A stretch of DNA of 64,000 bases from Pyropia yezoensis (lineage: Eukaryota > Rhodophyta > Bangiophyceae > Bangiales > Bangiaceae): positions 43,290,878-43,354,877 of the forward strand of contig CM020618.1 in NCBI GenBank assembly GCA_009829735.1, given 5' to 3'. The translations under genes were made by a program, and so were the position numbers. A model generated the notes under the pieces. It made no database searches. It saw only the letters and a list, made by a program, of their open reading frames with translations, and was not told the DNA's origin. Position 1 is the first letter of the stretch. Every line of letters starts with the position of its first letter. Below are positions 1 through 64,000 of the stretch, in pieces.

Positions 1-32
1 CTCTGAACAGAAAATATCCCACCTGCCCGTAC

Positions 33-2530
33 GTGGACCCCGCAAGTGGAGACCAGTGCGCTGGCCACTGGACGGTCGTCCACCCGCGAGACGGCAAACC
101 GTTTGTGGGATGCTCTGGTTGGCGACCCGGCCACCCCTCTACGAGGTGTGGTGGCCACCTGGGCGCGCAAATCAGCTCCACGGACAGCCCGGCTGTGCTT
201 GAGGAGCTACAGGCGTCGGGGCCACGGCCGGAGGCTGGTACGGAAAATTGCATCTACATTGCCCCGAAAGCAAGCAAGGCCAAGTTCTGCTTTCGGCATG
301 GCGGGGTGGAGCCACGTTTGGTGACAGCTGGAGGTGGCTCCTGTGAAGTACGGTCCAAGCTCTTTATCCCCACGTCAGCGGCTGCGGGGTCGCTCCAGGT
401 TATTGATGTACTTCGTGGGACGCACAGCCACGTCTTCCCTGTTCTCAAACCATCCTCTACGTTGGTCGCACGGGTTGTGCGCGAGAACACCAGCCAGCCG
501 ATGAGGACGCTCCAGGTAAGATTTGAGAATATGTTGGGAGGGTGGGGGGAGGGAAGCCAGCGAGAGGTTGCGACATCGCCGGACAAGTTGCAGGGAAGGG
601 CGTGCGTCAGAGGCCCATACACCTAGAACACTTCCTTACCGCTGTCTCGTGTGTTATGACCATTTCTGTTATTCCACCTACAGCGCCTGATCCAGGAAGA
701 AAGTGGGGGTTCCCGGGCGTCCGACCAGCTGGTCCGCTCTCTCCGTCGGGCAGCGAAGTGCGAGGCACACCCTTTTGGCCAGGATCTCGGAGGCGTGATG
801 CACGCGAGACGTCGGTACGGCGGAAATCACTCGTATATCCGCGCAGTATTCGACTGTGGGCAGTACGCGGCCGTTATCCTCCAAACAGATGAGCAGGCTG
901 CGCTCGCCGGTACCCAACCTATTGTGATGGCTGACACAACTTTTGACGTTGTCGCTCCCGGGAGCGCCAAAGACGGGGCGTCCGCAGAGGCCATTGCCGC
1001 CGCTAGCAAACACGCGTTTGACTAGCACCACTTTTCCATAGGGTACGTGAATATCTTCTTTGTGACATGGTCGCTGACGTCTTTTTTTGAATGGATGTGG
1101 TCCGGTCGTACGGTAGTGTCAATGGCGCGAAGTCACTCACACCCTGCTATCATAATGGCTTCGCTTCTGTGTGTGGCGCGACGTGTGTCATGAATGTGAA
1201 CCATCACAGAGCATACCTGCCATCCGAACGGCGGTCAGTTACACTCTTCCGTGCGCTGGTGGTTGGCAAAACAACTGAGATGTACTGTGAACTATTCCAG
1301 TACTACTTCACGGCAGCTATGGGGGCCGGCCTTCGCTCCCCTGCCGATGAGGCCTCGACCACGGTTGCTCCGGCCGCGGCACACGAGACAGCGGCCGTCA
1401 CTTCTGGGCGGCCGCAACGTGGAGCCCAGTTTTCCGCGGTCCTATTGGACTTTGAGCTGGCAGAGCACAACGGGCTGTTCAAGGCCCTCGCCAACGTTTT
1501 TGGGGATATTCCCCTGCGCTATCACGGTCGCGTGGTAGGCTGTCGCGTGCACCTCCAGCGCTTCCTACTCCCCAAATGCGGGAACGACTACAACCATCCA
1601 TTTTTCGTCAACCTTATGCGTCTGAGAGACGTGGACGACGTGGTGGGCGTGACGCGGGTCATGCAAAAACTACACGAAATGTACGAGCTGTACGACGGCG
1701 AGGAAAGAGGCGGCAGCAAGGCCAACTGCCTTAAGTGGATGCTGGACAACAGGTCTATTGTAGTTGCCGCCTTCCCTTTTTGCTCCGGCCAGCTGAGCCG
1801 TGATGCTATTCGCGCTACCGGCGAGAGCACGAATGCCATCGAGTCGCTGAACAAGCAAACTCAGGATGTGGTGGCAGCTGACGGCGACCGATCGCTGCTG
1901 GGCGTCATTGGCAGTTTATGGAAATTTGACAAACAGACACTGGCGGAGCTGAGCCAGACGAATATGTCGGGCAGGACTGCCCCGGCGGCGTCAACCTCGG
2001 CGGCCAAGGTTCGGCAGCTGACTCGACAACGTAAGCGAAACTCTGTCCCGGACGGGGGTCAGCCACCTGGCAAGCGACGGTCGCGAGTGCAACGAAACCT
2101 CGCCACCCCCCCGTCACTACCACCCGCCACCGCCTCGTCGATCCTACCATCGGTCAACCCCCGGCTCTCTGAGCGCCCACCCGTGTCGGTGGAACCATGC
2201 TCGGACCCAGCTGCTGGTGGAGAGCAGGCGACGGCGGCCACGACGCAAAATCTCGCTGCCGAGCCCATGCAATACGGTCAAGCACCTCAACTGCTGGGCT
2301 TCGCTCACCCTCCCGCGACCACCGTTCGCGTGCACCCACCCCCGCTTTCCATGCCGCCGCCTTGGCCAGTCGCGGCTATCCCGCCGCCATGGCTCCTTGC
2401 CGGCTGGAGTCAGCCGTCACAAGTGGGTACTGGTTCTGCAGGCCCTATGTCAACTGCCCAACACTTCTTAGGCCCTGTGGATAGAGGGGTTGGGAAGGGG
2501 GCTGGGACCAGCCGTGACAGAGGATGGTGA
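33..2530 (+). mobile_element. MULE-like DNA transposon, transposase gene
   Basis: Transposase of the DDE type, most like Mutator-like (MULE) proteins. The first exon (33-515) encodes a small Cys/His region with GKPFVGCSGWR and CGGHL, resembling the N-terminal zinc fingers of such proteins. A GT-AG intron (516-683) keeps the frame. Exon 2 carries MADTTFDVV near 925-950, the likely first catalytic Asp. A later frame (from about 1190) carries LLDFE near 1445 (second Asp), the GCRVHLQRF block, and ESTNAIESLNK near 1822-1855 (catalytic Glu region). The C-terminal 200 residues are Pro-rich and unlike transposase. Between exon 2 and the later frame there is an in-frame TAG at 1023 and a frame change, so either another intron lies there or the copy is decayed. 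I could not find terminal inverted repeats; the left end may lie outside the window. DDE superfamily fairly sure; MULE assignment moderate. Confidence 0.7.
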
Positions 2531-2976
2531 GGAGGATCTTTACGTGGTTGCTACACTAGGTTCCTACATAGTAATACCCCCTGTATGGCTTGGTTCCACC
2601 GTGTTGAAAACAAAGGACCTCTTAGATACGGCCGTGTAAGTCTATTCTGCCCCACACGTCGAAGCGCGGTCGCGTGAGCATCTCATCACAAGGACGTGGC
2701 AGCGGGAAGGAGGCGTGGACAGGACGGGGCAGAGGGGAATAGAATAACAAAACGGGGAATCTAGCACTGTCAACCACGGCGCAGTCGGGGCGGAGGAAGT
2801 AAAACGCCCAGCGCGCCCCGGCGGCGGGGGAGCGCCTCGCTCGACGGTGGCGAACGCGCACCGCCAATGCCCGTGACGGGCCCATAGTGATGTAGAAGCT
2901 GGGAGGGGGTGTGGGCAGGACGGAACTGGGAAGTGGGGGATGGAAGAACCAAACGGAGAACCAAACGGGGAAGCAC

Positions 2977-3292
2977 AGCGTGGTCGGGACGAGGACGAAG
3001 AACATGAAACGCCAAGTGCGCCCCGGCGGCTGTCGCAGGCACCGCGAATTCACATGAGAACGCGCGAGCGCGCGCGCGCACGCGGTCCACGCGGAACCAG
3101 GAGGTGCGGATGTGTCTTCGGTGAATCGTGACGGAGCGTGGTCGGGGCGAGGACGAGGAACATGAAACGCCAAGTGCGCCCCGGCGGCCGACGCAGGCAC
3201 CGCGAGTTCATATGAGATCGCGCGAGCGCGCGCGCGCGCGCGGTCCACGCGGAACCAGGAGGTGCGGATGTCTTTTCGGAGAATTGTGACGG
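2977..3292. repeat. Tandem duplication, two units of 158 bp
   Basis: Two head-to-tail copies (2977-3134 and 3135-3292) begin with AGCGTGGTCGGG and run through GAACATGAAACGCCAAGTGC, a GCGCGC-rich core and GGAACCAGGAGGTGCGGATG. They differ at scattered bases, and small length differences occur in the alternating GC core. Open frames through both units only reflect the duplication and are not called as genes. Confidence 0.8.
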
Positions 3293-3297
3293 CCAGG

Positions 3298-3442
3298 AAC
3301 CTAACCCCACCCCTTGATGCCATCTACATTGCGCGTAGCGAATCTAGCTCAACGTGCGGCCCCAAGCGATCTGGGCCCCGACCAATGGCGTGCAAGTGCA
3401 ACCTAACCCCACCCCAGCGACCCCAACCTAACCCCAACCTAG
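3298..3442. repeat. CCTAACCCC-like short repeats
   Basis: Strings such as AACCTAACCCCACCCC and CCCCAACCTAACCCCAACC recur at about 3298-3312 and 3400-3442. They resemble degenerate telomere-type repeats but are few and irregular. An interstitial telomere relic or simple sequence drift would both fit. Confidence 0.3.
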
Positions 3443-4994
3443 GAACGGAACCGGGCCACCAGTCACCCGTCGGGAGGGCGTCCGGCAGGCGCCGTTGCAT
3501 GCATGCCCAGGGTGCACCCCCAGTTAAAGGCGGTCATTAGGGTTCAGAGCGAATATTGCATTACATCCCACATGTGCAACGTTCGCGCGACTTTGTCGCT
3601 GATATGACTTCCTAGTTGGACGAGAGAACACATAAACGACTGTTCATAGCAAGAAGTAACTGAGTGAGAACAAAAAAGAAATCACAAGAGAGAAAAAGGT
3701 ACGCCACCGTACCTCTCATGGCACCATAAAATGACGCGTAAGAAGCGCCTTTTTTTGCACCCAAGATATGTTTCCGGTTCGCAATGCTTCGGCATTCAGT
3801 CCGCGCGCGAATGCAGCTTTCAGAGGCTCATTGCACTTAAATGTGCTGCTGCTGGGGTGATGCACGAGAAGCACTGAGAACTGCTACCATGACACGAGAT
3901 GTGCGGATTCCGTGCAGATTTTCAACCACAGAGGTCCACCGCAGGTGCCCCAGGCATCTGTGCTCCAATTCTATACAGACACGTTGTATGAACCCTCGAA
4001 TATCCTGAGAGTTTCCAATATGTGCCATATTTGCTCCCGACAGCGTGCTCTGAGCCAATGGCTGATCCGGAATCGCTCTGAACCCTGGTGTCCGCTCTCG
4101 GTGGGTCTTAACTGGGGGAGGGTCCCCCTCCCGGAGGACGTTCCTCCCTCTACAAACACCAGACGTACAGTACTGTATGTGCTGTGCGGCCCGCAGTTAC
4201 GGGAAAGGGGGCGGCTGCCAGCCGCACGACGGCAGAGATTTCGACTTTCTCTATCTGGGATGGGGCGTGTAGAGTTACGCCCGACCCACTCGCTCGTTTC
4301 TTTTTTTCTTTGCAGCGTCCCTCTGGGGCATAAGACCATGATCACTTTGATTCGGCCGTTCTCTGCGGCTGGTGCCGCCCCGGGAGTTCGACGTCAGTGG
4401 TCATCTTCTCCATTGCGGGAAGCGCACTCTCAACACATAAATAGGTCTTTCCGTTCTTGTCGAGCCGCGCTGGCGTGTAGCGAGAGTGGCAGCGGCTATT
4501 GACGTTGGCGGGCGTTGTCAGTGCTGTGGAAGGTGCGCTTGCGCATATGAGCGGTCTGGATACACTGAGTGAACTGCGATTACGGGTTGCTTTGGAGAGG
4601 GCGCCGCGACCGTCCGTGGGGAGCGGGAAGGGATGCCGGCTTCAGGTCAGTTGTGGACGTTGGCAGTGGGGTGCATGTGCGTACATGCCTGTACAAAGCG
4701 CGAGGTACGGTAGGGCGTACATTTGTAGACCAACTGAGTGTTCCTTCGCAGAGGGGGGCGTTTCTTCCTCTGATCGCTGCCCGGCACCCTGAAAATCTTG
4801 ATCCTTGTCTGTCTTCACTCGCGAGATCTGTTTTTTCTGGTGACTCTCAGTCCAACTTTTGCTTGCCACCTTCACGGCTTCACCCCGCCCGCGACCTTGC
4901 TCCACCCCCCTTTCGGTTCCTCTGCCTGCACCTCCCCTGCCCGCTCTTCCTTCTCGGTCTCAACCCACCCCCCCCCCCCGCTGTGTTCAAAACG

Positions 4995-5974
4995 ATGATG
5001 GCCGCCACCCGCGGTGGCGTGGGGTTTGTCACCCCCGCCGCCCCACCGGCTGTGGGCGGGCGGCCGCCGCCTGCGGGCGCCACACTGGGCGGCCGCTGCC
5101 GCCCGCCGCCCGCCGCGGGCGGCATCCCCCTGCGAGGGGGGCAGCGGTGGCGGCTCCCCACCGCTGCCGCCGTGCCGCCCCCCCCCCCCCCGGCCCGGTG
5201 CCGACTCCTTCTGGGGTCCCCCTCTCCTCCCCCCCCCAGCGGCAGGACCTCCCGCTGCCCTCCCCTCCCCCCTCCTGTCACCCCCCCCGTACGTGGCGCC
5301 CCCGCATTCGGGGGCACACCCACCCGCCCGAAGACGCGGCGGCGGCGGCGGCGACGGCGGCGGTGGCGCCTACTTTGAGGGCTGGTTCCTCCGGCTGGTG
5401 TCGCCGACCCCCCCCCACCCGAGCGTCGGCCTCATTTTCGCGATTGTGGCGGCGGGGGGGGATTACGCCCACGGGTCGGTGCAGGTGCTGTCGCCGGGTG
5501 CGGGGGTGGTGGCCGAGGCGTTCCCGCCCCTCTCCCGGGGGGGCTCCTTCTACGCCGCCCCCGACGCGCTTGGCGTGGCGCACTGGCCAGACGAGGCGGG
5601 CGCATACGTTGCGACGGGGGCCGGCGGCGGGGACGGGGGTACGGACGGGGACGGGGTTGGGGGGGAGGTCCGTGGCGGGGCCGGGGGGGGGGGGGGGGGG
5701 CGGGGGGGGTGCGAGCAGCCGTGACCGCCACGGCTATGAGTTTAGCGCCGCTGGCAGCCGTGGGCGGCTGGCGAGCGGCGGCGGCCGTGGCGGCGCGGCG
5801 TGGGACGTGACGTTTTCTGACCTGGTAGGGTATGGCGGCCGCTGGGGGACGCCCCCCCGCTCGACGGGCACGTGGGCAAGCCACTGGCGGGGGCTCGACC
5901 CGGGCTACCAGATCCTCATCACCAGCGGCCGGGCGGCGGGGTGGGTGGCGCCCGGCGGCAGCGGCGGTGGCGGT

Positions 5975-6005
<31 letters not shown>

Positions 6006-6712
6006 GTAGCGGCGGCGGCAACGGCAACGGCGACGCTGCCGCTGCCGCCGCCGCCGCCCGCATTGACGTGACGGGCTGGTGGGTGTACGCGGAGAAGAAC
6101 TGGGGCGCCGCCTTCCCCCGCCGCTGGTGGTGGCTCACCGCCCCCTTCCCGTGGGGCTCCGTCACCGCCGTTGGGGCCACCCGCCGGCTGGGCCCCGCCG
6201 AGGAGGTGGTGGGCCTCGTGTCGGTCACCGCCGGCGGGGTGCTGTACGAGTTTGCCAACTGGTCTGCTGCCCGCCTCACCTGGGCGGTGGGCTGGGCGCG
6301 GGGGTGGTCCGCCACCGCCACCGCCTACACGGGCCACACGGTGGTGGTGAGTGGGGTGACGGCGGCGGCGGCGGCGGCAGGGGGGGGCGCCCCCGCGGGG
6401 TCGGGGGGGGGGGCGGACGCGGGGGTGGCGGTGGCGGGGCCCGACGCGGGCGGGGGGATGGGCGTGCCGGTCCGCGACGCCCTGTCGGGGCGGGTGCGGG
6501 TGGAGGTGCGGGCGCCGCCGTCGGCGGGGGGCGCGGTGCTGGTGGCGGGCATCTGTGCTGGGGGGGGGATGCTCGAGGTGGGGGGGGACTGGGCCGCCGC
6601 CGCCACCCGGGATGACGACGAGGTGTGGGGGGTGACCGTGGCGGGGCTGCCGGCGGTGGTGCGGGGGGTGGTCAACGGGCTCGCGCCGGGGGGGGCCCCC
6701 ACCGACGCGTGA
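4995..6712 (+). CDS. VTE1: Tocopherol cyclase (VTE1 type), frame changes at G/C runs
   Basis: Closes the chromanol ring of tocopherols from phytylquinol precursors; in plants and algae it acts in plastid plastoglobules. Family marks are clear: PPHSGAHPP followed by FEGWFLRL (about 5280-5395), then GWWVYAEKNWGAAFPRRWWWL (6075-6140), VTAVGATRR and EEVVGLVSV. The last 330 residues form one frame to the stop. The start at 4995 (MMAATRGGVGF) gives a basic, Ala/Pro-rich leader that suits a transit peptide. The reading frame changes twice: once in the C-rich stretch around 5165-5280 and once in the run of G at 5685-5710. Both sit on homopolymers, so assembly error is the simplest explanation, although a short intron at the second point is possible. 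Gly-rich inserts (for example 5955-6050) are unusual for the family. Function call firm; exact protein sequence not. Confidence 0.85.
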
Positions 6713-7837
6713 CGACCCCGCGGGCCGGGCAGGGGGGCGGGAGCGGGTGCGAGGGGGGAGTGTGGGTGAGCGAGGACGCGGCATGGGCAACCTGGCCGCT
6801 GGGGCGCGTACCCCCCGACGCCTGGCAAGTGTGCAGAGGGTGGCGGCGGCACACGTGGGAAGGGGCAGAACGCCGTCCGCCTCGGGGTACGGATACGCCC
6901 ATCGCGCGCGTGGACCCACTCTTCCGGGGGGCTGCGGCGTGCCACTCCCGACAGACGACGCCCGCCCACCCCGCGAGCACCCCAAGCCGGCGGCGGCGGA
7001 AACCCCCTGCCCGACGCCCGCGCGCGTCGCCATTTCAGCAGTGGCGGCGCCTCGCCGCTGGACGCGGCCGTGGGAGAAGGAGGACGGACCGGACGCTGGA
7101 CACTGCGCAGGCCGACTGGTGGCGCATGTCCCCTCTCGCCCCCCCCCCTCCGCGACCGCGAGGTGTGGGTGGCCACGTCGCGACCAGCGGCGGCCCGCCT
7201 CGGCCGCTGCGCCCAGTGCGCTCCACCGCCGCTGCGTGAGCGGGCTGCCCGCCTCCCCCCGCGCTCCTCCGGTGGGGTTGCCCCGCACCGCCCCGCCCGC
7301 ACGTGCTCCCCACAGGCCCGCCGCGTCGCGCCCGCCGCCCTCTGGCGTTGGCGGCCGGCCATCGTGCGTCGCGTGTCGGCGGGCGGCTGGCGCGCCCGCC
7401 GCCACGGCACGGGTGCAGCAGAGGAAGCGCCGGCGTGCGGTGGTGGTTTTGATGGCGGTCGAGGCAAAGAGCGACGCCTGCCCATCCTCCCTCCCACCCG
7501 CTTCACCCCCCCACGTTGCGCTCCTCCACCTCCACGCGCGCCTCTGGGGCCTCCGCGGGGGGGGGGGGGCCCGCAGCCGCCTTACCGCGTGGGGTCGCTC
7601 CCACTTCCCACCGCCGCCGCCCCGGTCGACGGAGCAAGCGCGCTCTTTGTCGGCCTGTCTTTTTACCCAACGTCCTGCCATAGTTACGTCTGCCCCTCCC
7701 GCCCCTCCACCGGCACCGCCCGCGTCCGGAACGACGCTCGACGTCAACACCGTCCCCCTCCCCCCCCCCCCACCGCCCTTCCCTCCCTTCCCTCCCTTCC
7801 CCCCTTTCCCCACCCCCCGCCCATCCCTCTTGGACGC
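6713..7837. other. GC-rich stretch between convergent genes
   Basis: Lies between the 3' ends of the tocopherol cyclase and the Rac-type GTPase genes. It is very GC-rich with long C or G runs, and open frames exist in nearly every phase simply because stops are rare. I see no domain, RNA gene or repeat that I can support. Probably 3' untranslated regions and spacer. Confidence 0.5.
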
Positions 7838-9380
7838 TCACGAGATGACGCAGCACCCCTGCGGGGTGGGCACAGCGGCCTTCCCCCCCCCCACCACCCC
7901 CCCCCCCCGCCCCCCCCCCCCCCCCCCCGCCGTCGACGGGGGGCACAGCGTCAGCCGGAGGGCTTCATCAAACACGTCCTTGAGGCCCACCTGCGTCAGC
8001 GCCGAGCACTCGAGGTACCGCGACGCGCCAATGGCGCGGCCAACGGCGGCGCCCTCGGCGGTGGTGACGGGCGTGTCGGACCGGCCGGCGAGGCGGGCAA
8101 CCTCGGCGGGGTCCCCCCGCAGGTCCGCCTTGGTGCCTACCAGGATGAGGGTGGAGGCGGGGCTGGCGCGGCGGAGCTCGGGCGCCCACGAGGAGGTGAC
8201 GTTTTCGAGGCTCGCCCGGTGGACGAGGGAGAAGCAGAGGAGGAAGACGTCGGTCTCGTGGTAGGAGAGGGCGCGCAATCTGTGGCGGGGGGGGGCGATA
8301 AGGAGAAAGGGAAAGAGCAAGGAGGGAGGGAGGTAAGGAATCACAGCGCGTAGCGGGGAAGGCAGGCGGACGCGGGCGGGGAAAAGGGTAGACGGGTGAG
8401 CAGCTGTGGCCCACTTGCGGGGTGACCCGTCTTGCAGTAGTCGCCCACAAACCGCGACGCGGCGGGGGCATGGCAATGGCAATGTGCGCGGCTGGTACTA
8501 CCAGCCCACCCTAATCAAAGATCGTCTGAGCAAGCCCTCCAGCGACGGCGGCGGGCGCACCGCCCCCCATCAGCAGCCCCCCCCCCACCACCACTGGGGA
8601 CCTCTGTCCGCCTTCCGCAAACGTACCTCGCATAGTCTTCCTGCCCGGCGGAATCCCAGAGCTCCAGGGCTGCAGCGGCACAGACAGGCCACCGAGTCGG
8701 CACGGATGCGCGTGTGGCCGTGGCGTTGACCAAAGGAGAGGTGCGTGGAAGGCGGGCGCAGCACGCAGGGGTGGTCACCAAGACGCAGAGGGGCGAAGGG
8801 ATGTCAGCGACACTCGATAGCCACGACACGGACGGGGCTCCCACGACGGGGCCACCCACGCCCCACCGCCAGCCGCCAGTCCTGGTCTCAGGGCTGACGG
8901 TGGCCACGGCAACAACGTCATCTCATCAGGGGGAGGGGAGCCCTGACGGACACACCCCCGCTGCAAGTGTGGCGACCACTCAGGACGCTCCCCTCCGACG
9001 CTCCCCTCCGACGCTGGGGGCCAACCCCTGTTTGACCGACCCCCTCCCTACCCCCCTTCCCTGCTCACATACGGTGCTCCTACCACCACCCTCCTAACGC
9101 AAAGCAAGCCCCAAAAGGACCCACTCCCTCACCCCCTCCCCCCCCCATCTGCCCCAGTGCGGAAAGAAAAAGAAGAAAACGCACTCTGTGGCTGCCCGTC
9201 CACGTACACCGTCGCCGAGTAGGTGTCGAAGACGGTCGGGACGTAGTGGCGGGGAAACTCGTTGCGGGAGTAGGAGAAGAGCATGCACGTCTTGCCGACG
9301 CTCCCGTCGCCAACGAGGACCGTCTTGACCCGGCGGGACGTGTCGGGGGCGGCACCGCCGCCATCACCGCTGGCGGGCAT
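7838..9380 (-). CDS. Rho/Rac-family small GTPase, three exons
   Basis: Molecular switch of the Rho family, expected to act at membranes on actin, polarity and oxidase signalling. Three exons are joined by GT-AG introns: 9380-9185, 8669-8627 and 8279-7838, giving 226 residues. The joins restore the family sequence exactly: [33 protein letters not shown]. Motifs: G1 GDGSVGKT at residues 24-31; effector [14 protein letters not shown]3 DSAGQED (Ser in place of the usual Thr); G4 TKADL; G5 CSALT. The C-terminus ends CVIS, a CAAX box for prenylation, preceded by a Gly-rich rather than polybasic tail. Start at MPASGDG because homology begins shortly after it. The middle exon is only 43 bases. Family assignment sure; Rac versus other Rho subgroup is less so. 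Confidence 0.9.
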
Positions 9381-10060
9381 GTTGGCGTTGGGGTTGGGGG
9401 GGGGAGGGCGCAGCAACTGGGGGAGGAGCGGGAGAGGGAGGTGTAAAAAGAACTTAAAGGAAGGAGTGACAGAGAGGGGGAGGAGGGGCAGGGACGGGAA
9501 AAGGGAGCAAAGAAGGGGAAGGGCGAATGCAGGAGATGGAACTTGGCACACACTCACAAGAAAAGAAGGGCAGGAGGGGGAGGACGGAGGAAAGAAGATG
9601 GGGGGGTGCGATGCGCGACAAAGGGGGTGGAGAAGCGGATGAGATGGGTGGGAGGTGGGTGCTGCGGATGGGAAGACAGAAGGAAGGTACGGGAGCGACT
9701 GTGCGCAGCGATGCCAACGGAGGGGGGCTTCGTGGAGCACTGGCCGCGACGGGCGGGGCCGCTGCACCGGCCGCCGTGGCAGAGCGCGCCGCCGCGTCCC
9801 GCCTGCGCCCGTGGCGCACGCCGCGTGTGCACGGCGCTGCGGCCGCGGCAGCCGCCACTGCTGCCTCCCCCCCCCCGCCAGCGGTGGGCGGCCGACGCGG
9901 CGGCCGCCCCCACCAGTGCGCGGTCACGCAGCCACTGCCGCGGCGGCCGCGTCCCCGGCGAGCCGCGGCCGCAGTGGCCGCGGGCGTCTGCCGAGCGGCC
10001 GACGCGGGACGCGCCCCGTTCCCGCCCCCACCCTCCTCCCACTCTGCTGCTGCGCTCGCT

Positions 10061-10088
10061 GGGTTGCACCCCTGCGGGGGTGCAACCC
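10061..10088. repeat. Perfect hairpin, 12-bp arms
   Basis: GGGTTGCACCCC, a TGCG loop, then GGGGTGCAACCC. It is followed directly by a further CCGCGGGGG palindrome. No gene is near enough to make it an obvious terminator. Confidence 0.75.
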
Positions 10089-10147
10089 CCGCGGGGGCCG
10101 GGAGGGCACAACCCCCATGGGGGGGACGCGCAGGGGCTCTAGATCTG

Positions 10148-10170
10148 GGCTCTATAGAGCCGGCCGGCTC
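10148..10170. repeat. Two overlapping 14-bp palindromes
   Basis: GGCTCTATAGAGCC (10148-10161) and GAGCCGGCCGGCTC (10157-10170) share five bases. They lie 60 bp from the 12-bp hairpin upstream. Function unknown. Confidence 0.7.
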
Positions 10171-12219
10171 TGGCCGACGGGACGCTTTCTGTTTACGCCC
10201 CCCGCCACCGGCACAGCCGCCGCCACCACCGCCGCCGGGGGGTCAACGACGACCGCCACTTGAATTTTCAAACGCACGCACCCCCCCCCCGGCGTCCCGT
10301 TGGCCGGGCGCCGGCCACACGGCGGATTGGCGCGCGCTCACGCGGATCAGGGGCCAGCCGACTAGAGATACGGGGTGGGTGGAGGGGACGGGGGGGTATG
10401 TACATACAGTAGGGGCAGTGATCTGATCTTTGGATGGGTGCGCGACAGGGTCGTGGGAGGGGAGGGGGGGGGAGCGTTCGCAGTGTGGCGGCCGCGGCTG
10501 CGTGCCACGGCGCGCGCGCCGCCCCGCCGCCATCAACTACGAGCGGCTGCCGCGGTGGGGCCGCCGCCGCTCGCGGCGCCGCGGTGGCAGACGCGGCCCC
10601 ACGTGCGCCCGCGCGCGTGCGGGGGGGACGGCGGCGGGGGCCGCGGGCCAGTTTGGTAGCGGCCCCGCGGCCAACGCGAGACTCGCGGGGCGGCACGCGG
10701 CGGCCACTGCCGGCCCCCTCCCCGCACACCGGCGCGCACACCCCGACCCCACCGAGGCGGCTGCTGTGAAGAGGTCGAGGCCCCCCGCCGTGGAGCAACT
10801 GTGACGGTGCCCCTTGGCTGTGCCCCACACCACCAGGGGCGGTGCGGGTGGCGGCGGAGCGGCGGCGGAGCGGCGGCGCAACCGGCCCCGTTACTCAACT
10901 ACGTAGTTATGTGGTTCGAAATTCAAAATACGTCTTCCGATCGATCTCGAGCATGCCGTCGTGGCCTCTCGCTCCGTGTCTCGCTCTGCACAGGCCCCTT
11001 GGTCTCGCTCCGGTGCTTCTCTCTCCCTCTCTATCTCTCTTGCACGCGGAGCGGCGTGGTCCCCCGCTCGCGTGTGCACAATACGGCAATGATCTGGGGC
11101 CTCTCAGTGTGTGTTGGCACGGACAACGCTGTGCACAACCTCCCTGGCCCATCTCCCACGAGCCGGGTCCCCCGGCGGGCGCGGGGGGACGTGTTCTCGT
11201 TGCCCGCCTGGGAGTGGCTGGCGCCCGGCTCGCCAGGGTGGATGGTGGTCTGGGGTGGCGCAGCCCCACACGCTGCCTGGCGTGGGCGGCCCACATCCGT
11301 CCGAGTGCGGTACCGTACGAGCCAGCCTGGTGGAGGAAGGTGGCGGTCGGGCGGGGGATTGGGCGGCTGGGCGGCCGGGCCGGGGAGGGCGTCGCGGCAC
11401 CCCCCTCCACCGCCACGATGCGGCGGCGGCCGGGTCCGTTGGCGTGGAGGAGGAGGGCTGCGTGTGGCCGGCGATGACGGGGGGGGGGGGGGGGGGGGGG
11501 GGGGGCGAGGGGGGGGGACGAGGGGGGACAGGGACGCGTGGGGGGGTGGTGGGTGAGGCGCCCCCCTGCCCGGGCGTCCCCCCCCCTTTTCCCCTACGGC
11601 AGGGCAGCACCGGCCGCGACGGTGGGTGCCAGCGGTGGCATCGTGCCAAAGGCGGGGGGCGGCGGCCTTGGCCCCCCTTCCCTGCAAGGGCCAACTAAAG
11701 TACGCCCTCCCGGCGCGACGCTCGCCGCCATACCGCCCCACCCCCGCCGGTGTTTGTACCGTCGTGTGGGGGGGGGGGGGGGGGTGCGGCACGCTGCAAG
11801 CATGAGCCGGCTGCTAGCCACCCTGGGGGAGCTGCACGTGCCGGGAGCATAGGGGGGGGGAGAGGCAGGGCCGCCACCCCACGGCAGCGCAGCAGGGGGG
11901 GGGGGGGGGAAGGGCGGGCTGGCTCCGTGGGCACCCGCGTCCCCGTCACGGCTCGGCGGTAGCCAGGTGGCGGGGATGCCAGCCTGCCCGCAGGGTGGGG
12001 GGGTGGGGGGGGGGGGTGGGCGACTCCCCCCCTCGCCCACTTGGGGGGAAGTCCCGCCTTCCACCCGGCGCCGCTGCACAAACGGGCGCAGGCGGCGGAG
12101 AGCGCTGGGGGGGGCGGGGGGGGGGGCTGGCAGCCCAGCCCCGGGCTGCGCGGAGAAAGGGGGGAGCGGCTGGTTCACCCGCGGGCACCCATCGGCAGCG
12201 GCAGCGCTGCCGTGTCCAC

Positions 12220-12229
12220 TATATATATC
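12220..12229 (+). promoter_or_regulatory. TATA-like element upstream of the F-box gene
   Basis: TATATATATC stands out in an otherwise AT-poor stretch, about 130 bp before the F-box start codon. Its position suits a core promoter, but no transcription start is known. Confidence 0.4.
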
Positions 12230-12357
12230 TTGGCGACAGCCGTCGGTGTGGGGGGGCGGGACGCTCATGTGCCCGCGCACACCGCCCCCCCCCCCCCCCC
12301 CCCCCCCCGCACGTCCCTAGCCGTGCGCGCGCCGCCCCTGCCTTGTCCCCCCCAGCC

Positions 12358-14130
12358 ATGGCGCTGGCCGCCCTCCCCGATGACCTGTGGCACCTGGTGG
12401 GCACCCACCTGCCGCCGCGGGACCTGCTCGCCTTTTCCCACACCTGCCGCGCCGCCCGGCGGGCGGCCGCCGCCGCCGTCGGCGCCGTCACCGTTGCGTC
12501 TGCCGACGGCGTGGAGGTGCGCGTCTACCTCTACCCTCCAGAGGGAAGTGGGCATCCCGCCGCTGCTGGCGACGTCGGCGGCGGCGGTACCGCTGCCGCT
12601 GTCGCTGCCGCCGCACCCCTGAAGCCGCCGTCGCTCTACCCCGCCAGCCCCGCGCGGCTGGTGGTGGCGGCGCCGCGGCTGGCGGCCGCCGACGGCCGCT
12701 CGCTGCTGTCCTTCCTGCGGTCCACCCGGGCGCGGTCGCTGGCCATCCAGTGGCGGGGCGGGACGGCCGCCCCACCACCACCACCCCCACCACCACCGCC
12801 ACCGCCACCGCCACCGCCCCCCCACCCCCCGCGTGACGCGGGCGCGTCGACGGCCGCCGACTTTTTTGGCACCCTCCTGGGCGGCCTCGCGGCGCTGCCC
12901 CACCTGCGGGACCTGGCGCTGGACGCCGCGGCGGTGGCGGCGCTGACGCCCGCCGACCGCCTGCCCCCCCGGCTGCACGGCCTCTCCCTCACCGACGTAG
13001 CGCCGGGGGGGGGGGGGTGGGGGTGGCCACGAGGTGCAGCTGCAGCAGCGACGGCGCCCCACCCGGCCGCCGCCGCCTGTCCCGCCGTCCACGCGGCGCT
13101 GGCGGCGGGCGCCCTCCGCACCCTGCGGGTGCACCCGCGGCCACAGGCTGCCGCCTACGCGGCCCTCTCACGCCCCCCCCCCGCTCTGGCGGCGGCTCTC
13201 CAGCCGGCTCTCCGGCACCTGTCTGTGGGCGGCTGGTGCGCCGACGCGGCCGCGCTGGCGGCGATTGCCCGCTGCGACGGCCTGACCACCCTCTGCCTGG
13301 CCGGCCGCACCGTCGGGCCAGGGGTGGGGGCGCTCGCCCTGCCCGCTTTGCCGGCGCTGCGGCACCTCTCGTTGGGCGGCTGCCCCCGCACGCGACAGGC
13401 GGCCGTGCGGGCCGTCCTGCGGGGCCGGGCTCTCGCGTCCCTCTCCCTTGTGGTGCCCCCCTACGCCGACGCGGCGGGGGTGGTGGCCACGGTCGCCGCC
13501 GCCGCGGAGCTGCCGGCGGCGGTGGCCCTCTGCAGCGGCACAGTGCCCACCGACGTGCGGCCTTTGGCGGGCCACCCGGGGCGGGGGGCCCTGCGGTCCC
13601 TGTCGTGTACGCTGGGTGGCGACGTGGGCGCCGTGTTGGCGGTGGCTGCTGCCGGCTTTCCAGCCCTGCGGGAGCTGTCCTTGTCCTTTACGGGGGAGGG
13701 GGGGGAGTACTTTTCGTGGCCCCGTGCCTTGTGCCTGGACCGGCTGTCGTTGGACTGGGGCACCGCCGGCCGCCGCGGGGGGGTAGACGTGAATGGGGTG
13801 CTCGCCCGCCTGGGCGACTCCCCCTCCATGCGCCGCCACCTGCGCTCCCTGGCCGTGCGGGCGGACCTGGCCACGGCGCTGGCCGACCCGACCATCCGCT
13901 CGCTGGCCAAGCTCCACCGCCTCACCTCCTCCTCGTGGTCGGTCCGCGGGGCGTGTGTGTGGGCCCGCTCCGAGGCGGTGCTGCGGGCCACCGTCTGTGG
14001 GAGAGTCCACACCCACTGGGTTGCGCTGTCGCTCCGCCTGGGCACGCAAACACGTACCGGGGAGGGGTGTGGAGCGGCGGTGGACACAGCCCTGGTCAAG
14101 GGGGCCGCGCACCCCAGTGGAGACTGGTGA
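12358..14130 (+). CDS. F-box protein with LRR-like region
   Basis: Probable substrate receptor of an SCF ubiquitin ligase. The F-box is at residues 6-40 (LPDDLWHLVGTHLPPRDLLAF ... HTCRAAR), the part that binds SKP1. It is followed by about 500 residues with repeated leucine-rich segments of the LRHLSLGGC and LRELSLSF kind, as in LRR-type F-box proteins, though the repeats are irregular. A poly-Pro tract (about residues 140-160) and an Ala-rich stretch interrupt it. The start was chosen because the F-box follows it at once and a TATA-like element lies upstream; an in-frame extension further 5' is Gly/Pro noise. Single exon, 590 residues. The last 50 residues lose the leucine pattern, so the true end could differ if an intron or frame error lies near 13960. 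Target unknown. Confidence 0.75.
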   Translation: MALAALPDDLWHLVGTHLPPRDLLAFSHTCRAARRAAAAAVGAVTVASADGVEVRVYLYPPEGSGHPAAAGDVGGGGTAAAVAAAAPLKPPSLYPASPARLVVAAPRLAAADGRSLLSFLRSTRARSLAIQWRGGTAAPPPPPPPPPPPPPPPPPHPPRDAGASTAADFFGTLLGGLAALPHLRDLALDAAAVAALTPADRLPPRLHGLSLTDVAPGGGGWGWPRGAAAAATAPHPAAAACPAVHAALAAGALRTLRVHPRPQAAAYAALSRPPPALAAALQPALRHLSVGGWCADAAALAAIARCDGLTTLCLAGRTVGPGVGALALPALPALRHLSLGGCPRTRQAAVRAVLRGRALASLSLVVPPYADAAGVVATVAAAAELPAAVALCSGTVPTDVRPLAGHPGRGALRSLSCTLGGDVGAVLAVAAAGFPALRELSLSFTGEGGEYFSWPRALCLDRLSLDWGTAGRRGGVDVNGVLARLGDSPSMRRHLRSLAVRADLATALADPTIRSLAKLHRLTSSSWSVRGACVWARSEAVLRATVCGRVHTHWVALSLRLGTQTRTGEGCGAAVDTALVKGAAHPSGDW

Positions 14131-15376
14131 CAGGGATTTCATGGGGTCCGTGGGTCCCACAGGTCGCGCGACGCCCGATGAACAGTGATGGGGGAAAGAA
14201 CCCCCGACCGCCTGCCGCGCAGGGACGGACGCCGAGTGGTGGCGCCTAGAAGTGGAAAGAAAGCGCCCCGGCTGTGTCTACGCACTGGCCAGGTGGCAGA
14301 GGCTGCCATTATACACTGGGGCCAATTCTTGTGGCGTCAGTGTGCCCCTCTTCGCCTCTTGGATGGGTCACTGTTTGCCGATGTCTGCGGATGTGGACGA
14401 CACCTCGCTCCATCCACCTCCTCCAATCACGCGAACGAGTTCACACAGGCAGTGGCCGAGGCCAAAAAAAGGGCTGCCGCAGCCACTCCCAGCTGCCTGG
14501 CGTCAGCCACGGCCCCTTTTGCACGGGGGTGCGCGCGTCGTCGACGCCCGCGCTCTCGACGTCCGCCCTCTTCGCTTCCGTCGTCCGCTGTACGCGCCGT
14601 GCCCTGCACCTTATCGTCGCACGAATTAATTCCTCTTTTGCTTGTTTTAATCTCACAAAGTTGCGCCTCGTTGTGAAGACATCGTGATTTCAACTGTCAG
14701 GCTCTCGACGACCGGCTGTCCGTAACGGGCGCGCGGCTGTGGCCGCCTTGCGAACGGGCGTCGGCGGGCCAATCGTGGACCATGGCGGGGAGGAGGAGCT
14801 TTGCCACAGGATCTCTTCCCGTGTGGAGGCGGAGAGCTTGGGCGCGCCCCTGCCAAGTCACGCCCGCCGGTTGAAGTGCATGCGTGGAGCAGCCGGCACG
14901 GGCTGTCCGCTCGTTGCAAGGCGGGTGCACCTCGCACGCCTGCAATTCAACAAGCGGCCGCATCTTTGAAGGCTGGGGGCGGCGTGGCAGGGCGCACGCA
15001 ACAGTCATTTGTGCGGTGCTTGTGGCCGGAGGTGGCTCGCAAAGCGCAATTCGCCCGTGCGCGCGCTTTTTGCCTTGTGGAAGACACACAGCGGTCTGGG
15101 TGCGTCGGGCTCGCAGGTACTGTACAGGACAGCGGCGCATGCCCCGGGCCCGTGCGCCCGTGCGTGCTGGTCGTAGCGAGAAGCGGGGGACCAACCCTGT
15201 ACTCATTCCTGCGCCCGCGTCCCGTCGGAGAAGGGTGCCTTGCCTTTTGTCTTTCCGTCGCGACTCTTGCCCCTCGGTTGCTAGCGGCCCGCGCTTGTGT
15301 CGGCCGTTTAGGGCGACGAGTTCCTCCCTTCTTCCCCTCCCCTCCCCCCCCCCCCCCCCTCCTGCTCTTGCTCACC
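14131..15376. other. Intergenic stretch, 5' region of the metacaspase gene
   Basis: Moderate GC compared with its surroundings. No recognisable coding domain. The metacaspase frame is open upstream of its probable start to 14801, but that extension has no similarity to the family and ends in a pyrimidine-rich leader (15320-15370) just before the chosen ATG. An AATTAATT string at 14624 is the only clear AT-rich spot. Confidence 0.5.
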
Positions 15377-17464
15377 ATGGCGCGGAGCGTTGATTCTCGC
15401 GGAAGCAAAGGCAGCCGCGGAACCCGTGAGCGCTTGCGCTCACACCTTCCGGGCGGGCGGCACAAGGACGACGAGAACCGGTCGGCGGGGACGGGGACGA
15501 GCAAAGGGAGCAAGCGGGAGCGCCTCAAGTCAAAGCTCAAGTTTTGGTCGCACAGCGACTCGGGCAGCGAGCGGGATGTGCCCGACCCAGATGAGTATGG
15601 GGACGGCGCCGGTTCCAGCAGCCGTGGCGTCAGCGACCGCCACCGCTCGACGGGAGATGGGAATCGGTCGCGCGACGGCGGCGGCCAAGACGACCAGAGC
15701 CAAGATGGCAAGGAGCACCGCTCCCGGCGGCAGCGGGTCAAGGACAAACTCAAGTCCGCCATCCCGTTTGTGGGGCACTCTTCAACAACCAGCACGAGCA
15801 GCAGCAGCTACATGGAGGAGCAGGCGGCCAAGGCGGAGGCTCGGGAGAAGCGCGCACAGGAGCGGGCGCGCAAGGAGGAGGATGTACCTGAGCCAGTCAC
15901 CTCCCCCGGAGGCGGGGGTGGAGGGGGAGTAGCCGGGGTGTCGTTTGAAGAGCCGCCAGAGGGTGAGCCGGACTTCAGCGCCGCCGACCACCCGTCGGCG
16001 CCTGACAAGGCCAGCTACTATGGCCGAGGGGGGGATGGCTACGGCGACGCTCCTGGTCAGCCAGACGCTACTCCTGGCTGGGATCCCGCTGTCTCCCCCG
16101 GAGTGGTGGCGGCTGCCATGGCTGCCGCAGGCCAGGTCTCGCGTGCTTTTGAGGCCGGCGCGCCGGGATGGCCGTACGAGGACCTAGCGCTCCAGCAGCT
16201 CTACCAAAAGGTAGGCGAAGGTGTCATCGCGTCGGCGCTGGCGGCCACCAAGCTGGCACACGGAGGCGGCGGGGGGGGTGGCGAGCGTCCACCTCCTGAA
16301 AACTTTGCCATCCCCATTCGGGGGGGGGGGGGAGACCGTATGGGCGATCGTGAGCGACGCGGTAGTGAAGGCGGCCGCATCGACGGCGGAATGGTCAGCC
16401 GCTCCTTTGGGGGCCCGCCAATGCCGATGCCGGGAAGCACCCGGTCGTCAATTAGCTCGAGCTCGGCCAGTCGCCGCCGCCGCGGAGGCGTCCGGTCGTG
16501 GCGCCCCACAGGTGTTCGCCGTGCCCTGCTCATTGGTATTACTTACGAGGGCAAGGCTCACCTACCCGGAACGGTGAACGACGTGCAGAACGTGGCGAAG
16601 CTTTTGTCGAGCACAGCCGCTTTTCACCGCCGGAACATGGTTGTCCTCACGGACAGCAAAGACCCGGGTGTGGGCGGCGGAGTGCGCACCGGTCCTGCGA
16701 CGCGTGCGTCCATCCTCCGTGAGATGCGGGCGCTGGTGTCGGGAACAACGGCAGGGGACTCCCTCTTCTTCCACTTTAGCGGCCACGGCTCGCAAGTTGC
16801 CGACAAGTCCAGCAGCGGCGGTGCTGCTGAAACAGACGGTATGGACGAGACAATTGTGCCTTCTGACTGGTCGAGCCCGGGCAGCGGAGGGGGTGGCATG
16901 GTCGTCGACGACGAAATCTACCAAGCAATGATCGAACCTCTGCCGGAAGGCGTCCGGCTGACTGCCTGCTTTGATGCCTGCCACAGTGGAACTGCGGCGG
17001 ACCTCCCCCACACTTTCCGCGCCGTCATGAAGGCAGGTGCAGGCGGCGGCGCTGCCGGCGGGGGTCCGATGTACGAGGTGATTAAGGTGGATTCACTTGT
17101 CGAAGCCCGTACGGGGCGACCGCTGCGTGCAGAAAAGGCAGCCAAGCGCGCTGGCCATGCCCGTGGCGAGGGTGAGGACGCCACTCTTCCGAGGGGGGAG
17201 GCTCTGGTCTTTTCCGCGTGTGCCGACGGCGGCACGGCCACCGGCACCTCGTCCCTCTCGTCGGACGGTACTCCCGCCGGTGCGATGACGTACGCATTCT
17301 GCAAGGCCATGCGCTCGGGGGGAAAGCAGGGGTGGAAGGATATGACCTACACCGAACTGCTCGGGCGGATGACGCGGACGATCCACAAGGCGGCGCCCGA
17401 CCAAGAGGCGCGGTTGAGTGTTAGCATGCCAGAATTCGACCCAAACACCCGGCTGCGGCTGTGA
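15377..17464 (+). CDS. Type I metacaspase
   Basis: Caspase-fold cysteine protease (family C14B) cutting after Arg or Lys, linked to protein quality control and cell death in algae and plants. The protease domain fills residues about 375-695: RRALLIGITYEG at the start, catalytic His470 in HFSGHGSQ, catalytic Cys535 in FDACHSGT, and an acidic DGMDETIVPSDW loop between them. No long p20/p10 linker is seen, so it fits type I. The first 370 residues are unusual: Ser/Arg/Lys/Asp-rich, charged and low-complexity, with short KDKLKS-type segments repeated (RLKSKLKFW, RVKDKLKSAIPF), then a Gly/Pro region. Plant type I proteins usually carry a zinc-finger prodomain, which is absent here. The start lies directly after a C/T-rich leader in a good context (ACCATGG). 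Single exon, 695 residues. Confidence 0.92.
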   Translation: MARSVDSRGSKGSRGTRERLRSHLPGGRHKDDENRSAGTGTSKGSKRERLKSKLKFWSHSDSGSERDVPDPDEYGDGAGSSSRGVSDRHRSTGDGNRSRDGGGQDDQSQDGKEHRSRRQRVKDKLKSAIPFVGHSSTTSTSSSSYMEEQAAKAEAREKRAQERARKEEDVPEPVTSPGGGGGGGVAGVSFEEPPEGEPDFSAADHPSAPDKASYYGRGGDGYGDAPGQPDATPGWDPAVSPGVVAAAMAAAGQVSRAFEAGAPGWPYEDLALQQLYQKVGEGVIASALAATKLAHGGGGGGGERPPPENFAIPIRGGGGDRMGDRERRGSEGGRIDGGMVSRSFGGPPMPMPGSTRSSISSSSASRRRRGGVRSWRPTGVRRALLIGITYEGKAHLPGTVNDVQNVAKLLSSTAAFHRRNMVVLTDSKDPGVGGGVRTGPATRASILREMRALVSGTTAGDSLFFHFSGHGSQVADKSSSGGAAETDGMDETIVPSDWSSPGSGGGGMVVDDEIYQAMIEPLPEGVRLTACFDACHSGTAADLPHTFRAVMKAGAGGGAAGGGPMYEVIKVDSLVEARTGRPLRAEKAAKRAGHARGEGEDATLPRGEALVFSACADGGTATGTSSLSSDGTPAGAMTYAFCKAMRSGGKQGWKDMTYTELLGRMTRTIHKAAPDQEARLSVSMPEFDPNTRLRL

Positions 17465-18072
17465 GCCGAGGGTTGGCGCGGGCGGGATGTCCGAGCAGGA
17501 GGTGGTGGGATAGTCGTAGATGTAGTCATGCCAAACGAACGTGCACTTGTGACTGCAGAGCGCATCACGTATGACCTGGATAAAGTGTGTGCTGCGACAG
17601 TCCACAAGCCAGGTTGACTCACTACGAGCAGCCCCAAACTGCTGTAGTAGACTGTCCGAGTCTGCATCAGACAAGGCGGACGCTCGACGCCTGGTGTGAC
17701 AGCAACGCAAAATAGATGAAAGAGAGAAGAAAAAACTGGCCACCCGCCCGCGCCGTGTCCCCAACAAAGCCAAGGATGGAAGCAATCAACCACACACACC
17801 ACGCCCACCGCAATGGGTCGTGCGCTCCCCACCTCCCAAGAAGGCCTTGCAACGACGGCGACGCCCCATCACAATAAGCTACCTGCAACTGCTGGACGCT
17901 CAGTCAACAGGTACACAAGCTCGCCCAACCGGTACCTGTCACACCAGTCCAACTCCGCCCAGACGGGGAGTGGCGCAGGCTCGGCTGCCGGCCCCTGCCC
18001 GCGCGTACATCCCGACGACAACCCCCACCACGCCACCAGTTCAGGCAAGATCAGGCCAAAAGAGGGAACCGC
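17465..18072. other. Spacer between convergent metacaspase and Rieske genes
   Basis: About 0.6 kb holding both 3' untranslated regions. Less GC-rich than the genes. No domain, structured RNA or repeat that I can support. Confidence 0.5.
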
Positions 18073-18669
18073 TCAATAGTACTCGCCCGTCGCCTTGCCC
18101 TTGGAGTCGAGCAGCCCCGCCCAATAGTTGGCCTCAAACGCCTTGACTGCGTCCACGTCCAGGAGGGCCTCAATGTAGCCAGCATTCTCGCGCACCGGGA
18201 AGACGGCCAGGTTGGAGGGCGGCTGCAGCTTGCCCAGCAGCGGGCCAAGGACGGGCGGGAAGGGGCACCACGCGCCCGACAGCTCGCCAGTCTTGAGGTC
18301 CCAGCTGCTCTTGTGCTGCGCGCACGTGAGGACGCCATCGCCAACCTCGCCGTCGGTCAATGGGGTGCCCAGATGCGGGCAGATGTTGGACGACGCGTAC
18401 ACCTGGCCGTCAAAGTCACACGAGACGAGGATGTTCTGGCCGGTAGTGTAGATGGGCTTCAGCTCCCCAGGCTCGATATCGGACGTCGGCAGCAGCTGCA
18501 CCCACGCGTCCGTCTCCATCCGCATCGGAGAGAAGGCGGGGAGGCGGGCGGGGGCAACGGCGGGCGCCGTGACGGCTGACCCGAAGGCCGTGCTCCGCCG
18601 CGTCATCACCGCCGACGAGCCGGTCGGCCGCGAGGCCAGGACCGCGCCCGCGGCCACAAAAGCGACCAT
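18073..18669 (-). CDS. Plastid-type Rieske [2Fe-2S] protein, copy 1
   Basis: Small Rieske-fold iron-sulphur protein of 198 residues. Cluster ligands are intact: CPH in SSNICPHLGTPL and CAQH in VLTCAQHKSSWDL, the C-x-H ... C-x2-H pattern of a ferredoxin-type Rieske centre. The first 45 residues (MVAFVAAGAVLASRP ... MTRRSTAFG) are Ala/Ser/Arg-rich with no acidic residues, as in a transit peptide. The C-terminus ends YWAGLLDSKGKATGEYY. The domain plus the GAWCPFPPVLGPLL segment resembles thylakoid Rieske proteins of the TEF5/PSB33 kind, but I cannot confirm that. The start is fixed by comparison with the second copy at 57.7-58.3 kb, which aligns from this Met with the same length. It diverges from RPL3 with about 0.95 kb between them. 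Confidence 0.85.
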   Translation of the reverse strand: MVAFVAAGAVLASRPTGSSAVMTRRSTAFGSAVTAPAVAPARLPAFSPMRMETDAWVQLLPTSDIEPGELKPIYTTGQNILVSCDFDGQVYASSNICPHLGTPLTDGEVGDGVLTCAQHKSSWDLKTGELSGAWCPFPPVLGPLLGKLQPPSNLAVFPVRENAGYIEALLDVDAVKAFEANYWAGLLDSKGKATGEYY

Positions 18670-19614
18670 GGTGCAAGAGAGGGCTGTGGCGGGGACAGGA
18701 AGAGGGTGTTGGGTTGAACGAGTCGGGTGCAAGGGGGGGAGGAACAGATCGCTACCGGAGCGGAAGGGAGGCGGATGGACGTAACCACGTAGGCTGTCAC
18801 CGTCAACAACCCTTCACAGCGACGGGGCTTCTGGGTGGCTGACCGCGCGCGCTGGCGGATTATGTGGGTGCCCTGGCCGTCGTGGGAGGGGAATGGGCCT
18901 GGCGCACACGGGAAGCCGCCTGGGCCAACGATTGTCGACGGTGTGGGCGGGGGAGGGATGGGGGAGATCGAGGGAAGCGCGCTCTCAAACTGATCACATT
19001 TTGGACGGGATGTCTGCAAGGCCGTGCGTTCGCCCCGGTTTTTTGTGTCAAGTGTGCTCCTCCGAGCCAATCAGACACGAGAACAATCAAAGCTGAGGAA
19101 ACTTTCATGCTTAAGGTCTTACCAAGCTGGTGTTGCACCGTGATATTGTTTGTCTCGTATGGGCACAGGGGGCGGCGAACACTGTCTCAGCCAATGGCAG
19201 CCGCAATCGTTGTGAAACACTCAATGAGACGCTCTTGCAAATCGCTGATGCTTTCGCCGCTTCGCATCAACCTGCAATACGGTTAGCGCGCTAGCCTTTC
19301 TCAAACAAGTACAGTTTAAAGAGAGCCATTCGCATTGTGGGCCTTAAGGGTTTGTATTGCACTAGAACATGGGACAGCTGCTATGATTTGATTGGATGCC
19401 CCATTTGTCGGGAATGGTCCAATCGATCGTCTCAAGTAAGGTCCGATCGTCAACTTTCAGTCGGGATCCTGCGCCGGTCACGGTCGTGCGCCGGGCGTCG
19501 TTGACGTCCCAGTCACCCCAGGGTTGGCGTCGTCTTCGTCGCCAGCGACATCGGCGGCAGCCCCAATTCTATCCCTTGCGACGATTGCGTATCGCCTGCG
19601 GGGTTGCTTCCACC
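18670..19614. other. Intergenic region between divergent Rieske and RPL3 genes
   Basis: Shared upstream region of two divergent genes. It is clearly less GC-rich between 19020 and 19420, with CCAAT-type boxes (CCAATGG near 19192, GGTCCAATCG near 19416) and short A/T runs. No open frame with a domain. Probably promoters of both genes and the 5' leader of RPL3. Confidence 0.5.
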
Positions 19615-20796
19615 ATGTCGCACCGGAAGTTTGAGCAGCCCCGCCATGGGTCTCTGGCCTTTCTGCCGCGCAAGCGCGCTGCGCGGCATCGCGGAAAGGT
19701 GAAGACCTTCCCCAAGGATGACGCGTCGAAGCCCTGCCACCTGACCGCCTTCATGGGCTACAAGGCGGGCATGACGCACATTGTGCGTGACGTGGACAAG
19801 CCGGGGTCGAAGGTGCATAAAAAGGAGGTGGTGGAGGCGGTCTCTATCGTTGAGGCGCCCCCTATGATTGCTGTCGGCGTGGTCGGCTACGTTGAGACTC
19901 CCCGCGGCCTGCGGTCCCTGAAGACGGTGTGGGCCCAGCACCTCAACGACGAGGTGAAGCGCCGCTTCTACAAGAACTGGTACAAGTCGAAGAAGAAGGC
20001 GTTCACGCGTTACACGAAGACTGCCTATGACGAGGGCGGCCTGGCGGCAGACATTGCCTTGATTGAGAAGCACTGCACCGTCGTGCGGCTCCTGGTTCAC
20101 ACCCAGATGCGGCTGATTCGCCTGCGCCAGAAGAAGGCGCACATGATGGAGGTGCAGATCAACGGTGGCTCCATCGCGGACAAGTTGGCGTACGCGCAGG
20201 GTCTTTTCGAGAAGCCGATCAGCGTCGACTCGGTGTTTGGCAAGGACGAGATGATTGACGTCATTGGTGTCACCCGCGGCCGCGGCTTTGAGGGCGTCAT
20301 CACCCGCTGGGGCGTGACCCGCCTGCCGCGCAAGACCCATCGTGGCCTCCGGAAGGTTGCTTGCATTGGCGCGTGGCATCCGGCGCGCGTGTCCTACACC
20401 GTCCCTCGCGCCGGGCAGATGGGCTACCATCACCGGACGCAGACGAACCTCAAGGTGTACCGCCTGGGTAAGGCGGACGATACGAAGAACGCCACCACCG
20501 ACTATGACCTGACGGAGAAGACCATCACGCCCATGGGCGGCTTCCCCCACTACGGTTTGGTGCGTGAGGACTTCGTGATGGTCAAGGGCGGTGTCCAGGG
20601 TCCGAAGAAGCGGGTGCTTACTCTCCGCAAGACGCTGTTCAACCAGACGTCCCGTGCGGCCCAAGAGGTCATCAACCTGAAGTTCATCGACACCAGCTCC
20701 AAGTTCGGCCATGGCCGCTTCCAGACATCGGACGAGAAGGCCAAGTTCATGGGCAGCCTCAAGAAGACCGAGGTTGCGGAGGCTGCGGCCGCGTAA
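19615..20796 (+). CDS. RPL3: 60S ribosomal protein L3
   Basis: Core protein of the large cytosolic ribosomal subunit, near the peptidyl transferase centre. The 393 residues match the family's usual length of about 390. It opens with [22 protein letters not shown] and contains [15 protein letters not shown], the W-finger region ([28 protein letters not shown]), and GGFPHYG with [20 protein letters not shown]. The last residues ([11 protein letters not shown]) are a short Ala-rich tail. The start is unambiguous because homology begins at the first Met. Single exon with strong codon bias to G/C-ending codons, as expected for a highly expressed gene. Convergent with Derlin. Confidence 0.98.
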
Positions 20797-21417
20797 GACT
20801 TGGCCCCCGCTTTGTAGGCACTTTGCTTCAATACCAAAGACACGTTTCCCATGGCCAGTTCCTTCTTCGACCGCCGCCTTCATCTCCGTCTGCTGTCGCT
20901 CGGTGTACCACCTCTCTTTTCTTTCTGCTGTCCGAACTTCATGTCAGAATGCGTGCAAGTTTCGCGTCCCAGATCCTTCCACATGGAAGGCCGCTGTGCC
21001 AGGTATTTTCTTTTATCTGAGCGCCAACAGCAGTTCGTATTGCGCATCCCTTTTGTCATGACTACAAGCCACGGAAGCCGGCCGACTTTCTGTTCCCCAC
21101 CTCACTACTCGGCCAACATCTGCTGACTGGAACTTGTGTAACGGCGGCGCGCAACAAAGCACCAATGCTGCGTCGCTGAAGAGGCACGTCACGTGCATGG
21201 GCATAGGGTTCACTGTGTGGACGATGCTGAGTGGAAGATGGGGTCACAGCGAAGTACAAGGCCGGGGGGCAGACCCCAGCTGACAAAACAGCTGTCGCTC
21301 CGCCGAGAACTACACGACACAGCATAGCCTGTACAATCCCCACAATCAAACAAGAGAATCCCAGCGGGCCAGAGAAGAACATAGCACAGAGAGCATACAC
21401 ACGCACGGCTGGCCGCC
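20797..21417. other. Spacer between convergent RPL3 and Derlin genes
   Basis: T- and C-rich 3' regions of both genes, less GC-rich than the coding parts. No domain or repeat seen. The poly(A) signals are not obvious. Confidence 0.5.
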
Positions 21418-22323
21418 TCAATTCGAGCCTAACCGCTGGCCAGACCCCCAGGAGCGACCCTGACTGGTCGCTGCCGCAACCGACGACCGCAGGCCAGCCG
21501 CAGAGAACCCCCGAGTCGCTCCTGTGGCTGCACTCGCATTGCCCGACGCTCCAAAGGACGCGCGGCCAGCCGGCGACGATGCGCCAGCGCCTGACCCTGG
21601 GCGCCTGGGCGCCGCGGGCTGCCCACTCCCTCCCTGGTTCAACCGCTCCACCGCGGTCACAACCCAAGAAGGCGTCTTGAGAGGCCGTGCGCCCCCACGG
21701 CCTGGCAGGGTTGGATAGATCTGGTCCATGAAGAAGTAGGCGTGGCCAACAAGAATGCCCACAATGCCCTGCCAGTCCAGTGCCCCACCATTGATGACAA
21801 AGAAAAGGGCTACCAGCGCAAAAGAAAGATAGCCCGCGGGGATGGAAACGAAGCCGTAGAGCGACACGGGGAGTGTAGGGTTGTGACGGCCCCACATGTG
21901 CACAATGGCCGAGATAAGGGCGGGGCCCAGCACCATAAATGGTGCCACCGCGGTACTCAGCAGCAGCCCCAGTGAGACGTACATCAGCGCAGCGACGTAG
22001 TCAGCAGTGTTTCCGCCAAAAGCACCCATTTCAAGCTGCCTAGAGTACTGGTAGAGGTACATGATCTTCAGCAAAAAGTTGAAGTTGAGCTTTTGCTGGT
22101 GCAGCAGCGTGAAGAGTGGGCGCCAAACATGGAAGCGGCCAAGGACCGCCGTCCAGTCGAGGACAAACACCGACGGGGATACCACGCCAAGTCCCGAACC
22201 ACACGTGACAGCGAGCGTGCCAAGCATCAGATAACGGGTGACCGGGGGAATGTCGGCTAGCCATGACGAAACGCTCGTCTCCCCAACCGCGCCGCGGCCA
22301 CCGCCACCGCCCTGGTCTGCCAT
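21418..22323 (-). CDS. Derlin, ER-associated degradation membrane protein
   Basis: Rhomboid-like pseudoprotease of the ER membrane that helps retrotranslocate misfolded proteins. 301 residues, single exon. Marks: WLADIPPVTRYLMLGTL near the N-terminus, FHVWRPLFTLLHQQKLNFNFLLKIMYLYQYSRQLE, then several hydrophobic segments and GHAYFFMDQIYPTLPG. About four to six membrane segments can be read between residues 25 and 215. The C-terminal 80 residues are Gly/Ser/Ala-rich and disordered, a likely cytosolic tail; I do not see a clear p97-binding SHP box. The start (MADQGGGG) was chosen because an earlier in-frame Met would add 66 residues without homology. Confidence 0.92.
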   Translation of the reverse strand: MADQGGGGGRGAVGETSVSSWLADIPPVTRYLMLGTLAVTCGSGLGVVSPSVFVLDWTAVLGRFHVWRPLFTLLHQQKLNFNFLLKIMYLYQYSRQLEMGAFGGNTADYVAALMYVSLGLLLSTAVAPFMVLGPALISAIVHMWGRHNPTLPVSLYGFVSIPAGYLSFALVALFFVINGGALDWQGIVGILVGHAYFFMDQIYPTLPGRGGARPLKTPSWVVTAVERLNQGGSGQPAAPRRPGSGAGASSPAGRASFGASGNASAATGATRGFSAAGLRSSVAAATSQGRSWGSGQRLGSN

Positions 22324-22830
22324 GCTCAGAACCAGATAATCGGCGTGCACGCAGGCCGCAAGGGGTGAAGAAGCGGTGAGGGAAACAGAGGGGCAGTCAG
22401 AAGGATGATGGCGCGGAGACAAGGGGTGGTTCCGAGGCAGAGGCGTTTGCAAGCCAAAACACAAACCTCGGCTTGGTGTCTGAAACAGGTGCTCCGGCAC
22501 GGAAATTGACCGTGCTGACAATAACTACTTGAGGACAGCAAGGAGCATGATCCATATCGTTTTCAATTGTTTCGGCAGTTGTATCGGAAAGTACAGATTC
22601 TAGGATAGTGGCTTATGTTTATACAGGGCAGGTGGGCTACTTCCTCCTCATGGTGAGATCGCGGCGACGCGGCGCGAGCGAGAGCCGCCGCCCGCCCCGG
22701 CGCACACCCCGCCTGCATCCATCGTATCCCTCTTGGGCGTGTCCTACACGTGCAGCGGCCCCCGTCTGCGCGCCTTTCTGACGGGCGGACGCGGAGTCTT
22801 CTTCCCTCTTTACTTCCGTATCTGCACATC
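22324..22830. other. Intergenic region between divergent Derlin and GTPase genes
   Basis: About 0.5 kb with an AT-richer core around 22500-22630. Probably holds both promoters. No coding feature. Confidence 0.45.
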
Positions 22831-24944
22831 ATGGATTCCCAGGCGGTGGTGGTCGATGGTGATGGGGTTTTGACAACTGCATCGCCCTTTTTTGAGTCCG
22901 ACCACCGCCTCGGCGACACGCCTGCCGTCATTGTAGCCGTTCTGGGTGTTCGCGGCTGTGGCAAGTCTACCCTAGTGAATGCTCTTTTTGATGCCACTGT
23001 CCCTGTTGGTACCGGCTCCGTGCTGGCACAGCGTCGGAGCCCCCCGGCGACAACGGGCATCCTGGCTACCAAGAACGAGACCTTTGTGGGTGGCGCGCCC
23101 TCCCCTATGATTGTCCTGGATGTTGGGGAACTGGAGAGTGAGTCTCGACCGCCCACCCGTGCCGACCGAGCTTTCCACGCGCGGTCTGCCGCTTTTGCGG
23201 CGGGCGTAGCCGACGTGATCCTTCTCAACGTCTGGGCGGCGGACGTAGGCCGCCTCGAAGGGGCGCCCATGAAGCTTCTAGAGGCAGTCTTTGCCGAGGT
23301 AGCCAAGACCGCCGCGGAGGTGAGCGGCGATGAAAACCGCCACATCCGCACTGCGCTGACGTTTGTCGTGCGCGACGCGGCGACTGATGCGGACATTTCT
23401 GCTCTGGGTCACTCCCTGGTGACGGACGCTGCGGACCTGTGGGCGGGGATGGAGGTGGGGGATGCTGGTGCCATTGAGCTGGAGGACTATTTTGACTTCG
23501 AGGTGGTTGCTCTTCCCCACTACACCCACGCGCGGGCTCAATGGGATGCGGCAGTCGCCGACCTGAGCAAGCGTCTCCGTCTCCCCTCCATTGAAGAAGA
23601 GGCCAGCGCTCTGCCTGACAACACCCTGTTGCTAAAGGCGTACAGCAAGGGTATTACGACCACTGGATTGGCAGCGTACAGCCGTTCCCTATGGGAGGCT
23701 ACCAAGTACGCAGCAGGGGTTGTGGTCGGCACTGCCAGCAGCGTGGGTGCGTCTGCGCGTTCCGCACGAGCGGTGTCTTCCGTGGGGGCAACTGCTGTGG
23801 ACGAGGACGGGCAGACGGATGAGGAGGGTGCCGACGGCGGCGGCGGTGCCGGCAGCGAAATGGCGGCCGTCTATCATTGTGACAGCTCCTTCTCTCAAGT
23901 TCTGAATTCCTCTTCTCGGGATCTGTCGGCCATATCTCGCACGCAGACGGATGAGGAGTCTCCCGTTGAGAACCTCGGCTCTGCACTGGACGAGGTGATG
24001 AACACCGCCATGGAGGTGTACGATGAGTCCACCGGCGACTACGCCGAGACGGCTGTGCAGGGGCGCAAGCGGCGGGAGCTGGAAGCTATTCTTGATACAA
24101 TGGGCCACGCCGTGTTTATGCGCCAGCTGGCGCTGTTGCGGGAGTCATCCTTTGACCAGTTCAAGACCGCCACGGGCGCGGGCGACGGTACCGCCTCTTC
24201 GGAGGTGGCCTTTTTCGAGGCCGACGCAGCGTTTGTCGCGGGTGCCGAAGCGGCTAAGCGCACTGGCAGTGGCTGGTCTTTCGAATCGATGCGTAGCGAC
24301 CTTCGGTCGTTGATGCAGGAGCTGAGCGCACAGCGCAAGAAGGTCGTGTCCACCAAGATTGCCGCGTCGGCCGCCCAGTCGCACGCAATGCAGTACCTGC
24401 AGATGCAGCTGTCTCAGCTCCAGGCTATGCAGCAGCAGCAGTACAGTGGTGGGAGTGGGGGGCAATGGAATGTGGGCGCCGCCTACCGCCCGCCCGACAC
24501 CAACATCAACCTGTCACTGGGGCACCAACAAGGCCGTACGAACGTACAGGTGTCGATGGTTCCGGACGAGGCTGCTAGCTGTACGTTATCCCTATCTCTC
24601 GCGCTTCCTGTTTTGCGTGTTATTTCGTTTGGTCTCTGGCTGCGATGGCGCCTTGTCGAGCCGTCTCGTGCCGATTGCCTTTGCCATTCTGCGAGCGCTC
24701 TGGCTTTCTCATGGGTTTTGGCTCTTGGCGCTTCTCGGTGCGAAGGACTCGTTTGTCGTCCGGATCCTAACGCGCCCCTTGCCTGGCTGCGGTGTGTGTT
24801 TGCGCTCGTGCCTTTTTTCCTTGGTGCATATTGCCGCTACTACACGGCCTGTATCACATGCGTCTTTCCACAGATCTGGGTCCCAATGGCTTCTCGTCGG
24901 TGGGCCCCGGCAACCTGGGCATGTCGTTTAACGTCAACCTGTAA
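22831..24944 (+). CDS. RHD3/GB1-type large GTPase, two exons
   Basis: Dynamin-related large GTPase of the GB1/RHD3 type. Exon 1 is 22831-24580; a GT-AG intron of 293 bp (GTACGT ... CCACAG) leads to exon 2 at 24874-24944, for 606 residues. The splice is supported by the family-like C-terminus it makes: PDEAASY-LGPNGFSSVGPGNLGMSFNVNL. The P-loop GVRGCGKSTLVN is at residues 38-49. The G3 region reads LDVGELESE, not a standard DxxG. TFVVRDAA (around residue 175) probably takes the place of the guanine-specificity RD motif. After the G domain comes a helical region with Q-rich coiled coil (MQYLQMQLSQLQAMQQQQ). No transmembrane pair is present in the spliced form, unlike atlastin or Sey1, so an ER-fusion role should not be assumed. 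Read-through of the intron stays open to 25008. Confidence 0.8.
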
Positions 24945-25528
24945 CAGCATTGTCGCCTTCGTTGCGTCGGTCACGGGTGCTCTCGAGTCAACTCTTGGGG
25001 GATGCTGAAAAAAGGGGCAGCCTTCGTCTTCTTTGTGTGTAGGGAGCGACTCTGTGTATGACCATGTGGGAAGGCGTGAAAGCGTTACCTGATGGTAGAC
25101 CTGTGGCTCGCCACTTCCTCCCTCCCTCACCAGTGGCGCGCGGGAACAACACCACCCATTGGCTTGTCGCTGGGGCAGCTTTCTCCTGTGTACGAACGTC
25201 GCGGTGGTGCGACAATCGCCTCCGAAGTAGAGGGTGCGGCCTCAGGCGCGGGGAGGCCTTGAGCAACCGCTCTGCAGTAGTTCCATGAGCCAACATGACG
25301 CTGCCGGTGCCGCACTCTAAAATGAAGCGAGGTTCCGTCTCTTCTTAACTATCGGTTAAACCCCTCCGGGAAACATCCGACTCATCCTGGGAAAGGTCCC
25401 CGGGAAAAGCCGGCGTCTAACCTACTAGTGAACGGCCGACAATTACCCATAATTGGCTCGTCGGCGAAAAAGGGGGCGGCTGACGCACCCCGTGGTAGGT
25501 GAGGGTCACGGGCAAGATGTGCGCTGTC
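24945..25528. other. Intergenic stretch downstream of the Fanzor-like gene
   Basis: Lies just beyond the 3' end of the Fanzor-like frame (which reads leftwards). GC content drops sharply between about 25290 and 25470. Short repeats of the CGGGAAA kind (at about 25374, 25389 and 25401) and a stem GCAAGA ... TCTTGC (25512-25540, overlapping the stop codon) are visible. In related systems a guide RNA may extend past the 3' end of the nuclease gene, but nothing here proves one. Confidence 0.4.
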
Positions 25529-28500
25529 TTAGCGTCTTGCAGTGTCCACCAGACCACGGGGCGCGTCTGTCGCCCCCGTCTCCGCCCGACGTACCCCGTC
25601 CATGGCACTGCCGGCCGCCGCCACCTGTTCCCCACCAGGAGCACCGCGTCGCGTCGTACAGGACGCCGCCGTCGCGTCGCCGTCGACAACCCCCCTACCG
25701 CCACCGCCACCGCCACCGCCACCGCCACCGCCACCGCCACCACCACCACCACCGTCGACGACAGTGTCCACTGCAGCCAGTACGGGCCATACATCGACCC
25801 GCGTAGTCGCACGGGTGCGACGTACAGGCGGGACGGGAACACCACTGGGAGGACGCTTGGTCGTCCAGGCCCACCTCATACCAAACGGGCGCTTGAAAGG
25901 CCACACGTTGGTACCCGTGAGACGACGAGCGGCCACCCACGCCATGTTGCGGGCCGCAACGTCGTCCCGATTGCGAATCACGGGCGGGTGTGGCGCTGGG
26001 TGACCGGGGCCTTGTGGGGCCGCGAGAGAGCACGTGTAGCAGCCCTTGGCCGCCCACTCGCTCAGCCGCCTCGGGTCGGCATAGACGGCGCGGTCCTCGA
26101 CGGCACAGGCGGCCAGCGCGGCCGCGCGCCGCGCCACAGCAGCAGCACGGGCAGTGGCTCGGACGGCCTCACGGTAGGCGTCGGGGTCTGGCCCTCGGCG
26201 CGTCACGTGGGTAGCAGAGGGGAGGGCCCGCTTTGGCCGCCCCCGACGCGAACCCGCCGCCATCCGCACACGCCGTGTCGACGGCAGAGGGCCGGCCGGC
26301 GGCCCATTCAGCTCTCTTGGAATCTTGGGGGGGGAGTTGCCCGTCGAGTAGATGAGCACCATCTTGTCGTGACACTCGGAGCACGCCTGGCTGGTGTTGA
26401 ACTCGTCCTGGTCGACAAGCCAGCACAGCCGTCGGAGGTGGCGGCGGAGCCAGGCGTCCCCCCCGCGCACGCGCGCGGTGCCCATGGCCACGACGACCGC
26501 GCCGCCGCCACGGACCTGGCGAAGGAGGCCGCCGGTCAGGTCCCGCGCCACCGAGGCAGCAAAGCGGCCGCGTTGGATGGCCTTGCGCACACGCGCCGCC
26601 CGCAGGTGTCGGGTGGCTTGCGCGCCAAATCGCTGGCCGTACGCGGCCGTGTCCCGACGGGCGGCCCACTCGAGCGTTGCCTGTAGGTGCTTGCCGTCGT
26701 CGCCGGTACGCATCGTGCCGTGTGCTGCTGCCAGGTCGACGGGTGGTAGGTGGCCAGCGACGCCGCCTCCGTCACCCGCCGCCGCCGCCACAAGTCCCGC
26801 CACCGCCACCGCCACCGGTCCCGCTCCAGTACCGCTGCGTGCCCGCCACTGCTTCCACGCACGGGCCAAAAAGTTACCGCCGCTGGCCTCGCGAAAGTGG
26901 GCGGCACTCAGGCTGTAGCAAAGGCCGGGGACGGGTGCCAGTCGACGACACCCCTTGCGCCGGGGCAGCGCGTCCACCCGGTTTTGCAGCGGCGCGTCTA
27001 GGGTGGTGCCACTGGCACTGTCGCCTGCCGCGGCAGTGGGGTCCACCAGCCACCGTGCCACCTTTTCCGCCTCGTGACGGGGCACAGTCCACCGGGACAG
27101 GCGCGTGCGACGCAGCACACGCCGCACCGAGGTGGCGAGCTGGGTGCGGCGGGCCCGTCGGATGGACGCCTGCGGCCCACGCCGCACGCGCCCGTGGCCA
27201 CCGCCGGGGCTCGCCGTCTGGTAGGTCTTTGCCTCGGGGGGCGTCGTCGCACCCGCCGCCGCCGGGGCCACCGCCGCCGCATCATCGTCGCTCCCGTCGG
27301 GTGACGACCGCCGTGCTTGTCGCTTGCAGCGCCCCCCCCCTGTGCCCGCCCCTGCAGCCGGGGCGCCCGCCGCCGCCCGCTTCCTAGACCCCCCCGGTGG
27401 GTGGCCGTCGGGCACGGTTGCGGCTGCCGCCACCCCGTCTTGGACGCCCGCCCCACGCAGGAGCGCCACGGCCGCCCGGTTGAGCGCGTCCAAGCCCATG
27501 TGGCGGGACCACGCGGCGCGCATCGCGTCTACAACGGGGCGGGCGGGGAGGTCTGCCGTCGCTACGCGCTCACCCGGTGCTGCCGACAGTACGGCAGACC
27601 GTCCCGGGTCTCCGCCGACCATCTGGAGCCACCGGACGCGCGCCAACGGCAGGCCAGCCCGCTCCAGCTGTGTCAGTACCCCCACCCGGGACGCAAAGGC
27701 TTTGCCGCTGCGGTCCCGTGCACGTCCACCGCCGTCCAGCTTCTTGGCCCAGGCCACCGCCCGCGCCTCGGCCTCTGCGGCCGTGTCGGGTCGAGACAGA
27801 AAAAACGTTACCGCCACGCCGTCGGTAGACAGCTGGGAGGAGGCCCGGTTTGCGCGGCCACCGACACCCGCCATGGCGGCCAGCACCGCTGCACCGCCCG
27901 CTCGCAGCTCTGGCCATGCCCGAAGACTGGGGTGGCCACGCACCCCCACGCCAGTGGCGACCGAAACTGCCCGCAACAGGGGGAGCATCTTGTCCGGCAC
28001 CAGCGTGCCGTGACCGTGGAGCACCGCTCGGGCGCCAGGGATGAGGGCGTACGGGCTCTCCACACCCACATTCAGGACGTGGAGCAGAAACGGCACGTAC
28101 GCCCACCAGCGGCGCTTCTTCACAGGCGTTGCTGGAAAGAGGCCCGCCACAGAGGGTGGCATGGCCGCCCGCATGACGGCCACCCGTTGCGCCAGCGCCT
28201 GGACCAGGTGTTGGGGGACGCCGTCGAGGCCCCGCCGGCCCGGCGTTGCCTTGTCCGCGGTACCCGCGCGGAAGCGCGCGGCCGCCCACCGCGTCAGCCG
28301 CCGCTCCGTGTCCCAGGCAGAGCCGCCCGCTGGAGCAGCCGTGGCAGCGGGGGAGGTGGCCAGCGCGTCCTTGACCGCCTTGGCGCCCAGCTTGCGACAC
28401 GCCGCGTCCACACACCGCCCGGCGTGGGTGGCCACGATGGTGGCGACGGGCTCCCATCGTGCCGTGTTGTTGCTCGCCGGAAGATACCGGTCGCACGCAG

Positions 28501-29737
28501 CTGCCGTGACGGCCATCACCTGCGTCAGGGCGTAGGAGAGCGCCTCTGCCAGCAGTGGGTGGCTCGTCGTCACCACAGAGCGGGCGCGCGCCATCCGCGT
28601 GTTGGCCCGCCCCTTGCCACAGCCCGCACACACGGTGCCCGCTTGCAGGGGACTGCCAGACACACCCTCGCAGCCGCAGGCGTACGCCAACCATAGCCAG
28701 ACGGGCGCCCAGTTTGCGGGCACGGCCCCCGCCCAGTCGGCGTCGTCGGCGGCTGCGTCCGCGACGGTCGACACCAGGCGCCGCAATGCCACGTCGAGGA
28801 CGCGGAGCATGAGGAAGCGGAGCTTGGTAGCCGCCCCAGAGAGGTCCTCCAGCTCTGCTTGCAGCGCCGTCTCTACCGCCGCGCGCGTGTCGGCGTCGTC
28901 CTTGTCGTCCCCAAACACCGCCCTCGCGAGGACGCCCACCGGCACGGTACACGCCCGCGTCTGCCGTCCCGTGCTCTGAAGCGGGTCCTTGCAGTCGGGG
29001 TTGACGCCGCGGTCGTAGGCCGCTGACACACCCCCGCAGCGCCGCTGCACCGGGCAGGCGGCGTCCCCGCTGCTGTGGCCCCCTCCCAGGCAGTCGCGAC
29101 ACTTGGACGCGGCCGCCGCCGCCGCCGCCGGGACGGCGGCGGCGGCGGGGCCGGCGGCAGCAGCTGCCGCCGGCCCTGCACCAGCCGGGGCCTTGCAAGA
29201 GCTGACCTTGTGTCCCGGCTCGCCACATCCGCCACACTTTTGCGTCCGCCCCTTGCGAGCGGGCGGTGCGTCCGTGGCAGCCTCGCGCCGGGGCAAGCCC
29301 GCGGCGGCCACGCCAATCAGACCAGCGGCCGTCTTGGCGCGTGCGGCGAGCTCCACCTCGGCCTCGCTTGCCGCCGCCCGACCACCACAGTACACGCTGA
29401 CCGCCTGTGCCGCGCCTGTGATGGCCGCGACGAGGTCCTCGCCGGCGGCGCCGTCGAGGGGGCCCGCCGCCTCCTCATCCTTGGCCGCCTGCTGCACCTG
29501 CGCGACGGCGGCATACCAGTCGGCCGACGAGGCCGCGTCGCCCCCGTGGGGTGCAGACACGCCCTGCAAGCGGCTCAGGTTGGCGGCGAGCACCGCCCGC
29601 TTGAGCGTCACCACGTTGCGTGCGTCTTGAACGTACGCCTGCTCTTGTACAGGGTCCCACTCCTCGTCCGAGGTGGCGTCGCCGTCCAGCCCGTCGACGC
29701 CAATGTCTTGGTCGCTGCCGTCGTCATCATCGTTCAT
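25529..29737 (-). CDS. Fanzor/TnpB-like RNA-guided nuclease
   Basis: Resembles eukaryotic Fanzor proteins, RuvC-fold relatives of bacterial TnpB that cut DNA guided by an RNA. Marks in order: two CCHC-like zinc knuckles (CGGCGEPGHKVSSC near residue 167 and CRDCLGGGH near 211) separated by poly-Ala; a further CAGC near 366; STDGVAVTFFLS near 635; GGDPGR near 709 (RuvC-I Asp); AMGTARVRGG near 1085; DQDEFNTSQACSECHDK near 1109, where the Glu fits the relocated catalytic Glu of Fanzors and CSEC opens the zinc ribbon; GCYTC near 1231 closing it; and NRDDVAARN near 1256 (RuvC-III Asp). At 1402 residues it is about twice the usual size, with a long insert inside the zinc ribbon and low-complexity linkers. 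The start MNDDDDGSDQD follows an A/T-rich leader; the frame is open further 5' but without sense. One uninterrupted exon with all key residues, so it may be active. The last 30 residues are Gly repeats. Confidence 0.82.
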   Translation of the reverse strand: MNDDDDGSDQDIGVDGLDGDATSDEEWDPVQEQAYVQDARNVVTLKRAVLAANLSRLQGVSAPHGGDAASSADWYAAVAQVQQAAKDEEAAGPLDGAAGEDLVAAITGAAQAVSVYCGGRAAASEAEVELAARAKTAAGLIGVAAAGLPRREAATDAPPARKGRTQKCGGCGEPGHKVSSCKAPAGAGPAAAAAAGPAAAAVPAAAAAAASKCRDCLGGGHSSGDAACPVQRRCGGVSAAYDRGVNPDCKDPLQSTGRQTRACTVPVGVLARAVFGDDKDDADTRAAVETALQAELEDLSGAATKLRFLMLRVLDVALRRLVSTVADAAADDADWAGAVPANWAPVWLWLAYACGCEGVSGSPLQAGTVCAGCGKGRANTRMARARSVVTTSHPLLAEALSYALTQVMAVTAAACDRYLPASNNTARWEPVATIVATHAGRCVDAACRKLGAKAVKDALATSPAATAAPAGGSAWDTERRLTRWAAARFRAGTADKATPGRRGLDGVPQHLVQALAQRVAVMRAAMPPSVAGLFPATPVKKRRWWAYVPFLLHVLNVGVESPYALIPGARAVLHGHGTLVPDKMLPLLRAVSVATGVGVRGHPSLRAWPELRAGGAAVLAAMAGVGGRANRASSQLSTDGVAVTFFLSRPDTAAEAEARAVAWAKKLDGGGRARDRSGKAFASRVGVLTQLERAGLPLARVRWLQMVGGDPGRSAVLSAAPGERVATADLPARPVVDAMRAAWSRHMGLDALNRAAVALLRGAGVQDGVAAAATVPDGHPPGGSRKRAAAGAPAAGAGTGGGRCKRQARRSSPDGSDDDAAAVAPAAAGATTPPEAKTYQTASPGGGHGRVRRGPQASIRRARRTQLATSVRRVLRRTRLSRWTVPRHEAEKVARWLVDPTAAAGDSASGTTLDAPLQNRVDALPRRKGCRRLAPVPGLCYSLSAAHFREASGGNFLARAWKQWRARSGTGAGPVAVAVAGLVAAAAGDGGGVAGHLPPVDLAAAHGTMRTGDDGKHLQATLEWAARRDTAAYGQRFGAQATRHLRAARVRKAIQRGRFAASVARDLTGGLLRQVRGGGAVVVAMGTARVRGGDAWLRRHLRRLCWLVDQDEFNTSQACSECHDKMVLIYSTGNSPPKIPRELNGPPAGPLPSTRRVRMAAGSRRGRPKRALPSATHVTRRGPDPDAYREAVRATARAAAVARRAAALAACAVEDRAVYADPRRLSEWAAKGCYTCSLAAPQGPGHPAPHPPVIRNRDDVAARNMAWVAARRLTGTNVWPFKRPFGMRWAWTTKRPPSGVPVPPVRRTRATTRVDVWPVLAAVDTVVDGGGGGGGGGGGGGGGGGGGRGVVDGDATAASCTTRRGAPGGEQVAAAGSAMDGVRRAETGATDAPRGLVDTARR

Positions 29738-29913
29738 CGTGAATTTGGGGCGAGGGGGTGAGGGGGGGGGGGGGAAGGGGGGGGGGGGGGGGGCGGAGGC
29801 GGATGAGCGGGTTGTGTGTGTGGGAACGACTGCGAGGAGGGTGGGTGGGAGGGATTGTCGACGGTGGCTGACGGGGTCGGCAAAGATGGGGAACCTCGGG
29901 GCACCACCTACCG

Positions 29914-29926
29914 CCCTATTTATTGT
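29914..29926 (-). promoter_or_regulatory. TATA-like element upstream of the Fanzor-like gene
   Basis: On the minus strand the sequence reads AATAAATAGGGCGG, an AT-rich box in GC-rich surroundings about 180 bp before the chosen start. It supports starting the protein at MNDDDD rather than at the far upstream Met. Confidence 0.35.
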
Positions 29927-31072
29927 CTGGCAAGGCACCATCCGGGCCGGGGTCCTCACTCGATGCCGTACTCGTGCTGTAGACGCTGGCGATGGGCTGC
30001 ACGGGCCGTCAGGAGGCCGGCGGTCCAGGTCCTCCCAACGCCCTCCCGCCCCCCCCCTCCCCCCCCCTCCGCCCGCCCCCCGCCACCCCCCAACCGACGC
30101 TACCTCTCTGGCAGGGGGCAGAGCGGAGGATGCTCGCACCGCCACGTGCCCCTGTGGGCTGTCTCGTGGCCTTGGCTCGCCGCCCCGGAAATGAAAGGTC
30201 CTTCTCATCTCTGCGGTACCCGTGGCCGACGGTGGCTGTCGTGAGAGTGTCCTGTGGCGCGGCGGCGGCGGCGGTGGCGGTGGTGGGGCTGGCGGTGGTG
30301 GTGTGGCGGCGGCGGTGGTGGTGATCGGGTTGGTGGCCCAATTGCAGACCGCGCACAGACGCTGTGCTCATGGCAGCCGCCAGTAGCGCGACGGTGGGTG
30401 CGGGACGGAGTGCACCGCATGCACTGTGGCATTCGAGCCGACTGACACGCCAGCATCCGTGCGGCTCGCCCAACCATGGCGAGCGCGCGCCCCCCCCCCC
30501 CCCACCTCCCCCCCTCCCCCCCCGCTCCCCCCCCTCCCCCCCCCCCCCCCTCCCGACGGCACGTGTTGGGAGAGTGACCGCCACCGTGCTGCGGGGCAAT
30601 AGCAACACTACAATTGAACCCACCCTCGGCACTGCCTGCTCGCCACGGTGCATGTGGAGCGGCGTGTTGGGACGCGGGCACCCAGCGTTTTGGTGCTTCC
30701 GGTAGGCCCCGTCCGTTTGCAATGCACTACGAGCACCGTTTGGGAAAAATGTCATCCTGGACGTCTTGTTGGGGGGGGGGGGGGTGCAGTCGTGTAATGC
30801 AAACCCACCGCCACAGACGGCATTGCCATGCTGCGAGCTCACCGCGCGGTGCATCCAAATGGCCTGTCACCAGCACACGACACCGCGCGGGCCGCGTGGA
30901 CCTACGGCTCTCGTCAGACCCGGGGGGCGCCGAGGGAAGCGACTGATCTGACCTGCATGTGGCTGAACGTGCGGCCGACGGATGAGAGCACCCATCCCCG
31001 GACACCCCCGTCACCGTCCAATTCAACATCATCTCGCGCCGCCGCCCAAATCCCCTCCCCTCCCGTTGATCC

Positions 31073-31248
31073 GCGTCGGTGTCAGCCGGTGATCGGGCTC
31101 CACGGAATTCGAAATTCAATTCGTCCCCCCTCCCCCGCCCGTCGCCCTCTCTTTCCCCTCTTGACAAAGACGGCCCTCCCACCCTATCTATTTAGCGTCG
31201 GTGTCGGCCGGTGATCGGGCTCCTCGGAATTCGAAATTCAATTCGTCC
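31073..31248. repeat. Pair of 54-bp direct repeats, 122 bp apart
   Basis: GCGTCGGTGTC-GCCGGTGATCGGGCTCC followed by CGGAATTCGAAATTCAATTCG occurs at 31073-31126 and again at 31195-31248 with only a few changes. The AT-rich end is itself partly self-complementary (GAATTCGAAATTC). Between the copies lies pyrimidine-rich sequence. Possibly the ends of a small element or a duplicated control region. Confidence 0.75.
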
Positions 31249-31828
31249 GGGGGGCGCGCCCATTGAGGGGTCGATTAGATGTCTAATGACCTATGGAGCT
31301 TTTCATGAGCGAATGGTGGGTCCTGCGGGTGTCCGAATCATTTTTGTGTCACTGAGTGGTGGGTTTAATGACCCTAATTTTCATCGCAGACCAAGCCACC
31401 ACCTGCTGAGCAGTGGCGCGTCACCACCCTGGTGATGTGCGCCTTGTGGGCTGTTTGAGAGGCAGTGACGCGGGAGTGCGTGAGTGAGTGTTTGAGGGGC
31501 AGGGCGGTGAGGCGTGAGGGAGGCGTCAGTGCAAGTCCCTTGGCGGCAGGAGGGTGCGGGGGGGGGGGCCAAGTCGCTCGGTGGCAGCTCGGTGGCAGCC
31601 CACACCATTGCCGACGAGGTCAAACGATCACATGTCTGGCAACGGCACCGCACCCGACTAGTGAATGGTAAACAGGTAAGTTCAACTTCTCGACCCCCAC
31701 GACCCCCCATTCCCGCATGAAAGTAGTCAATTTGCCGACAAGAAATTAACAAATACCATCAAAATCATGACGCAATCGGAAAACACTTATTCACCCGTCG
31801 ACACATAACAATCTCGACAAGGATCCGA

Positions 31829-32207
31829 AGAGCGTTATGTACATAACGCTCTATGGTCCGCCTGACAAGCCACGACTCCCAGATTCTCCAATGGCTCGCC
31901 TGTCGCGTTATGTACATAACGCGACACCATCAGCTCTGGCCAACTATCTCGACAAACATCAGAAGAGCGTTATGTACATAACGCGCCACGGTCTGTCTAC
32001 CGTACCACACCTACAAGATTCTCAAAAAGGCTCAACTCACGCGTTATGTACATAACGCCACACGGTCAGCCTCGGCAATCTGTCGGGACGATGCCAAGTG
32101 CTCGCCAGACGCGTTATGTACATAACGCGACTCGGTCTGCCTTGGCCAAGTCCCCGCCAATATCCGACCATGGAACGTACCCATCTGTTGCGTTATGCAC
32201 ACAACAT
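31829..32207. repeat. Array of six palindromes built on GCGTTATGTACATAACGC
   Basis: Perfect palindromes of 18 to 26 bp are centred at 31840/41, 31913/14, 31975/76, 32049/50 and 32119/20; a sixth, decayed copy is centred near 32198. Centre spacing is 73, 62, 74, 70 and 79 bp. Flanks repeat too: ATCTCGACAA..ATC.GAAG precedes copies 1 and 3, and AGATTCTC.A lies before copies 2 and 4, so the unit is really a dimer of about 135 bp. The outer bases of each palindrome differ but compensate on both sides in copies 1, 2 and 5, which suggests selection for symmetry. The layout suits binding of a dimeric protein (transposase, replication or partition factor). It is not a CRISPR array: the repeats are palindromic and the spacers are related. 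Confidence 0.9.
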
Positions 32208-32412
32208 GGCATGACTCAAGACTGATGGTGTTACCATGGGCCACACACGCAAATCAAAACGTCAACTGTACCAGTTGTCATCTACACTGGGGAACAACCG
32301 GCCATCACATGAAAAGCGACACCTTCAAAGCATAAAAGAGACGGGGTGCCGTACAGTCCCACCCCCCGGCCCACCCGCCCCGGCCCTCCCCCCCCCCCTC
32401 ACATACTCTCGT

Positions 32413-35024
32413 CTAGTACATCCTGTCGGGGGCCACAATGTTGATGTGCTCCCGGCCCGGTAGACCTGGCTGCCTCCACCTACGGCGGACGTTGTCCCAC
32501 CAGCTCTTCCAGACACCTCCAGAGCTTGAAAGGTAGTCCATGTCACCAATCACGTGGAGATGGCTCTGTGCCCGCGACATCATGACGTTCACGCGCCGCT
32601 CGTCGGACAAAAAGTCGGTGTTCCCGCCGGGTGGCGCCCCAGGCTCTGACCGCACGAGGGAGAGTATGACACAGTCCACAGAAGCGCCTTGGCAGCCATC
32701 CACGGTGGACACCCTGACGTCGGCACATGGTCTGCGGGGCAGCCGCCTGCTGTCTCTCACCGACTGCACCACTTCCTTCAGCTTGTTCCGCTGCGCAGTG
32801 TACGGGGTGATGAGCATCACCTTGAGCTCGGTAGCCCCGCTGGACGTCGCCCACGCCAGCAGTAGATCCGTAAGAGCCATCTCGACCAACCGAAGCTCTG
32901 CAACGTTCATCAGGCTCTTGTTGTTGGAGGTGGTGGAACCCGACTTGTGCGCCCGATCGTTGGCCGGCAGGCGGGAAGTGTCTGTCACTTGCAGCCCGCC
33001 AAAGCGAATACGCCGACTCGGATGGTTTAGCCACGCGGGTGTTCCAAACCCCTCCTCATGGCGGGCCTTGGGCCCGCGCCCGTCCGACCATAGGCCAATG
33101 TGCCGGTAAAAGATTTGTCGGAGGAGGGACCATAACAGCGGCCGCATGCGGTACTGCACGGAGAGGATGACGCAAGCGGACAGAAACCGGGCGAGCCGCT
33201 CAAAAACGCTGGACGTCATTGGCCGTGTCTCGCCCCTGTACTCCATGCCGGCGCTCGGCCTCAGCTGGGCATTGTCGCCAACAAGGACAATGCACTTGGT
33301 CCGCTCTGCCGGATGACCGTCCTCTTCTTCATCTGACGAGCCACCCGCACGCCCGGCCCGCTTCTGGGCGCGAACAATGGCGGCGACAGACGCAGGGACG
33401 CTTGTTGCCGCACCCTCGTCAATGATAATGGCGTCAAAGCCTTGACCGCCCACAAGCGCCCCCGTCGACGTTGACGTGGTAGTGACAATGACGGACGCCG
33501 CCCACGATGCGCTTGCGGAGCTCCCGTTCCGCACGCTGCTGGCGGACGCAAGGCAGCCTCCAGGGCTTGCTCCGCATCGGCACATTCCTCGAGGAGGTTT
33601 TGTGACCCACCTGAGCCCAGCTCTGCACCCTGGGCGCGGGAACGATCATCCACACGACCGCCCACATCGGCCACCCGTGCCCTTGCCCGTTCCACTGCGG
33701 CTGTCACGGACGGGTAGGCGAAGGGGAGGCGCTCATCCACCACGGCGTCAATGTGCGTTGTCCTGCACGGTGGCCATCCGGAGGGGGCTCACCCACACGG
33801 AGGAGCGTCACGGCGTCGGTTTCCGCGCCACCATGTCGACTCGCAGCCCCGGCGAACAGAAAACTCGTGCACTGCGTCCAACAGCTCGTCACACGCCGTG
33901 TTTGTGCGCGACGTCAGCAGCACCCGCCCATCGGGCAGCGTCTCAAGGACCATGTCCACCATGGACACAATGGCGCGTGTCTTGCCGTCCCAGGGGGGCC
34001 CGCCACCAGCTGCACGTCCACACTCGTCCGACAACAGCCCCCGGCGCATGCAATCGACTGCGCGCCACTGGAACTCGTCCAGGTGGGCGTAGCGTGGAGG
34101 AGCACTCTGCAGGGGGGGGGGGGGCCGGTGCCGGTACAGGTACCACCTGCTGTCCCCCGTGCGGAGGCGTTGCTTCGATGGCGAGCGCCCTCTGCATGAC
34201 TGGCGGAAGAAGGCCCCAGTGGCCGAGGCCGCCAAACTCGCGGCTGTCCGACAGGACACTATGAGACAGGGTGACGACCACATTCGCCGTCCGGCGATGG
34301 AGCATCCGCCGCACGTCTGAACGACGCACCGCAAACCACCACCGCCGGGGGGACCGGATGCGCCACCGTGGCGCGCCGTGCCGGCGTCATTGTCCTGCTC
34401 GTCCAGCCCCGGGCCAGGCGTCTTGTCCACCCACCACTCGCCTGCCCCCGTGGGCGGTGGGCCACCAACCCCCCCGCCGGGCTGCCCCTCCTTGTCCCCG
34501 CAGCGGCCAATAAACACCGCGTCCACGGGGGTGCTGCACACCGAGCCGACGGGTTCCGGTACCCAAAAGGCACACAAATCACCCGGGGTGGCGTCTGTGG
34601 GGTCCACTTGACACTCTCCCCCGCGGTCCTTGTGGCGGCGGTGGTGGCGCCCAGCGGATCCCCCGGTAGGGCGGCCGCCCCCACCGGGGGGACCACCCCG
34701 GGGGGCGGGCATACGCACGAGCACGTTGCACATGCGACACGCCCGCGGGTCGTCCAGTATGGAGCCCCCCACCTGCGGCGACGACAGGGTGATGGGCGCG
34801 TCGATGCGAGCCACGCCAAAGCGGGAGCACAATGACGACGTGGTCACGCGCCCACTGCGGCCGCCGCCGCCGCCATGGCCCTTGTTGCTGCTGCCTTCGA
34901 TAGACTGCGCCACCGCGTCTGTACCGCGGGCGGCGAGCTGGCACAAGTGGCCACAACGATGGCCTGCAGTGGCCCCCAGGTCCTCTTGCGTACAACGGGG
35001 ACGGGCGCAGGTGGGTTGGGACAC
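32413..35024 (-). CDS. UPF1-type SF1 helicase, reading frame interrupted
   Basis: Superfamily 1 RNA/DNA helicase of the UPF1/senataxin group. In the N-terminal part are RACRMCNVLVRM and a Q-motif-like segment (HLDEFQWRAVDCMRRG). Then come GKTRAIVSMVDMV (Walker A, about 33980), VLLTSRTNTACDELLDAVHEF (motif Ia), FDAIIIDEGA (motif II, with Gly in place of the usual Ala after DE), VLVGDNAQLRPS (motif III), LSVQYRMRP (motif IV), VSTVDGCQGASVDCVILSLVRS (motif V) and DERRVNVMMSRAQSHLHVIGD (motif VI). Motifs lie in order but in more than one frame; changes occur at the Walker A (beside a G/C run) and between about 33590 and 33800. Either assembly errors, short introns or decay would explain this. The gene may extend upstream towards the assembly gap. 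Its place beside the Fanzor-like gene and a transposase-like gene suggests it is cargo or machinery of a mobile element, but a host gene is possible. Confidence 0.7.
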
Positions 35025-35377
35025 CCTTCCACCCCGACTCGGACGTACAGAGCGTCAACTGAACCGAGCGCCACCCGATCGCCATCCGCGCCACACAGTG
35101 TGGGAGGACTGGCCTGGCTGGCACCACCCCCCGCCGCCGCCGCCGCCGCGCGGGCAGAGGTGCAGCAGTGGGAGACGCGTCCCCCCCAGCCGGGGAACCG
35201 ATACAAGGGCCTCCTACGCCGGCAGTCCAACCTCCGACAACTGCCGCACCCGCGTCTGCAACTGCAGGCAAAGCGGGAGAGGGCTCCTCCCCCCGAGCCA
35301 CTGCCGTGCCCACCGCAGCACCCCCGCCGTGTCGGTTGCTGCAGCAGTACCCGGTTCAGCAGGTGCACCTCCGCCAA

Positions 35378-35877
35378 NNNNNNNNNNNNNNNNNNNNNNN
35401 NNNNNNNNNNNNNNNNNNNNNNNNNNNNNNNNNNNNNNNNNNNNNNNNNNNNNNNNNNNNNNNNNNNNNNNNNNNNNNNNNNNNNNNNNNNNNNNNNNNN
35501 NNNNNNNNNNNNNNNNNNNNNNNNNNNNNNNNNNNNNNNNNNNNNNNNNNNNNNNNNNNNNNNNNNNNNNNNNNNNNNNNNNNNNNNNNNNNNNNNNNNN
35601 NNNNNNNNNNNNNNNNNNNNNNNNNNNNNNNNNNNNNNNNNNNNNNNNNNNNNNNNNNNNNNNNNNNNNNNNNNNNNNNNNNNNNNNNNNNNNNNNNNNN
35701 NNNNNNNNNNNNNNNNNNNNNNNNNNNNNNNNNNNNNNNNNNNNNNNNNNNNNNNNNNNNNNNNNNNNNNNNNNNNNNNNNNNNNNNNNNNNNNNNNNNN
35801 NNNNNNNNNNNNNNNNNNNNNNNNNNNNNNNNNNNNNNNNNNNNNNNNNNNNNNNNNNNNNNNNNNNNNNNNNNNNN
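35378..35877. other. Assembly gap of 500 N
   Basis: Exactly 500 unknown bases, a conventional placeholder, so the true length is unknown. It cuts the accessory island between the helicase and the transposase-like gene; both may continue into it. Confidence 0.99.
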
Positions 35878-37300
35878 GCACCCATGCAGCCGAGGGAATA
35901 CCATTCTCTATGGCGTTTTCCCATGCAAGAAGGATGACCACGACGCCCTATCAAGAATGGCTGCTGTGTACGTCCCAGATATCGATGCTCTACGTACGGG
36001 CGGAGTGGAGGTGTCTGGAGAACGCCGCGCCGTGCGGCTCATCCTATTGGGTGACTACTGCTTCATCACGCTTTGGTGTGGCCATATGGGCGCCAGCAGC
36101 CGCATGCCGTGTGTGTACTGCACAGCAATGCGATGCCGCACAGCGCGCAACGGCTCATTGGTGGACCAGTATGGGGACATGCAAGCGGGGAGCAAGGCAC
36201 GTGGCACCCTGCGCACACGTCAACATATGGAGGAAATGGCAGCGGCATATCAAGACGGCGGCAACGCAAGTCGCGGGACTCCGCTGTCATTAAAGGAGCA
36301 CCTGTCCATTGAGCGGCGCCCCCTGCTCATCCTCGACCCAAGCCATATATCTCCAATGCCTTTGCATTTGGTTTTGGGTATCACTGTATGGCTCCTCCGT
36401 CTGGGGATTGAGGCTGTATACTTTTACAACGGGCTGGCGTGCGCGCGCATGTACGCTGAGAACCTGGCGCGAGTGCTGCGGCACGGGGTCGGGGGTCAAA
36501 CCTAAGCCTTACTTCGGGGGGGCCTTCGAGGCCGACAATGCCAGCGCATTGGGCGCCGGCTTTCCATGGTGTGCTCGCTATTGGACGGCAGCGTGCCCGA
36601 GTGGGTAAGCACGGCGTATGCGAGCGCCTGTGCGACGTGGCGGGAGCTGCTGCCAGTGCTGACCGCGGTCGCTTCCATACCCAAGGACGACGTGACACTT
36701 TTCAGACGTAACGCTGCCCAGCTGGTGGACGGTCTTAAACAACACTTTGAGTGGTCGTCTGTCACGCCCAAGCTGCACGTGCTGGCGTGCCACGCCCCAG
36801 ACTTCCTCGCGCTGTTTGGCAGCCTGGGCCGATACAGTGAGCAAGGACTCGAGGCATGGCACGGGCATTTTAACCAGAATGCAAACCAGTATGCGGCTGA
36901 CAGCTTCCTGGAGAGCTGCCTGGCCTACGTGCGGCGCGTCGCTGTGAGCCGTGCGCCAGGCAACGGGGCGTACAACCGCGGAGTGCGGCGGGCCTCAGCG
37001 CCGGACGGCGCCCGGGTCGCGAAGAATCTGGCTGACAAGCGGACCGCTGTGGGGCGGGCAGCCGCTGGAGGGCCCCGCCTGGACTCCGCCTCCTGTGCTC
37101 AGAAGCAAGCAGATGAGGCTGCCAAGTGGGCGGCCGACAATCTGGCCTTAGCAGTTCGGAAGATCGATTCGTACCGCCGGCGTGTGGGCGGGACACAGCT
37201 AGAGGCTGGGACGGCAGACTGCCCTGCCGATGGCGAGGACCACTATGAGGAGCTGTTGGAAGCCGAAACGGCGTGCCTGTTGAGTTCAGGAGAGGAGTAA
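35878..37300 (+). mobile_element. Transposase-like gene of unassigned family, 5' end in the gap
   Basis: Encodes a protein resembling transposon-borne proteins seen in several eukaryotes. The first part holds LILLGDYCFITLWCGHMGASSRMPCVYCTAM (a Gly-Asp followed by a CxxC pair) and LLILDPSHISPMPLHLVLGIT. The second part holds TPKLHVLACHAPDFLALFGSLGRYSEQG-LEAWHGHFNQN, a conserved His/Glu-rich block that could form part of a DDE-type active site. The tail is Ala/Lys/Arg-rich with a C-terminal coiled-coil-like stretch. The two parts share a frame but a stop and a short segment in another frame lie between them (about 36500-36610, next to a G run). The superfamily is not certain; I do not recognise it as MULE, hAT or CACTA. 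No terminal repeats found. Confidence 0.55.
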
Positions 37301-38486
37301 AGAAATCCGCGCGTGTTTTATTGAGACGCTGGCCGTTCCCTCGACTCGGTGCATCGCTCGACGACTCGGAGCGCCGGCGCGCGGCGCGCCGGCAAGCGGC
37401 CCTCGCGCCATTGGGTCACATGTCCGTCCCGCCTGTCTGCGATGGGCAGTCACCCGTGCGCATGGCGGGTCCCAAGGACACGGGGCGATGACTCGCTTGG
37501 CAGGCTGTGGGTAAGCAAGCCTGGTCGGCGTGGCCCGCTCGTATTCTGTCGGTTGTCTTGGTGTGGTTCCGTGTCCTGTCCTGTGTGGCGGCCAAGTCAT
37601 CCATTCTCAGCAACTGCCGACGTGCGCTCGGTCGAGACATTTGGAGAATTCTCACGATCGGTGTTGAGGAAGCCACGGTTTGGCTTCATGAATGGACTGC
37701 TGGGGGCCCCCTCAGGCACCACCCGCGAGGATGCAGCCAGCCACGTTGCCGGGTTCAGAGGATCTTCGGAATGCTCAGTCGTGATAGCTGACGCCCCTCC
37801 CAGTCACCAATCACCTGGCTCAGAACTTTCAGAGCTTCCGTGGCCGCCAATCGAGCAGCGCGCATCCTGCGGAAACCCGTATGTCCGCTCAGATGGGGTC
37901 TTAACTGGGTGTGTGGGAGCGGGGGGTGCCGGCGGGCGATACGCTGAGGCGGGTCGGTCGAGGATTTCGGCCGTGCCCCGCGGGCCCGCGCGGCCAGCCC
38001 CGGCCGCGTTGGTTTTGCCACGGCCGTGCGGTGGCGCTCCGGGCGGCGGGCGCTCCCACGCGGCGGGAGGCGTCATGACGCCGCCAGGTGGCCGGGTAGT
38101 GTGGGGTGAGGGTTTGACAGATGTGTGCTGCGAGAGTCACGGCCGGGGGGCGGGCGGGTCGTGCGGCCCGGGTGGGTGGCACACCCGTGGGAGCACAGGG
38201 GCAAGGCAGGGCGCTTGCTGGGGAGGGGGCCCCGCGTACGGGGCGACGAGGCCCGTGCCACGAGGGGAAAAACACAGAGGAACCACCACACCACCCGCGT
38301 CCACGCCCCCCGCGTCACAGGCACGCACAAAAAAAAAAAGAACAGAAACAGACAACACACACGCACAGGGAACCACACGCACAACAAAAAAAACACACAC
38401 AATACGTACACACACGTATACACTAAAGCTGTGGGACAGAGCAAGGAGGGGAGGACGGGAGCCCCCGTCCCCCCCCCTCCCACCCT
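37301..38486. other. Intergenic stretch with a hairpin
   Basis: Starts with a perfect inverted repeat GCCGGCGCGC-G-GCGCGCCGGC (37373-37393) just after the transposase-like gene. A 28-bp segment at 37882-37909 resembles one at 4089-4116. From 38320 to 38430 it is A/C-rich (CACACA, poly-A), probably the 3' end of the HECT gene. Open frames here show no domain. Confidence 0.5.
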
Positions 38487-39242
38487 CTACGAAAGAAGAA
38501 AGCTGCCCTGCCCCTCCATCATGGCGTACTGCATGCGCTCCTTGAGGATCTCGTACGAGGTATACTGGGGAAGCTTGAGGTAGCTGCTGCACGTGCTCAC
38601 CGTCGGCAGGCACTCGTCGGCCCGCCGCCCGCCGTCGGCGGTGCGCTTGACAATCGTCAGCCGCGGGTGGAGGCCGAGGAGGCCGCCCACGGGCAGCGCA
38701 GGGGAGCCAGTTGCAAAGAGCAAGAAGCGGCGCTGGTCCTCCCCGCCCAGTTCAGAGAGGAAGCGGAGGAGGAAGCCCACAGCCTCGCTCTCGTGCGAAA
38801 AGCCGTGGTCGCACCTGGTGGCGCGGACGAGGAACTCGCGGTCCCACGGCTCAAACGACGGGCCGCAGAGGAGGAGCTCCATCTCGGACGGCTCGAAGAG
38901 GAGCAGGCTCGCCACATCAAGCACCTCGGCGTAGCCTCCAAGAAACGCCCCCACCTGCCGCCGCACGCCGTCCACCAGCACCGTCCGCACGACAGCAGTC
39001 ACGTACGCGAGCACATTGTGCGCGCCGACCTCCACCTGGGCGCCGTTGGGGACCAGCTCCAGGTCGTCCGCGCCAGGGACGGTGAAGGAGAGGCACAGCG
39101 ACGCGATAGCGTCGCCGTCGCCGGCGGTGAGCATGCCCACCAGCTGGGATAGAGACTTCGCCAGCTGCGCGTCTACCTGCGCCAGCGTCTGGAGGCCGAG
39201 GGGGTCCATGGGCTGCTGCAGCGGCAGCGCTGCCGTCGACGA

Positions 39243-39287
<45 letters not shown>

Positions 39288-42200
39288 AGCGGGCGGCGCC
39301 TCCTCCTCCCCAGATGGGGGCACTTCGGACGTCGCCGCTGACGCAGGCAGCTTGGCATCCTGTGCTGGCGCTGCCGCCCCCGCCCCTGACGCCACTGCGG
39401 ATGTACCCGTCGCCTGGCCCGACGATGCCGCACCCGCCTCCGTCGCGGACGCCTCCTCTGAGGCTACGCCCGCCGCCTCACCCACGGCCGCCGCGTCACT
39501 ACCGCCCACGGCTGTCGCGTTCCCGGCCAGCCCAGCGCCAGCCGCCGACGCTGCACCGGCCGCGTCGGGGGTGGCCATCTCGGCCTTGCCATTGACCCCG
39601 GCAGCGGTTGCCTGCTCGCGCGACGCGAGCATCTCTGCCGCCTCGGCGCGGAGGAGCGCACAAAACACAGGCGACAGGCGGAGGTCCAGCAGCCGACCAT
39701 CCGAGAGGGCCTTCCCGACGATGCGCCCACAAAAGCGGAAAAGCTCGAGCGCCCGGCGTGCCTCACCGCCTGTAGCGGTCGGCGACAGGGGCGCTGGGAA
39801 AAGGCCATGACCCGTTGGCACTACAAACGGCGACGCCTCGTCTGTCATGGGGCATGCACTGTCCGCGACGGGGTCACCCTCATCCCCGCCGCCACCACCG
39901 CCGCCGCCGCCACCACCACCACCACCGACGCCGCCACCAGGGAGCACCGTAATGCCGGGGTGAGCGGCCGAGCGGCCCGTGACAGCGCCACGACGCCCAC
40001 CCGCACCGCCGCCAGCGCCCGATCGTCGCTTGCCCTTGCCCTTGCCGGTGGCGCGACCGCCACTTGGCGGCGGCTTGGCGTCTGACCCACCCGTCGGCGG
40101 CTTAGCAACTGCCGAAGCCTCGATGTGCTCGGAGCGCCACAGCTTGTAAGATGAGCGCTGGAGCTCACGAGAGGCCAGAGTATAGAACTCAAGCGTCGGC
40201 CCTAGGCCGGTGCCCACTTCGTCAAAGTACTCGACTTCCAGCACCGTCTTGTGGGCCGCGTACAGCTGCATCACCTTGACCGCACTTTCCAGCAGCCGTG
40301 ACCGACGGATACGCACCTTTTGGCGCTGGATGCGGCCGATACGAGCCTCTGAGATGGACCCGCGGTACGAGGTGCCACCGCCGCCTGATGAGCCGGTGCC
40401 TGACGCACTCTGCGAGTCGGCCCGCGTTTGGAGCCGGTGCAGCGCGCGCGTGACGCCCAAGGCGGTCGAATAAAACAGCTCCCGGCGAGTCTCGAAGGAA
40501 AGGATGAATGGCGAGTCGCGCGCGAGCACGTTGCACCACGCGGGGATAGTCTCCCCACACAAGGCAAGTGGATCAGACAGCTGGCGCATGAGCTTGGCGT
40601 CCAGCCGTGCCGACGCGTACGACTCAGCCACGGCAGAAGGGGGCAGCAGCGGCACCGCCCGCCCCGAACATGACGATGCCACGACGGCGGCCGCCACGGC
40701 AGAGGCCTCCGCGACAGCAGCATCAGGACAGTCGGCAGCGGCAGTTCGGTCATCGACCTCATCCACCTCGTCGTCTGTGACGGCAACGGCAGCTGGGGTG
40801 CTCGTGTTCGCTGCCACAAAGTCGCTCAGGCCTTGGGTCGACAGCGTCGGCGGCCCGTTCGGCCTCGCCCTCAAGTTGGTGTCCACCCAACGCAAATAGA
40901 GCAGCAGCTTGACCGCTGCGGCGGTCGAAGGCGGAAGGCCCGGTGACACAACCTGCTCGGGAACCTCAAAGTCCAGCTGCACAGGCGCGCCAGCGATAAC
41001 GGTGGCGGCAGTATCAGCGTCGCTCGAGACAACTGGCAGCGATCCACCCTCACGAGGGGCAGAGGCAGCCACAGTGGCCTCGCTATTAGTCCCACCGCCG
41101 CCGTCGACAGCGCCGGCACTATCGCGGCTGGCCTCGCCGGACGGGGCGGACGCACCCACCGCGCCACTCGCGTCGGCCGCGGCACTTGCCCCATCCACAG
41201 TCGGCCCTGCAGAGCTCCCACCGCCACCCCCGCCTGTTGCAGCGTGCTCGTCTCCCCGCTGCTTCTTCTGGCTGCGCGTGAGCCGGCCGCCGCGCCCCTC
41301 TGGACGCTCCCCAAACTGATCTCCAGAGCCACCACTGGACAGGCCCGCTGACGCTGCCGCGGCGCGCTTAGCTGGCGACGTCGTGGCTGCTGGGCTGGCC
41401 GCCGCTGCAGCCGTCGTTGCCGCTGCCGTCCCCGCCGCCGCCGAGTACTCCAGCGTGTGGATGTTGTCCCACAGCCGCCGGCCGCTGTTCGTACCCGAAC
41501 CACCCCCGCCAATGGCGCCGCTACTGCTGCGAAGGACAGCCTGCAGGATGCTGCTATCTTGAGGGATGTCCACTCCATTGAGGTTAAACTGCAGGCGCAG
41601 CGGTGGGCCGGCAGTCGCCTCGAGCGCCCGCCCGTCCACGTCACGAGCGCCGCCGGCAGACGGGTCAAAGGAGCCCCGCCGGCCGCGAGCGCCGCGGCTC
41701 ACAGCTGCCGCATAAGAGCGGGTGAAGCTTGCAGACCGAGACGCTGCCGCGCCCGAGTCGCTCTCTGGGCCACCGTCAACGCCAGCGCCGCCACCACCGC
41801 CGGCGCCACCAGGCGACGGGTCGCCACCGCGCCGCAGAGCATCTAGGTCCAGCTCGACGGGCGGTAACGAAGTGCCCAAACCATCGGCACTGCCAAACGC
41901 GCCGGCAGCGCCGCCGTCATCCATTTCGTCGTCAATCTCATCGCCCTCATCGTCCTCATCCATCGCGTCCTCATCCAGACCGAGCTCCCGGCGCAGCCGA
42001 CTGTTGTCTTCATCGTCCTCCTCCATCTCAAACATCCCCCGCTCCTCAGCCCCATCATCATCATCAGGGCCAGCTGACTCGTCGGCGCCGTCGTCTTCCC
42101 CATCATCATAATGCCCGTCAGCATCATCAAGAGGATCGCCCAGGCCGTGCCCATGAAGACCCTCCTCGTCCTCATCCCCGTCATCGTCGTGCTCCTCGTC

Positions 42201-45200
42201 GTGATCGTCATCCACGTCGCCACTGTCACCTGCGCCCATTGCAAAGCCGTCGTCGATTGGCCCGCTACCGGCAGATGCAGGGCGGACACGACGCCACAGA
42301 AATTCCTGAACCGAGCTCATCGTAGCCAGCGGCTCGATAAGTACCACGTGATGTGAGTAGTCCCGCAGTGACGTCGAAGACGCCGCACGACGAAGGCGTA
42401 GCTTGAACGGCTGCGTCAGCTGGCGGAGACTGTTGCCGACCGCACTAGATGCCGAGATGGCCCCACCCGTGCTGCTGCTGCCGCCAGAGCTGCTGTCGTG
42501 TACAAGCAGTGGCAGCGTATCTTCGGCGGCCAGCACACCAAGGGTCCCAGACACCAGAGTAGAAAAAGAGCTGGCACCCGCGCGACCTAACGCCGACACC
42601 AGCGCCACTGTCCTGCGGGCGCGAACGTCAGGGAGAGAACGACTCTCGAGGTAGTCCACCAGAGACGGCACCAGACCGCTGCGGGACAACTCGAAAGTGG
42701 TAATACCGTCATTGGATGACAGGAGCCTGGCCAGCCGCACCATGGGTTTCACGCCCACGTCGTGCGGTTGAAGCGCCGCCAGCGACTGGCGGAGGCCTGT
42801 CACGGCGGTGAGGACCGAAAACTCCAGACCGTCCTCAGCTGCACCATCGCCGCTCTTCGTCGCCGCCACAGCCTTGCCCTTTTGAGACTTGGTAGCCTTT
42901 CCTCTGCCAGCCTTTGACGACGGGAAGTACGTGTCCAGCACTGCTTGTGCCGTTTCCGACAGCGGCGGGCCAGCGGCAGCGGCCAGTGCCGCAGTGTACG
43001 CCGCACCCGCCATGGATGGGCGATAGGACATGGGCAATGAGCGCAGCGCCGCTTCGCGGTCTGCGAGACGGTTCGCCGCGGTGCTACTTCCAGAAGCGGG
43101 TGCCCTGGCGGTGGATGTCGACGCAGCGAGGCGACGAAGCTCGTGAATAACACCTTCCCGCACAAATGGGGTCTTCATGGCAGGCACCTTGGCCAACGCC
43201 GATCGCGCCAGCGACAGGCCCGTCGCGACCTCAGAAGACAGGCTACTGTCGCGAAGGAGGAGCGCTACGAACGGACCGAGCTGGGCAGTGGGCCCCGCCG
43301 CGGCACGAGCCGCCACCACGCGGGACGGCGACGGCGGCGCTGGCCCGTCCGGCCCGCCCAACGCCAGCGTTCGCAGCAGCGACGGGGACGCCAGGATGAC
43401 AAACTTCTCGAGCGTCGTTAGCGCCAGCCGGCGCGCAGTGGCTGACGAGGAAGCCACAAAAAACTGCATCAGGCACTCAAAGAGAGCGGTGCCAAGAGGG
43501 ACCAAAAGGCCCTCATCCGCGGCCAGCGCAGCACGGCGCTCGGCCATCACCACAGACGCTGTGGACGCTGGCGACGGTCCCGCGGCGGCCATCGCCGCCG
43601 CCGTCGCCGCTGGGTCACCCACCCCAAACACAGACGCCGCCGGCAGAGAACCACTGCTGCGCCGGCGGCGCATCGCGCGGAGCGATGAAACCAGCGCCCC
43701 CGTGCCGTCACCGGGCAAAGAACCCGACGCGGAGCCGGGGCCAGAGGGCCCTCCGGCCGCCGCCGCCGCCGTCGCTGCCGCCACGGCACTGCCGCTGCGA
43801 TTTGCCCCGCCATCAGCACCGCCACCAGCCCCCGAGCGGGTTGATGCACCACCCGCATGCGGGCGGTGGGCGTCCATTTCCGCGACCACACTTCGAGCCA
43901 TTGCCTCCCAGCCGACCGCGCCGGACGTGCCTTCTGGCGGACCACCGCCGCCCGCCGACGCCCCCGACGCTGCTGCCGATGTCGACGCCGATGCCACCGT
44001 CCGTGCCGTTCCAGGTGCCCCCGCTGTACCCGCCGTCCCCGCCGCCGCTGCTGCCGCTGCCGATGACACGCGGCCCGCCGACGCGGCCGGCGGCTGCACA
44101 GCCTGTGGCGCCAACGGTGACGGATCAGGCAGCAGCGCGTCGGCCAGCGCGAGCGCCTCAAGCGCAAACGGGGACCCTCCATCCACAAGGATCGCCGCCA
44201 CTGTCGTGGGCAGGTGGACCATACCAAGCAGCGCGGCAGCGAGCGCCGCACTGCCGCGGGCGGCCGTCGCTAGCAGCCGCAGCGCCGCCGAGTAGGCCGC
44301 CGGTCCCAGCCGCGGGGGCGGGGTAGCCGTAACCAGCGCAGCGGTGCGCTCAAGAAGCTCCCGATCGTCCCCAGCGAGCGTCTCGAGGCGTGACGGCTCC
44401 CGGCGGTAGGCGTCGGCGAGGCGTGCAAGGCCATGCATGGCGCTCTCACGGATCCGAGAGTCAGGCGAGTCAAGCAGGGCCATCAGCGCCGGCCGGGCAG
44501 CAACGACCAGGTCAAACGAGTCGCTCGGCGGGGAGCGGCACAGGTTGGCCGCCGTTGCCGCCGCCGACCGCTGAACGCCGGTGGAGAAAAAGTCAATAAA
44601 CGAAAGGACGGCCGCAAAGCCGCCCGCCCGCACGATCGGTTGCGGGTGGTCAGCTGACAGCTTCTCCAGCGCCGCCAGCGACTGCTCCGCCAAGTCCATG
44701 TACTCAATCGCAATGAGGGAACCGCACAGAGGCGCCGCTGCACCCGCCGACGCAATCGCCGATGCCGACGACGGGAGCGCATCCATCATGTGGGTGAGCG
44801 CCCGGGCAGCGAGGAGCATCGTCTCAGGTGACGCCCCCCCCGTGGCCATGATGGACACCAGCGGCGACGCAAACGCGTCGATAGAAAATGAGGCCATGGA
44901 ATCCTCCGAGCCCACCGACAGGAGCTCACAAAGCTGGGTGAGCGCGCTCATCAAGGACGACTCGTCGCCCGGCTGACGAATGACCGCCAGCACCTGGCGC
45001 AGGCGGGATGCCGCCGACCCCGCCGCGGGGAAGAGGTCATCCAGCCCCGCACCAAGACGGCGGAGCAGCCCTTGCAGTGTGGACGAGTTGGGGTCCAGCC
45101 CGTCGGGCAGGTTGGCAAACGCGCCCGCAGGGTGCGACCCGGGTGGGCCGCTGGACCCACCGCCCCCGTGCCCACTGCCGCCATGCCCATCATCAGGAGC

Positions 45201-46202
45201 GCCCGCTGCACCCGATGACCCGCCCGGGGTGCCGGCCGCACCGCCGCCGCCGCCGCCGCCGCTACCACCACCGCCACTTGGATCCCCGCCGGGGGTACCC
45301 CCGTCGGCCCCACCGCTGCCGCGGCCACCACTGCTCATCGTCCCCGCGCCGCCGCCCCGACCAGTCAGACGGGACGAGCCGCCGCCGCCGCCACCCGCAG
45401 AACCCCCCCCGCTCGACTTGGCTGCCCCCGCCACACCAGCAGCCGCTGCGCTGGCTGCCACAAAGGCCGCGGCGGCGCGGCTCCTGCGCGCCGCGGTGGC
45501 CGCGGCGACGGCGCCCTTGCCGCCCCGCCCGCCACTGGAAGACCGCCCACGGAAGGAGGGGGCGCCTCCGCCCGAAGGGCCCGCTGCGGCAGGTGCTCGG
45601 CCTGCCGACGCGGCCGTCCCCGCGGCCGGAAAGGTGCTCGACGCTCCCCGACCGCCACTCGATGCTGCCGCCGCAGCTGCTGCCGCCGCGGCCTTGGACA
45701 GAGCTCCCGCCGCGCCGGCCGAGGAGCGGGTGCGCTTTGCAGCGGGCGGGACTACGTCGGTACCACCACCGCCACCGCCACCGCCACTGCCGCTGCCGCC
45801 AGATGGAGCTGCCGCAGTCGCAGCGGCCGACCGCTTGGAGCCCCCCCGGGTGCGGCTGGGTGCCGACCGGGGCGGTCGAGCAGCAGCGGCGGTGGCGAAA
45901 GCGGCCGGAGGGGCAGCACCGTTAAAGGCCGCCGACGTGTGGTGGCGCGCCGACCGCCGGGGGGGCGCCGCCAACGACGAAGACGGCAACGAGGGAGACG
46001 ACGACGGCGCGGCAACTGCTTCGGCCGGCGCAGATGAGGACGATGATGGACGCGGCGGCGGCGGCGGCGGCGGTGAGGGTGACGACGACGACGCGGCGGC
46101 GGCGGCGGTCGAACGTGTGCGCCTTGCCGACGCCGACGACGAGGGCGGGCGTTCCGAGTTGTTGCTGCTGCCAACCCCACGCCGTCGGCCCCGCTTGTCC
46201 AT
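38487..46202 (-). CDS. HECT E3 ubiquitin ligase, UPL3/TRIP12 type
   Basis: Large ubiquitin ligase that accepts ubiquitin on a cysteine and passes it to substrates. 2571 residues in one exon of 7.7 kb. Order: a basic, Ser/Gly/Ala-rich disordered region (residues 1-355); armadillo-like repeats (about 360-720, from FANLPDGLDPNSSTLQGLL); further helical repeats; a strongly acidic tract (about 1315-1435, runs of Asp/Glu); more low-complexity; and the HECT domain in the last 700 or so residues (VEYFDEVGTGLGPTLEFYTLAS, FRFCGRIVGKALSDGRLLDL, LCGPSFEPWDREFLVRAT). The catalytic Cys is about residue 2538 in PTVSTCSSYLKLPQY, with 33 residues after it. Arm repeats plus HECT match plant UPL3/UPL4 and animal TRIP12. 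Inside the HECT domain there are Gly, Ala and Ser inserts (about 39200-39600 and 39880-40080) that family members lack. Start at MDKRGRRRG; an in-frame upstream Met adds no homology. Confidence 0.93.
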
Positions 46203-47089
46203 CCGCGCACGTTGCCACCCGCACCCGCCGGTCCGCGCCCCCCGCCCGCGCCCCACACCGCCACACAAAACACAACAACACGCGCACTCCCACCCGAGCC
46301 CACCACACACCACACGGGCCGCCACGACCCCCGCGGCGTGGCCGGGGTGGCGGGCGCTTTTCCTTGCACACGCCCCGAGTGGGGGCGGCGTCGGAGGAGG
46401 AGGGCGCACCCGGGAGCCGCCTGTGCCGCGGGGGGGTGTGATGGGGTGGGGCCGAGCTTCGCTGGCACGACGCGCATGTGGGGATTGCTGGTTGTGGGGC
46501 CTGCTCGCCTAAAAGTGGTGCTTGGAGTGGGAAAGAGCGGAATTTCAAAGTAGCACACATTGAGACACCCCCAGACTGGTGTGCGAGGACAAAATATCTG
46601 TTATGGTAGCCCCCCATCTCAAAACTCGTTGACTCATGACCTACCACAGTGCCCTCCTAAAATTACATCACGTTCAGGATTTCGAACAAGTAGCCCCCAT
46701 CTCCAAACTCGTTGACTCACGACCTACTACAGTGCCCTCCTAAAATTACTTCACGCTCAGGATGTCGCACAAGTTCATAGAAGAGTTGTTCGTGCGGCCG
46801 TTGGAAGGCATCAGGCCGACGTGACCGTGATCGCGGCGCATTCGGGGGGTGTCTTGGTGCGGAGGTGACCTGCCGCTCTGTAGATACTGTCTGGAGCGCA
46901 TCCCCGGGCCGACCCCGAGCACGGCTCGTACACCCAAGAGTGGCCGACGACAGACGCGACGCCACTCGCGGCGAGCTCTGCCCGCTTGGCTCTGCCCATT
47001 TCATCTTGGCGTCGCCTGTGCCGTGACCAGTGGACGTTGGGTCTGCCGCTGCCGAGCGCAGTCGAGCAGGGCTTGTGCCCACCCTTCTA
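46203..47089. other. Intergenic region between divergent HECT and membrane protein genes
   Basis: GC-rich near the HECT start, then AT-richer from about 46510. Contains an 84-bp tandem duplication. Probably the promoters of both genes; no coding feature supported. Confidence 0.5.
46607..46773. repeat. Tandem duplication, two units of about 84 bp
   Basis: TAGCCCCC.ATCTC.AAACTCG then TTGACTCA.GACCTAC.ACAG and GCCCTCCTAAAATTAC occur at 46607-46690 and 46691-46773. The copies differ at roughly 10 positions. They lie in the shared upstream region of two divergent genes and could carry duplicated binding sites. Confidence 0.8.
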
Positions 47090-47749
47090 ATGGCGTCGTC
47101 AACCGCGTTCGTGGGCGCGGCCAGCGGCGTACCCGCCGTTGGCCGTGGCGCCCAGCCGCGCTCTAGCCACGCGGCGCTGCGGCTGCGCTCCCCGCCGCGG
47201 CCGCCATTCGCGGGCGGTGTGGCGTCCAGGTGGCCCCGCCCCGCGACGCTGCCGTCTGGGCCGGCGGTCTGCATGGCGGCGGGGAAAAAGGGGGAGGGCG
47301 CTCGCGGCGGGAGCAGCCGGAAGAAGAAGCGGACAGGCGCCGCGGCACCAGGGAGTGCCAAGGCGGCGGCGGTATCGGGGGCGGCGGCGCTTAAGGCGGC
47401 GGCGACACCCAAGGCGGACGCGTCAGCCGAGGCCCGCCCCGAGCGGACGACGGTGGCGGATAGCAATCCGGGGGTTCCTCGGACGGCCGATGACATCAAG
47501 GCGGCCTACACAAAGAAGATGGCGGAGAAGCCCAAGGACACCAAGACGTGGCTGGAGAAAATCTACATCATCTCCCCCTTTGCTTCGCAGACGGGGCAGA
47601 AGCCACCGTGGTACCTCAACCCCAACATCACGTTTGTGATTGTCTTTATCGTCGTGGGCATTGCATTTTACGCCGTCGTCGCTTCTGGGGGGGTGCACCA
47701 AGGCTACGTGAATGGCGCGCCGCCGGACGTCAATCCTTTCACCAAGTAG
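47090..47749 (+). CDS. Unknown single-span membrane protein, probably plastid-targeted
   Basis: I do not recognise this 219-residue protein. The N-terminal 60 residues (MASSTAFVGAASGVPAVGRG ... AVCMAAGKK) are Ser/Ala/Arg-rich without acidic residues, and VCMAAG looks like a plastid transit-peptide cleavage site. A Lys/Arg- and Ala-rich linker follows. The conserved-looking part is the C-terminal 85 residues: TADDIKAAYTKKMAEKPKDTKTWLEKIYIISPFASQTGQ, KPPWYLNPN, one hydrophobic span (ITFVIVFIVVGIAFYAVVAS), then GGVHQGYVNGAPPDVNPFTK. Such a layout suits a thylakoid or envelope protein with a short tail. The start at MASSTAF is preferred over an in-frame Met 20 codons upstream because it opens like a transit peptide. 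Single exon. Confidence 0.7.
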   Translation: MASSTAFVGAASGVPAVGRGAQPRSSHAALRLRSPPRPPFAGGVASRWPRPATLPSGPAVCMAAGKKGEGARGGSSRKKKRTGAAAPGSAKAAAVSGAAALKAAATPKADASAEARPERTTVADSNPGVPRTADDIKAAYTKKMAEKPKDTKTWLEKIYIISPFASQTGQKPPWYLNPNITFVIVFIVVGIAFYAVVASGGVHQGYVNGAPPDVNPFTK

Positions 47750-48691
47750 ATAGCAAGAGACGCTGCTTGACGGCTTGCATGGTGTTTTTTCCAGTCTGTA
47801 ACCAACGGGGGGGTGGGGGGGGTGCTTTCTTTGTCTGATTTTCTCTAGTGTGCGGCTCGTGGGAAAGACGTTGTATCCTACTTGTACTCAGTGAGGCGCT
47901 TCATGAGGTATGGACCAGCGCAACCTGCCGCTGAGCATGCTCGTTTTGTTGCGGTCATGGCTGCGCCGCTGGAAGGGGTGGTTCCTTCACCGACAGCGAG
48001 TGCCTCGCGCAATGCTCGCCCGGTTGGCATTGGTCACCATGGCCGCAGCAGCCTTGGCGGCTACGGCAGCGGCAAGCTCACCGTGGTGGTGTCACCGCGC
48101 TCGCCTTGCGCGACGTGGGGTATTCCCCGTAACAGCGTCTGGGATGGTTGTTGGCTTGGGAAGCGTTGAGAGCCGCGCTTCCCTCCCAAGGCTGGCCCTA
48201 AAATATTATCAGCTTGCAGCAGGCCACAGATGGCGCGCCGTGCTGCAGCACCCTCGGTGCAAGACCATCTAGTGGCCACTTGCGTGCCGGCGGCACTCTT
48301 CATCAGTGCCAGTGCGCAGCGCGCGCGGAGGGGCCACGTGGCGCGTGAGCGGGCGGTGCGGCCTCAGGGGAGTCGACGGGGCTTGCTCTTTTCTTCGTCG
48401 GTGGCGGCGGTCGTGACGCGCAGGTGGGGGCGACAGTGGGTACAATCATGATCACGTGGTAGCCATTGAACGACGTGCGCACAGCAGCTCGGCAGGCGCA
48501 TCCTCGGCACTACCGGTGCATCGTGATGCTTCGCCTGGACGTTGTGAGACCGAATATGACTATAACAGAGACCCTAGTTTATAGCCCAGAGAACGTCGCG
48601 GCAACAATACACACGGGGAAAAAAAAAAAAAAAGAGACGAGGAAAACAGACGCGAAAAGAAAAATGTTCAATGCACCACCAGTGGCACTGG
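47750..48691. other. Intergenic stretch between convergent genes
   Basis: About 0.9 kb. A 120-codon open frame (47910-48272, +) has one hydrophobic stretch (LALVTMAAAALAATAAAS) but no homologue that I know and weak codon bias, so I do not call it. A poly-A run at 48619-48633 and surrounding A-rich sequence probably belong to the 3' region of the desaturase gene. Confidence 0.45.
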
Positions 48692-50330
48692 TCATTCCAA
48701 CTTCTCCTTGAGCACAGCAATGCGGAAGTGCACAAGAAGGTTCCTCGCCGCCTTGGAGTGCCGGTACACCTCGCCGTTGAAAGCCAGCGTCGCGTCGCGA
48801 CCAACCCAAAACTGAAGGATCTTACGCCCACCTGGATGCTTGTCCATGAAGTCGTCCACCTTGTGGACAAACCCATTGACCGCTACCAGCGCCTCCCCAG
48901 CGTCGTGCCGCGTCCGCATCTCCTCCCAGGTCATCTCTGGAAGCTCCTCCTCGGGCACACCCCAGTCCACAGCCTTCTTGCGCTCATCCAGGTCAGCCTG
49001 GATGATCTGGATCTTTGCCTTCTCAATCTCATTCTCGGGGAAGGCAATGAGGTTGGAGCACAGCCCAAACGTGGCGAGAAAGCGGATCACCCACTTGGTC
49101 GGGTCGTAGTGGTACCACCGGAAGCCGTTACGGTAGTCGTGCGGGAACTCGTGGTGTGCATTGTGGTAGCCCTCACCAAATGTCACCAGCGCCGTGATGA
49201 CACTATCGTAACTCGTGTGCTCCTTCGAGTAGGTCTGCTCGCCAATGGCGTGGGCCAGGGAGTTCACGCAAAACGTCGCCTGGTGCACAAAGAACATGCG
49301 GCCAAAGCCGGCGTACACGAGGGAGCCCCAGAAGTCACCCCAACCGAGGGTGCCAATGGCCACCGGCAGCACAAACCCAAAGAAGAGCGCAATAGGCAGG
49401 TAGTACTTGTGCTGCAGCATAATCAGCTTATGCTTGTTCAGGTCCGTAATGTCCACACGGCCCACCTGGCGCGTGTCCTGCTTTAGCACCATCCACCCGA
49501 CATGGGCGTAGAGAAAGCCCTTGTCAATGCGGTAGGGGTCTGGGGGTGGGTGAGAGTACGTCAAAAAAAGTCGCATGGGATAAGAGAAAAAAGGAGGGAA
49601 AAAGTCAGCATGCAGTCGATACAGTTACATGCAGCGCGCGACGGAGCATCGCGCCAGGCATCGCCGAGGAGACGCGGGTGCGGGACCACCACAGCCCGTG
49701 GCCGCCGCCTCGCGCCGCAACCGTGGTTGGTCTCCATTGCTGAGATGATCGGGGGCAGGGCCCATAACCAAGCGGCACCCACCGACAAGCAGCACTCATG
49801 AACCTGACTCAGGGCGCACCCCGAGCGGTCAAGACCACAAGAGAAGAAGCAAAAAACATACCGCCCTTGGTATCCACATAGCGGTGGTGGGCGCGGTGGT
49901 TGCGGCACCACCAGCGGGCCGACCCCTCAAAGGCGGCCGCCCCCCAGGCGAGCAGCACCAGCTCCACCGGCAGCGACGCGGAATACGACGTGTGGCTCCA
50001 CAGCCGGTGGTAGCCGCCCGTGATGCCCAGGCCCGTCAGGATGTACTGCACGAGGAAGAGGTAAAAGGTGGGCTTGCGCAGCGGCACAAAGGCGCAGCCA
50101 ATACAAAAGGCAATCGCGGGGAAAAAGATGATGGTCGTCGACAGCCAGTTGATGCGTTGCAGGAGGGGGAGCTCGCTCAGGTCCTTCTCCGTCATGTACT
50201 TGGAGCGCTTGCTCTTATTGTACACCAAGCCCTTGGCCGCGTCAAACTCCGTCTCGGCATCCATGGCCGCGAGAGCCGCGGCGGGTGCCTCTGACGAGGA
50301 GGCCATCGTGCGGTCGCCGCCAGAACCCAT
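48692..50330 (-). CDS. Delta-9 acyl-CoA desaturase with C-terminal cytochrome b5 domain, two exons
   Basis: Membrane di-iron enzyme that puts the first double bond into saturated acyl chains, probably at the ER. Exon 1 is 50330-49862; a 322-bp GT-AG intron leads to exon 2 at 49539-48692; 438 residues. The join gives RYVDTKG-DPYRIDKGF, as expected. Three His boxes: HRLWSH (about 107-112), HRAHH (about 146-150) and HNAHH (about 281-285). Hydrophobic segments lie at about 65-130 and 205-250. The last 95 residues are a cytochrome b5 domain with HPGG (about 389) and a second haem His in YRHSKAA. Fusion at the C-terminus resembles fungal OLE1; plant delta-9 desaturases lack it. Start at MGSGGDRT; a second Met eight codons later is equally possible. 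Confidence 0.94.
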
Positions 50331-51269
50331 GGGAAAACGGGGGGGGGGGAAGGGGGAAGGTGAAAGGAGAGCCCAGAGAAGAGGTCCCCCGCTCTCGGCG
50401 AGGGGGGAAGGGGGATAAATCGAGGTGGAAGCAGGCCCCACGAGGCCGTGAGGGCAATGACCGTGAGGGGGGTCGTCAGATACCAGACGGCACGAGGGGG
50501 GAGGGAGTCGTGTTCGACACCCTGATGATGGGGGTGTATACAAGTATCGGCCTTACGCAGCGCAGACACCTACGCGTCACCCCCCCACAATGATAAACGG
50601 CGGGGTGTGGTCCGCCACCCGTGCGCTTGCCGGTGCCAGTCGTGACGCGCCGCCGCGTCCCCGGAGGTGCCCCCCGCCGGACACAGCCGGGGGCGAGACG
50701 ATCACCAGCGGCGGGGGGCCCAGCGAATGTCACTCTGGCGAATGGGGACACGGCAGGGGAACATTGTGGCGCCGAGGCGGCCGATGCGGGGGCCCCCGCA
50801 ACCCCCCCTCCCGGCGGGACAGCCCCACAAGGCTCCCAGGCTGGCGCGCCGGCGGGGGGGCGGGCGCCGCCGTGGCCACACATAACGAGGGCCCCGGGCC
50901 GGGGGCGAATGGGCGTGGAGAGTGGCGGTTGGGGCCGCGGGTGGTCCGCCACACACGGGGAGAATTCAACAACAAGAAACAGGAGGAGGGGTGGGGGAGG
51001 GGGGGGGGCTGAGGCGCTGGCCATTCCACGACTGGTTCACAGTCCATCCAATTTCATCGTCGATGAATTGGATGGACATTTTGTCAGCTTTGCTGACGCA
51101 AAGCCAAAACACAAGCGAACCCTGAGGCCCATCGCCATCGGCCAACCAGCACTCGCTGGCGCTTCCACCCACCACGTGCAATGGTAGTGCAGAAAATAGG
51201 TATCCATGGATCAGTCTGCATTTTTTTGGGCGAGCCCGGGCCACGGGGTTGGGGTCGTGGACAAAAAAA
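50331..51269. other. Upstream region of the desaturase gene
   Basis: GC-rich to about 51010, with G runs, then AT-richer with two hairpins just before the transposon. No gene supported. Confidence 0.45.
51042..51097. repeat. Two adjacent hairpins
   Basis: GTCCATCCAATTTCATCG (51042-51059) pairs with CGATGAATTGGATGGAC (51061-51077) with a single bulged T and almost no loop. GTCAGC-TTT-GCTGAC (51083-51097) follows at once. Long near-perfect palindromes like this are typical of small inverted-repeat elements. Confidence 0.75.
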
Positions 51270-52824
51270 GGCCCATGTACCATGCACGACCAAGGATGCC
51301 GGATAATTCTAGTAACCCAAGTATCTCATTGGGTATCCTGGTCGGGCCTCGCCCACCACGGGCGGCTGCTCGCCTGTCGTTAGTGACCGCCTCTAACGAC
51401 AGGCCAGGAGCCGCCCATCTCTCGCCAATGGATTGAGGTGCTTAGCACGAACCGGGGCCGTTGCCACGTCGTTTGAGAATTTTGGCACGTGTCAACTGGT
51501 TTGTCCAGCCGGTTTGTTGTCTTTTACAACTGTGGAGATGCACTTGAAGGCCTTCAGCCTCCGATGTTGTAATGGCCGTGAGCAACTCGGGAGGCATCAC
51601 ACAATTGTAGACACACCTGCCCCCTAATCTGTCGCCACCAAGTCGACCCATGTGCCCTACTGTCCCAACTCTGTCGCCACCGACGCGACCCCTGCCGCCC
51701 ACAGACACGGCGCTGCCCCCCCCGCTGCCGCCGAGGCCACCGGCTAGCCGCCGCAGGCCGCCGCTGCCGCCACCGCCGCAGCCGGCTGGCGACGGGCCCC
51801 CGGCCGCTGCCGCCCCCGGATCGCAGCCGCCCTCCGCCGCGACCGCTCCAGGCCGGCCGCCGCCAGCACTGCGGCCAGCTGGCCAGGGCCTCCCAGCTGC
51901 TGCCCGCCCGCTTGCCGCCGCCGCCACCGCCGCCGCCGCTACCGCCGCCGCCGCCGCCGCCGCCGCCACCGCCGCCTTTTGGCTGCTCGCCCGGCGGCGG
52001 CGGTGGCGCGGCCATCGCCGCGGCCGCCGACGCCGGCTGGTCCCTTTCCACCCCCCACGACCAACGCCGCCGCCGGCTGGCCGTCGGCTGGCTGCCGCCC
52101 GCCCGTCGCCGCCGCGGCCGCCGCCGCCAGCCCCGCCAGCTGGCCGCTCCCCGCCTACCGCTACCGCCGTCGCCGTCGCCGCCGCCGCCGTCGCCGCTGC
52201 CGCTGCCGCGGCCGCCGCCACCGCCGGCCAGTCTCTGTCCGCCCGGCGCCGCCGCCGGTGCCGGCGCCTCCGCCACTGCCGCAGATGATTCCGCCGGCTC
52301 ATCCCTGCGAGCACCCCGCCGCTGACTCCGCCGCCGGCTGGCGATCGACTGGCCACTGCCCGACCAACGCTTCCGCCAGGTACGCCAGCCGGCGGCTCCC
52401 CGCGCGGCGCCGCCTCCGCTGGTGCCGCCGCCGCCGCCGCCGCCGCCGCTGCCGCCGCCGCCGCCTCCGTCGCTATCGCCGCCAGTCCCGCCGAGGCGGC
52501 CGCCGCCGCCGGTACCACCGCGGCCGCCGCCGCCGCCGTGACCACCAGCGGGCCGCTCCCAGACCGGGGCTGCCGCCGCCGCCGGCTGGCAGCAGCCCGA
52601 AGTGCTTCTCAAGGAGCTGGTAATGGCTCCAGGTATGTCTCCGACCGCCAACCTCAATTTCAACTCCCAAGAACAAATAATAACTACATGCAGTAGATTT
52701 CTATACAATTTATCCGTTTTCACCATGAATGTGCCAATTTATGACGGATACGCTGGAGTATCTGCGCGGATATCAAGATTCAACATTCAAAAAACGTTCG
52801 TTGGTCGTGCATGGTATATGGGCC
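51270..52824. mobile_element. DNA transposon with 24-bp TIRs and 8-bp target duplication
   Basis: Terminal inverted repeats at 51270-51293 and 52801-52824: each end reads inwards GGCCCATRTACC then ATGCACGACCAA, with one mismatch (R is G on the left, A on the right). Each is flanked by the same 8 bases, CAAAAAAA (51262-51269 and 52825-52832). An 8-bp duplication fits hAT, P, Merlin or KDZ families; the terminal sequence alone does not decide. The interior has AT-richer ends and a GC-rich core (about 51650-52600) of diverged CCGCCGGCTGG-based repeats. No transposase motif is found, so the copy is non-autonomous. A minus-strand frame (52726-51554) opens MVKTDKLYRNLLHVVIICSW then turns into Gly/Arg repeats; it may be noise or captured host sequence. 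Confidence 0.8.
51650..52600. repeat. GC-rich low-complexity core of the transposon
   Basis: Irregular repeats of CCGCCGGCTGG, GCCGCCGCC and similar words. Longer similarity (CGACCAACGC and CCGCCGCCGGCTGGC) recurs about 290 bp apart near 52060 and 52350, suggesting an old tandem duplication. All six frames are open over much of it, so open frames carry no coding evidence. Confidence 0.6.
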
Positions 52825-52832
52825 CAAAAAAA

Positions 52833-53528
52833 AGAGAGAAAAAAAGCTGGCGTGGCGTCGTGGCCATCGCCTGCAGGCCAGTTGTCCACCCGCGACAGAG
52901 GGTGGCCGTCGCCCGTCATCATCTGCCGTCCAGGAGCGGCAAGCAGACGCACCTGGTCGTGCAGAAGCCGAGGCGCCCCCATTCCCAGCGGCTGTCCCCC
53001 CCCTGCAGCAGCAAACCCCAAGTCCGCGGCAAGGCTGGTGGTCCCACCCGACACGCATCTCCAAGGGGGCGGTGGTGGTGGCGGAGGAAGTACACGGCAG
53101 GCGCCTTGTCTCGGCGGGTCCGACCCAGCCGCTGACTGAGTCATCAGCATGACGACCGTCATGACCATACAGAATGGTCGGCCCCTAAAAGGACGTTCCA
53201 GAGTCGGTCTGGGCGGGGCGGAGAAAGGCTGTCTCGCCGCGGCGCGCTGCCTCGCCCGCCATTCCGCGGCGGCGCGGCTGCGCGCCGCGTCGCGCCGGCG
53301 GGTCACGCCGGCGGGTCGAGGAGGCCCAGCTGGGAGAGGAGGGAGCCAAACGATGGCAAGCTCGGTGGCCCCTCGTCAGCGGGGCTCTGTGGCCACCGCT
53401 GGCGCGGCACGGGCGCTGCTGGCGCCGACGTCGCCGCTGCCGCGGACGACGCAGACGCAGCAGCGTCCCGCCCACCCCTGCCGGCGGGGCCGCCACCGCG
53501 ACCGCCCCCGCCGCAACCACCGCCACCG
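52833..53528. other. Spacer beyond the transposon, 3' side of the GATA gene
   Basis: Mixed composition. No gene or structure supported. The GATA gene's 3' end is uncertain and may reach into this stretch. Confidence 0.4.
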
Positions 53529-54138
53529 TCACCGAGGGTGGGGCCATTCCCCGCTGGAGGCACCCCCAGCCCCAGCCCCACCCCTACCCACACCGCCCCT
53601 GCCGCCCCTTCCGCCGTCACCGTCTTTCCTCCTGGAGCGCCCCCGCCGTCGCCGCCACGGTCGCCCGCGGCCGCTCCCCCTGGTGGCAGCCACAGGCGGG
53701 GCGGTGAGGCGGGCCGGCCGGCCGGCTGCCACCCCGAGGGCGCCCGCCCCCCTGCCGGTGGCAGGGACGGTGGCAGGGACGGCCGTTGCGACAGCGACAG
53801 CGGCGGCGGCGGCGGCGGCGGTGGTGGTGGTGGGGCGGGGGGGGTGGGGGGATGGGGATAGCGGCGCGCCGGGGGTGGCGGCGGCGGCGGCGTCGGCGTT
53901 GAGCACCCGCGCCAGGCGCATCCGCTCCCGCGGGGTGGGGCCGCCGGCAGGCCCCGTGGTCGCCATCGCGGCTCGGGGGGGGGGGGGGGGGGGACGCGCG
54001 GGGGTGGCCACCCCCGCCAACGGACCGGCCGTCGTCGGAGGCGGCAGCGGCGGCGGCAGCGGCACCGGCGACGGTGGCCACGGTGGCCACGGCGGCGCCG
54101 CCGGTGGTAGTTGCGCCGCTGGTTCCGCCGCCGCCGCA

Positions 54139-54170
<32 letters not shown>

Positions 54171-55026
54171 TGGCAGCGGCGGTGGCGGCCACGGACGATG
54201 GCTCGAGGGGCCACCCCCCCCCCCCCCCCCCTCCCACGGCCACTCCACCCAGTGCGCCTGACCGCCCGATGGGCGGGGAGCCACCCACCCCCCCCCCCCC
54301 CACCCCCCCCCCCTCCAGCCGCCATTGCCGCCGCCGCCGCCGCCGCCGTCGCCATGGCCACCGCCGCGGCCATTGACCTGGCCGCCACGGGTCCAGCCGG
54401 CGGCCGCCGCCTCTGCCGCCGCCAGCCGCACCGCCCGTGCGGTGCCGAGGAGGCCACTCCGCCGTTGCCACCGCAGGCCACACGCTGACGACGTGCACGG
54501 CCGGGGGGGGGAGGGGGGGGGGGGGGCAAGGGGGGGGGGGGGGGGGCAGGGGGGCCACGGCAGAGACGCAGGCAGGGGCAGGGGAGCAGCAGCAGCACCG
54601 GGTGGCCACGCGCGCAGGGCGCCGCGGCGTAGTGGCCACCGGCCACACCCCCCGCCGTGGCCGGCGGGGTGCCCCCACCCCCCCGCAGGCACCACAGCGT
54701 CCACGGCGTCCACACACGTTGAGTTGGCGGTCGGGTCAGTCGGCCGCTGCGCGAGTGGATGGTCGTTGGACGGCGGGCAGCGACCCGCCCCACCCAGCCC
54801 CGCCCCGCCGGCGCACCTGCCACTGCCCCGCAATCCCCCTCCCCCCCACCCACCCCCCCCCCCCCCCCCCACCCCCCCCCCTTTGCACTCCCCACCCCTC
54901 CGTACCGTTGCACAGCGAGTCCCCCCCCGCCCCCGACCGCCACTGTGACGTGGCCGTCACGCCACATTCCGCACACACGCGCGGCGCGGCAACGGCGGCG
55001 GCGTCGACGGCGGCGGCGGCAGCGGC

Positions 55027-55082
<56 letters not shown>

Positions 55083-55230
55083 CAGCAGCAGTGGCAGCGG
55101 CTGGGAAACCATTCCGGGCAGCAGCGTCGGGGGCGGGGGGCGCCCCCCCCCCCCCGCCCCCCTCCCACACTCCCCCCGTCGCCGCCGTGGACACCGCCAC
55201 CGCCCCACACGGCGCCACGCCAGCCGCCAT
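53529..55230 (-). CDS. GATA-type zinc-finger transcription factor, intron inside the finger
   Basis: DNA-binding regulator with one GATA-type zinc finger. The finger is split by a GT-AG intron (54905-54485, 421 bp): exon 1 ends CAECGVTATSQWRSGAG then GDSLCN, and exon 2 begins ACGLRWQRRSG. Joined, this gives C-x2-C-x18-C-x2-C with the loop TATSQWR, as in plant and fungal GATA factors. Upstream of the finger is a poly-Ala tract of more than 20 residues coded by a GCT/GCA microsatellite (55015-55095). Downstream are Gly-, Ala- and Pro-rich stretches and a charged GPTPRERMRLARVLNAD segment that may be a second conserved region. The start at MAAGVAPCG is only the nearest sensible Met; the same frame is open much further 5', and long G or C runs make the ends unreliable. 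Finger sure, gene limits not. Confidence 0.75.
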
Positions 55231-57727
55231 GGCGGACGGCGGCAGGGGGAGTGACTGCGGCGGTGGCGGTGGAGGCGGTGGAGGCGGTGAAGGCGGCGGT
55301 GGCGGTGGCGGTGGCGGCGGTGGCGGCGGCAACGACGGTGGCGGTGCGGGTGGCAGCGGCGGTGGGGGGAGGGGCGCGGGGAGGGGGGGCCGCGCCGTCG
55401 GCGGCGCTGGCCAGACACCCCCGCCAGGCAGCCCCGTTGCGTCGGCGGCGGCCGCTGCCGTCGCCGCCACCGTCTCTGCCGACGCGCCATTCCCAGTGCC
55501 GCCGCCACTGCCGCCCTCCCCCCCCCCCCACCACCGCCACCACCACCCCCACCCCCACCACCACCACCAGCCCGGGGGGCCCTGCCAAGGCGGAGGAGCA
55601 CCCGCCCCGCGAGCGACCGCCGCCCGTCGGCGGGCTTGGTCACCCCCGACGGCCCCGCGGGGTGGCGCCACCGGGGGGGGTCCATGGGCAGGGCCGGCTT
55701 GGGGACGAAGAACGGCCGGGGGGGGGGGGGTGAGGAGGGCCACGGTTGCGGGGAGTGGGGTGGGGTAGGGGGCGGGGGGGGGCGGGGAGGGGCGGGGAGG
55801 GAGACGCCACGCCGCCGCTGCTGGCGACAAAGGGGGTTGGATGGGCGCAGCCGCGGTGGGGAGCGCGCGCCTCGCGGCGCCCGTCGGGTCGTGACGGCGC
55901 GGCAGCAACGGGAGGGGGCGGGGGCAGCGAGGGGGGGTGGGCGCCCCGCGCGTCCCGCCTGGACGTCCGGGAGCGCAAGGCGGCGGCGGCGGCAGGCAGG
56001 CAGGTGGTGGGCCCACCGCCGGCCAGTGGCCGCAAAGACGCCATCCTTCCCCCTGTGCTCCCCTCCCGCCCCCGCCACCACATCCCCCCGCCCCCCCCCA
56101 CCGCCGCCCCCCCCCCCCCCCCCCCCCCCTCTCCTCTCTCCCCCCCCACACACACACGCTCCACTCCATCCCCCGCCCTTTGCGTTCTTTTCCCACCTCG
56201 CGCAACAAAACCCTCTCGTCTCGCCCACCGCTTCCGCCACGGGGCCCCCTTCCTGTTTTCTTGTTTCTCTTTTCCACGCGCCGCCGGCAGAAGGCGGAGG
56301 TGGCCTTTGCCCTGTGCCCCGCCTCATGGGGGGGGTAGCCGGCATGACCAACCGCCGTGGGGGGTGGGGGGGGGGGGCGCGGGAGTGCCGCCCCACAGTC
56401 GGCGCCGCCCATTGGCCGGCGCGCCATGGCGACAGGGGGGGGGGGGGGGGGGGGGGGATCAGCGGGGGCGCCGCCCCGCCTCCCTTTCCCCGCCTGCCCA
56501 ACCGCCCGTCGTCCGCCCCCCCCACCCCCCCCCCCACCGGGGCTCCCTCCCCCCTTCCACCCCGAAACGTCTATGTATGCACCGTTCTGTTCTCTTTCTT
56601 TGCGTTGGCGTCCCGGCTGCGATGCGAGCAGGGGCGCCGCACGCACCGTCGTCGACCCGCCGTCCCACCCGCGCCCCGTTCGTCGGGAGGGCCGATTCGT
56701 TGTCGACTCGCGCAGGCGCGTGCCGAACGTTTTGAAATGGGTACCGGTGAAGCATGACACCGAAAACTGGCTTTCGTTCATCGCGGGGCGGGACCCCCTC
56801 TGAACGCGCGACGGGGCTCGGCGCGATACATACGCACCGCACGGCCAACGCGGCGCTTCGCGTGCACGGCACGCACACTGGTGAGTGGGACCGAGGGTGG
56901 CGAAGGGACATATGGGCGCTGGGGTATGGATGCACTGTGCGCCCCAAACCATTGCGGGGGAGGAGGCAACCGCCGAGGCCACCGCGGCAGCAGCTGTTCG
57001 TAGTGTTCCTGTGTGTAGGTGAGGGTGAGTGTAGGTGCGGGGGGCAAACAGGGGGGGCGCGGGGGAGGGGAGCAACAGACACTACTACATAGCGGGTGGG
57101 CTACGGATTGACCCTACAGGAAAAGGGTGGCACTAAGGCGGGCAAACGCCGTGGGGGGAGGGGACGGAGGTGCCACCACCCACACCGTCCGTGCCTCCCA
57201 GTGGGAGGGGTAGGGGGAGGGGGGAGGGATGCTTGGTGGCAAACCATGGGGAGCGCGGGAGAGGCGGTGGTGGCAGCATGGGTGGGAAAAAAAAAAACAG
57301 GGCTGCAAAACTGTGCCGCGTCATATCCAAAAAGAAAAGAGAGAAACGCGTCCAACCACTCCGCACGAGGGCGGCGGCTGCGCCGCCGCAACTGTGCACA
57401 CCCCACCTGGGGGCCACAACGGCCACGCCCCCCGTACCTCCACTGACGGGTCCAGACTCCTGCACCGACAGGGCACGATGGCTTCCCACCCCACCGGAAC
57501 ACACATGGCTAATCAGCGCTCCCGACCGTGGCAAAAAAAAAAGGAAGGAAAAAAAAAGAAAGAGACGATGACAGGGAGCGAGGGTGGGGGGGCGGGCGGG
57601 GGGATCGCCCCCAACCACCCCCTTCACATCCCCGTCACACCTCGCAGGCCGCTAGCGCCCCAACCCACCCTGCCGCGATCACCCCCCATTGCCAGCCTCA
57701 ACAAAAGACGCCAGCGAGGGACAGTGT
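55231..57727. other. GC-rich stretch between the GATA gene and Rieske copy 2
   Basis: Very GC-rich to about 56560 with C and G runs up to about 20 bases; part may be 5' coding sequence or leader of the GATA gene. From about 56560 to 57700 the composition is less extreme. I find no separate domain, RNA gene or repeat. Confidence 0.4.
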
Positions 57728-58324
57728 TCAGTAGTACTCGCCGGTGGCCTTGCCCTTAGAGTCGAGCAGCCCCGCCCAATAGTTGGCCTCAAACGCCTTG
57801 ACCGCGTCCACGTCCAGGAGGGCCTCAATGTAGCCAGCATTCTCGCGCACCGGGAAGACGGCCAGGTTGGAGGGCGGCTGCAGCTTGCCCAGCAGCGGGC
57901 CAAGGACGGGCGGGAAGGGGCACCACGCACCCGACAGCTCCCCCGTCTTGAGGTCCCAGCTGCTCTTGTGCTGCGCGCACGTGAGGACGCCATCGCCAAC
58001 CTCGCCGTCGGTCAATGGGGTGCCCAGATGCGGGCAGATGTTGGACGACGCGTACACCTGGCCGTCAAAGTCACACGAGACGAGGATGTTCTGGCCGGTA
58101 GTGTAGATGGGCTTGAGCTCCCCGGGCTCAATGTCCGACGTCGGCAAGAGCTGCACCCACGCGTCCGTCTCCATCCGCATCGGGGAGAAGGCGGGCAGGC
58201 GGGCGGGGGCCACGGCGGGCGTCGCGACGGCCGACCCAAAGGTCGTGCTCCGCCGCGCCATCACCGCCGACGCGGCCGCGGGGCGCGACGACAGGACCGC
58301 ACCGGCGGCCACAAAGGCGACCAT
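57728..58324 (-). CDS. Plastid-type Rieske [2Fe-2S] protein, copy 2
   Basis: Second copy of the 198-residue Rieske protein at 18.1-18.7 kb. Residues from about 46 to the end are identical as far as I can read, including CPH, CAQH and the C-terminal TGEYY; the two proteins differ only in the transit-peptide-like leader (LSSRPAAASAVMARRSTTF here). DNA differences in the mature part are few and synonymous (for example codons near the end of the frame). Similarity stops right at the start and stop codons; the flanking sequences are unrelated. Intronless. It diverges from the beta-galactosidase gene. Confidence 0.86.
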   Translation of the reverse strand: MVAFVAAGAVLSSRPAAASAVMARRSTTFGSAVATPAVAPARLPAFSPMRMETDAWVQLLPTSDIEPGELKPIYTTGQNILVSCDFDGQVYASSNICPHLGTPLTDGEVGDGVLTCAQHKSSWDLKTGELSGAWCPFPPVLGPLLGKLQPPSNLAVFPVRENAGYIEALLDVDAVKAFEANYWAGLLDSKGKATGEYY

Positions 58325-59048
58325 GATGGCGGAGCAGTCAAAGACCGTCGGGGGGGAGGGGGGCGGGGGTGGCGGGGGGGCGTACGGAGGGTACCACGGC
58401 ACAGTGAGTTCAGAGAAGCAAGGACAGATCGGCGGGGTAGATGGGGAGGTGTGTGGAGACGGGCTACAGTAGCGGGCTGGCTGGCGGGCGCGTCTCGGGG
58501 GCTCCTCCCGCGGGCCACCGCCGATTGGGAGCGTGCCAGACCCCCCCCTCGCTGCTGGACATCTGCTGTGGTCGACGATCGTCGAGGGTGGAATGAGGGG
58601 CGACGAGATCTCGGGCACAGCGCGTATCTCTCTCGCCCTTCCAGTGTCCTTGGGCGGGGGGAACCATTGCCTATCGTAACAAATGGAGGTGTCTCGAGCT
58701 GGCAATTCCTGCGTCGGCCGACGCACGACTTTTGATATACTTTCAGTCATGTACAGTACACAGCCGTGTACCGTACACGGGCCGTGTCTCTGCCCACTTC
58801 GATCCGCGTCTCCGTGGCACCTTCTCAGCTGGTCTGCGATGCGCTGCCCGCCGTAGCTGCGCGCAAGTCTGTCCTGCACATGTGTGCTTGCCCTCCCCAG
58901 GCACGGTGACGCTGCGTCTCTGTGGGCCCTATTCGTGCGCTCACTCGATACTTGGCTGTTGAGGCCTCATCCGCGAGGCGTCGAGGACTGGTCCGCGAGA
59001 CCTGTCCCCGGCGCCCGCCCGCCCTGGCGGCCCTCCGGTCCCCGCCCA
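58325..59048. other. Intergenic region between divergent Rieske and beta-galactosidase genes
   Basis: About 0.7 kb. Contains GTAC-rich inverted repeats at 58748-58780, including CCGTGTAC-C-GTACACGG (58764-58780). Probably the promoters of both genes. The beta-galactosidase frame is open from 58884, but that extension lacks homology. Confidence 0.5.
58764..58780. promoter_or_regulatory. GTAC inverted repeat in a divergent promoter region
   Basis: CCGTGTAC and GTACACGG face each other across a single C. Another GTACAGTAC lies just upstream. A dimeric factor could bind here; no more can be said. Confidence 0.3.
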
Positions 59049-61751
59049 ATGAAGGTCACCTATGACGCGCGGTGCCTGCGGTTCGACGGCGCCCCCCAGT
59101 TCCTCCTCTCTGGTTCCATCCACTACCCCCGCACCCACCCGTCGCGGTGGGCGTCGCTTTTTGCGTCGCTCCGCGCGGCAGGCCTCAACGCCGTCGAGAC
59201 GTACGTCTTTTGGGGGGAGCACCAGCGCACCCCCGCCCCCGACTATGACTGGTCTGGCCGCCGGGATCTGTGGGGGTTTATCGCCGCGGCGGGCGATGCG
59301 GGCCTTGTGGTCCTCCTCCGCCTGGGCCCGTACGTGTGTGCGGAAGCCCACTTTGGGGGCCTCCCCGCCTGGCTCCGCGCCCTCCCCGGCATCCGCTTCC
59401 GCACCGACAACCGCCCGTTTTGTGACGCCATGGGCGACTGGTGCCGAGTGGTCGCGTCAGAGCTCCGCCACCGCCGCCTATCGGCCGCCGACGGCGGGCC
59501 CGTCGTGGCGGTGCAGCTGGAGAATGAGTACGAGATGGTGGCCGACGCGTACGGGCCGGGCGGGGGGCGGTACCTCGAGTGGGTCGGCCGCCTGGGCGCG
59601 GAGCTCGACGTGGGTGTGCCGCTCCTCATGTGCTTGGGCGCCCCCGCCGACGGCGGCGACGCCGACGCGCCGGTGCTCTCCACCATCAACGCGTTTTACG
59701 GCCACGAGCACCTCGACGCGCACTGGCGGGCACACCCAGCGTCGCCCGCGCTGTGGACCGAGCACTGGACGGGCTGGTATGGGGTGTGTGGGGCGGCGAG
59801 CGGCGTTGGACGGACGGGGACGGACCTCGCCTACGGCACCGCCCGGTTTGTGGCGGCCGGCGGGGGCGGCGTGAACTATTACATGATGCACGGTGGGAGC
59901 AACTGGGGTCGGGGTGGCATGTACCTCGCAACCGCCTCGTACGATTATGATGCGCCGTTGGATGAGGCGGGCGGGCGGGGGGACAAGTTTGCCCACCTGT
60001 CCGCGTTACACGCAGCGCTCGCCGACCACTTTGTCACGCCCCTTTTTCTCGGCTCGGACGCGGTGGCGGTGGCGGACGCGTCGCCGCTGGGGGCGGGCGC
60101 GGGGGTGGTCGTCTATCGATGGACGGCGGCCGCCGCGGCGGTGGCATTTGTGTGCAATGACGGGGAGGAGGAGGCGCCACCGCCGCCGGCGGCGGCGCTG
60201 GGGGGGGCCCGCCTAGACCGCCTCGCGCCGCGGTCGGTGGTGTTGGTGGACACACGCACCGGCCGGGCGCTGTTCGACACGGCCGTCCAGGGGGGTGCCC
60301 GGCCGGTCGACGGCGGTGGTGGAAGTGGTGGCGACGGCGGCGGCGGCGGCGGCGGCGGCGACGGCGGCGATGGTGGCGACGTTGACGGTGGCGACAGCTC
60401 GGCTGTGGTAGGGGCTTCACCGCGACCTCCCGTGCGTCGGGTCCGTCGATTGGTGGCGCCCCCCAGCGGGTTGTCCTGGCGCGTGGCGGCAGTGGAAGCG
60501 GTGCCGCGGTTGGATGCCTTGCCGGCGCGGGCGGTGCTGCTGGGTGCCCCCGCCGGACCGGACCCGCCCGCTGACGGTGGGAGCAAGGGAGCCGCGGGGG
60601 TGGTGGACCTGGTGAGCATGACAGGCGACACCTCAGACTACTGCTGGTACGTACGGTCGGTGCCGGTGCCCGCCATGCCCGCCAGCGCGCAGTCGTCGGG
60701 TGTCACCGCCACGTTGTCCGTGGTGGCTGCAGACATTGTGTACGCCTACGTCAATGGGACGTACGTTGGAAGCTCCCCCGCTGCTGGGGTGCCCCTGTGG
60801 GAGGATCGCTTCCCCAACAAGTGGAACGCCTACGACGATGGGCGCGGGTGGCCAGGCTGGACCCACATCATCTCCTTCCCGTGGGCCGCGGCCGAGCCCG
60901 CCGGGGCAACGGTTGAGGTGGCCCTCTTGGCCGTCTCGACGGGGATGGTCAAGGGGGACTGGCAGCTGGGGGGGGGCGCCAATATGCTGGACGAGCGCAA
61001 GGGCGCACTGTCCCCGCCGACGCTGACGGTGGTGGCGGCGGATGCTGCGACGGTGGTGGCGGGTACAGACGGCGGCGGCGGTGCGCCGGTCGCGGCCAGC
61101 GCGGCCGAGGCGGGTGGCCCGCACGGCGCGGCGGGGTGGACGGCGGTGCCATTCCTCTCTGGGGAGGTGGCGTGCGTCGGGGATGCCGAGCCCCACCGGC
61201 GGCGCTTCCTTGGTCAGCCCCTTGACGCGCCGCCCCCGCCGCTGGCGACGCCGCCGCCCACGGTGGCAGCGTCGCCGTCCCCAACCCGTCACCTCCCCAC
61301 GTGGCACACGGCGGTGGTGACGGCGCCCGCCGTGTCAGACGGGTGGTTCCTGGACATGGGCGGCCTCACCCGCGGCGCGTTGTACGTGAATGGCCACCAC
61401 CTGGCGCGCTACTGGACGGTGGCGGGGGTGCGTGGGCTCAACGGGTTCCTGGACGGGTCCCCTATGGGGGTGGGCCTCGCCACGGTGGCGGTGACCGCCG
61501 GCATCGAGAAGGATGCAGACGGGCACGGCAGCCCCGGCGGTGGCGCGCCCGCGCCGCCGTCCACCCAGCGCTACTACCACGTGCCGCCGTGGGTGGTGAC
61601 GGACAGCGACGCCGCGAGGGTGACGCTGCACGTCACCATCCTCGACGAGGGAGGTGCCCGCCCAGACACGGTAGCCCTATACGACAGTGCAATGGAGGCG
61701 GTGGAGGGAGGGCACGGGACGTCGGCGTTCGCGCCGCGCGGTTGTGACTGA
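59049..61751 (+). CDS. Beta-galactosidase, glycoside hydrolase family 35
   Basis: Retaining glycosidase that removes terminal beta-galactose; in red algae a role in cell-wall galactans or floridoside-linked sugars is possible but not shown. 900 residues, one exon. Marks: LSGSIHYPRTHPSRWASLF, NAVETYVFWGEHQ, GPYVCAEAHFGGLPAWL, acid/base Glu160 in QLENEYE and nucleophile Glu238 in LWTEHWTGWYG, then HGGSNWGR and TSYDYDAPLDE-like ASYDYDAPLDEAG. The C-terminal half has the beta-sandwich domains of plant-type enzymes (DTSDYCWYVRSV, YVNGTYVGS, LYVNGHHLARYW), interrupted by Gly/Asp-rich inserts (about residues 420-455). The start MKVTYDARCL gives no signal peptide; an in-frame Met 55 codons upstream does not give a clear one either, so export is uncertain. 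Confidence 0.93.
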   Translation: MKVTYDARCLRFDGAPQFLLSGSIHYPRTHPSRWASLFASLRAAGLNAVETYVFWGEHQRTPAPDYDWSGRRDLWGFIAAAGDAGLVVLLRLGPYVCAEAHFGGLPAWLRALPGIRFRTDNRPFCDAMGDWCRVVASELRHRRLSAADGGPVVAVQLENEYEMVADAYGPGGGRYLEWVGRLGAELDVGVPLLMCLGAPADGGDADAPVLSTINAFYGHEHLDAHWRAHPASPALWTEHWTGWYGVCGAASGVGRTGTDLAYGTARFVAAGGGGVNYYMMHGGSNWGRGGMYLATASYDYDAPLDEAGGRGDKFAHLSALHAALADHFVTPLFLGSDAVAVADASPLGAGAGVVVYRWTAAAAAVAFVCNDGEEEAPPPPAAALGGARLDRLAPRSVVLVDTRTGRALFDTAVQGGARPVDGGGGSGGDGGGGGGGGDGGDGGDVDGGDSSAVVGASPRPPVRRVRRLVAPPSGLSWRVAAVEAVPRLDALPARAVLLGAPAGPDPPADGGSKGAAGVVDLVSMTGDTSDYCWYVRSVPVPAMPASAQSSGVTATLSVVAADIVYAYVNGTYVGSSPAAGVPLWEDRFPNKWNAYDDGRGWPGWTHIISFPWAAAEPAGATVEVALLAVSTGMVKGDWQLGGGANMLDERKGALSPPTLTVVAADAATVVAGTDGGGGAPVAASAAEAGGPHGAAGWTAVPFLSGEVACVGDAEPHRRRFLGQPLDAPPPPLATPPPTVAASPSPTRHLPTWHTAVVTAPAVSDGWFLDMGGLTRGALYVNGHHLARYWTVAGVRGLNGFLDGSPMGVGLATVAVTAGIEKDADGHGSPGGGAPAPPSTQRYYHVPPWVVTDSDAARVTLHVTILDEGGARPDTVALYDSAMEAVEGGHGTSAFAPRGCD

Positions 61752-61916
61752 ATGAAAGGTCACGCCCGGTGCTCGCTGGCCTACTTGCCTGTCACCCTGG
61801 CATGGGACCACTGGACGCGGGAGGCGTACGCCACCTCACAATGATGCGCCCTCCCCACTTCACGCAGACAAAGAACAGGACACTCGATGGCGACTGGCAA
61901 ACACTTGTTGAGAATG
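61752..61916. other. Short spacer between convergent genes
   Basis: Only 165 bp separate the beta-galactosidase and UTP15 stop codons, so the 3' untranslated regions probably overlap or are very short. Confidence 0.5.
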
Positions 61917-63929
61917 CTACGAGCGACCCAAGACCAGCTGGCACATGCCGAGGCACTGCTCCACCTGCCCCAAAACATGCACCTCCCGACTCACCGCCGT
62001 CCGCAGTGCGTCGAGCGCAGGCGCGCCTAGCTTCTCCCCATACACATCCAACACCACGTGGGCGACTTCCACCATCAGGGCGCCAAATTCGGGTACCGAC
62101 AGCTGGCGGCAGAGGAGGGCCACGAGGGGCGCCAGCTCAGCCTCAGACCGGTCGTTCAGGGCGTCGACCAGCTTGCCAAGGACGCTCAGCTGCTCGAGGA
62201 CGCCCACCGCCGCCGAAACGGGACCACCGTCAAGGACCTCGTCCAGCGCCAGCCGCCAGTCAAACCGCCGCATGGCATTGTCCCACGGCTGCAGCCGAAG
62301 GTAGGCGCGCCTGCGGCCAGTTGCAATGCGTGCGTCCGCGTCGGTGGCCGACGCGGCACTGCCCTTGGCATAAACGTTTCGGCCGCCACGGGCGGCCACC
62401 GCCCGTCCCCGAGCCGAGGGGGCGGCCGCGCCGGCGCGGCCCCAGCCCTCAAAGGCAGTTTGCTTAAAGGGGGACTTGACCAGTCCCAAAAAGTTGGGAA
62501 GACCAGTCAAGTCCCCCAGCGGCGCTTCGTCCTCCTCTGCCGACGCATCGTCCGAGTCAGACTCCATACCCGCTATTCCCGACGAGGGCTTTTGCCGCCG
62601 TCCGGAGCGAGTGCCGCCAGCAGCCGCGCGCGCTGCCTTGACCGCTGTAGCTGCCGCAGCGCGTTCCTTGTGCCGCACCACAACAGTGCCGTCGACAAGG
62701 CCAACGCCAACGCGGCCACCGTCGGCCGACGCCCCCACCGACAGGACCTGCGCCGAGTAGAAGTAGGTATGCATCACCTCCCACGTTGCGACGTTGTGTA
62801 CCTTGACCGCAGCGTCGAGGCCACCCGTAAAGACACGCCCATCGGGCCGTACTGCAGCGCAGGTGACCGCCTTGGCATGGGAGCGAAGAGTCGCGGCAAC
62901 GGCCCCACCGCCGAGGAGGTTCCACACCCGTGCCTCAGGGCCGCCGACAGACATGGCGAGCCCGCCGCCCGGCAGCAGGTGCACATCATCTACCTGCGCT
63001 CCGTGGTCGATATCAAAGATGGGCGCCCCGCGAGTACGGAGGTCATAGACGCGCAGATGGTGGTCGTACGAGCCTGCTGCCCAAAGGTGCGGGGACGATG
63101 GAGAAGGAGACTGGCACCGCACGTAGTCGGTAGCGTCGGAGAGGGTGGTAAGAAGCCGAGAGGTGGGCACATCCCACACCTTGACCGTCCCGTCGTCGCC
63201 GCCAGAAAGGACACGCAGGCCGTCGGTGGAGAAGCGGGACGAGTGCACAGCCCTATCGATGACGTGAGATGGCAAAAGGGGACGCAAGTATCAGCAAGAA
63301 ACAACAAGCGCAAGAAGCAGGCGACAGCGTCAGTGAAAAAGTCACTAGAAAACATACATGGCACGGAGCTCGGTGTCGAGGGGGTCAGGCAGAGACGAAA
63401 GACTATTAACACAATTGATATCGTTTTTCTCGTCATGGGCTAGTAGTCCCGTCAGAGTGAACTATACATACGCTCATCATTCCACCTCCCACACCAGAAA
63501 AACGTGCTCACGAGATAAGAAAGCATCAACGTACCCTTCGTGCCCCGAAAAGGTCCGCAAGATGGCTCGGCTGGCCAGGTCAAACACTTGAACGACCCCA
63601 TTGTCCCCCCCCGCCACTAGCAGCCGCCCATCCCCCTTGTAGGAGCCGCCGCGCGCAATGTCCTTGAACCGCGACAGCCGCCGCCGAACGGTGCTGGTGC
63701 GGGCGTGGAGTAGTGCCACGGCCGAGCCGGCGGTGACGGCCGCCTCGTGCGGCTCCGCGGGGGAAAACTCAATGCGCGACACGGGGCCGTCGTGGCGGCT
63801 CGACTCGACTCGCCGGAATGTGGACCACACGCCACTGCTGCTGCCGCCGCTACGGGCGAGGCCGCCCGCGTCTAGGGGGGGGGCGCGCACCCGGGTGCGG
63901 GGCGCAATGGGGATCACGGGCTGCGACAT
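61917..63929 (-). CDS. UTP15: U3 snoRNP-associated WD40 protein UTP15, two exons
   Basis: Subunit of the t-UTP part of the small-subunit processome, needed in the nucleolus for rDNA transcription and 18S rRNA processing. Exon 1 is 63929-63535, a 282-bp GT-AG intron follows, and exon 2 is 63252-61917; 576 residues. The splice restores a WD repeat: LRTFSGHEG-AVHSSRFSTDG-LRVLSGGDDGTVKVWDV. Seven WD repeats can be traced over residues about 40-330. The C-terminal 130 residues (MRRFDWRLALDEVLDGGPVSAAVGVLEQLSVLGKLVDAL ... VHVLGQVEQCLGMCQLVLG) form the UTP15 C-terminal helical domain, which sets it apart from other WD40 proteins. Between them is an acidic, Ser-rich linker. Start at MSQPVIPIAPR, just before homology begins. 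Confidence 0.94.
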
Positions 63930-64000
63930 GGTGGACGCAGACAGGCAGGGGGGGGGGGGGGGGGAAGTTCCAGAGACAAGATGTGGAGCGCTGCGAGTCG

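Follow-up and report, generated by a model that had tools for sequence, protein, structure and literature searches.

The question raised by this locus is whether one long reading frame of the red alga Pyropia yezoensis encodes an oversized member of the Fanzor1 nucleases, and whether that protein may still work as one. The window analysed here is a stretch of 64,000 nucleotides from contig CM020618.1 (assembly GCA_009829735.1), and all coordinates below are positions within it.

The reading frame and its motifs

A preliminary description of this DNA reported an uninterrupted 1402-codon frame with nuclease motifs in order, and this was confirmed on the minus strand: 25529..29737 is a single open frame that begins with the ATG at 29737 and closes with the stop at 25529, and the matching register of the plus strand contains stops. 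The minus-strand frame stays open upstream to an ATG at 30208, which gives a reading of 1559 aa; the start Met of the 1402-aa reading is also that of the P. yezoensis gene model P0003. Open length is weak evidence in this case, because the window is GC-rich and further ORFs of 395-555 aa overlap the same stretch. The real support for the ORF is P0004, a full-length relative at 61% identity, together with the alignment of the motifs to true Fanzor1s. An in-frame intron within the low-identity RuvC stretch was considered and is not favoured; the P0003, P0006 and P0009 models retain that stretch as coding. The features of the predicted protein, hereafter P0001, and of its 3' flank are as follows.

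25529..29737, minus strand: 1402-codon ORF for P0001, a putative giant Fanzor1-like protein with relatives and with the start of P0003
29195..29236, minus strand: CX2CX4HX4C, N-terminal zinc-knuckle pattern, residues 168-181, also in P0003 and P0004
29054..29101, minus strand: CX2CX4HX6C, second knuckle-like pattern, residues 213-228, also in P0003 and P0004
28619..28678, minus strand: CxC...CxxC pattern, residues 354-373, conserved in P0003 and P0004, without a Pfam match
27800..27829, minus strand: STDGVAVTFF with the TDG motif, residues 637-646, aligned to the Fanzor1 TDG
27599..27616, minus strand: GGDPGR, RuvC-I with D710, equivalent to SpuFz1 D383 by alignment
27188..27400, minus strand: Ala/Gly-rich core of the enlarged RuvC segment, residues 780-850, identical to P0004 at 22 of 57 aligned positions, with 16 gaps
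26372..26407, minus strand: DEFNTSQACSEC, relocated Glu E1112, equivalent to SpuFz1 E541 by alignment, and first CxxC, residues 1111-1122
26042..26371, minus strand: 110-residue stretch within the zinc ribbon, residues 1123-1232, aligned to P0004
26030..26041, minus strand: CYTC, second CxxC of the zinc ribbon, residues 1233-1236, in P0001, P0008 and P0010
25946..25972, minus strand: NRDDVAARN, RuvC-III with D1258, equivalent to SpuFz1 D606 by alignment
25300..25528, minus strand: 3' flank, by analogy the expected place of a guide RNA, without support

The motifs start at residues 637 (STDGVAVTFF), 708 (GGDPGR), 1111 (DEFNTS), 1119 (CSEC), 1233 (CYTC) and 1256 (NRDDVAARN), and the letters of the catalytic Asp/Glu/Asp signatures claimed earlier are present as D710, E1112 and D1258. 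T638, D639 and G640 form the TDG that aligns with the TDG of L001, a viral Fanzor1. G1086 aligns with the Gly of the L001 FGD, the extra invariant Gly upstream of the relocated Glu, given as G500 in a passage of PMC3627910. The zinc-finger letters of P0001 are TSQACSEC and CYTC, against [TS][TS]-x-x-C4 in Fanzor1, and the RD pair (R1257 and D1258) follows the end of the zinc finger (CYTC, 1236) within the 5-50 residues of the Fanzor1 pattern.

Two additions proposed in the preliminary description held in part. Extra N-terminal zinc knuckles are suggested by patterns kept in P0003 and P0004, but the corresponding Pfam matches lie below cut-off: zf-CCHC on the P0004 stretch of the first knuckle gave E 0.029 (14.9 bits vs a cut-off of 20.8), and the second knuckle-like pattern against zf-CCHC_6 gave E 0.28. 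The long insert within the zinc ribbon stands as 110 residues between the CxxC pairs, identical to P0004 at 64 of 105 aligned residues (over 1126-1232), but P0004 reads CVSA in place of the second CxxC, so that not every member of the family has a complete C4 ribbon.

Probable kinship with Fanzor1

A profile of P0001, P0004 and P0007 was compared by HH-suite with a profile of L001, SpuFz1, PpFz1 and GtFz1, using 60 column-shuffled controls. Two segments collinear with the Fanzor1 profile were found, each scoring above all 60 shuffles: the RuvC-II/Glu segment (42.5; best shuffle 22.0) and the TDG/RuvC-I segment (33.0; best shuffle 19.9). Ten comparison sequences from the window, proteins or frames other than P0001, scored 12.5-25.0 when entered singly. 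One viral protein, which we take to be Fanzor2-like, scored 30.4 as a single sequence, vs 42.5 for the Fanzor1 profile. The HH-suite probabilities were modest, 54% and 34% for the two segments with 84% as the highest value of a short fragment, and are counted against the Fanzor1 reading, and the RuvC-III end alone (1200-1290) was without a significant profile match (0.6%).

The match of L001 to the DEFNTS segment is partly built in, because L001 was itself retrieved by a DNA search for VDE[YF]RT-x-x-x-C-x-x-C. This selection effect touches neither the PDB Fanzor1 sequences nor the TDG/RuvC-I segment. With L001 alone, BLASTP gave E 0.033 and 0.15, and tblastn of L001 against the window gave a weak match (E 2.6) exactly on 26372..26407. 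Without guidance, MAFFT aligned TDG, DPG, DE, TS, CxxC and NRD. D383, E541 and D606 of SpuFz1 (passages of PMC10432273 and PMC11423790) correspond to D710, E1112 and D1258; spacings of 158 and 65, taken from the PDB letters, pinpoint the three SpuFz1 residues. The pairing of E1112 with E541 supports the earlier claim of a Fanzor1-like protein whose relocated Glu lies beside the zinc ribbon. At the level of sequence, the features that line up with Fanzor1 are the WED TDG, the RuvC-I Asp, the relocated RuvC-II Glu, the RuvC-III Asp and, of the zinc ribbon, the first half.

At their curated cut-offs, Pfam and NCBIfam left the window protein unnamed. The best Pfam match of a chosen C-terminal fragment (1105-1275) was PF07282, below its cut-off (E 0.0011; 19.5 bits vs 26.3); this model was also absent, among the matches listed, from 2 of 120 L001 relatives (P0027 and P0074). 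The family profile had no match in a PDB sequence search. Single-sequence PDB matches, in the 60 listed of 236, all fell within residues 1298-1386, the glycine-rich tail with its surroundings, and were rejected as linker artefacts. Two AlphaFold2 predictions had mean pLDDT values of 35.2 and 32.6 and gave no usable model.

The structurally known Fanzor1s (SpuFz1, PpFz1 and GtFz1; PDB 8gkh, 9cf0 and 9cer) have in common with P0001 the order of TDG, DPG-type Asp and conserved Gly and, onward, of the relocated Glu before [TS]S, the first CxxC and the RD-type Asp. P0001 differs in its N-terminal zinc-knuckle patterns, in its enlarged RuvC and zinc ribbon, in a second CxxC that varies within the family, and in length: its 1402 aa bear out the description as oversized against a published 600-800, Fanzor1s being mostly 600-700 aa (PMC11423790, in part) and up to about 800 aa (PMC10711439, in part). 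From D to E there are 402 residues, vs 158 in SpuFz1, and from E to D 146, vs 65; from Gly to Glu, the lid-containing stretch, there are 26, vs 36 in Fanzor1, the lid segment being shorter. D710 to T1115 spans 404 residues, outside the Fanzor1 range D-X(125,275)-[TS][TS], which a passage of PMC3627910 gives descriptively and at whose edge PpFz1 lies (272). A RuvC insertion has precedent, since PpFz1 is likewise a Fanzor1 with an enlarged RuvC, carrying an insertion (FRI) domain some 100 aa long (PMC11423790, in part); its D to E distance is 270 in chain positions, whereas that of P0001 is about 130 longer, and the zinc ribbon of P0001 is enlarged also. Fanzor2 and TnpB proteins with the alternative Glu resemble P0001 in the DE[YF]-x-TS Glu and the zinc ribbon, but a passage of PMC10711439 describes the TDG motif as a hallmark of the WED domain in Fanzor1. 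Another red alga, Cyanidioschyzon merolae, has a Fanzor1 in the multicopy element CMe-1A (PMC3627910, in part), which is likened to P0001 by description. In the open-licence PMC literature, Fanzor was not found with Pyropia, Porphyra or zinc knuckle, though a supplementary survey table may already include these proteins.

Copies, conservation and possible mobility

In P. yezoensis, at least 10 gene models on three chromosome-sized contigs are 85-97% identical to P0001 over the covered parts, and all are shorter. By our reading of the alignment overlaps, they would represent at least nine different copies scattered over the three contigs. Large parts are absent from the P0005 and P0011-P0014 models, and many copies look truncated. 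Outside these close copies, relatives were P0004 (61-62% identity, full-length) and P0007 (57%); we take the algae of this family to be Bangiales. The protein searches scored the 7977, 7985 and 7998 candidates with the most words in common, and further relatives may exist. In IMG/VR and GTDB genomes, each searched with two peptide patterns, 61 and 96 pattern matches yielded no confirmed relative.

Identity to P0004 by segment was 97% for TDG (30 of 31 over residues 630-660), 80% for RuvC-I, 82% for RuvC-II and 71% for RuvC-III, vs 61-62% overall. Among relatives covering each site, D710 and the DPG are kept in 8 of 8, E1112 in 4 of 5 (Lys in P0007), D1258 in 2 of 2, and TDG in 7 of 8 (TNG in P0009); P0006 reads MD at the invariant-Gly position. 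In P0007 the second CxxC is lost, and the predicted protein continues beyond the zinc ribbon without NRD, the RuvC-III end being lost.

The family is dispersed and multicopy, and terminal ends were not found. Local alignments of flank 24941-25560 with three right-flank stretches, in either orientation, gave six comparisons, none of which reached the best of 40 shuffles. Inverted repeats as element ends were rejected, all of the 25 pairs listed out of 171 being G/C-rich runs. No transposase domain was found by Pfam in the 27 window ORFs scanned besides P0001, a subset of the window's ORFs. As to a guide RNA, folds of the 3' flank were not significant (z -1.07 and -1.53), and Rfam at gathering scores had no match in 20000-36000.

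Weighing the readings

We favour, at a probability of roughly 0.6, a strongly diverged, oversized nuclease of Fanzor1 lineage that transposition has probably spread among red algae of the Bangiales. It is possible, if rather unlikely, that the family is instead a decaying Fanzor1 relic that has lost RNA-guided cutting, in which case youth or mere chance would account for the open frame of the window copy. The incomplete second CxxC of P0004, the E to K change and missing RuvC-III end of P0007, the ten shorter P. yezoensis models with the large gaps of P0005 and P0011-P0014, and the failure of flank comparisons to detect element ends all point that way. Against decay, conservation between proteins 61% identical is highest at the catalytic core, D710 and D1258 are kept in every covered relative (8/8 and 2/2), and the window frame is open across 1402 codons.

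An immobile host gene family derived from Fanzor1 and retained for a cellular role is improbable: long N-terminal additions are conserved in P0003 and P0004, and neither transposase domain nor terminal repeats were found adjoining, but at least nine copies over three contigs and many truncated models form a transposon-like pattern. We regard as more improbable still an unrelated zinc-binding protein whose motifs arose by chance in Ala/Gly/Arg-rich sequence. The partly built-in DEFNTS match, the modest HH-suite probabilities, the lack of a Pfam or NCBIfam match at curated cut-offs and the lack of a PDB match for the profile fit such a protein, but two collinear segments each beat 60 of 60 shuffles, and ten other sequences from the same GC-rich window score lower.

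If the Fanzor1-lineage reading is right, P0001 would bind a guide RNA made from the end of its own element; this RNA would base-pair to an empty or sister site, and P0001 would cut the DNA there with a RuvC centre of D710, E1112 and D1258, which would help the element to persist. Extra nucleic-acid binding could come from the N-terminal zinc knuckles. We offer only tentatively, as something we rather doubt, that these proteins form a distinct Bangiales clade of giant Fanzor1s, active in present seaweeds, in which fused zinc knuckles, about 240 additional RuvC residues and a shortened catalytic lid lead to different guide-RNA binding and cleavage gating.

The basic picture of Fanzor is left unchanged. 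A 1402-aa relative unnamed at Pfam and NCBIfam cut-offs implies that the Fanzor1 family reaches beyond those models, and that the Fanzor1 RuvC and zinc ribbon can grow by very large additions around a catalytic core that remains conserved. The finding also means that nori seaweeds possibly have a family of RNA-guided nucleases.

Open reading frame and genomic setting

The putative nuclease occupies one feature of the window:

29737 down to 25529, minus strand: giant Fanzor1-like ORF, an uninterrupted frame of 1402 codons

The preliminary description had claimed a single open frame carrying Fanzor/TnpB motifs; these 1402 codons were found, with all of the motifs in the order claimed. The frame stays open upstream as far as 30208, but P0003, a P. 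yezoensis gene model, shares its start methionine with the 1402-aa reading. Because the window is GC-rich and holds further long overlapping ORFs, frame length is weak support here; conservation is strong support.

The ORF sits among ordinary nuclear genes (ribosomal protein L3, RHD3/Sey1 GTPase, DER1-like protein, HECT/TRIP12 ligase, GH35, UTP15, and an AAA_11/AAA_12 helicase in different frames). Searches at the locus for element ends, transposase domains and a guide RNA found none. The helicase (32413-35024, minus strand), which we take to be UPF1-like, is split between two frames, through either a broken gene or introns. The 18-nt palindrome GCGTTATGTACATAACGC occurs in five exact copies in 31832-32128, spaced 62-74 nt, against a chance mean of 0.02 copies with up to 3 mismatches allowed; in two copies the perfect palindrome reaches 24 and 26 nt, and the flanking letters differ between them. 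A 54-nt direct repeat (31073-31126 and 31195-31248; 96% identity) recurs 122 nt start to start, and a 598-nt repeat (18073-18670 and 57728-58325; 94% identity), inside two ORFs with a Rieske domain, is a duplicated gene.

Probable assignment to the Fanzor1 lineage

Against Pfam, the full-length protein matched the zinc-ribbon family PF07282 only at E 0.35, and fragment 1105-1275 reached E 0.0011 and 19.5 bits, under the cut-off of 26.3; an NCBIfam search of the protein and a PDB search with the family profile gave no match. Because direct library searches did not name Fanzor1, a real Fanzor1 reference, the viral protein L001 (671 aa), was picked from IMG/VR by DNA pattern; it matched the PDB proteins PpFz1 (4.5e-35), SpuFz1 (2.8e-34) and GtFz1 (4.4e-23). 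When a profile of these four was compared with that of the red-algal family, two distinct segments aligned collinearly: one of 45 columns, spanning RuvC-II, the Glu and the first CxxC, scored 42.5, and the other, of 59 columns from TDG to RuvC-I, scored 33.0. None of 60 column-shuffled templates per segment equaled the real score (maxima 22.0 and 19.9, respectively), and HH-suite probabilities were 54% and 34% for the two segments, with 84% as the value of the best short fragment. Taken by itself, the RuvC-III end (1200-1290) did not match the Fanzor1 profile (16.8, probability 0.6%). As single-sequence controls, 10 other window proteins or frames scored 12.5-25.0, and a presumably Fanzor2-like viral protein scored 30.4. 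Viral DNA L007 encodes at 1343-2800 (minus strand) a 486-aa protein with a DEYKTS Glu, presumably Fanzor2/TnpB-like. BLASTP with L001 alone hit the same two segments weakly (E 0.033 and 0.15), and MAFFT, unaided, placed TDG, DPG, Gly, DE, TS, CxxC, one later Cys and NRD in register.

The DEFNTS segment is partly circular for L001, because the selecting pattern resembles it; this circularity touches neither the PDB sequences nor the TDG/RuvC-I segment. From these alignments, the protein very probably belongs to the Fanzor1 lineage (probability about 0.9), a confidence tempered because L001 was chosen in a partly circular way and the HH-suite probabilities are modest.

Predicted catalytic residues and departures from known Fanzor1 proteins

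The catalytic residues of SpuFz1 are reported as D383, E541 and D606 (PMC10432273, PMC11423790), and its PDB letters (DPN, DEYKTS, NRD) reproduce the spacings of 158 and 65 exactly. They align with D710, E1112 and D1258 of the window protein, and the catalytic letters claimed earlier are present. Among relatives covering each site, D710 is retained in 8/8, E1112 in 4/5 (Lys in P0007, a 57% relative) and D1258 in 2/2; P0007 continues beyond the zinc ribbon without NRD. Compared with P0004, identity reaches 97% at TDG, 80% at RuvC-I, 82% at RuvC-II/Glu and 71% at RuvC-III, above the overall 61-62%, as would be expected if the nuclease core matters.

Spacing differs from that of known members. 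D710 and E1112 lie 402 residues apart, compared with 364 in P0004, 168 in L001 and 158 in SpuFz1, and E1112 and D1258 lie 146 apart, compared with 134, 50 and 65. The Fanzor1 spacing given in PMC3627910 is D-X(125,275)-[TS][TS]; X is 404 in the window protein, outside that range. Within the zinc ribbon, residues 1126-1232 share 61% identity with P0004 and are therefore not junk, whereas 1233-1254, including the second CxxC, shows 25% identity (3/12 aligned), with CYTC becoming CVSA in P0004. The segment that begins at the conserved Gly and ends at the Glu, and contains the SpuFz1 catalytic lid (residues 506-522; PMC11423790), counts 26 residues in the window protein and P0004, compared with 36 in SpuFz1 and 35 in L001. 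P0003 and P0004 both retain, at the N-terminus, the pair of knuckle patterns as well as a CxC...CxxC pattern; since Pfam zinc-knuckle matches there fall below cut-off, their reading as the suggested extra zinc knuckles is based on pattern and conservation.

Copies and proposed function

A protein search with residues 400-1300 (7977 candidates scored) returned two proteins, P0003 (95% identity across 78% of the query) and P0004 (1347 aa, on a 5.2 kb ENA contig; 61% across the whole region). A core-profile search (7985 scored) returned 11: P0007 and 10 P. yezoensis models. The contigs that carry these models measure 43.6, 34.3 and 29.4 Mb, and query coverage of the individual models is 9-90%. 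The nearest proteins in both searches were from P. yezoensis. Alignment overlaps give at least nine distinct copies among the 10 models, none of them as long as the window protein. In P0011-P0014 a large part is missing, which starts at about residue 120-180 and ends at about 455-480 with differing junctions, and P0005 lacks a larger one, by deletion or annotation choice; the missing part includes the knuckle patterns, wholly or partly. In IMG/VR and GTDB genomes, two peptide patterns each confirmed no relative.

The analysis directly shows the lineage alignment, the catalytic letters and the dispersal of the family; we infer RNA binding, cleavage, mobility and the knuckle role. It is described as a diverged variant with Fanzor1-like working, atypical as a member because one published spacing range and one Pfam cut-off are missed. 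We consider it somewhat more likely than not that it remains an RNA-guided nuclease of the active type and that mobile elements carry it. By analogy with other Fanzor1 proteins, it would most likely bind RNA from its own element's end, this RNA would direct cutting of matching DNA, and such guided cutting may aid persistence of the element.
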